Part shown: piece after piece, positions 1 to 22,839 of the stretch
Position numbering within the stretch: the first letter of the stretch is position 1
How the letters are laid out: the number at the start of each line of letters is the position of its first letter
Virus record (IMG/VR): IMGVR_UViG_3300046009_012391
Location: 1-22,839 of that record
From: a virus
Length of the DNA: 22,839 nucleotides
Direction: 5' to 3' (one strand)
Program-made: the position numbers and the translations under genes
Notes under the pieces: model-generated
The model's input: the letters and a program-made list of their open reading frames with translations, nothing else
What the model was told of the DNA's origin: nothing
Database searches by the model: none

Positions 1-431
1 TCGTATAGCGTATCCCTCGCAACGCCAATCTCGAGGGCGAACTCTACGACTTCCATTCCCTCCGCGCCAAGCTCTAGCACGCGATCGCACATAGCCGGCG
101 AGTAGAGGGTAGGGCGGCCAGGCTTGCGCTTGACCTTAGCGCGGAGCGACGGCCTTACGCGATCGGCTTCCTTATCAACCTGGCACTCCCATCGCGCGCG
201 ATCGTCTAATAGCCGTTCCTCCGCCAGCTCCCGGCGGGAGGGCGTCCTTTTGGCTTTATAGGTTTGTTTGGTCGCGCTGGCCGAACTTGCGGCCTGGTCC
301 GGGGAGGGCGGGCGGGAGGGCGATTGTCCCTCCCCGGACTTGGCCGCTGGCGCTTTTGCGCGCGGACTAACGGGAGGCTTGCGCGTCCCGCTTTCTTTTG
401 GGCGTTTAGCCCTTGTCTTTTTCTCCGCCAT
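1..431 (-). CDS. Terminase small subunit-like protein (3' end cut by window edge)
   Basis: This reading frame starts at an ATG at 431 and stays open to position 1, giving about 143 residues with the C-terminus outside the window. Residues 1-95 are a low-complexity, Lys/Arg/Pro/Ala-rich segment followed by a charged helix. From about residue 106 there is a GRPTLYSPAMCDRVLELGAE segment continuing into a helix-turn-helix ending near ARDTLY. That layout (GRP-x-x-Y-x-P, helix, then I-G-V-x-R-D-T-L-Y) is the N-terminal DNA-binding signature I know from many phage small terminases, which recognise packaging sites and recruit the large subunit. I infer that role from this motif only; another HTH family sharing the GRP-x-Y start is possible. 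The basic N-terminal extension is longer than usual. It follows the 174-aa membrane protein after 61 nt. The ribosome-binding site is weak. Confidence 0.6.
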   Translation of the reverse strand, partial: MAEKKTRAKRPKESGTRKPPVSPRAKAPAAKSGEGQSPSRPPSPDQAASSASATKQTYKAKRTPSRRELAEERLLDDRARWECQVDKEADRVRPSLRAKVKRKPGRPTLYSPAMCDRVLELGAEGMEVVEFALEIGVARDTLY

Positions 432-492
432 GACACGCCCGCTTAGGTATTCCTTAAGCGTCTATCATGCCGGACGTAAGTAAACGCCCTGT

Positions 493-1017
493 TTAATTCC
501 GCGCTACGCCTTGGTTTGCCAGCATTGCGCGGAGGCTTGCTAGGATCGCCTCGCCTTCGTCCTCGACGGGCGGCGGTTTGACTTGCATACGACCTACTAG
601 GGTCGCCACTACATTCGCTATCTTATGAACGTCCGCGACAAGCTCCGAAAGTTTTACTTGGCCGTCCCTCCCGGCGGCGCTTAGTGATGTAATGGCGGTT
701 TCGATTGCGGCCTGTTTGACGGCGGACGCCTCGCGATCGCGTTGGAAGCCTGCTAACTGTTGCGATAGGGTTTTGCGTTCCGTCGCCGCTTGCACATATT
801 GTTCCTGGCGGTACTTCTCCATAGCGTCCAGGCGGGCGGCTAAGCCTTCCACGGCCTTCGCTACGTTCGCATCCTGGACGTGGCGCGCCTCGAGCGCCAA
901 AAGCCGGCGCTCCCCTTCACTCACACGCTGGCGCATGATGCCCCAAACGCCAGCGCCGCCGGCCAGCACAATCCCAAGCTGGAGTAACAAATCCGGGGTA
1001 AGCAACAATCCGCCCAC
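493..1017 (-). CDS. Membrane-anchored coiled-coil protein, function unknown
   Basis: A 174-residue protein with one hydrophobic N-terminal segment (about residues 3-26, LLLTPDLLLQLGIVLAGGAG) followed by a long charged helical region (about 30-145) rich in Glu, Arg, Ala and Gln that should form a coiled coil, and an acidic C-terminus. I chose the GTG at 1017 because GGAG sits 7 nt upstream; an in-frame GTG at 1032 would add five residues but lacks a good ribosome-binding site. Membrane anchor plus periplasmic or cytoplasmic coiled coil is typical of several phage families (spanin-like, DUF2730-like, exclusion proteins), and I cannot choose between them. A real Rz/Rz1 pair exists elsewhere in the window, so a second inner-membrane spanin is unlikely. 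It lies 40 nt after the DnaA-IV-like gene. Confidence 0.7.
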   Translation of the reverse strand: MGGLLLTPDLLLQLGIVLAGGAGVWGIMRQRVSEGERRLLALEARHVQDANVAKAVEGLAARLDAMEKYRQEQYVQAATERKTLSQQLAGFQRDREASAVKQAAIETAITSLSAAGRDGQVKLSELVADVHKIANVVATLVGRMQVKPPPVEDEGEAILASLRAMLANQGVARN

Positions 1018-1057
1018 GTTGAAACTCCACACCTAGCGCGGCCAATACAAATGGACC

Positions 1058-1618
1058 CTAGCGGGAGCGTGTAGGGAGGGGGGCGGTTCGCTTGATTTGG
1101 CGGAGCTGGCGGACCTCTACCGCGACGGCGGAGGCTACCTTAAAGAGCCGGGGAGCGCTCGAGATTAGCGCTATACAGGCGTCAACGGCTTCCTCGACAA
1201 GTAAGACAAGCTCCCGGAAATCGACGCTATGCTTACACCAGGCGTCAATTACGGCGCGGTCCAGCTCGATTGTCTTATGATCGCGCTGCGTTATCGCTTG
1301 CATATCCCTACTCGAGAGCCAATCGTTCTCTAACAGGGCATGGACCCATAGCCGGCGGACTAGGACTAGCTTATTCAATTCGCCCACATTCCCGCCCTCC
1401 GGCGCGAAGTAGGTTACGCCGAAGCGTTGCGACTTTAGAACCGTCTGGATTACCTGGAGCGCGCGGCGCGCTATGTCCGCCTTTTGCTCCGTAATCGCCC
1501 GTTCGCTAAGCCGGATCGGGTAGCGCGGCGCGCGGCGCGCGGACGTGTCCTCCATAACGGGAGGGCCAGCGGCGAACCGGCGATCCTGGAGCCGATCGTT
1601 AAACTGGTCACGCAACAT
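1058..1618 (-). CDS. DnaA domain IV-like DNA-binding protein
   Basis: A 186-residue protein without an AAA+ module. Residues about 88-127 read as a helix (VLVRRLWVHALLENDW), then LSSRDMQAITQRDHKTIELD and a further helix. This resembles the DnaA C-terminal domain IV signature, in which a helix-turn-helix carrying S-x-x-x-I...R-D-H-T/K-T-V/I contacts DnaA boxes. The Arg-Asp-His triplet and following Thr are kept. The N-terminal 85 residues are not recognised. If the likeness is real, the protein could bind DnaA-box-like sites in phage or host origin DNA, competing with or recruiting host DnaA; this is inference. Start at ATG 1618 is preferred over 1648 because it overlaps the upstream gene's stop by 11 nt, in keeping with the tight spacing of the block. 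Confidence 0.6.
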   Translation of the reverse strand: MLRDQFNDRLQDRRFAAGPPVMEDTSARRAPRYPIRLSERAITEQKADIARRALQVIQTVLKSQRFGVTYFAPEGGNVGELNKLVLVRRLWVHALLENDWLSSRDMQAITQRDHKTIELDRAVIDAWCKHSVDFRELVLLVEEAVDACIALISSAPRLFKVASAVAVEVRQLRQIKRTAPLPTRSR

Positions 1619-1787
1619 AGCGGGTCCGGCCTTTAACGGCCAGCTCACGGATCATAATGGCGCGGACTTCGCGCGGGAACTCCGCGCCAGTGCGTTCCTC
1701 TACACGGCGGACGAAATCCGCCGCCTCCGCTACTTCGCGCGCGGCGAACGCGGTTGTCAGGCGATCGAGGATACCCTTGATATTCAT
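1608..1787 (-). CDS. Small helical protein, unknown
   Basis: A 59-residue protein starting at ATG 1787, five nt after the stop of the 126-aa gene, with GGGGTGAG as a plausible ribosome-binding site. A longer frame from 1853 would run far into the upstream gene and is less likely. The sequence is predicted mostly helical with alternating charge (for example AAREVAEAADFVRRVEERTG). I see no metal motif, signal peptide or membrane segment. It overlaps the next gene by 11 nt, suggesting translational coupling with the DnaA-IV-like protein. I do not recognise the family. Confidence 0.65.
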   Translation of the reverse strand: MNIKGILDRLTTAFAAREVAEAADFVRRVEERTGAEFPREVRAIMIRELAVKGRTRYVA

Positions 1788-1791
1788 AGTC

Positions 1792-2172
1792 TCACCCCAC
1801 GGCGCGCAGTAGCGCGCGTTCAGAAGCCACAGCAGGCAACCCGCCATCATCATCCGGCGGCGGTTCCACGTCGCAACCGAAGCGTTCCGTTAAATAGGCC
1901 AGCACGCGGAGGCGTCCGTCCTCGCTCAGCGCGGAGAGGGAACGCACGCCGGCGGCGATCGCCTCTAACTCCGGGTCGCCGGTTGCCTCCGGCGGCGACG
2001 CTGGCGGCGGAGGTTGCGGACCTGGCGCTTCGTCCTTTTCCGGAACCTCGAGCGCCTTGATTGCCGCCTGGTAGTCAGGGTGCGCCGTGCATTTATGCCT
2101 TTCGTGGCCGCACGCCGGCCAAGGCCCCAGGCAACGCGCGACGGGTCCAAAGTCCGAGAGCTTCATAAGCAC
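1792..2172 (-). CDS. Protein with Cys/His cluster and proline-rich linker, unknown
   Basis: A 126-residue protein. The N-terminal 35 residues hold three Cys and two to three His (CLGPWPACGHERHKCTAH), a pattern that could bind one zinc ion. This is followed by an acidic, Pro-rich linker (about 45-65) and a helical C-terminal part ending in a Pro/Asp stretch. The GTG at 2172 has GGGG 6 nt upstream; an ATG two codons later is the alternative. It sits 10 nt downstream of the GapR-like gene and 5 nt before the 59-aa gene. No family recognised. A small zinc-binding adaptor is a reasonable guess only. Confidence 0.65.
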   Translation of the reverse strand: MLMKLSDFGPVARCLGPWPACGHERHKCTAHPDYQAAIKALEVPEKDEAPGPQPPPPASPPEATGDPELEAIAAGVRSLSALSEDGRLRVLAYLTERFGCDVEPPPDDDGGLPAVASERALLRAVG

Positions 2173-2182
2173 GGCGCGCCCC

Positions 2183-2485
2183 TTACAGTGCGGAAACGGC
2201 GGCGCGGAGCCGGCCTATGGAAGCCTCGATTGCTTCCGCGTACAGGTCGCGGATTGCGTAAGCGGTCGCGCGTTCCTCCGGATCGACCTTGCGCTCCCGG
2301 ATAATCGCGCGGAGCGCCTTAACATCGAACCCAAGCGCCTTGGCTTCCGCATAGACTTCCTTAATATCGGCGGCCTTCTCCGCCTTTTCTTCCTCGAGGC
2401 GTTCAATCCTCGAGACTAATTGCGCCAGCTTTTCAGCCGTCGCGCTTGTGATTACTTGGCTTGGCCCCGCTCTATTCTCGCTCAT
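2183..2485 (-). CDS. GapR-like (DUF2312) nucleoid-associated protein
   Basis: A 100-residue protein matching the DUF2312/GapR pattern: a helix with SRIERLEEEKAEKAADIKEV, then YAEAKALGFDVKALRAIIRE-RK and a basic segment, near the usual family length. In Caulobacter and relatives GapR is a small dimeric/tetrameric alpha-helical protein that encircles and stabilises overtwisted DNA ahead of forks and RNA polymerase and aids topoisomerases. The match covers residues about 15-75; the N-terminal 12 residues and the C-terminal helix are less typical. ATG 2485 has a strong GGGAG 7 nt upstream. The family is mainly alphaproteobacterial, which points to the host group. I infer a role in phage genome topology or in competing with host GapR. 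Confidence 0.85.
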   Translation of the reverse strand: MSENRAGPSQVITSATAEKLAQLVSRIERLEEEKAEKAADIKEVYAEAKALGFDVKALRAIIRERKVDPEERATAYAIRDLYAEAIEASIGRLRAAVSAL

Positions 2486-2515
2486 TACTTGCTCCCGCCT
2501 AAAATACCTATCCGA

Positions 2516-2752
2516 TTACGAAACGTGCGCGCGAACGCCGGCGTCCTTAGCTTCCAGCAGTTTGCGAAGCGCCACGGTACGCTCCGCGTTGCGCGGCGTA
2601 GTCGTGATGATAAGGCGCGCCAGGTCACAGAACGGCTTGGAGCGCGCTTGCAGCGCCGGCGGAAGGTGCGCGTAGTGGAAATAGCGCAGGATCGCGTCCG
2701 CCGCGATTTCGTCCGCCGTGAACTCTACCGGCGCAGGGTGAATATCTGACAT
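2516..2752 (-). CDS. Acb2/Tad1-hairpin family protein (candidate cyclic-nucleotide sponge, anti-CBASS/anti-Thoeris)
   Basis: A 78-residue protein with a short N-terminal tail and a helical hairpin from about residue 22. The signature F-H-Y-x-H-L-P-P-x-L-Q-x-x-S-x-P-F, then LARLI, P-R-N-x-E-R-T-V-A-L-R-K-L-L-E-A-K-D matches what I recall of the Acb2/Tad1 hairpin family. Characterised members are small oligomeric phage proteins that bind cyclic di- or trinucleotides, or cyclic ADP-ribose-type signals, and so block CBASS or Thoeris effectors. The length fits the family. The start at ATG 2752 has AAAGG 7 nt upstream. It lies between DUF3310 and GapR-like genes in the leftward early block. Ligand choice cannot be told from sequence, and many homologues are untested. 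Confidence 0.75.
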   Translation of the reverse strand: MSDIHPAPVEFTADEIAADAILRYFHYAHLPPALQARSKPFCDLARLIITTTPRNAERTVALRKLLEAKDAGVRAHVS

Positions 2753-2806
2753 AAGAAAGCCTTTCGGTTTGGTTGCGTATAAGTTTAATTATGAGAAATC
2801 AGCCAC

Positions 2807-3229
2807 TTAATCAAAGTCCGGATCATTCTCCGCGATTGCGCGCAGCACGTTGACGGCGCGAATTGCGTACTCGAGCGCAGCGCTATCGTTTGGGAATAGG
2901 TGCGCCGTCCAGATCGCGGAAAGCGCCTCCGCTTGGTTGCGGTCCGGCGTATGGTTGATTACGCGGCGCATCGCGCAGGGAACGCCGGCGGGAACGTGCG
3001 GCGCAAACTGGAGCGCCAGCTCCGCGCGGCGTTCCTGTTCCTCATTCAGAAACCAGGCGGCCTTGCGTAGCTCTTGCCGGGGATCGTCCTTAAGGCCGCA
3101 GCGCCACACATACTGGAGCGCTTGCGCCAGGCAGCAATTCATATCGCGGGCGATCGTGATACACTCGACGCCGGACGGGTGCGAAAGGTAATGCGACGGG
3201 TTTACCGCCGCTTCAATATCATCGTGCAT
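2807..3229 (-). CDS. DUF3310 (SaV-like) protein
   Basis: A 140-residue protein whose first 60 residues carry the DUF3310 pattern: N-P-S-H-Y near residue 10, then SGVECITIARDMNCCLAQAL, Q-Y-V-W-R-C-G-L-K and LRKAAWFLNEE. DUF3310 proteins are frequent in phage replication/nucleotide-metabolism regions; their biochemical role is not settled and 'nucleotide kinase' labels are, to my knowledge, weakly based. The C-terminal half (HTPDRNQAEALSAIW onward) is an extra helical domain. Start ATG 3229 has GAGG 6 nt upstream and overlaps the stop of the preceding gene by 11 nt; the upstream frame to 3256 lacks a site. Early-block position fits a replication-accessory role. Confidence 0.8.
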   Translation of the reverse strand: MHDDIEAAVNPSHYLSHPSGVECITIARDMNCCLAQALQYVWRCGLKDDPRQELRKAAWFLNEEQERRAELALQFAPHVPAGVPCAMRRVINHTPDRNQAEALSAIWTAHLFPNDSAALEYAIRAVNVLRAIAENDPDFD

Positions 3230-3446
3230 TGCCAACCTCGAGGCGGTCCGGTTCAATAAACGTAAGGGGGCGGCCTGGCCGATCGACTAATTCGACTTCC
3301 GCTAGGATGCGGATGCCGCCGCGAACCTGGCGGATTAGCCGGACGCGCTCGAGGCGGTCCAAGGCGTAGTGTTTGCCGTCATGCGCCAGGACCGTAGTAA
3401 TCCGGCGAACGTAGCCGATTGACGCGACAAGCTCCCCGGTTTCCAT
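3219..3446 (-). CDS. Small beta-rich protein, unknown
   Basis: A 75-residue protein beginning METGELVASIGYVRRITTVL, with alternating hydrophobic/charged residues suggesting a small beta-barrel-like fold. ATG 3446 has a strong GGAGGG 5 nt upstream. Its stop overlaps the DUF3310 start, so the two are probably translationally coupled. No membrane segment, Cys cluster or known motif is visible. I do not recognise a family. Confidence 0.7.
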   Translation of the reverse strand: METGELVASIGYVRRITTVLAHDGKHYALDRLERVRLIRQVRGGIRILAEVELVDRPGRPLTFIEPDRLEVGNAR

Positions 3447-3494
3447 TTCGTCCCTCCAATGGAAAAGTAATACCGGCTAATCGTTTCGCTAAGC

Positions 3495-4745
3495 CTACCG
3501 CGCGCGCGGCTTGCTCGAGCGCTTGGCGTAGGACGTGAGCGGAGCGCGGCCTGGCCGCTTCGCCGGCTTGGCCTTGGCTTTAGCCTTGGCCTTTGCCGGC
3601 GCGCGGCGCGCCTTGCGATCGGCTGGAATAGACGCCGCCCATTCGGCGCGCCTGGCGTCCAGCTCCCGCTTACCGGCCTCGACGGAAAAGCGAACCGTGA
3701 CGAACTCTACCGGATTGTCCGCGTAGCGCGGATCAATGATAGCAACCATCGACCGCGCCCAATTGCTCCAGCGAAACCCCTTCTCCGCCGCGTAGCGATC
3801 GAAGTCCTTATAGGTTCCTACGCGGATACCTTGGCAAAGGCGGCGCGGATCATTGTGCCAATACGGAATGTAGCCGCTATGGTGGCGATCGCCGCAGGCC
3901 ATAATATGATCGCGGTAGCCAAACAGCGTTTCACGCACCAGGCCATGCGCCGGATTGAATTGAGACTGTCCGGGGAAATCATGGCGGACGTGGACTTTGA
4001 CTTGCTCCGCGCATCCGGGGAGGTTCAGGCCAAGCCGGTAGGAAGGCGCGCCATATTCGCCGGCCAGCTTGGTAAGGCGGGCGATAAAGTCCAGCGGATC
4101 GCCGCCGCCCGTATGCCAGGCGTCATGGTTGCCGCCAACCGCCGCGATCATCTTAGGTCCGAGGCGCGCGAACAGCCATTCAATCAGAACCAAGGCGTCC
4201 TTTCGCGTGACTTCATGGTCAGCGTAAAGCTCCGTCAGGCGGCCAATCCAATTGTTCCGGTAATCCCCGATCGGAATAGCGAACATGCCGGCGGTATCCG
4301 CGATCCGCTCTACATCGTCGCGCAGCTCACCCCAGGCGCAACCCGGATCATCCACATGGGGATCGCCAATAAAGGCTATCCCGATCGGCCCATGCTCGAG
4401 AATGTTTACGGGGATCAGCGGGCGCTCCGCCTTTTCCCGTTTCTTATGGCGCGCGGCCAGCGTTTCGATTAGCGCGGCGGCGTCCGTAGGTTCCTCCGCG
4501 CCGCGCTCGAGCTGGAATAAAGCGCCCTCTTGCAACAGGTCCGGAAAGCGTTTCTTGATTTGCGTGTAGCGGTGACTAACCGTCGCGCGCGTTAGCTTCA
4601 ATTTTCCGGCGGCGTACTCCAGCGCGGACCGCGCGCCCTTCTCCGAGGTTTGCTCGAAAGGGAGGCGGTAGCCGCGCCGGCGGCCATCCTCAATTATAGC
4701 GATCGTCTTTTCCGCCTGTTTCCTACTAAGTGGGCGAGCGGACAT
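3495..4745 (-). CDS. HTH-domain calcineurin-like metallophosphoesterase
   Basis: A 416-residue protein. Residues about 35-65 form a helix-turn-helix (ALEYAAGKLKLTRATVSHRY). Residues 120-300 carry the metallophosphoesterase ligands: GDPH (D128, H130), G-D at 160-161, G-N-H-D at 205-208, H255, and G-D-R-H-H at 285-289. These are the five conserved blocks of a dinuclear-metal phosphoesterase, with the last block GDxHH in place of the common GHxH. The C-terminal 40 residues are a Lys/Ala/Arg tail with alternating K-A dipeptides, histone-like and probably DNA-binding. The same HTH-phosphoesterase pairing is known in other tailed phages; I infer DNA-directed nuclease or phosphatase action. ATG 4745 has AGGA 9 nt upstream, just after a palindrome. 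Confidence 0.85.
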   Translation of the reverse strand: MSARPLSRKQAEKTIAIIEDGRRRGYRLPFEQTSEKGARSALEYAAGKLKLTRATVSHRYTQIKKRFPDLLQEGALFQLERGAEEPTDAAALIETLAARHKKREKAERPLIPVNILEHGPIGIAFIGDPHVDDPGCAWGELRDDVERIADTAGMFAIPIGDYRNNWIGRLTELYADHEVTRKDALVLIEWLFARLGPKMIAAVGGNHDAWHTGGGDPLDFIARLTKLAGEYGAPSYRLGLNLPGCAEQVKVHVRHDFPGQSQFNPAHGLVRETLFGYRDHIMACGDRHHSGYIPYWHNDPRRLCQGIRVGTYKDFDRYAAEKGFRWSNWARSMVAIIDPRYADNPVEFVTVRFSVEAGKRELDARRAEWAASIPADRKARRAPAKAKAKAKAKPAKRPGRAPLTSYAKRSSKPRAR

Positions 4746-4759
4746 AGAACAAATCCTAA

Positions 4760-4771
4760 CTAATTGATTAG
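4760..4771. promoter_or_regulatory. Palindrome upstream of the phosphoesterase gene
   Basis: CTAATTGATTAG is a perfect inverted repeat of 5+5 bases around TG, 14 bases upstream of the phosphoesterase start, in an AT-rich patch of an otherwise GC-rich sequence. It could be an operator overlapping a promoter. No cognate regulator is identified. Confidence 0.35.
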
Positions 4772-4861
4772 CCGCCCTCTTTATCTCGCAATCATCTTTC
4801 GATTGCGTGTCCGCAACATAAACAAAAAGCGAACGCTTCGCGCCGCCGGCTAGTCTCGCGC

Positions 4862-4884
4862 GGGCTTTTTCAAAGCCCCTTTTC
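4862..4884 (+). terminator. Hairpin with U-rich tail, rightward orientation
   Basis: GGGCTTT and AAAGCCC (7 bp) surround a TTC loop and are followed by CTTTT on the plus strand, the form of an intrinsic terminator for rightward transcription. No gene lies upstream on that strand, so it may end an antisense or short RNA from the 4746-4860 stretch, or it may be only a structural element. Read leftward it has no T run. Confidence 0.35.
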
Positions 4885-4972
4885 GGCCCTTACGGGTCAT
4901 ATACACCCCCGTATCCGGTGCAGCGGCCCCTATATGGCCCGTTCGCTCCATGCGCCGCGCGCGCCGCGTCTA

Positions 4973-4997
4973 GCGCCCTCACACAAAACGAGGGCGC
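4973..4997. repeat. Perfect 8-bp inverted repeat
   Basis: GCGCCCTC and GAGGGCGC flank a 9-nt AC-rich loop. On the leftward transcript it lies about 40 nt after the Rep-like stop codon and would form a stable hairpin, without a T run. It may be a factor-assisted terminator, processing site or origin element. Confidence 0.45.
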
Positions 4998-5018
4998 GGA
5001 GGCGATAGCCGCCGCGCG

Positions 5019-5040
5019 GTAGGGTGCGTTAGCGCCCTAC
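5019..5040. repeat. Hairpin overlapping the Rep-like stop codon
   Basis: GTAGGGTGC and GCGCCCTAC can pair over 9 positions (one wobble) around a GTTA loop. The right arm covers the stop codon of the leftward Rep-like gene at 5037-5039. The CGCCCT core is shared with the neighbouring repeat at 4973-4980, so the two may be related elements. Confidence 0.4.
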
Positions 5041-5732
5041 TCCGCAATTCCCTTCTTAGATAAATAAACCCCTTGGGTTTCTGACCGCTGGCCGGTTTCA
5101 CGTTTAGAAACCGCAGAACCGAGGCGTTGCAACGCTTGAAAGAGCGGCGAACCATCGAAGTCCCAGGCGTCCGCCTGGCGGCGCTTGGCTTCCTGGCGCG
5201 CTTCCTCATCTAGCGGCAGCGGCGGAGCGACAGCGTACACGCCTAGCAGGCGCGCCACGCACGCCGGCATACAGAAGCGAAAGGCGTTCGAGGTTTGCTT
5301 GACTTGCGGTCCGCGCTCACCTGGCCGCGCGTCCGGTTCATAGCGGCGTATCCAATCGACAAAGCCGGCGGCGCGCAAACGCTTGAACGCCTCGACTACG
5401 GCGGACCTCGAGCGGCGTATCCGCATAGCGATACCGGAATAGCAGGGGTCCAGGCGGCCAGTTTTGAAATCGACCAGGCGCGCCAGCTCCCGTAATACCT
5501 CGAGCGCCACATAGCCTAGCGGTCCGTTCCGCGCGCCGCTTTGCCTTCCGGTTAGCTCGAGGCGTTCCGCCGCGCGGATCAAAACCCGTAAGTCCGCCGG
5601 ACGGATCGCACGCCAGAACGTCCCTTCCGATCCTTTACGCCTACTCGAGCGGCGCACGCCGGCGCGGCGCGGATTAGGCGGCGCGCTGGCCGTCGCGCGA
5701 TCTAGCAGTAAGTCCAGGTTTTGATACGCCAT
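5037..5732 (-). CDS. Replication-initiator-like winged-helix protein
   Basis: A 231-residue protein. Residues 1-45 are basic and Ala/Arg-rich. Residues about 70-152 form a winged helix: PLGYVALEVLRELARLVDF, T-G-R-L-D-P-C-Y-S-G-I-A, a recognition helix R-R-S-R-S-A-V-V-E-A-F-K-R-L, then A-A-G-F-V-D-W-I-R-R-Y and K-Q-T-S-N-A-F-R-F. The phrases 'TGRLDP-Y', 'LR-AGF-DW-RRY' and 'QTSNA-RF' match what I recall of Rep-like HTH proteins on alphaproteobacterial plasmids and phages. I therefore infer a replication initiator or closely related regulator, binding the repeat-rich DNA directly downstream. The start is ATG 5732 with a weak GGGATA upstream. The C-terminal 60 residues are charged and probably disordered. 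Alternative: transcriptional regulator of the block. Confidence 0.6.
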   Translation of the reverse strand: MAYQNLDLLLDRATASAPPNPRRAGVRRSSRRKGSEGTFWRAIRPADLRVLIRAAERLELTGRQSGARNGPLGYVALEVLRELARLVDFKTGRLDPCYSGIAMRIRRSRSAVVEAFKRLRAAGFVDWIRRYEPDARPGERGPQVKQTSNAFRFCMPACVARLLGVYAVAPPLPLDEEARQEAKRRQADAWDFDGSPLFQALQRLGSAVSKRETGQRSETQGVYLSKKGIAE

Positions 5733-5788
5733 TATCCCGTTTCCACATCATCTAGCGGATGCGGAGCGCCAGGACAGCCGGTCGCGTC

Positions 5789-5809
5789 CTCGAAAGCGGA
5801 GCTTTCAAG
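5789..5809 (-). repeat. Hairpin in the Rep-like gene leader
   Basis: GAAAGC and GCTTTC form a perfect 6-bp inverted repeat around a 3-nt loop; on the leftward RNA it extends to 9 pairs with one G-U. It sits about 60 nt upstream of the Rep-like start and could be an operator or a leader structure controlling initiator synthesis. Function not shown. Confidence 0.4.
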
Positions 5810-5882
5810 TTGACGCGCCGGCGGATTTATGTTGTAAACGGGAGCCGCCAAGCACCCCTAACAACGTCCGTCCGCCCTAGCG

Positions 5883-5900
5883 CCCCGCCATCCGGCGGGG
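5883..5900. terminator. GC hairpin with ATCC loop between membrane peptide and Rep-like gene
   Basis: CCCCGCC and GGCGGGG pair perfectly over 7 bp around ATCC. There is no long T run on either strand (TTATC on the plus side). It belongs to a set of three similar hairpins with WTCC loops in this window (also 7180-7205 and 8143-8172). It may separate the tRNA/peptide transcript from the Rep-like gene. Confidence 0.4.
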
Positions 5901-5946
5901 TTATCATTCGCGCCGGCAGTAAACACGCCAGCAGATTGCGCCAGGC

Positions 5947-6051
5947 TTAACGCGGGAACCCGCGCAAGCTGGAAAACGCAATAACGCACACAATCGCGAA
6001 CAGCGCCGCCGGCGCAAGCTCACGCGCAACGCCCAAAATCATATCAAGCAT
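5947..6051 (-). CDS. 34-residue single-span membrane peptide
   Basis: A short leftward frame encoding 34 residues: M-L-D-M-I-L-G-V-A-R-E-L, then a hydrophobic core PAALFAIVCVIAFSSL and a basic R-G-F-P-R end. ATG 6051 has a very good GGGAGG about 9 nt upstream, which is the main reason for calling it. One membrane helix with a cytoplasmic-type basic tail fits a toxin-like, holin-accessory or regulatory small membrane protein. It lies 58 nt downstream of the initiator tRNA gene on the same strand and may share its transcript. No family can be assigned. Confidence 0.55.
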   Translation of the reverse strand: MLDMILGVARELAPAALFAIVCVIAFSSLRGFPR

Positions 6052-6109
6052 AGAACCCGCCTCCCAACGGGTAGGCCGTTATGCCTGCGAAATGTAAAGA
6101 AAAGCCCCT

Positions 6110-6185
6110 TGGTAGCGGGAGCGGGGATCGAACCCGCGACCTCCCGGTTATGAGCCGGACGAGCTGACCGCTGCTCCATCCCGCA
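6110..6185 (-). tRNA. Initiator tRNA-fMet (CAT), complete with encoded CCA
   Basis: A 76-nt cloverleaf on the minus strand: acceptor TGCGGGA/TCCCGCT, D arm GAGC/GCTC with an AGCGGTCA loop, anticodon arm TCCGG-CTCATAA-CCGGG, T arm GCGGG-TTCGATC-CCCGC, discriminator A and encoded CCA. Two initiator hallmarks are present: an unpaired 1:72 position (T-T) and A11:U24 in the D stem. The loop CTCATAA is the usual initiator loop. The third hallmark, three G-C pairs 29-31/39-41 written GGG/CCC, is altered: position 29 is C and 41 is G, and 27:43 is a U-G wobble. All tertiary positions I checked (U8, G15-C48, GG in D loop, T54-T55-C56, A58) are kept, so the gene looks functional. Confidence 0.93.
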
Positions 6186-6259
6186 CCAATGGGGCGCTAG
6201 TTTCGGTGAAGGCCGGCGCGGCGTCCGGGTAGGAAAACGCCGCGCCTGTATCCCGCACC
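6178..6259. repeat. 10-bp direct repeat of the tRNA 5' end
   Basis: ATCCCGCACC occurs at 6178-6187 (the 5' end of the tRNA plus its leader, seen on the plus strand) and again at 6250-6259. The two copies flank the 6215-6246 inverted repeat. The second copy may be a remnant of a partial tRNA duplication or of an exchange event at the tRNA, or it may be chance. Confidence 0.4.
6215..6246. repeat. Perfect 10-bp GC inverted repeat upstream of the tRNA
   Basis: GGCGCGGCGT and ACGCCGCGCC flank a 12-nt spacer. It lies between the tRNA gene and the divergent control region. No T run follows on either strand. It could insulate the two divergent transcripts or fold in the tRNA leader. Confidence 0.5.
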
Positions 6260-6315
6260 CATCCACTCTCACAAGCGGCAGAGCTAGAAAATGCGCGCCA
6301 GGGGTTACGCTTTTC

Positions 6316-6401
6316 CTAACCGGACAAAATAATCTAGGTTCCCCATTATGTCCGTTGCGCTTTACCTCTTGCTAACCGCATCCATATAGGGTTCCCATTA
6401 T
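6316..6401. promoter_or_regulatory. Divergent control region with paired direct repeats
   Basis: Two similar units occur: CTAACCG (6316-6322) followed by GGTTCCCCATTAT (6337-6349), and CTAACCG (6372-6378) followed by GGTTCCCATTAT (6390-6401). The spacing between units is 53-56 bp, about five helical turns. They lie in a relatively AT-rich patch just upstream of the rightward block and in front of the leftward tRNA, so they look like operators for a dimeric regulator controlling the rightward promoter or both. No confident -35/-10 pair is seen. Confidence 0.5.
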
Positions 6402-6429
6402 CGCACCTACGCGATACAGGAGGAACACT

Positions 6430-6798
6430 ATGGAAGTTACCTTTACTTGGAATGGCTGGACGTTCTTTGCGAACGTGGCAGCAGACGGCGCGGTTACGAA
6501 CGTCGCAACGGAGCATCATGGCCGGATAGTCCAGGGCGGACTTGACGGCTTGTCGCCGGCGGATGCGGAGGCGGTTTGCGGCGCGGCGCGCCTGGCGGCG
6601 GAGGGCCAGGGACGGTTTATCAAACCGTTCAAAGCTATGGCCGTCAAGGAAACGCAATTCATCCCCGAAACCTACCTAACGGCGGACCTCGTAATTGCCG
6701 GCTATCGCGCCGCGCAGGAGCGAGGCGAAGGCGTTTGGGAAGGTAACAACGTAACGCTCAATGGACGTTTCGGCCTGGCCGTAACGCGGGTGGCGTAA
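6430..6798 (+). CDS. Unknown protein, first gene of the rightward block
   Basis: A 122-residue protein. ATG 6430 has a near-perfect AGGAGG six nt upstream, the strongest ribosome-binding site in the window, so it is probably highly translated. It begins MEVTFTWNGWTFFANVAADG, suggesting beta strands, with a helical middle (SPADAEAVCGAARLAAEG). No signal peptide, membrane span or known motif. Its TAATG junction with the next gene overlaps by one nt, so the two are likely co-translated. I do not recognise a family. Confidence 0.8.
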   Translation: MEVTFTWNGWTFFANVAADGAVTNVATEHHGRIVQGGLDGLSPADAEAVCGAARLAAEGQGRFIKPFKAMAVKETQFIPETYLTADLVIAGYRAAQERGEGVWEGNNVTLNGRFGLAVTRVA

Positions 6799-7172
6799 TG
6801 GAGCGCACCTATAACCGCATCCGATACGACTACGAAACGCAAGCAATCGTCCGCTATGACTTTCTTTGCCGGGATCACCGTGGCCGGGAAATCGGCGCGC
6901 AAGTTTCCGTCGCTACCGCGACGGTTAGGCCGCCAGCGGAGGACGGCTCATATCGCGGTAGCTACACAACGCTCGAGCCGGGAACCTACCTTACGGTCCG
7001 GTTTTCAGCAACGCGCAACGGCTCGAGCTATGGCGCGACGCAACGCTGGACGGAATACGAAACCCAGGAACAGGTTGACGCGGCAATCGCGCGCTACCTC
7101 AAAGGCGCTCAGAAGCGCGCCGTAAAGAAGGCCGCCGTTGTTTACGGCGAGGGCATCCAAATCCGAATGTAA
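6798..7172 (+). CDS. Unknown protein
   Basis: A 124-residue protein whose ATG overlaps the previous stop by one nt (TAATG). The N-terminal 85 residues look beta-rich with many aromatic and Arg residues (for example RYDYETQAIVRYDFLCRDHR); the C-terminal part is a basic helix (AIARYLKGAQKRAVKKAAVV). This could be a nucleic-acid-binding protein, but nothing diagnostic is seen. It is followed by a strong hairpin before the next gene. Confidence 0.75.
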   Translation: MERTYNRIRYDYETQAIVRYDFLCRDHRGREIGAQVSVATATVRPPAEDGSYRGSYTTLEPGTYLTVRFSATRNGSSYGATQRWTEYETQEQVDAAIARYLKGAQKRAVKKAAVVYGEGIQIRM

Positions 7173-7179
7173 CGCACAA

Positions 7180-7205
7180 CGCGCCGGCCAATCCTGGCCG
7201 GCGCG
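7180..7205 (+). terminator. 11-bp intercistronic hairpin with ATCC loop
   Basis: CGCGCCGGCCA and TGGCCGGCGCG pair perfectly around ATCC, between the 124-aa and 246-aa genes. The following bases (CCCTACTCTATT) are only mildly T-rich, so termination may be partial or the hairpin may protect the upstream mRNA. It shares the WTCC loop with hairpins at 5883-5900 and 8143-8172. Confidence 0.55.
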
Positions 7206-7230
7206 CCCTACTCTATTGGAGACTTAAGCT

Positions 7231-7971
7231 ATGGGTTATCACACGAAAGAAACGCCGGAACAGGCCCACGCGCGCTGGACGGCGCGCTACTCGGAGGTTG
7301 GCGCGGAAGCGGCAGCGGCGGGCAAAATCGGAGCGTTCGCGGCGGAACACGCCGAAGTATCGCGCTATTGTCAGCCAACGTATGTAACGGAGGCAGAGCT
7401 AGAGGCGGCCTACAATGCGGGTTTTCATGCCGTAGCGCAGCGGATCGCGGATATTACGCCGGACCTTTCCTTTCTTAAGGTAATCCGCGATTGCCCGCGT
7501 AACGACGCGATCGGCGCGGGCGGACGCGGTTTGATCTACGACTACCAGGTAGTCTATCGCGGAGAGCATATCGCCAATTGGGGTAAGGTGTTCAGCGGCA
7601 AAGGCTACGAACTCGAGGATCGCGAGGGAAAGGGCATCCGGATTAAATATCCGAACGATAGCTATATGACCTATCGGCCAACCGTGAAAACCAAGGCCGG
7701 ATTTATCGGCGGCCTGGCGCTTTATTGGGATCATATCCCAACGGCGGCGGACCTCGAGGACCGCAAGGCGGCGGCGGCGCGCGCCAAGCTAGAGCGGATC
7801 GCAAAGGCAAAGGCGGAAGCGACAGATTGGACCGTAAAGAAGTTTGCGGCGGAAATGCTCCACGTCCTTAAGCACGGCGACGAGGCCGGCAGGGCGCGCC
7901 TTATCCAGAGCATTACCGGCGCGGTTGCGGTCGCGTGCGAGGAAGTGGAGCAAAACGCTGATGATCTCTGA
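7231..7971 (+). CDS. Unknown 246-aa protein
   Basis: A protein with a helical, Ala-rich N-terminal third (residues 8-45), a central beta-rich region with many Tyr and Gly (about 90-165, including YDYQVVYRGEHIANWGKVFS) and a Lys/Ala-rich charged helix at 170-210. ATG 7231 has GGAG 9 nt upstream. No catalytic motif, membrane span or signal peptide is seen. It overlaps the next gene by 11 nt. Family not recognised. Confidence 0.75.
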   Translation: MGYHTKETPEQAHARWTARYSEVGAEAAAAGKIGAFAAEHAEVSRYCQPTYVTEAELEAAYNAGFHAVAQRIADITPDLSFLKVIRDCPRNDAIGAGGRGLIYDYQVVYRGEHIANWGKVFSGKGYELEDREGKGIRIKYPNDSYMTYRPTVKTKAGFIGGLALYWDHIPTAADLEDRKAAAARAKLERIAKAKAEATDWTVKKFAAEMLHVLKHGDEAGRARLIQSITGAVAVACEEVEQNADDL

Positions 7972-8137
7972 CGCACAACGGGAGGCTAACCGCCGCCAGG
8001 ACGAAAAGCGCCAGGACGCCCGCCTACGCCTAAACGCCCGCGACTTCGCGGACCTACTGGCCGTCCAGCGCCGCTATAAGCTGGCGTCCAATATCGAAGC
8101 GTTCCGGAAGCTAATAGAGCTTTTCAAATCGAAGTAA
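7961..8137 (+). CDS. Small ribbon-helix-helix-like protein
   Basis: A 58-residue, highly charged protein. The C-terminal part (LNARDFADLLAVQRRYKLAS then NIEAFRKLIELF) resembles the strand-helix-helix of small MetJ/Arc/CopG-type DNA-binding proteins, with a basic N-terminal tail. The match is weak and rests on layout only. ATG 7961 overlaps the stop of the preceding gene by 11 nt and has GGAG 10 nt upstream. Possible role: local regulator of the rightward block, perhaps binding the direct repeats near 6316-6401; this is inference. Confidence 0.6.
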   Translation: MISDAQREANRRQDEKRQDARLRLNARDFADLLAVQRRYKLASNIEAFRKLIELFKSK

Positions 8138-8142
8138 CCCTA

Positions 8143-8172
8143 GAGGCGTGGCCGGTTCCCCGGTTACGCCTC
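8143..8172 (+). terminator. Hairpin with TTCC loop after the 58-aa gene
   Basis: GAGGCGTGGCCGG and CCGGTTACGCCTC can form a 13-pair stem in RNA (two G-U pairs) around TTCC. It begins 5 nt after the stop of the 58-aa gene. The downstream bases ATTCACC contain no T run, so it may be a partial terminator or stabiliser. Third member of the WTCC-loop hairpin set. Confidence 0.55.
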
Positions 8173-8201
8173 ATTCACCCGAAGCAAAGCAGAGTAGCGC
8201 C

Positions 8202-8324
8202 ATGACAACCGCGAACGCCCCTACCCTAGACCGCCTGGCGCGCCTGGCCGCGCTGGCGGCCTACCGTCAGGCCCGCCGGCGCGCCGCGCCAGCTCCGAAA
8301 GGAAACGTCAATGTCCAAGCCTAA
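8202..8324 (+). CDS. 40-residue basic peptide
   Basis: A short frame from ATG 8202: MTTANAPTLDRLARLAALAA followed by Y-R-Q-A-R-R-R-A-A-P and a short tail, ending inside the start of the next gene (14-nt overlap). It would form one amphipathic helix with a basic end. The ribosome-binding site is poor (AGCAGAG), so translation is uncertain. It fills the 64-186 nt gap after the hairpin and may serve mainly to couple translation of the HNH-like gene. Confidence 0.4.
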   Translation: MTTANAPTLDRLARLAALAAYRQARRRAAPAPKGNVNVQA

Positions 8325-8721
8325 AGGATCACTTGGCGCGAAGCGTAAGGGCATGACGGCCAAATGGCGGCGCTGGCTAGAGCAGCAACAGGAAAAACGT
8401 TGCGGTTGCGGTTGCGGCGCGAAGCTCGAGCGCGACGCCATAGGCGAACATACTATGCCGGTCGCGCTTGGAAACGACAAGCGCCCCGACGCGCTCTACA
8501 ATTACGATTGCGCCTACGCGAAAACCTACGGGAAGCCTGGCCGGATCGGCGGGGATATTCGCGATATTGCACATATCAAGCGCCTGGCCGAAGGCCGGAC
8601 GCAATTTGACAAGCGCCAGCGCAACGGAGCTAAGCTCAAATCCAATGGCCGCCTACAGGGTCGCGGGTTTGACACGTCGCTCCGCCGTCGCATGGACGGA
8701 ACCGTAGAGAGAGGCCGCTAA
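8311..8721 (+). CDS. HNH-nuclease-like protein with an altered active site
   Basis: A 136-residue basic protein. Residues about 29-40 hold RCGCGCGAKL, like the zinc-knuckle lead-in of phage HNH proteins. Then come E-H-T-M-P-V-A-L-G-N-D, a YNYDCAYAKTYGKP segment, and I-A-H-I-K-R-L. This parallels the usual D/E-H-I-x-P-L-A-x-G-G...N-L-x-x-x-C-x-x-C-H-x-x-K-T pattern, but the His normally beside the last Cys (CHxxKT) is replaced by Ala here. The protein may therefore be inactive as a nuclease or may use another ligand. ATG 8311 has AAAGGA 7 nt upstream. The stop abuts the next start. Confidence 0.7.
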   Translation: MSKPKGSLGAKRKGMTAKWRRWLEQQQEKRCGCGCGAKLERDAIGEHTMPVALGNDKRPDALYNYDCAYAKTYGKPGRIGGDIRDIAHIKRLAEGRTQFDKRQRNGAKLKSNGRLQGRGFDTSLRRRMDGTVERGR

Positions 8722-9045
8722 ATGTCCGAGACGCCATACGATCGCGCGCAATTCATCTACGCGCCAGGCGGAGAGGTTCGCGCCGCCGCCGTCACGCTCG
8801 AGCTTTATAGAGGCGCGCAACGGAGCGGGCTTTTAGGCCGGGGTTCAATGCACATAACGCAACCATACTTTCAAATGGCGGCGGACGATCACGCGGACGG
8901 GCGGAGCGAGCCGGTGAAAACGCTAAAGCTCGAGGTTTTCCCCTGGCGGCATGTGGACTATCCGCAAGCCTTCGCGCTCCGCTTCCTAAACGACGCGGAC
9001 GCGGAGACGTTCCTGGCCTGGTATCCGGAGCTGGCGCTACCATGA
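8722..9045 (+). CDS. Unknown 107-aa protein
   Basis: Starts directly after the HNH-like stop (TAAATG) with GAGAGAGG upstream. Two parts are seen: an N-terminal region with aromatic and basic residues (AAAVTLELYRGAQRSGLLG) and a C-terminal KTLKLEVFPWRHVDYPQAFA strand-loop segment followed by a charged helix. No motif recognised. Overlaps the next gene by 4 nt (ATGA). Confidence 0.7.
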   Translation: MSETPYDRAQFIYAPGGEVRAAAVTLELYRGAQRSGLLGRGSMHITQPYFQMAADDHADGRSEPVKTLKLEVFPWRHVDYPQAFALRFLNDADAETFLAWYPELALP

Positions 9046-9308
9046 ACGAAGCGGACCGCGACGTATGGAACGAAATGCAGCGCGACGCCGCGCCGGACAT
9101 TCGCGTATTGTCAAATCGCAAAACCAAGGCGCGTAAGGCTTTCGTCCTCGATTGCGGTTGTCCGATCGCCGCCGGCCAATTCTATTGTTCCGCCGCCTGG
9201 CTCGAGGACGGCCAATTCCACGCAAAGCGGGACCATGTGTCCTGGCTTGATTGCCGGCTGACTATCACGGTTTGGGGAACGGAAACCGTCCAGGGGATTA
9301 CGCCGTGA
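9042..9308 (+). CDS. Small Cys-containing protein, unknown
   Basis: An 88-residue protein starting with an ATGA overlap. The middle section K-x-K-A-R-K-A-F-V-L-D-C-G-C-P-I-A-A-G, followed by aromatic residues, D-G-Q-F and a His, loosely resembles a phage zinc-ribbon family that reads R-K-x-H-x-C-x-x-C-x-x-x-I-x-x-G...H. Spacing and residues are degenerate, so I give this as a resemblance only. The next gene starts inside its stop codon (GTGA). Confidence 0.65.
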   Translation: MNEADRDVWNEMQRDAAPDIRVLSNRKTKARKAFVLDCGCPIAAGQFYCSAAWLEDGQFHAKRDHVSWLDCRLTITVWGTETVQGITP

Positions 9309-9490
9309 TATTCGCTCGAGAGCTGGCCGAGTTTCTTTCCCCTCCCCTACGCCTCCGCGCGCCGGTAGAGCGATGGGTTCAAATCCAGGTATGGAGCGGG
9401 CGGCGCTTTTGGGTTCGCGCCGGCCAGGAACCTAAGCACTATGGCCGCGCGATCGCGGAACAATGGCTACCCGTAGGGAGCGCGCCATGA
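9305..9490 (+). CDS. 61-aa protein with GTG start, unknown
   Basis: I place the start at GTG 9305, which overlaps the previous stop by 4 nt (GTGA) and has AGGGGA about 10 nt upstream. An ATG at 9251 would need a 58-nt overlap. The protein is rich in Trp and Arg (VERWVQIQVWSGRRFWVRAG), compact and basic. No family recognised. It overlaps the next gene by 4 nt. Confidence 0.65.
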   Translation: MIFARELAEFLSPPLRLRAPVERWVQIQVWSGRRFWVRAGQEPKHYGRAIAEQWLPVGSAP

Positions 9491-9723
9491 CCTACTACGC
9501 CAATCTCGCAAAGGACTTATTCCTCCGCGCCGATCGCAAGCGCCGCCAGGTCCGCGACTATTGGGTTTTCGAGCGCAATCTAGCCCTCGAGCTTTCCCGC
9601 GAAGCGGACGACCTGGACGCCGCCGCACGCGCAATCGAAACCCTCGAGGCCGCCAGGCGCGCCGGCCAAAAGCTCGAGCCGATCGAAACCACAATCCGCA
9701 ATGCAGGAAGGCCGGCGCAATGA
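9487..9723 (+). CDS. 78-aa helical charged protein, unknown
   Basis: Start at ATG 9487 overlaps the previous stop (ATGA) with GGGAG 6 nt upstream; the ATG at 9463 is less likely. It is almost wholly helical and charged (FLRADRKRRQVRDYWVFERN; then E-A-D-D-L-D-A-A-A-R-A-I-E-T-L), probably a coiled coil. No catalytic or metal motif. Overlaps the next start by 4 nt. Confidence 0.65.
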   Translation: MTYYANLAKDLFLRADRKRRQVRDYWVFERNLALELSREADDLDAAARAIETLEAARRAGQKLEPIETTIRNAGRPAQ

Positions 9724-9998
9724 ACGCTTTTGAACTCGAGCGCGAAGCGTCGATCCTGGCCGCCAGGCTATCGCCGGACGAACGCTTGATCCTGGACGCT
9801 ATCGCCGCGTTCGAGGGCATCACGGCCAGCAAAGGCGTTCCTACGTCCCTATACGCCGCCCTCCACTCTTGCGGCCTAATCGAGCGCCGCGAAGATAACT
9901 GGATTGTCGCCACGCCGCTTGGCCGGCGGACGGCGGAAATACTGACAGAGCGCGCGGCCATGATCCGGCGCGCCGATCGGCGCTACTACGCCAGCTAA
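9720..9998 (+). CDS. Winged-helix-like protein
   Basis: A 92-residue protein from ATG 9720 (ATGA overlap, AGGAAGG about 8 nt upstream). Residues about 19-72 read as helix (SPDERLILDAIAAFEGI), a second helix with TSLYAALHSCGLIERRED and a wing ending NWIVATPLGRRTAEIL. This is the order of a winged helix-turn-helix, so I infer DNA binding, perhaps regulation of the adjacent partition operon, whose repeat array begins 43 nt downstream. The family is not identified. Confidence 0.6.
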   Translation: MNAFELEREASILAARLSPDERLILDAIAAFEGITASKGVPTSLYAALHSCGLIERREDNWIVATPLGRRTAEILTERAAMIRRADRRYYAS

Positions 9999-10040
9999 AC
10001 GGCCAATCCCATATCCTTAATCAAACCTTACAAGTGGGAC

Positions 10041-10070
10041 GCTAGTGGCCCCTAGTGGCCGCTAGTGCGC
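10041..10070 (+). repeat. Three tandem 10-bp repeats (iteron-like) upstream of parA
   Basis: GCTAGTGGCC, CCTAGTGGCC and GCTAGTGCGC follow each other without gaps, giving the core CTAGTG every 10 bp, close to one helical turn. They lie about 80 bp upstream of parA in a 152-nt non-coding gap. Type Ib partition systems use such arrays as both operator and centromere for the RHH partner, so this is a candidate parS/operator. Confidence 0.6.
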
Positions 10071-10110
10071 CGTACCTCCCGTTAGGGTCTAGTAAAGGCT
10101 TTTAGGGGAG

Positions 10111-10136
10111 GCTAGCGCCAGCTATCGGGCGGTAGC
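10111..10136 (+). promoter_or_regulatory. Inverted repeat just upstream of parA
   Basis: GCTAGCGCC and GGCGGTAGC form a 9-bp inverted repeat with one mismatch around an 8-nt spacer, ending 14 nt before the parA ATG. It may be an additional operator or an RNA hairpin near the GGAGGG ribosome-binding site. Confidence 0.4.
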
Positions 10137-10150
10137 TTCTCGGAGGGCGA

Positions 10151-10879
10151 ATGTCTTTAATCCCGCCGCGCGTCGCGTGCCTTTCCCAAAAAGGCGGCGG
10201 CGGCAAAACTACGCTTGCAACCAACCTGGCCGTAGCGGCGGCCAGGGCAGGCGTGCGAACCCTGTTGCTAGACCTCGACGCGCAGCAATCCAGCGCGCGC
10301 GCATGGGGAACCTGGCGCGCCTCGAGGCGGCCTAAGCCTGGCCTTCCACTGACCATAACGCCGGTTGCGTGGGACGATTTAGAGGCGGCGCTTAAGGGCG
10401 CGGCCAAGGCCAAGCACCAGCTAATAATCCTGGACACGCCAGGCCAGAAGGGGGCGGTTTCTAACTACGCCGCGTCCGTATCGAATATCGTTCTAGTGAC
10501 CGTCCAGCCGTCAATGCTTGACCTGGCGACGATCACGGAAACGCTGGCGCTAAACAACGTCGCCAATAGGCCGGCGTTCGTTTTCTTCAACCGCGTTCCG
10601 GATCGCGCCGCGCTTAAGGAAGCAACGGACGTTGTAAGCGGTCGCGGTATCCGCGTCGCGCCGGTCGCGTTGTCAAACCTCAGAGCCTACCAGGACGCCG
10701 CCGGCGAGGGTCTAGGCGTTCTCGAGCTGGAGCTAGAGCCTGGCGCTACCAAGGCCGCCAGCGCCGAACTAGCGAAGGCGAGGGGCGAGGTAGAGGCGGC
10801 GCTCGCATGGGTGCGCGAACGCCTGGCGGACTATCCCAAAGCCAAAGGCCAGCACGTTGACCAATGGGGGCGGCCATGA
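10151..10879 (+). CDS. parA: ParA-family partition ATPase
   Basis: A 242-residue ATPase of the ParA/MinD family, near the size of short (type Ib) ParA proteins. Residues 14-21 are the deviant Walker A KGGGGKTT with the signature Lys14; residues 38-43 give the A' box L-L-L-D-L-D; residues 91-98 give Walker B LIILDTPG. There is no N-terminal HTH extension, which in type Ia ParA makes the operator contact, so regulation probably depends on the RHH partner encoded next. ParA binds nucleoid DNA in the ATP state and moves plasmid cargo through its centromere-binding partner. ATG 10151 has GGAGGG 4 nt upstream. The next gene overlaps its stop by 4 nt. Confidence 0.93.
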   Translation: MSLIPPRVACLSQKGGGGKTTLATNLAVAAARAGVRTLLLDLDAQQSSARAWGTWRASRRPKPGLPLTITPVAWDDLEAALKGAAKAKHQLIILDTPGQKGAVSNYAASVSNIVLVTVQPSMLDLATITETLALNNVANRPAFVFFNRVPDRAALKEATDVVSGRGIRVAPVALSNLRAYQDAAGEGLGVLELELEPGATKAASAELAKARGEVEAALAWVRERLADYPKAKGQHVDQWGRP

Positions 10880-11160
10880 GCAGAGCAAAGGACAAGGCCG
10901 AACGCCTGGCGCAAATGGACGCCGCGCCGATCGTGCATAACGATCCGCTCGACGCGCTGGCCGCGCGCGGGGAGAACCGCAAGCTAACGGACGTTGTGGA
11001 GTTTAAGGTTCGCCTCTCTTTTGGATTGCTCCAGGAGCTAGACAAGGTGTCCAGCGAAAACCGCTACGGGCGAAATGGCGTCGCGGTTATGTTCCTCGAG
11101 AAAGGTTTGGCCGAATACAAAGCGCGGCGGAAGGCCAAGCTACTAGGGCGGAAGCCATGA
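10876..11160 (+). CDS. Ribbon-helix-helix partition adaptor (ParB/ParG/omega analogue)
   Basis: A 94-residue protein translated from an ATGA overlap with parA. A polar N-terminal tail of about 38 residues is followed by a strand (VEFKVRLS), a helix (FGLLQELDKVSSENR) and a second helix (NGVAVMFLEKGLAEYKARRK), the order of a ribbon-helix-helix dimer. Mobile basic tail plus RHH is the design of ParG and omega, the centromere-binding partners in type Ib partition, whose tails stimulate the ParA ATPase. I infer binding to the 10-bp repeats at 10041-10070 and autoregulation. No classic ParB is visible. The next gene overlaps by 4 nt. Confidence 0.75.
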   Translation: MSRAKDKAERLAQMDAAPIVHNDPLDALAARGENRKLTDVVEFKVRLSFGLLQELDKVSSENRYGRNGVAVMFLEKGLAEYKARRKAKLLGRKP

Positions 11161-11369
11161 GGAACGATACGATCCACGTTCGACGCCAGGAAGCTAGCCC
11201 CGAAGTTATAGCTTTCATCGAAGGCCGCGCCGCGTTGCATGGGTGCAAGCTCTACACGATCGCGGCGCGCGCGCCTGGTCCGTTATCGTTCCGCGCTCTA
11301 GGTGGCGACGTTGACGCCTGGCTAGAGGATTGCGCCGTCTATATCGCCATGCTTAAGGGGGAGGAATAA
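11157..11369 (+). CDS. 70-aa protein in the partition operon, unknown
   Basis: Starts at ATG 11157 with a 4-nt overlap of the RHH gene. The sequence has a short alpha/beta pattern (SPEVIAFIEGRAALHGCKLY and a C-terminal DAWLEDCAVYIAMLKG helix). Its stop is directly followed by the next ATG. No motif recognised; co-translation with the partition genes suggests a related function. Confidence 0.7.
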   Translation: MRNDTIHVRRQEASPEVIAFIEGRAALHGCKLYTIAARAPGPLSFRALGGDVDAWLEDCAVYIAMLKGEE

Positions 11370-12197
11370 ATGGCAAAGCGTCCAGCGCCGGCTAGCGCGC
11401 ATTTCGCGGAAGCGTTCGCGCGCGGATGGGGCGTCCCGACTAGCGGGATTGTAGTTTCGTCCGTTGTGTTCCTGGCCGTCCTATTCGGATCGCTTCAATC
11501 GGGCGGCGTCTGGACGCCGCCGCCGCAAGCGTGGGCGATCCTGGTAGCGTTCCTATTCGCCTTCGCGCAATTCGGCGCTATCTCTTGCCTGGCGCGCTGG
11601 AGCAAAGGCCCGCGCCGGTTCCTGGACGGCATGTTCGCGGCGTTCGTTATCTTTGCCGCTATGTCCGCCTTTGGCGTTCACCATGCTTGGGAACAATACC
11701 GAGAGGCCGCCTGGCATCGGGCAGGGGAACAGCTCGAGACTGTCCGGCTAGAGCGGATCGCGGAGCGCGCGCCTTGGCTCACAATCCAGAGGGAGGCGAA
11801 CGCGACGATCGCCAGCGCCAACGCCGCGCTAGTGAGCCTGGCCGGCGAGACGGGTACGGTTACAAGCCGGCTGAATAGCCGTAGTGCCGCACTCGAGCGC
11901 TCCATAACAGCGGCCCAGGCTACGCTAGAGCGCGCCGCCGCAGAGCTGGAGCGGTTGCCGGAGATAGAGCGCCAGGCCGCCGCGCGGCCTTGGGATTACT
12001 TCGACGCGCTCTTTATCCTATTCGCGATCGCTATAGGCGTCCTCGAGTTTGCGATATGGGCGCAACCTCGAGCGGTTACGGCCAAGCCGGTAGTAGCGCC
12101 GCCGCCGCCAGCGCCGATCGCGGAACCGCCGGCGCGCGCGATCGTCCGCCGGACGCGCCAGGCTACCACGCGCCAAGAATATTCCGGCTGGAATTAG
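11370..12197 (+). CDS. Four-span membrane protein with periplasmic or cytoplasmic coiled coil
   Basis: A 275-residue protein with hydrophobic segments at about 26-46, 53-75, 86-108 and 213-233. Between spans 3 and 4 lies a ~100-residue charged helical region (for example GEQLETVRLERIAERAPWLT) that should form a coiled coil. The C-terminus is Pro/Ala-rich with Arg. ATG 11370 follows GGGGGAGG and directly abuts the previous stop. It ends the rightward block; its stop overlaps that of Rz1 on the other strand. The architecture would suit membrane tethering, superinfection exclusion or abortive infection control; none is shown. Placement after parA/RHH is noteworthy. Confidence 0.75.
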   Translation: MAKRPAPASAHFAEAFARGWGVPTSGIVVSSVVFLAVLFGSLQSGGVWTPPPQAWAILVAFLFAFAQFGAISCLARWSKGPRRFLDGMFAAFVIFAAMSAFGVHHAWEQYREAAWHRAGEQLETVRLERIAERAPWLTIQREANATIASANAALVSLAGETGTVTSRLNSRSAALERSITAAQATLERAAAELERLPEIERQAAARPWDYFDALFILFAIAIGVLEFAIWAQPRAVTAKPVVAPPPPAPIAEPPARAIVRRTRQATTRQEYSGWN

Positions 12198-12436
12198 CGT
12201 CCGCGCAATCCGTCGCGCCAGGCGCGGAGCGCTTCCTTATCCGCGTTGCAATCCTGGAGCGCGCGCTCATACGCCGGCAGATCGGCGGCGGGATTGCGCG
12301 TTAGCTCCGGCCCTGGACAATCGCGGAGTAGGGCGTCATTCGGCAGGGCGAACCGCGTTCGCGTCGCGCATCCGCTCAATAGCAGCGTAAGCGCGCAGCA
12401 AAGCAGGATCGGCCAGGCATTGCTCCGAAAACTCAT
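12194..12436 (-). CDS. Rz1: Rz1-like outer-membrane spanin lipoprotein
   Basis: An 80-residue protein with a signal peptide of about 22 residues and a lipobox L-S-G-C, making Cys23 the lipidated N-terminus of a ~58-residue mature protein. The mature part has Pro-rich and Cys-containing segments (ALPNDALLRDCPGPELTRNP; then ALQDCNADKEALRAWRDGL). Its start lies inside the Rz gene in another frame, overlapping by 101 nt, the classic embedded spanin layout. With Rz it should bridge and fuse the two membranes at the last step of lysis. The stop overlaps the stop of the convergent membrane protein gene. Confidence 0.85.
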   Translation of the reverse strand: MSFRSNAWPILLCCALTLLLSGCATRTRFALPNDALLRDCPGPELTRNPAADLPAYERALQDCNADKEALRAWRDGLRGR

Positions 12437-12662
12437 TTGGGTTTACCTCCGCCGTAGCGTCCCTGTAGATCACTTCGACGCGGGAGCGGCCTTGCGCTAG
12501 CGTCGCCATAGCTTCCGCGTTCGCGGTTTCAGATAGGACGCGCGCCTCTAGGTCCGTAATACGGCGCGCCTTGGCCTGGCCGTCCAGCCAAAAGCCAAAC
12601 GCCGCCACGCTGGCCGCAATGGCGGCAAGGGCGGCGGCGCGAAAGGCGATCAGCTTTAGCAT
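12336..12662 (-). CDS. Rz: Rz-like inner-membrane spanin
   Basis: A 108-residue protein with one N-terminal membrane span (about 8-26, AAALAAIAASVAAFGFWLDG) and a periplasmic helical region (A-K-A-R-R-I-T-D-L-E-A-R-V-L-S-E) that should form a coiled coil, then a C-terminal segment with E-Q-C-L-A-D-P-A-L-L-R-A-Y. The out-of-frame embedded Rz1 gene supports the call. Its ATG overlaps the stop of the upstream candidate holin by 1 nt (TAATG), making a small lysis operon. Confidence 0.85.
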   Translation of the reverse strand: MLKLIAFRAAALAAIAASVAAFGFWLDGQAKARRITDLEARVLSETANAEAMATLAQGRSRVEVIYRDATAEVNPNEFSEQCLADPALLRAYAAIERMRDANAVRPAE

Positions 12663-13462
12663 TAGGCGCGACGGCGCTTAGGCTTGGCCTTGGCCGTCGC
12701 CTTCTTAGCAACCTTGCGCGGCGCGCGCGGGCTTTTCGGCGGGTTATTCAGATACGCCGGAACCTCCATAGGATCGGGTCCGGTTGCGCTAGGATCATGG
12801 AGCGAAACCATGCCGCCAGGTCCGAGGAACAGCGGGATAGTTTCGACTTCCGCCGCAGCGCCAGGCGCATCCGCCGGCGACGGCGCGTCCGCCGCAGCGC
12901 TCGAGCGCATATCGTACTCCGGGTTATATTCGCCGGTTTGCGCGCAAACGCCGCCGAACGAATACGGCCCCATTGTGCGAGCCTCTACCTTTGCGTCCGC
13001 TTGCGCGTACAGGGAACGCATTTGCTCCGCCTGGTCGCGCTCCCGCGCACGCTGAATAGTCGGATCGTCGCTTGGCGTAACGATCGGTCCGGCGGCGCGC
13101 TTGCGTCCGGCCATTGTGCGGAGGACGTAATAGACCGTGAGGCCAGTAATCAGATAGCCCGCGCCGGCTTCCGCGATATTGCGCGGGAGGATCACGCCGA
13201 GAAAGGACGTAACGCCCAGGAGGATTGCGTTCCGGTTTGTGGAGCTTTGCAATTGCGGCCCGTATTCGTCCGCCAACTCCCGCGCCAGGTTGCCGATCGC
13301 AATAACGAACGGCGGCGGGTCCGTCCGGAAGCTACCGAACCATTCGCGAAGGTTCGCCTTTGCCGCCGCCGTAGTGGGGAGGGCGATAAAGGCGTAGCCG
13401 ACTAGGAGGATACTCGCGGCGATCGCCAGGTAGAACGCCACAAAGAACATATTATCGAACAT
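12662..13462 (-). CDS. Multi-span membrane protein, candidate holin, with basic cytoplasmic tail
   Basis: A 266-residue protein with hydrophobic segments at about 6-28 (FFVAFYLAIAASILLVGYAF), 82-96 and 101-116, and a long soluble C-terminal part of about 150 residues that is acidic/Pro-rich and ends in a very basic K-V-A-K-K-A-T-A-K-A-K-P-K-R-R-R-A tail. It directly precedes Rz/Rz1 in one transcription unit, so holin or lysis-regulator is the natural inference. Typical holins are much shorter, so the large C-terminal extension is unusual and another role is possible. ATG 13462 has GGAG about 8 nt upstream. Confidence 0.6.
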   Translation of the reverse strand: MFDNMFFVAFYLAIAASILLVGYAFIALPTTAAAKANLREWFGSFRTDPPPFVIAIGNLARELADEYGPQLQSSTNRNAILLGVTSFLGVILPRNIAEAGAGYLITGLTVYYVLRTMAGRKRAAGPIVTPSDDPTIQRARERDQAEQMRSLYAQADAKVEARTMGPYSFGGVCAQTGEYNPEYDMRSSAAADAPSPADAPGAAAEVETIPLFLGPGGMVSLHDPSATGPDPMEVPAYLNNPPKSPRAPRKVAKKATAKAKPKRRRA

Positions 13463-13487
13463 TAAAACCGCTCCAGCCTCAAACTAA

Positions 13488-13558
13488 CCGGCGGATAATC
13501 CTAGATTTATATTGACAAACCGGAACGCTGGCGTTTACGGCGCGTTACCATCCGCCGG
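13488..13558. repeat. 9-bp inverted repeat flanking an AT-rich gap
   Basis: CCGGCGGAT (13488-13496) and ATCCGCCGG (13550-13558) are perfect inverted copies 53 nt apart, covering the gap between the Cys-rich gene and the candidate holin. The inner part contains TTGACA/TTGTCA-like and ATAAATC sequences and is AT-rich, so a lysis promoter may sit here. The right arm overlaps the end of the Cys-rich gene. Confidence 0.4.
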
Positions 13559-13856
13559 ACGCTCCGGCGTAGCAGCGGGCGGCGTACTTGGCCGGCGCGC
13601 CGCAATTGTCGCAACCGCATAGGGTAGGGCGTAGGCATATAGAGCGGTCGCGTTCGTTAAACGGTTTCTTGACCTCGAGGCAGCGGCGCGCGCCGCACTC
13701 GCACGCGCGGCTAGGGAATGTGCAAGTAAAGGCGGCCTTAGTCATCGCCGGCGGCGCGCCTGGCGCGGCCTTGCGCTTCGCCCAGGCCCAAGCCTTCCGC
13801 ATCGCTACCGATCGGGTAACGCCGTCGCGGCGCTGGATTGTCCAGCTCAGCCGCAT
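13545..13856 (-). CDS. Small Cys-rich protein, unknown
   Basis: About 103 residues from ATG 13856. Starts at ATG 13877 or an in-frame TTG at 13928 are also possible, and none has a good ribosome-binding site. It begins M-R-L-S-W-T-I-Q-R-R and has a basic helix with RSVAMRKAWAWAKRK, a phrase I recall from small phage proteins. The C-terminal half has at least eight Cys (C-T-F-P-S-R-A-C-E-C-G-A-R-R-C; C-G-C-D-N-C-G-A-P), suggesting one or two zinc sites. The opposite strand also carries an open frame here, but the Cys spacing and the strand of all neighbours favour this one. Confidence 0.55.
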   Translation of the reverse strand: MRLSWTIQRRDGVTRSVAMRKAWAWAKRKAAPGAPPAMTKAAFTCTFPSRACECGARRCLEVKKPFNERDRSICLRPTLCGCDNCGAPAKYAARCYAGASGGW

Positions 13857-13908
13857 AATGGAAGCGCGGGCGATCATCAGTTTAGGGAGGGCGGGGGCGG
13901 CGCGCACA

Positions 13909-14283
13909 CTAGGTCCGTTGAAGCACAACGGGACTAACGCCGCCGGCGAGGATTAGTGTATTTGTGGTTACGTCCCAAAGCTCGAAATCTACTAGGTCCG
14001 GACTATTCATAGGCGAACCCCGGCACTGGATCGCCTGGCCGTCCGTAAACGTATGTTCGCTATGCTCTGACACTATGTTATAAGACCCCGAGCCGATTTT
14101 TATATAGCCTTCTCCGGTGTCCAGGCGGTTGTAGCTTTGAACTCGAATAACGCCCGAATTGCCGGCGGGAACAACCACGGTTCCCGCCGTGCCTGTAATC
14201 ATTGACGTGGAGCCGGACGCGCCCAGGTCAGTAGCGATCCCGCAGGGTTGGACGGAGGAAACGAAGCTATTGATAACTTGCAT
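13909..14283 (-). CDS. Tail-fibre-associated protein, unknown
   Basis: A 124-residue protein starting 4 nt after the tail fibre stop. It is rich in Gly, Thr, Ser and Val with beta-type alternation (for example GTAGTVVVPAGNSGVIRVQS) and lacks signal or membrane segments. Position and composition fit a small virion protein such as a fibre chaperone, fibre tip or head-decoration protein. No family is recognised. Confidence 0.65.
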   Translation of the reverse strand: MQVINSFVSSVQPCGIATDLGASGSTSMITGTAGTVVVPAGNSGVIRVQSYNRLDTGEGYIKIGSGSYNIVSEHSEHTFTDGQAIQCRGSPMNSPDLVDFELWDVTTNTLILAGGVSPVVLQRT

Positions 14284-14287
14284 GGGC

Positions 14288-17200
14288 TTAGGTCCGGTAG
14301 CCGATAAGAATAACTTTCAAGCCCTTCGCGCCGGTTCCGGCTACGTCAATGTCAATCGTCATTTCCGCATCATCGGCCAGCGTGGCGTCCGAGATAACCG
14401 CAGCGGTCGCCGCCGTTGTGCTAGTTTTTTCGCTGGCGTCGATTGTGAGCTTAGTAGAGAGGATCGAAACGCCGCCTTCGTTTATGTCAACTGTAGGAAT
14501 ACCGGAGCTGGACACGGTATTGAGCGACGCGCGAACCGCCGTAAGCGTGAAGGCGTAGGGCATCCGGAATGTAACTTTCGCGGTTCCGGTTGTGATCGCG
14601 GTACTTTCGTCGCTAACCGCAATCGTGATCGCCTCTTGAACCTTGATATTTTTAAGCAGAACTTTTTTCAGCGCGGCGGCGGAGGCATCCCACACCAGCG
14701 CGAAGTCCGCGTTAGGGTCCGGCGCGGTGTCCTCTGTCCGGCCAGTGATCGCCGCCGGCTGAATAGTCGTCGCGACAGCGCCGGCGGAGGTTGTAATATC
14801 GCCCGTCAACGCCGGCATACGCGCGGCTAGTAGCGTTCCGCTATTGAGGTTCCCGGCGTTGCCGGCGGCCAGGACTGTTGTATTGCTATCCGCCGCCCTG
14901 GTAACATCGCCCGTATAAGCGAAGGGGAGGGCGGCGAGGACTTCGACGTTGCCGGTTGCAGCGGTGGCGCGGCCCAGTATGCTATCCGTCGCCATCGTCG
15001 CCATTTTCGCAAGCGTGACCGCGTTAGCGGCGATCGTGGTTGCGTTGCTCCCCGCCGAAGCCGTCACGTCGCCGGTAAGCGCCGATCGCTGAATACCGCC
15101 GGTTCCGGTGAACTCAATACCGCCGCCAACCGTAAGCGCTTCCTCGCTACCCGTCGCCGCCGTGTCGCGGCCTACCAGGCGATCGGTTGCGATTTGCGCG
15201 CGCTTCGCGAACGTGACCGCGTTAGCGGCGATCGTGGTAGCAACAGCGCCGGCGGAGGTTGTCACGTCGCCAGTAAGCGCCGGCATCCGCGCGGCGGGTA
15301 GCGTTCCGGCGTTCAGGTTCGCGGCGCTCAAATAGTAGGCGCTCGATTGTCCGTCCAGCAAATCAGCGTCCAGGCCGGAGGCCGCGCCGTCAACCGTGAG
15401 CAGCTTCGCGAGAACGTCCGCCGCCGTGTAGGTCGCGGAATTGAGCGGCGTATAACCAAGCGCCGTTGCGACGTTCATGGTAAGAACGCCAGCGACAAAG
15501 CTAAGGCCGGTTCCTAGTGAGGCTTCCTCTACATCGCCAGCCCCGGCAGTAAAGCGCGCCAATATGCGGTTAGTCGCGGTTACGTTTTGGAGCTTGGCGT
15601 ATGTGACCGCATCGTCCGGAATGTTCGCTTTGAGCTGGCCGGCGGTTCCCGTATCCCATGCAAGCGTAGCCGTGTTCGTTACAACGCGCTCCGCCGTCAA
15701 TTCGCTATTGCTTGCGGCGACAATGTATTCCGGCGAATTAGGCGCGGCGGCGATATTGCCGCGCGCCGTAGCAGCAGCGCCGGCCAATTCGGAAAGCGCG
15801 TTCGCTATCAGCATATCGCCAGAACCCGCGCCGGCGGGTCCGGTGTCGCCGGTGCGCTCGACAATAATACCGAGAATGTCCGACGCGCTAAAGCTCCCGG
15901 CGTGCGTGACATAGCTAACCGGAACCTTGCGATACGCGCCGGCGTCCGTCATCGCCCCGTTAATTGCGTACATTGCGAAATTGCCAGGCGCGGCGCGCTT
16001 TTTCAGCGTGATAAAGGCGCGCGTCGCGGAAGTGCTATCATCCCAGGTCGCGATAGCGGCGGCGACGGCAGCGCCAAGGCTATCCGTCTCGGAGACATAG
16101 AGGAACGTGGCGCTCGAGAGCGTGGCGTTATTGGCGCGGATTTCGCCCGCGCCAGGATCGGCGTCCGTTGTTCCGGTATCCCAGGCGAACGTATAGCCGG
16201 AAATGGCTTGTTCGATCGTCGCTTCCGCCGCTTCCGCGTTCGCTTGCGCGGTTTGTGCGGCGGTCGCCGCCGTGCTGGCCGTGCTAGCGCTAGTCGCCGC
16301 AGCGGACGCGGACGTAGAGGCGTTGCCGGCTTGCGTGGTCGCGATACCGGCTTGCGTCGTCGCCGTGCTGGCGCTGGCGGCGGCGGCGATCCTATCCGCG
16401 TCCGCGTCCGAGGCGGAGGTTGCGGCGTTGCCGGCGGAAGTGGCGGCGTTCCCGGCTTGCGTAGTCGCTATGCCGGCCTGCGTCGTCGCCGTGCTAGCGG
16501 ACGTGCTGGCCGCGCTGGCGCTCGAGGATGCGGCAGAGGCTTGCGTGCTGGCCGTGCTGGCGCTAGCGGCGGCGGCGTCCGCGCTGGCGGCGGCGCTATC
16601 CGCCTCGTTCGAAGCGGTTGTGGCATGGCCGGAGGCCGTAGTTACATGGCCGGCGGCGGTTGTCACATGGCCGGCGGCGGTGGCGGCGGAGGCCGCAGCG
16701 GCGACAGCGGACGCGGCAGCGGCGGTTGCTTGCGCTTCCGCATCCAGGATAACCGCCAGGTTCGCGTAGAGCGCGGAGATTTCAGTGTCCAGCGCGCCGA
16801 GCGTTTCGATTTCGTCCGCGATCGCCGCGACGGCAGCAACGTCCGTTGCGGTTAGGGTGTATTCCAGCGCGCCGGTTGTGGCGTGGAAAGATAGAACCTT
16901 TCCCTTCCGTTCCTGGACGCTAACCGGATTGACGGTTTCCCCGATCGTTCCCCGGAAACTACGGCGCGCTTCCTCCCGGACCTCGAGGACGTGCATTGCC
17001 AGGCGATCGACCATCCCCATAACAACGGACGGGTAGAACGGACCGCTATCCGTCAACGCTACTAGCTGCGTCATGGCGGACTTGCGGCGCGCCCATCCGG
17101 TAGAGCCGGAGGCCGGCGCAACCGAGAACGTCACGTTCCCGCCGCCGGCGTCGCCTACGCCGCTAACCGTGTAATCGCTCGAGCTGACAACCGTTAGAGC

Positions 17201-17332
17201 GCCCGTAGTGGCGTCATATTTAACGAACTCCAGGTCCGAGCTTTGCAGGATGCGGAACCCGTAGGCAAATACGGTTGTAACGCCGTTTAGCGTGTAGGGT
17301 CCGCTTACGGTTGTCTCGCTTGCTACAGTCAT
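14288..17332 (-). CDS. Tail fibre protein with T7 gp17-type N-terminus
   Basis: About 1014 residues from ATG 17332, preferred because GGAG lies 10 nt upstream and the protein then opens M-T-V-A-S-E-T-T-V-S-G-P-Y-T-L-N-G; an ATG at 17374 adds 14 residues. The N-terminal ~150 residues match the T7 tail-fibre anchoring pattern (FAYGFRILQSSDLEFVKY ... GPFYPSVVMGMVDRLAMHVL-EVREEARR). Next comes a ~180-residue Ala/Ser/Thr repeat region with ATTQAG and TTASGH units, a trimeric shaft. The distal part has fibre repeats such as LDADLLDGQSSAYYLSAANL and PALTGDVTTSAGAVATTI copied two or three times. The C-terminal ~120 residues (VTFRMPYAFTLTAVRASLNT ... VDINEGGVSILSTKLTIDAS) match a domain found at the ends of many phage fibres, probably the receptor-binding tip. 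Confidence 0.88.
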   Translation of the reverse strand: MTVASETTVSGPYTLNGVTTVFAYGFRILQSSDLEFVKYDATTGALTVVSSSDYTVSGVGDAGGGNVTFSVAPASGSTGWARRKSAMTQLVALTDSGPFYPSVVMGMVDRLAMHVLEVREEARRSFRGTIGETVNPVSVQERKGKVLSFHATTGALEYTLTATDVAAVAAIADEIETLGALDTEISALYANLAVILDAEAQATAAAASAVAAAASAATAAGHVTTAAGHVTTASGHATTASNEADSAAASADAAAASASTASTQASAASSSASAASTSASTATTQAGIATTQAGNAATSAGNAATSASDADADRIAAAASASTATTQAGIATTQAGNASTSASAAATSASTASTAATAAQTAQANAEAAEATIEQAISGYTFAWDTGTTDADPGAGEIRANNATLSSATFLYVSETDSLGAAVAAAIATWDDSTSATRAFITLKKRAAPGNFAMYAINGAMTDAGAYRKVPVSYVTHAGSFSASDILGIIVERTGDTGPAGAGSGDMLIANALSELAGAAATARGNIAAAPNSPEYIVAASNSELTAERVVTNTATLAWDTGTAGQLKANIPDDAVTYAKLQNVTATNRILARFTAGAGDVEEASLGTGLSFVAGVLTMNVATALGYTPLNSATYTAADVLAKLLTVDGAASGLDADLLDGQSSAYYLSAANLNAGTLPAARMPALTGDVTTSAGAVATTIAANAVTFAKRAQIATDRLVGRDTAATGSEEALTVGGGIEFTGTGGIQRSALTGDVTASAGSNATTIAANAVTLAKMATMATDSILGRATAATGNVEVLAALPFAYTGDVTRAADSNTTVLAAGNAGNLNSGTLLAARMPALTGDITTSAGAVATTIQPAAITGRTEDTAPDPNADFALVWDASAAALKKVLLKNIKVQEAITIAVSDESTAITTGTAKVTFRMPYAFTLTAVRASLNTVSSSGIPTVDINEGGVSILSTKLTIDASEKTSTTAATAAVISDATLADDAEMTIDIDVAGTGAKGLKVILIGYRT
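16624..16686. repeat. 21-bp tandem repeat in the tail fibre shaft
   Basis: Three adjacent 21-bp units starting CATGGCCGG (16624, 16645, 16666) encode 7-residue repeats G-H-V/A-T-T-A-A/S. They lie in the Ala/Thr shaft and are a likely site for slippage and shaft-length variation. Confidence 0.7.
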
Positions 17333-17397
17333 TTGCGCGGCGCTCCGGATTAGAAGGCCACTAAAGCAGCCCATACCGGGGAGGGGGGCGGTTGCCG

Positions 17398-17658
17398 CTA
17401 GACTAGGTTCGTATCAAAGCCGCCGCCGCCTCCGCCGCCGCCGCCCGTCCAGGGAGGATCGCCGCCGCCGCCGCTGGCGGCGCTGGCCGCCGAGGCGACG
17501 CCTGGCCGGCGGGCAGGGTCAACGTCGCGGCTGGAGTGTTCCGTAAGCGACTTCTCCGAACGCCGGCCAGGCTTGAATTGCTGGATCGTCGCCGCCGCCA
17601 GGATCACGGTTCGCGCGTCGCGTTGCGCGCGTTTCGGCGGACGCTTGGCCCCGACCAT
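17398..17658 (-). CDS. Small protein with polyglycine tail, unknown
   Basis: An 86-residue protein whose ATG overlaps the stop of the polyvalent protein gene by one nt (TAATG), with GAGGGA 9 nt upstream. It has a basic N-terminus (VGAKRPPKRAQRDARTVIL) and a Gly-rich end with nine Gly in a row encoded by a GCC/GCG microsatellite on the plus strand. Gly-rich small proteins between internal-virion and fibre genes are common in podovirus-like late regions, but I cannot assign a function. Confidence 0.65.
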   Translation of the reverse strand: MVGAKRPPKRAQRDARTVILAAATIQQFKPGRRSEKSLTEHSSRDVDPARRPGVASAASAASGGGGDPPWTGGGGGGGGGFDTNLV

Positions 17659-20600
17659 TAGCGGGTATCCCTCAATAGCCCTTCACTGTAGATCGAACCC
17701 GGATCGCGAACTGGGTTTTCCTGGCCTTCCACAATGTCAATTGCATAGTCGCCAGTAATGTAGAGCTGGCGCGCCGGGAAACCGATTAGATAGCCGGCGG
17801 ACATAAAGGCGTGTTTGACGGTTCCGTCGCCTAGGTCGCCGGTAACAATGTCCTGGCCGACGCCAGTAACAGCCTCACCGATCGCACCCGCCGGCGACAA
17901 TTCATAGCCGTAGGGCGAGATTATCCCGCTCATTACATCGCGAACGCCGGGAACCGTCATAAGCGGGTAGGCGAGCGTTTGCTTCGCCAGGTTCGCCAAT
18001 TCATCCTCCGGCGGTTCGTCGCCTACGCGGCCTTGGAGTATTTCCGCCAGGACAACCGGGAGGAACCAAAGAGCCATCATATTGATAGCGAATTGCGCCG
18101 GCGAGATTTTGCCGCCGGCCAGGCCGGGGATTTGCTCGACGTAGAATTGATTATAGAGCGTGGAGAAATACGTCATAAACTTAGTAAAGAGGCGCATAGC
18201 GCCGCGCTGGCGCATAAGCGCGGACGTGTCCTTTAGTGAGCCGGAGCCTTGCGTCATGCGAACAATACTGTCCGCGTACTGAATAGCCGCGTCCTCTACG
18301 CGCGGGTCCGTTGTGGAGATATTCGCCACACGTCCGGCCATCGCCTCGTTATAGGCCGCTAGCCAGATCGGGATTGATACGCCCATATCCATAGTCGCGG
18401 TCGCCCAAAAGAACGTCCGCCGGATATTCGCCGGGATCGGATCGCCTTTCGCGCGGCCAGCAACCGTAACCATCGCGTCGCGAACGTCGCGATCGTAAGT
18501 ATCAATGCGGTGACGCATCGCGGAGGAACGGCTAACAACGAACTGGAACGCGGCGGCCAGGCGATCCGGACGCCAATAGAGGCGCGAGACTTGACGCCAG
18601 ATCGGCCCCGCGCCGATACGCGGGATAGCGCCCAGGATACCAAGCGGTTGAACGATCGCGGTAGAAACCTTCCAGCCCATCGCCACAACGGAGACGTTGT
18701 TCGAGAGGTTCGTAAGGAGGTTTTCCAGGAAGCCATGCGGCGTTTTAGGTTTAGCCGCAATGTCCTTTAGCCAAGGCTTGATTTGCCGGAACAGATTACG
18801 GCCAACCGCGCCGATAATCGCCGCCTGGATTGCTGGCCTTTCGATCAAACGGCCAGCGTCTAGGATTGCTTCCTCGAACGCTACGAAATGGATTACTTCC
18901 TGGACGTGTTCCTGGAGAACGGACAAGTCCAGGCGGATCAATTGATCGCCCGCGCCGGTGCGCTCGACAAGCATACCCTTCCGCGTTTGCGCGCGGATCA
19001 TGTTTGGGTGCGTTTCTTGCGTGGTTTCTACCTGTTGCCGATCGTGCGTTTTTTCCGTCTTACTCGGATTGTATTTGACCGGATAATATCCGCCCTTCCA
19101 CACTTGGCCCGCCGCCGTAAAGGACTTCGCCTCTACAGCTCGAGGGCGGACGCCGGTTAGGCGTTCATGCAGCGAAAAGGACGGTTCGCGGTATTCCTCG
19201 AGCCAATCCCAAATCCCTTGCACCAGGCGCAAGTCCCGAACGTCCATTCGGTCCAGGATGCCTTGAAGCTGCGTTTCGGTCCAGCCGTAGCCCTCGAGCA
19301 TCACGCGGCGGGAATATTCGTTCCCCGAATTAAGCGCGATCGCGATAACTTGCGCGCGCGTCAACCGCTCCCCGATTTCCGTAAACATGCTCTTTTTCGA
19401 GAACATTTCTTCGCGCTCTTTCGCGGTGAACGCGGCAAATAACTGTTGCGTCCGCTCCGCCGCCAGGCGTTGCATTTCCAATTCAGCCGCTTCCGCTTCC
19501 GCGATCGGGCGGAACAAGTGACGCCATACCGGCCCGTTATCTTTCAGCCCGTCCAGAAGGCGGAACATAAACTCCATTTTGACGTTTTCGGCGTGGAGCC
19601 GTTCGAGGCTAGCCTTGCTTTCCTCTACTTGGTTATCTTCCTCGAGCCGGAGACGGTTTTTCGCGTCAACGTGTTCCAACCCGTTCGCGTGAATAGAAGC
19701 GACAATTTCGCTTTCCACGTCCGCGATGCGCTGGCGCTCCCGCTTGATAAGCAAACCTTGCTTGAGCTGGCCCAGGTGGCGGAGATTGCGGATAGTATCG
19801 TAAAGCCCTTCCGCTTCATCGAACGTAAGCCGGCTAAATGGCCGGCGTTGCGCGCGCTCTATCAGCCGTTCGTCTATCGCCAGCAGATTATCCAGGCCGC
19901 GCTTTTCCATCATGCGGACGTAGCTAACAAGCGCGTCGCGGCGCGCTTCCTCGCGAAGCGAAATGCGGCGTAACTCGAATTGCTCTAGCAGCGCGTCGAT
20001 TTGCGTAAGGTGTCCAGGGTCAATGTGCTGGCGGACGTTGCGCGAATTGAAGCTCTGAAAGAGCCTTTGCATTTTCTCGACTTCCGCGTGAGCGTCGCGC
20101 ATTTCCGCCCACAAATGGAACGCGATCAATTGCGCGTTTTTCTCGAGGCTAGCCGTAGCTAGGTCGCCGGCGCGCATTGCCGCCGCCGCCGCTTTCCCAT
20201 GCTTGCGCTCTTGCCCGAGGACGCGGTTAAACGTGGAGAGCTGGCGGACCGTCATACGCTGGACGCGCTCTTGCGCCAGCTTACGCGCGGCCTTGGCGAT
20301 CGCCTTAGCGTTGCCGGACGTGGCGCGCGAGACAATCTCTAACTCCAGCTCGAGGACGCGGCTATGCTTCGCGCGGTGCGCCGCCTCTTGCGCCGCCGTT
20401 TCCATTGTCCCGTCCTGGAACGGATCGCCGTACAGCTCGCGAACCTTTTTCGCGGCCAGGCGTTCGACTAGCTTACGGCGCGGTCCGAGCGCGGCCAGCA
20501 TACGCAACAGCTCCGCGCCGTCCTTTATGCCAAACGCTTGCGCGATTTCGTCCGGATGCAGCGCGTTAGGGTTCCCGGCTTGCGATTGCGCCTTTACCCA

Positions 20601-22839
20601 ATTTGTAATTTGCTTCCGCAATTCCGCCGCCGGCGCGTTTATATCAATCCCTCGAGCGCCAAACCAATAGCCCGCTTCGCGTTGCGCGTCCGAGGCCCAC
20701 ACGTCCTCTAAGTCCTCGACTTTATAGACGGGTTCGCCGCGCAGATCGTCCGCCAAGGCGTCCAGGAATTGCCGCGTAGTCGGGCGATCGACGCTATCCG
20801 ACGAATAGTAGATACGCGCCACTTGCAGGGGAGGGCGAGCGTCCAGCTTTGCGCCGTCGATTACGTCCGCCGATCGGCTAGCGTCCGTCGCCGGCGTTTG
20901 GCCGATCACCAGGCCGGTTATGTCCGCCTTCTTGATATTGACTAGCTTAAGCGTTCCCGTCGCGATCGCCTCATACACGCCCGTTTGGTGGCGGTGCATC
21001 ATCGCGTAGTAGAGGTATGACGGGTCAATCGCATCCGTAGCGGTGACGCGAACGCCGAAATGCTCCGGGTTATATTCGCGCGTGACGCTTCCAACCGTTT
21101 TGGCCGAGCCGCGACGAACAATATAAAAGTCCGCGTCCGGGTCGCCAATCTTTACCGATACAGCCTGGCCGAGCTTCACAAGCTCACCAGGCGTTGCCGG
21201 CGTTATGCGGATATTCTCTAGCCGCGCGTCCGTCCGAACTTGAACCTCCGGCGCGGTTTGATAGTAGGTAGGTCCGTCGCCGTAATTCCCCTTAGTGGGT
21301 TTCGCGCCGAAATAGCCGGCTTCCCACGCGAACAACGCCGCATCATCTAGGGACATTCCGCTAGAATTATTGATTAGGCCAGGCCGCGCGCGGTGCGATC
21401 CAAGTATAGACAGCACGTCGCCGCCAGGATCGCGGATACCGCCGCGCTGGACCAGGAAGGATGCGAGCCGGCGCGGCGCGTTGCGCTGGACATTTGCCTT
21501 ACGCGCCTCGCGCGCCTGGCGGTAGAGCGCGTCAACGTCCGCCTCCGAGACTTGCCGCAGCTCCGGCGGCAATTCGTCCAGCATCAAGCCGCCATCATCG
21601 TAAGTATCAAGCACAGCTTGGAAATTGATTTCCATAGGCGCAAGGCCCGCCGGCGGCGGAACGAAACCCCAATCCGGATCAACGTCCTCGCCGTTCGACT
21701 TCTTAGGCTTTTTAATATCGCCGCGATATTGCTGATACGCCAGCCAATCGAACGCGCGCCGCGCCGGCGACGTATCAACCTCGCGCATTGCTTCGCGGCG
21801 CGCCTTGCCGAGCTGGCGGTTCCACCATGCCGTCTGTTGCCGAAAGTAGGCGTCCATTGCGACGGCGGTTAGTGAGGCTTCCGCATCGTTCCGCGCATCA
21901 TCTACCTTTTGCCGATAGGATGCGAACTCCGCGTCCGTCAGGCCAAGGGATTGCGCGGTTTGCAGATCAGCGAACAGCGGAACGGTTGCGCCGGACGCTT
22001 CGCGCGCGCGGAGGATTTCCGCCTCAGAAGCAAACAGCCGATCAAAAACGTAAGTTATTTCCGGGTTCAGTTTGTGGTCTAGCTTTATGCGCTCATACAG
22101 GCGCGTAAGCCATTTCTGGAACAGCGCGAACGCGCGCGTAAGCGATATGTTCGGAGCCTGGCCGTTGCGGAGATACGCCTCGAACGTCCGCGCGAACAAT
22201 TCATGGTGCGCGACTTCGAACGCTTCGCCTGGCTCGATTTCCAGCCAGGCCGCCGTCCGGAGCCACAAGTCCTTAGAGGCTTCCGTTGCATTGGCGCGCG
22301 TGCCGAACTCGCGGATAATCTCGAGAAAGATATGGCCGCTTTCATGCAGGAACGTAGAGAAGTTAGCCGCCTCAGTAAGCCGGACGGTTGCGCTAACTAT
22401 GCGGCCATTGACTTCCGCGAACTCCGTTGCGCCGCGTACAATTTCGCCGCCTTGTTCGTCAACGCCCGTAGCTTGATAGGTCCGAATAGGCATCGCGCCT
22501 TGTTCGTCCGGGAACACAACGTAGGCGGCCAGGTCCGACGCTTCCGCCGTTTCCATTGGCGACGTATTGACATAGCGCAGACCTACATAGCCTTGAGCGC
22601 GCCAGAGCTTGCGCGCTTCGCGAACCATGCGCGCGCGGTCCTCGTTATTGTATGGACGCCCGCCGTAATTCTGTAGGAACTCCATAAGGTCATAGGCGCG
22701 GCCATGCCCTTCGTGCGGCATAGCGACGGTTTCGCCGCGCGCCAACGCCTCCGCCATTGCCGCCGCCGCCTCCGGCTCGACGTTGCGCGCTTGGATTAGG
22801 TAGTCGCGCAGCATGGCGGGATAGGCTGAAGAGACCAGG
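17658..22839 (-). CDS. Large polyvalent (injected/internal virion-type) protein, N-terminus outside the window
   Basis: The frame is open to the right edge; the first Met in the window (22814) has no ribosome-binding site, so the gene is 5'-partial with at least 1726 residues. Numbering from that Met: residues 40-110 end an ADP-ribosyltransferase-like polyvalent domain (GYVGLRYVNTSPMETAEASD). Residues 150-215 contain HESGH (157-161) and a downstream E-L-F-A-R-T-F-E-A-Y-L-R-N-G segment, a zincin-type metallopeptidase. Residues 450-505 hold LVQRGGIRDPGGDVLSILGS...AWEAGYF. Residues 535-640 resemble a type I restriction specificity TRD. Residues 860-1130 are coiled coil. From about 1300 on lies an LPD38-like domain (YADSIVRMTQGSGSLKDTSA; LFTKFMTYFSTLYNQF). 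Such polyvalent proteins are thought to be packaged and injected with the genome. Confidence 0.85.
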   Translation of the reverse strand, partial: LVSSAYPAMLRDYLIQARNVEPEAAAAMAEALARGETVAMPHEGHGRAYDLMEFLQNYGGRPYNNEDRARMVREARKLWRAQGYVGLRYVNTSPMETAEASDLAAYVVFPDEQGAMPIRTYQATGVDEQGGEIVRGATEFAEVNGRIVSATVRLTEAANFSTFLHESGHIFLEIIREFGTRANATEASKDLWLRTAAWLEIEPGEAFEVAHHELFARTFEAYLRNGQAPNISLTRAFALFQKWLTRLYERIKLDHKLNPEITYVFDRLFASEAEILRAREASGATVPLFADLQTAQSLGLTDAEFASYRQKVDDARNDAEASLTAVAMDAYFRQQTAWWNRQLGKARREAMREVDTSPARRAFDWLAYQQYRGDIKKPKKSNGEDVDPDWGFVPPPAGLAPMEINFQAVLDTYDDGGLMLDELPPELRQVSEADVDALYRQAREARKANVQRNAPRRLASFLVQRGGIRDPGGDVLSILGSHRARPGLINNSSGMSLDDAALFAWEAGYFGAKPTKGNYGDGPTYYQTAPEVQVRTDARLENIRITPATPGELVKLGQAVSVKIGDPDADFYIVRRGSAKTVGSVTREYNPEHFGVRVTATDAIDPSYLYYAMMHRHQTGVYEAIATGTLKLVNIKKADITGLVIGQTPATDASRSADVIDGAKLDARPPLQVARIYYSSDSVDRPTTRQFLDALADDLRGEPVYKVEDLEDVWASDAQREAGYWFGARGIDINAPAAELRKQITNWVKAQSQAGNPNALHPDEIAQAFGIKDGAELLRMLAALGPRRKLVERLAAKKVRELYGDPFQDGTMETAAQEAAHRAKHSRVLELELEIVSRATSGNAKAIAKAARKLAQERVQRMTVRQLSTFNRVLGQERKHGKAAAAAMRAGDLATASLEKNAQLIAFHLWAEMRDAHAEVEKMQRLFQSFNSRNVRQHIDPGHLTQIDALLEQFELRRISLREEARRDALVSYVRMMEKRGLDNLLAIDERLIERAQRRPFSRLTFDEAEGLYDTIRNLRHLGQLKQGLLIKRERQRIADVESEIVASIHANGLEHVDAKNRLRLEEDNQVEESKASLERLHAENVKMEFMFRLLDGLKDNGPVWRHLFRPIAEAEAAELEMQRLAAERTQQLFAAFTAKEREEMFSKKSMFTEIGERLTRAQVIAIALNSGNEYSRRVMLEGYGWTETQLQGILDRMDVRDLRLVQGIWDWLEEYREPSFSLHERLTGVRPRAVEAKSFTAAGQVWKGGYYPVKYNPSKTEKTHDRQQVETTQETHPNMIRAQTRKGMLVERTGAGDQLIRLDLSVLQEHVQEVIHFVAFEEAILDAGRLIERPAIQAAIIGAVGRNLFRQIKPWLKDIAAKPKTPHGFLENLLTNLSNNVSVVAMGWKVSTAIVQPLGILGAIPRIGAGPIWRQVSRLYWRPDRLAAAFQFVVSRSSAMRHRIDTYDRDVRDAMVTVAGRAKGDPIPANIRRTFFWATATMDMGVSIPIWLAAYNEAMAGRVANISTTDPRVEDAAIQYADSIVRMTQGSGSLKDTSALMRQRGAMRLFTKFMTYFSTLYNQFYVEQIPGLAGGKISPAQFAINMMALWFLPVVLAEILQGRVGDEPPEDELANLAKQTLAYPLMTVPGVRDVMSGIISPYGYELSPAGAIGEAVTGVGQDIVTGDLGDGTVKHAFMSAGYLIGFPARQLYITGDYAIDIVEGQENPVRDPGSIYSEGLLRDTR

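Follow-up and report, generated by a model that had tools for sequence, protein, structure and literature searches.

We analysed a 22,839-nt stretch of viral DNA, hereafter the window (positions 1 to 22,839 of IMG/VR record IMGVR_UViG_3300046009_012391), a linear fragment with a single tRNA gene, placed in the roughly 700 bp that separate two divergent gene blocks. The following features were assigned.

3..431, minus strand: terminase small subunit, running off the window edge (PHROG 309, E 2.7e-07)
2183..2485, minus strand: GapR-like DNA-binding protein (Pfam PF10073, E 7.8e-25)
5037..5732, minus strand: RepA-like replication protein of alphaproteobacterial plasmids (tblastn)
6096..6109, minus strand: 3' trailer AGGGGC-TTTTCTTT, base-paired jointly with the encoded CCA to the 5' leader, with a U run after it; may be a terminator or mark the end of the tRNA transcript (precursor fold)
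6110..6185, minus strand: initiator tRNA (tRNA-fMet), anticodon CAU, encoded CCA, U1:U72, C29:G41 (ARAGORN, Rfam, numbering, profiles)
6186..6195, minus strand: 5' leader GCCCCATTGG, which pairs with the trailer and CCA (precursor fold)
10151..10879, plus strand: ParA-like partition ATPase (PHROG 164, E 1.9e-30; Pfam AAA_31/CbiA)
14288..17374, minus strand: tail fibre protein (PHROG 1640 and 13893)
17658..22814, minus strand: large virion protein of the BPP-1 / Caulobacter Jess A / Cobetia Carin1 podovirus type, at the window edge (tblastn; PHROG 9880, E 2.9e-253)

The window thus combines phage genes (terminase small subunit, tail fibre, large virion protein) with RepA-like and ParA-like genes. 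The virion genes are about 30-35% identical to those of BPP-1, Caulobacter phage Jess A and Cobetia phage Carin1. The RepA-like gene, which lies downstream of the tRNA at a distance of 377 bp and shares its strand, encodes a protein without a Pfam or PHROG match that recovered 197 plasmid records by tblastn, with at most 49% identity to proteins of Shinella, Rhizobium and Agrobacterium annotated as 'replication protein A' or HTH proteins. The ParA-like ATPase additionally matched the NCBIfam model ParA_partition with an E-value of 1.6e-36, under the curated cut-off. Because RepA-like and ParA-like proteins are present and no integrase was detected among the window ORFs scanned, the window is probably part of a phage-plasmid with BPP-1-type virion genes, and the GapR-like protein, together with the plasmid relatives of the RepA-like protein, points to an alphaproteobacterial host. 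The sole near-identical record is a 7.5-kb fragment (L010) that overlaps positions 1-4943 and ends short of the tRNA. Three other contigs (L002-L004), considered as relatives through the large virion protein, were dropped since the match covered only a stretch of 95 to 105 residues.

ARAGORN, run on the whole window, identified one tRNA, a tRNA-Met(cat) at 6110-6185 on the minus strand, and the Rfam model RF00005 matched it with 60.4 bits (E 4.8e-11). Its minus-strand sequence is 5'-TGCGGGATGGAGCAGCGGTCAGCTCGTCCGGCTCATAACCGGGAGGTCGCGGGTTCGATCCCCGCTCCCGCTACCA-3'. Numbering of this sequence gives an acceptor stem with a U1:U72 mismatch followed by G2:C71, C3:G70 and G4:C69, a 3' end consisting of A73 and a CCA encoded in the gene, and A11:U24 in the D stem. 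The anticodon arm reads UCCGG-CUCAUAA-CCGGG, with the stem pairs U27:G43, C28:G42, C29:G41, G30:C40 and G31:C39. All stems are intact. The stem C29-G30-G31/C39-C40-G41 of the original prediction is therefore confirmed by the numbering, including the departure from the canonical 3GC element that it had claimed: 29:41 is C:G instead of G:C, paired and not mismatched, with 30:40 and 31:39 unchanged.

There is little doubt that this gene encodes a real tRNA and that this tRNA is an initiator, as had been proposed from its 1:72 mismatch and A11:U24. The determinants of formylation listed in PMC7949028 (1:72 mismatch, G2:C71, C3:G70, A11:U24) are every one present. We compared the tRNA with an initiator profile built on 110 distinct phage initiator tRNAs and an elongator profile built on 16 elongator-type tRNA-Met, and obtained 60.7 bits for the former vs 24.7 bits for the latter; the pattern used to gather the initiator set prescribes the anticodon core and some of the D stem, and the profile is biased towards this core, though with so wide a gap and with the 1:72 mismatch the assignment is hardly in doubt. 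As a control, an E. coli tRNA-fMet gene scored 73.1 vs 29.2, and elongators scored the reverse way. An elongator tRNA-Met was rejected on the same profile scores, on A11:U24 and on the unpaired U1:U72. More generally, the pyrimidine 11:purine 24 and paired 1:72 of elongator Met or Ile2 tRNAs are both absent, the elongator score itself coming from a Met profile only. The CAU anticodon, the initiator-type loop CUCAUAA, the lack of a Watson-Crick pair at 1:72, and G30:C40 and G31:C39 are all as in initiators; G29:C41 is replaced by C:G. Since 29:41 is other than G:C in about 72% of the phage initiators sampled and in 69% of those of Patescibacteria, G:C at this position does not define the family, and the window tRNA is classed as an initiator on its remaining sequence features.

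The sequences flanking the gene suggest how its transcript might end. In the predicted precursor fold, the leader GCCCCATTGG pairs with the 3'-end CCAAGGGGC; this lengthens the acceptor stem by nine pairs, interrupted by one bulge, and TTTTCTTT comes after it. A nine-pair leader/trailer stem was matched by 2 of 20,000 random flanks, and the stem and U run may mark where a transcript with this one tRNA stops. In the stretch that separates the tRNA from the divergent genes, GGCGCGGCGT and ACGCCGCGCC can form a hairpin of ten pairs around a 12-nt loop (positions 6215-6246); no U run comes after it, and it is a possible operator or origin element. The 5' end of the tRNA (6168-6190) recurs in degenerate form as a direct repeat, 78% over 23 nt, at 6240-6262, just upstream of the gene; this may be due to chance or be a decayed partial copy.

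Just upstream of the tRNA on its own strand, we found no match to a sigma-70-type promoter, the consensus used being other than alphaproteobacterial. Such a result would fit a passenger gene, picked up by the phage-plasmid, that still resembles an initiator but has little or no expression and no present role, and in which C29:G41 had arisen by drift; the absence of any tRNA in BPP-1 and Jess A and the fact that C29:G41 is the rarest orientation of the pair point the same way. However, drift is expected to break pairs, whereas positions 29 and 41 are paired as C:G and the stems and formylation determinants are intact, and tRNAs of this type are common to independent phages. We regard a functionless passenger as distinctly unlikely.

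tRNA genes are also known as phage integration sites, and in BPP-1 the attP corresponds to the 3' end of a tRNA-His gene, so that the window tRNA might have been copied from a host tRNA-fMet gene as an attachment site, or be host DNA from the edge of a prophage. In contrast to BPP-1, which has both an integrase and this attachment site, the window showed no integrase among the ORFs scanned, and RepA and ParA suggest extrachromosomal upkeep. The tRNA is full length, with its CCA and with phage genes on both sides, instead of a 3' part identical to a host tRNA. Furthermore, it has no close host copy: the stem core AGCTCGTCCGGCTCATAACCGG occurs in 1 of 84,980 species genomes, in a Patescibacteria tRNA that is clearly different elsewhere. 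On these grounds we rejected the attachment-site explanation, the very finding that the original prediction had named as its refutation, as highly improbable.

Initiator tRNAs are common in phages, contrary to the premise that they are rare. A blastn search recovered similar tRNAs in 273 phage records, 231 of which matched over at least 80% of the tRNA length. Seven of the nine phage tRNAs that we read were clear initiators, from phages of Acinetobacter, Gordonia, Rhodobacter, Caulobacter, Erwinia and Mycobacterium and from a Lak phage. The two exceptions were the tRNA of Erwinia phage phiEa21-4, which has an altered loop, and that of Erythrobacter phage R6L, which has C1:A72 but C11:G24. The latter, at positions 300-376 of the R6L stretch examined (L275), is an unannotated initiator-like tRNA which also carries C29:G41 and an A28:A42 mismatch. 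An ARAGORN Met call of 87 nt in Cobetia phage Carin1 was set aside as not initiator-looking. In IMG/VR, a pattern for the initiator core, with 30:40 and 31:39 fixed and 27-29 free, gave at least 120 viral matches; this sample was taken in scan order, may include a few host genes from the edges of prophages, and by its design cannot show changes at 30:40 and 31:39. Among the matches listed, the initiator was the sole tRNA in the stretch examined at 73 of 116 viral loci, and U1:U72 was found in 14 of 101 phage initiators. Published work agrees: nine tRNA-fMet were counted among 25 tRNA genes of Sinorhizobium meliloti prophage-related sequences (PMC11476347) and a huge phage with a tRNA-fMet has been reported (PMC10747093). 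Because many phages have initiators, often as the sole tRNA, and some of these have U1:U72, the form of the window tRNA fits that of a functional phage class.

The pair 29:41 is not conserved in the initiators of phages or Patescibacteria. In the IMG/VR sample, among the matches listed, we counted A:U in 55, G:C in 34, U:A in 30 and a mismatch in one of 120 phage initiators, and position 29 in 85 matches from 192 Patescibacteria genomes was A in 36, G in 26, T in 22 and C in 1. Deviations in this element had also been suggested for some mycoplasmas and rhizobia, and the alphaproteobacterial fMet genes that we read do have A29:U41, the host-side data consisting of the Patescibacteria and a few alphaproteobacterial plasmid copies. 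A change at 29:41, which had been singled out as unusual, is thus ordinary in phages and Patescibacteria, and what is retained of this claim is the C:G orientation, the depleted one. It was found in none of 119 phage initiators (among the matches listed) and 1 of 85 from Patescibacteria, a deficit far beyond chance vs equal use of the four orientations, the sequences being related and not independent draws. The exact stem AGCTCGTCCGGCTCATAACCGG was found in 4 viral contigs, and C29:G41 initiators with 27 and 28 free in 16, several of them duplicates; U29:A41 gave at least 120 viral matches in the single context U27-C28 alone.

The ribosomal contacts of the initiator suggest a reason for this pattern. 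According to PMC11497404, the 16S residue A1339 docks on G30:C40 in an A-minor contact of type I, and G1338 reaches 29:41 in a type II contact that uses the 2'-OH of residue 41; this would explain why 29:41 is tolerant and 30:40 strict. A G at position 41 would push its amino group towards G1338, a possible cause of the rarity of C:G. The mutant data that we found in the literature concern a triple 3GC mutant or C30:G40, and none concern C29:G41. A more far-reaching proposal would be that phages and Patescibacteria can use A:U, G:C and U:A almost interchangeably at 29:41 while C:G is selected against, probably through the G41 amino group at the G1338 docking site, and that C29:G41 phages consequently carry an initiator with an altered P-site grip, a changed start-codon choice or resistance to tRNA-fMet nucleases; we put it forward tentatively, as a rather unlikely whole.

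Resistance to nucleases might also account for the window tRNA by itself, as a decoy or replacement kept because its altered anticodon stem evades those VapC-type toxins that cleave tRNA-fMet where stem and loop meet. Cleavage of tRNA-fMet in its anticodon stem-loop has been described for VapC toxins from several bacteria, among them the alphaproteobacterium Bosea (PMC8522696), escape of phage tRNAs from anticodon nucleases is a published hypothesis (PMC10264068), and the window stem differs from that of alphaproteobacterial host fMet at 29, 41 and 43. Such an escape is plausible. However, the loop CUCAUAA, the site of the cut, is unchanged, the enteric phages examined in PMC10264068 generally avoid tRNA-fMet, and 29:41 is equally variable in Patescibacteria genomes, so that the change need not be a signature of escape. 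As the reason for which the gene is kept, we consider nuclease escape unlikely.

A VapC gene was encountered near an initiator tRNA on a 9.8-kb plasmid of Acinetobacter pittii (L281), where the tRNA at 4982-5058 on the plus strand lies about 0.5 kb from a vapBC pair at 5529-6175 on the minus strand, the VapC being related to the tRNA(fMet)-specific VapC structures 3tnd and 9h6a. No VapC was found near the same initiator tRNA on two other plasmids, and with one such plasmid against two we do not claim a general link between VapC and initiator tRNAs.

The reading that we favour, and hold to be moderately probable, is that of a functional initiator tRNA gene of a phage-plasmid, supplementing or replacing the tRNA-fMet of the host. 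The tRNA would be transcribed towards repA from the region between the divergent gene blocks, and the transcript would be processed to a tRNA carrying its own encoded CCA. This tRNA, which has all the known determinants, would be charged with methionine, then formylated, and used in initiation alongside the host tRNA-fMet. The C29:G41 swap would be tolerated, as A1339 would read an intact G30:C40 and G1338 would touch 29:41 by the 2'-OH of residue 41; C29:G41 being strongly depleted among initiators, the tRNA could nevertheless work less well. Most likely, the gene would enlarge the supply of initiator, or take over from that of the host, while the phage infects or the plasmid is maintained, and its altered stem, unlike that of alphaproteobacterial host fMet at 29, 41 and 43, may additionally be a poorer substrate for anticodon stem-loop nucleases. 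A preference for GTG starts had also been suggested; because the loop and anticodon are standard, nothing in the sequence points to it.

The window adds a likely alphaproteobacterial phage-plasmid bringing its own initiator tRNA. In phages and Patescibacteria, the textbook 3GC rule holds loosely at its first pair, where C:G is the one orientation avoided, and this comparative pattern is the part most worth following. Phage initiator tRNAs constitute a natural set of variants for probing the G1338 contact of 16S rRNA and the reach of tRNA-fMet nucleases.

Judged by its sequence, the window tRNA belongs with the known initiator tRNAs of phages, and its 29:41 pair has a rare orientation. Among named phages, tRNA-fMet often has a pair other than G:C at 29:41 and is sometimes the sole tRNA nearby, as in the window, and tRNA-fMet genes are likewise carried by the prophages of Sinorhizobium meliloti (PMC11476347). 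Caulobacter phage CcrBL9, in which the tRNA-fMet is annotated, Rhodobacter phage RcXuper, Gordonia phage Phendrix and Mycobacterium phage Myrna share with the window tRNA the initiator D stem of the A11:U24 type and the GGCUCAUAACC core, but have A:U or U:A at 29:41 where the window has C:G. The 16 viral contigs with C29:G41 resemble it in keeping 30:40 and 31:39 intact, and several also have U1:U72; they are identical to it at no more than 65 of 73 positions (L006). Host-type tRNA-fMet genes on plasmids of Sphingobium, Roseibium and Limimaricola are 84% identical to it over positions 2 to 76 and have the same core, but differ in having C1:A72, A29:U41, a longer D loop and another T arm. A further likely phage-plasmid is the circular 44.6-kb plasmid of Devosia sp. 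SL43 (L285), whose initiator tRNA at 3980-4056 on the plus strand adjoins HNH endonuclease, terminase and portal genes. Like the window, it is alphaproteobacterial and phage-like and carries an initiator tRNA; its phage type is another one, and its initiator has C1:A72 and A29:U41, whereas that of the window has U1:U72 and C29:G41.

Follow-up and report, generated by a model that had tools for sequence, protein, structure and literature searches.

Antirestriction proteins known from phages and plasmids mostly rely on DNA mimicry, on enzyme binding, or on action on the incoming DNA. In type I enzymes, the specificity subunit HsdS joins two target-recognition domains (TRDs; Methylase_S, PF01420) through conserved-region helices in one chain. 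One TRD per chain, as in the module described below, is found in truncated EcoR124I and EcoDXXI S proteins, in NgoAV S and in the 'Type 1 1/2' methylases; such single-TRD chains can still function, but the truncated S proteins, unlike our module, keep a full TRD and a dimerisation helix and work with a cognate HsdM (excerpts of a type I review, PMC3874165). Lactococcus plasmids carry orphan hsdS genes, most of them without an hsdM of their own, whose mostly full-length products are said to broaden host specificity (excerpts of PMC6098607). Among phages, the T4 internal protein IPI* is a small packaged, protease-processed protein that, once injected, inhibits a restriction enzyme (excerpts of PMC3012670), and the polyvalent proteins (Iyer et al. 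2017) are giant mosaics with a zincin-like motif and with ART-PolyVal and LPD domains. Finally, a short TRD-like protein, Esub1, is available in the PDB under the titles 'Crystal structure of Esub1' and 'Co-crystal structure of Prx with Esub1' (8VSQ, 8VSR). Judging from the title and a literature listing, we read Prx as the Streptococcus phage protein paratox, and no paper on Esub1 was found in the literature searched.

The window, that is, the whole viral stretch of 22,839 nucleotides analyzed here, ends in a giant ORF of the polyvalent type (Table 1). From its first ATG, the ORF covers positions 17658-22814 of the minus strand and encodes 1718 aa, and the protein may be longer because the reading frame leaves the contig end. 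Like the polyvalent proteins, it is a mosaic with a zincin-like peptidase motif and a variable insert with exchangeable domains. The HExxH motif was aligned in all five proteins compared (the window protein and four homologous phage proteins), and the named polyvalent domains ART-PolyVal and LPD22 were found in two relatives (L004 and L033), while the window protein matched no Pfam family above its cut-off. The relative in BPP-1 is noted in its record as 'part of the structural protein cassette'.

Table 1. Features of the giant ORF at the end of the window (TRD: target-recognition domain).
Feature	Coordinates	Strand	Remarks
Giant multidomain ('polyvalent'-type) protein ORF	17658..22838	(-)	frame open to contig end; phrog_9880 family, E 2.9e-253
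Conserved segment with zincin-like HExxH motif	21864..22454	(-)	residues 121-317; aligned in 4/4 homologues
HESGH (zincin-like HExxH)	22332-22346	(-)	residues 157-161 of giant protein
Variable insert holding mini-TRD	20568..21557	(-)	residues ~420-749, from alignment with 4 homologous phage proteins
Second mobile segment	21198..21467	(-)	residues 450-539; 37% identity to Xanthomonas phage CP2 ORF24
Mini-TRD module	20892..21182	(-)	residues 545-641, ~97 aa
VKLGQAVSVKI, HsdS-like opening strand/helix ('RLGEVCDI')	21147..21179	(-)	global hhalign against TTE-HsdS TRD2
ADFYIVRRGS	21105..21134	(-)	residues 561-570; spans predicted DNA-contact loop R280-A281 of TTE-HsdS
YNPEHFGVRV (family: PEHIGIKV)	21045..21074	(-)	spans predicted DNA-contact loop R297-G298
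DPSYLYYAMMHRHQ helix	20985..21026	(-)	residues 597-610; model helix 54-66
GTLKLVNIKKADITGLVI	20904..20957	(-)	residues 620-637; GT loop, last short helix and strand of TRD
Conserved C-terminal part	17709..20567	(-)	residues 750-1702; common to BPP-1 Bbp10, SR18, CP2 and Carin1 proteins

The mini-TRD was unmatched in all four homologues, and another part of the insert was matched by CP2 at a different place in the chain (residues 679-764 of ORF24, before the conserved core of that protein). By analogy with its relatives, we infer that the window protein is present in virions and is injected with the DNA. In the main text of Iyer et al. 2017 (PMC5512222), a word search for HsdS, specificity subunit, target recognition and TRD returned none of these terms.

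As modelled, the segment is a miniaturised HsdS-family TRD, which the large phage protein carries as an exchangeable cassette. The first-pass annotation had proposed a type I TRD at about residues 535-640 of the minus-strand ORF. All the strings it quoted are present there, although 'IRITP' (near residue 535) lies just outside the domain proper; the call of the fold was borne out by sequence profiles and predicted structure, and the outcome it had named as refuting, no structural match to a TRD with a clear match to another polyvalent-associated domain, did not arise. The TRD is a reduced one, with some 41 residues missing.

Profile comparison with HsdS, which it had called for, supported the kinship. 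A profile of 36 family members compared with 31 HsdS TRDs in hhalign scored 40.9 (Prob 91.7, E 7.9e-7), against 19.8 for the best of 300 column shuffles and 10.5 for the reversed profile; with 60 members the score reached 43.8 (Prob 93.5), against 20.0 for the best of 200 column shuffles. Prob ranged from 91.7 to 94 across the comparisons of the module with HsdS TRDs, and was 80.8 with a narrower TRD profile (A7, 15 sequences). Eight families of neighbouring genes served as a null of real proteins: seven scored at most 19.5, and the eighth (37.8) is the plasmid partner gene, which matches the HsdS helix that follows the TRD. All PADLOC matches were to 'Specificity_I' models (five of five for the window, three of three for L003), with weak E-values of 0.006-0.043. 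PF01420 was unmatched at E<=10 in 20 of 20 members, in the window segment and in L003, NCBIfam gave no match to the module, and searches of PDB sequences with phmmer and hmmsearch returned nothing useful. The unnamed family phrog_2668 weakly matched 32 of the 60 members (best E 7.1e-5). The Pfam names DUF6943, cNMP_binding and DUF2774 were rejected as all far under their own cut-offs, as was a 'tail protein' of Vibrio phage pYD21-A, matched only at E 9.

Structure prediction of the segment alone agreed with the profiles. The AlphaFold2 model of the module (60 rows, filtered at 90% identity) was confident (pLDDT 89.2, pTM 0.81); an earlier model from a 20-row alignment (A3) consisting mostly of near-copies had a pLDDT of 45.9 and was set aside. 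All four of the best Foldseek matches were to S subunits or to methylases that bear a TRD (best 1YDX, E 1.2e-3, prob 1.00). With VIA-align, the best match was 1YF2 (Z 10.4, rmsd 2.4, 91/97 residues), with the same order of elements, and the 24 matches listed were S subunits, TRD-bearing adenine methylases, or Esub1. The latter gave Z 7.2-7.5 and was itself matched by the TRD profile (E 4.5e-12), but its 198-206 residues in the PDB files are about double the length of the module. A chance resemblance or a modelling artefact, which could account for the absence of PF01420, the low pLDDT from the first, poor alignment and the structural Z below 8 in many matches, is very improbable in view of the shuffles, the reversed profile, the real-protein null, and a confident model with TRDs as nearly all of its listed matches; moreover, sequence and structural alignments coincide on TTE-HsdS 216-350.

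We favour, with a probability of roughly 0.4, the reading that the mini-TRD serves as an S-subunit decoy, docking on the methylase subunits of the host and thereby weakening type I restriction. In the hhalign alignment with TTE-HsdS TRD2, the missing residues would fall after VKLGQAVSVKI, opposite about 228-268 of TTE-HsdS, and include two of the five DNA-contact loops predicted in excerpts of PMC3047542; compared with HsdS TRDs, the shortened module falls below Pfam detection. In the three loops retained, the last being the GT loop in GTLKLVNIKKADITGLVI (T332-N334 of TTE-HsdS), conservation is very high: module residues A17, F19, R23 and G25 are 95-100% conserved, and the G of PEHIGIKV is invariant, across 60 members. 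On the model, the DPSYLYYAMMHRHQ helix may be the TRD helix-loop of the type put forward as HsdM interface in excerpts of the same paper. The module ends with GTLKLVNIKKADITGLVI at the point where HsdS continues into its LPPLxEQ helix.

The chief rival to the decoy is a DNA shield or tether, in which the mini-TRD would bind incoming DNA, whether loosely or at a short motif of fixed sequence, and would cover sites or anchor the protein's other domains. TRDs are DNA-recognition domains, DarA/DarB and ArdC reportedly bind transferred DNA (excerpts of PMC5512222), and the three conserved loops and a mildly basic median pI of 8.8 for the family are compatible with DNA binding and were counted against the decoy. 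Two contact loops are missing, however, and a short fixed recognition sequence would give no protection against many host specificities, leaving this reading on the doubtful side. A protein target is favoured by the high conservation, the loss of two of five predicted DNA loops, and the behaviour of EcoKI, of which neither S nor M by itself is reported to bind DNA (excerpts of PMC3874165). Mean pairwise identity was 0.52 in the family alignment (A6) against 0.19 in the TRD sample, a contrast that is only suggestive because the latter consists of diverse paralogues.

Besides the variable insert described here, this mobile module occurs standalone or fused in many uncultivated viral contigs, including T4-like giants and giant freshwater phages, and on plasmids. 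It is always present once per ORF, with multi-domain ORFs at 0/207. In 50,697 GenBank phage records, four representative queries did not find it (one partial match, E 0.7), and matches of the window segment to GenBank phages were confined to its flank or had E-values of 0.7 and 9. Among 398 sampled Pseudomonadota genomes it was present in one chromosome, that of the seed itself, and 1 of 396 pattern-matching stretches in genome contigs was confirmed. Many IMG/VR loci with the plasmid partner gene (L002, L003 and much of L082-L113) look plasmid-like rather than viral and were left out of the phages. In a tree of 78 modules, which has too few columns for dating transfers, the window module stands beside L158 (56% identical, support 88/93, not starred), a polyvalent ART protein that is also recorded as L033.

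In T4-like contigs, the module is placed after leaders resembling the capsid targeting sequence of T4 internal proteins, from which its fold differs. Among relatives, 42 rows were classed as fused by script, a few of them short plasmid ORFs or fragments; a motif-based test for leaders and sites was positive on the upstream side in 30 of these rows and on the downstream side in 26 (counted by eye). The leaders are found in T4-like carriers only; the window module has neither a capsid-targeting-like N-terminal leader nor adjoining hydrophobic-x-E sites. That the same module is found both in giant phages of freshwater and on numerous bacterial plasmids suggests a role for it, in mobile DNA, against host restriction, and both functions raised in the first-pass annotation, masking of sites on incoming DNA and S-subunit mimicry, plausibly fit this distribution.

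On plasmids, the mini-TRD (A) was detected in 269 of 72,556 records as a 'hypothetical protein' of about 95 aa. A conserved gene (B) lies downstream of A and was found on 261 plasmids, with near-equal counts of A and B per genus. The B profile matched the helix that follows the HsdS TRD (Prob 81.9, score 39.6; best of 200 shuffles 23.4); its N-terminus is like the HsdS 'LPPLxEQ' helix, and LPPLEEQ is present in the partner of L047. From their sequences, A and B together resemble a split half-HsdS. A is plasmid-borne like the Lactococcus orphan hsdS genes, but the latter are not miniature or split. The conserved C-terminal half of B appears HTH-like by eye.

B also carries a conserved stretch, 'KLAxLLGLSSDRRIRxYKxG', and the pair lies beside varied plasmid genes (rep, toxin-antitoxin, SOS, acr) with no fixed defence partner. 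Both observations would suit a domain repurposed outside restriction, for example in protein binding or transcription control, with A and B as a regulator pair. Nevertheless, B is absent from the fused phage forms (0/32), so that the module works without B, and its spread via injected-type proteins better fits a function at entry; such repurposing is therefore unlikely.

The decoy reading was derived from the fact that all carriers enter cells and that the module shows much higher conservation than ordinary TRDs do. Carriers of entry type counted for it were plasmids, T4-like contigs with leaders, and polyvalent proteins with ART-PolyVal and LPD22. The large phage protein would be delivered together with the phage DNA, and its retained helix-loop, the surface through which HsdS is proposed to engage HsdM, would allow the mini-TRD to occupy free or assembling HsdM or to compete with the host S subunit; type I restriction would then be lowered for as long as the DNA lacks protection. 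Plasmids would divide this task between two proteins, A and B, with B supplying the HsdS-like conserved-region helix. Docking on HsdM is uncertain because the phage forms, unlike HsdS, have no conserved-region helix, a proposed HsdM contact, and a helix-like region is present only in B. Also counted against the decoy were that the presence of the window protein in virions is deduced from relatives, and the position of A on pO157_Sal (one plasmid), on the tra/relaxase side and apparently outside the leading region that enters first.

Alternatively, the module may guide an adenine methylase, of the host or of the phage, to incoming DNA, which would then be marked as self, given that HsdS acts as the targeting subunit in a methylase, that the 'Type 1 1/2' methylases have single-TRD S subunits (excerpts of PMC3874165), and that methylases occur in polyvalent proteins of other phages (excerpts of PMC5512222). 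This is improbable: a fixed targeting domain without two contact loops would be a poor targeter, and no N6-methylase (HsdM, PF02384) accompanies the module in the window record (0/1), which is a fragment.

A conserved fragment of the recognition subunit of the restriction enzyme itself, shared by jumbo phages, polyvalent proteins and plasmids, would be a different strategy from those of known antirestriction proteins. It is possible, though tentative, that the mini S-domain injected by giant and polyvalent-protein phages and the split plasmid pair form a widespread, unnamed counter-defence class that captures HsdM by mimicking a restriction-enzyme subunit and not DNA. The literature searched, which leaves subscription papers and preprints outside its scope, contained no account of a mini-TRD from phages or plasmids, and novelty is thus unproven. 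A 'hypothetical protein' overlooked by annotation thereby gains a testable function, and the modular logic of HsdS (TRD and helix, here in two genes) becomes testable outside restriction enzymes. If such a counter-defence class exists, KPC plasmids would be among those that incapacitate type I enzymes through a split half-HsdS pair; the plasmids read include one KPC-3 plasmid.

The giant open reading frame of the window, an IMG/VR virus record of 22,839 bases, lies on the minus strand, encodes 1718 amino acids counted from the first ATG and is open to the contig end. All the strings quoted in the first-pass annotation, which had proposed a segment resembling the target-recognition domain (TRD) of the type I restriction specificity subunit HsdS, were present in it; the domain proper, hereafter the module, comprises residues 545-641, and the string 'IRITP' fell just outside. 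The protein was assigned (E 2.9e-253) to phrog_9880, the family of the BPP-1-like podovirus giant protein and its relatives (40 phage records, all below 60% identity). Residues ~121-317 and ~750-1700 were common to its homologues in phages BPP-1, SR18, CP2 (only to 1540) and Carin1, and an HExxH motif was aligned in all five proteins, as expected of the zincin-like peptidases that polyvalent proteins are described as carrying (PMC5512222). A variable insert (residues ~420-749) houses the module, which was absent from the four homologues in this alignment. Residues 450-539 match part of Xanthomonas phage CP2 ORF24 that sits ahead of the conserved core in the CP2 protein, and form a predicted second shuffled domain.

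The module family was compared, profile to profile, with 31 HsdS TRDs taken from PF01420 matches in Pseudomonadota genomes, giving a probability of 91.7 and a score of 40.9, against 19.8 for the best of 300 column shuffles and 10.5 for the reversed profile. With 60 non-redundant members these values were 93.5 and 43.8 (best of 200 shuffles, 20.0), and seven of eight neighbouring gene families, which served as a null, scored at most 19.5. PADLOC matches, all weak, were exclusively to Specificity_I (5/5 for the window, 3/3 for another module locus, L003). A point against the assignment is that Pfam's own model PF01420 did not match the module. A second AlphaFold model was confident (pLDDT 89.2, pTM 0.81). 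Its top four Foldseek matches in the PDB were S subunits or TRD-bearing methylases, and the 24 entries listed by VIA-align were S subunits, TRD-bearing adenine methylases or Esub1, the last also matched by a TRD profile (E 4.5e-12). The best of these listed matches was 1YF2 (Z 10.4, rmsd 2.4, 91 of 97 residues). A second point against is that most Z values were below 8, a range also reached by common arrangements. Both the profile comparison and the predicted structure bear out the proposed fold, and the assignment of the module to the TRD fold is almost certain.

Global profile alignment with TRD2 of TTE-HsdS covered residues 216-350, which the structural match also spans. Module residues 1-12 align with the first TRD strand and helix, about 41 TRD residues are then missing, and the rest aligns up to the TRD end, where HsdS continues into LPPLEEQ. 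Five loops of TRD2 were predicted to touch DNA (PMC3047542, section 15), and their counterparts are listed in the table. The helix-loop proposed as an HsdM interface (PMC3047542) is retained as a YLYYAMM helix, which belongs to the best-conserved stretches of the module. Its fold and sequence make the module kin to HsdS TRDs, but it is no HsdS subunit: part of the TRD, a second TRD and helices within one chain are missing, as is a cognate hsdM in the window record. Nearest in size is Esub1, described here from PDB titles alone. No description of such a mini-TRD was found in the literature searched, which is no proof that none exists, and the main text of the polyvalent-protein paper does not mention a TRD-like domain (PMC5512222).

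A pattern scan confirmed by tblastn yielded three relatives at 43-52% identity, two of them stand-alone proteins of ~95 amino acids and one an internal module in an ART-PolyVal polyvalent protein. Broader scanning of viral contigs confirmed overlapping sets of 34, 126 and 87 loci, and 80 loci were retained in both the second and the third; once the plasmid loci and the window were added, 108 unique cores resulted. The module is mobile. It was found in one of 398 sampled Pseudomonadota genomes, the seed itself, and four representative queries gave no convincing match in GenBank phages.

In T4-like giant phages, the module is preceded by leaders such as MRFTEIISE and sits in gene runs whose members begin alike. 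Prohead protease and capsid genes of the T4 type exceeded the cut-off in 4 of the 14 carrier records searched, all four longer than 300 kb, and neither did so in the other 10, all shorter. The leaders show a resemblance, by analogy, to those of T4 internal proteins, in which ~10 residues direct packaging and the head protease releases the protein (PMC7697877); once injected, IPI* inhibits a restriction enzyme (PMC3012670). Flanking genes in two loci form runs with common N-terminal starts (MKIIITESQ-like in L116; MKTFFEYL- or MNFKQWL-like in L138) and may represent families of internal proteins that uncultivated phages package and process.

Among 72,556 plasmid records, 269 carried the module at E<=1, and in 267 the match spanned 80% or more of the query. 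The copies were unnamed in the rows examined, and carriers included a KPC-3 plasmid and a P. aeruginosa plasmid that has acrF3 close by. In the Gammaproteobacterial examples examined, a partner gene, B (an unnamed protein of about 136-149 amino acids), was next or one gene later. It was found no more than 1 kb downstream in 42 of the 69 loci in which the ORF closes with the module and space suffices to look, and in none of the 32 with a fused module; it was found on 261 plasmids, with genus counts nearly equal to those of the module. The N-terminus of B matched the post-TRD helix of HsdS (probability 81.9, score 39.6; best of 200 shuffles, 23.4), and one copy (L047) has LPPLEEQ near its start. 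The plasmid cassette therefore reads as a putative half-HsdS cut at the TRD/helix border, with an extra C-terminal domain. The C-terminal half of B is well conserved and HTH-like by eye; no Pfam match was found for the two copies tested.

Features discussed in the text (L-numbers, loci carrying the module)
Feature	Position	Strand	Counterpart in module
Module	window 20892-21182	minus
Stretch matching CP2 ORF24	window 21198-21467	minus
ParA-like ATPase and following ORF	window 10151-11160	plus
Spanin-like pair	window 12194-12662	minus
Module protein with DUF6321	L013:5659-6981
Module copy with in-frame TGA	L037:6001-6507
Gene B	L040:8325-8747
Gene B	L041:2624-3034
Gene B	L046:771-1181
Gene B	L047:4324-4770
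Gene B	L049:4964-5380
Gene B	L050:5355-5804
Gene B	L051:5322-5732
Predicted DNA loop	TTE-HsdS S230-S233		in missing piece
Predicted DNA loop	TTE-HsdS G248-K249		in missing piece
Predicted DNA loop	TTE-HsdS R280-A281		RRGS
Predicted DNA loop	TTE-HsdS R297-G298		PEHIG region
Predicted DNA loop	TTE-HsdS T332-N334		GTLxLVN

All three kinds of carrier deliver DNA to a fresh host cell, where type I enzymes await it. The module is far better conserved than the sampled TRDs (mean pairwise identity 0.52 against 0.19), a hint that it faces a single constant partner and not a variety of DNA sites. Because of this hint, because the DNA-reading surface is partly lost while the HsdM-facing helix is kept, and because EcoKI S alone was reported not to bind DNA (PMC3874165), we tentatively prefer, with a probability of roughly 0.4, the reading that the mini-TRD would be a decoy for the S subunit, with HsdM or enzyme assembly as its point of action. 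Shielding of DNA by the module, for which three of the five predicted loops keep a counterpart, seems rather unlikely; a role of the module outside restriction is unlikely, and targeting of a methylase by it appears very unlikely.

One module protein (L013) carries a weak match to the T4 RegB endoribonuclease ahead of the module (E 0.0085, below the cut-off) and DUF6321 after it, as a string of small domains split by hydrophobic-x-E sites. Another copy (L037) is open only with TGA read as Trp; of its three in-frame TGA codons, one falls at a nearly invariant Trp column and a second where many members have Trp. In an adjoining 452-aa ORF, 9 codons are reassigned by the code applied, while an 834-aa ORF in the locus requires none; the phage may have a recoded region. 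In the window, two overlapping small ORFs are arranged, as judged by eye, like Rz/Rz1 spanins, a lipoprotein-like ORF overlapping one with a single N-terminal hydrophobic stretch; no family match was found for the larger. A partition ATPase resembling ParA (phrog_164, E 1.9e-30) stands before a 98-aa ORF that matched no family, which suggests that the phage may exist in a plasmid-like state.
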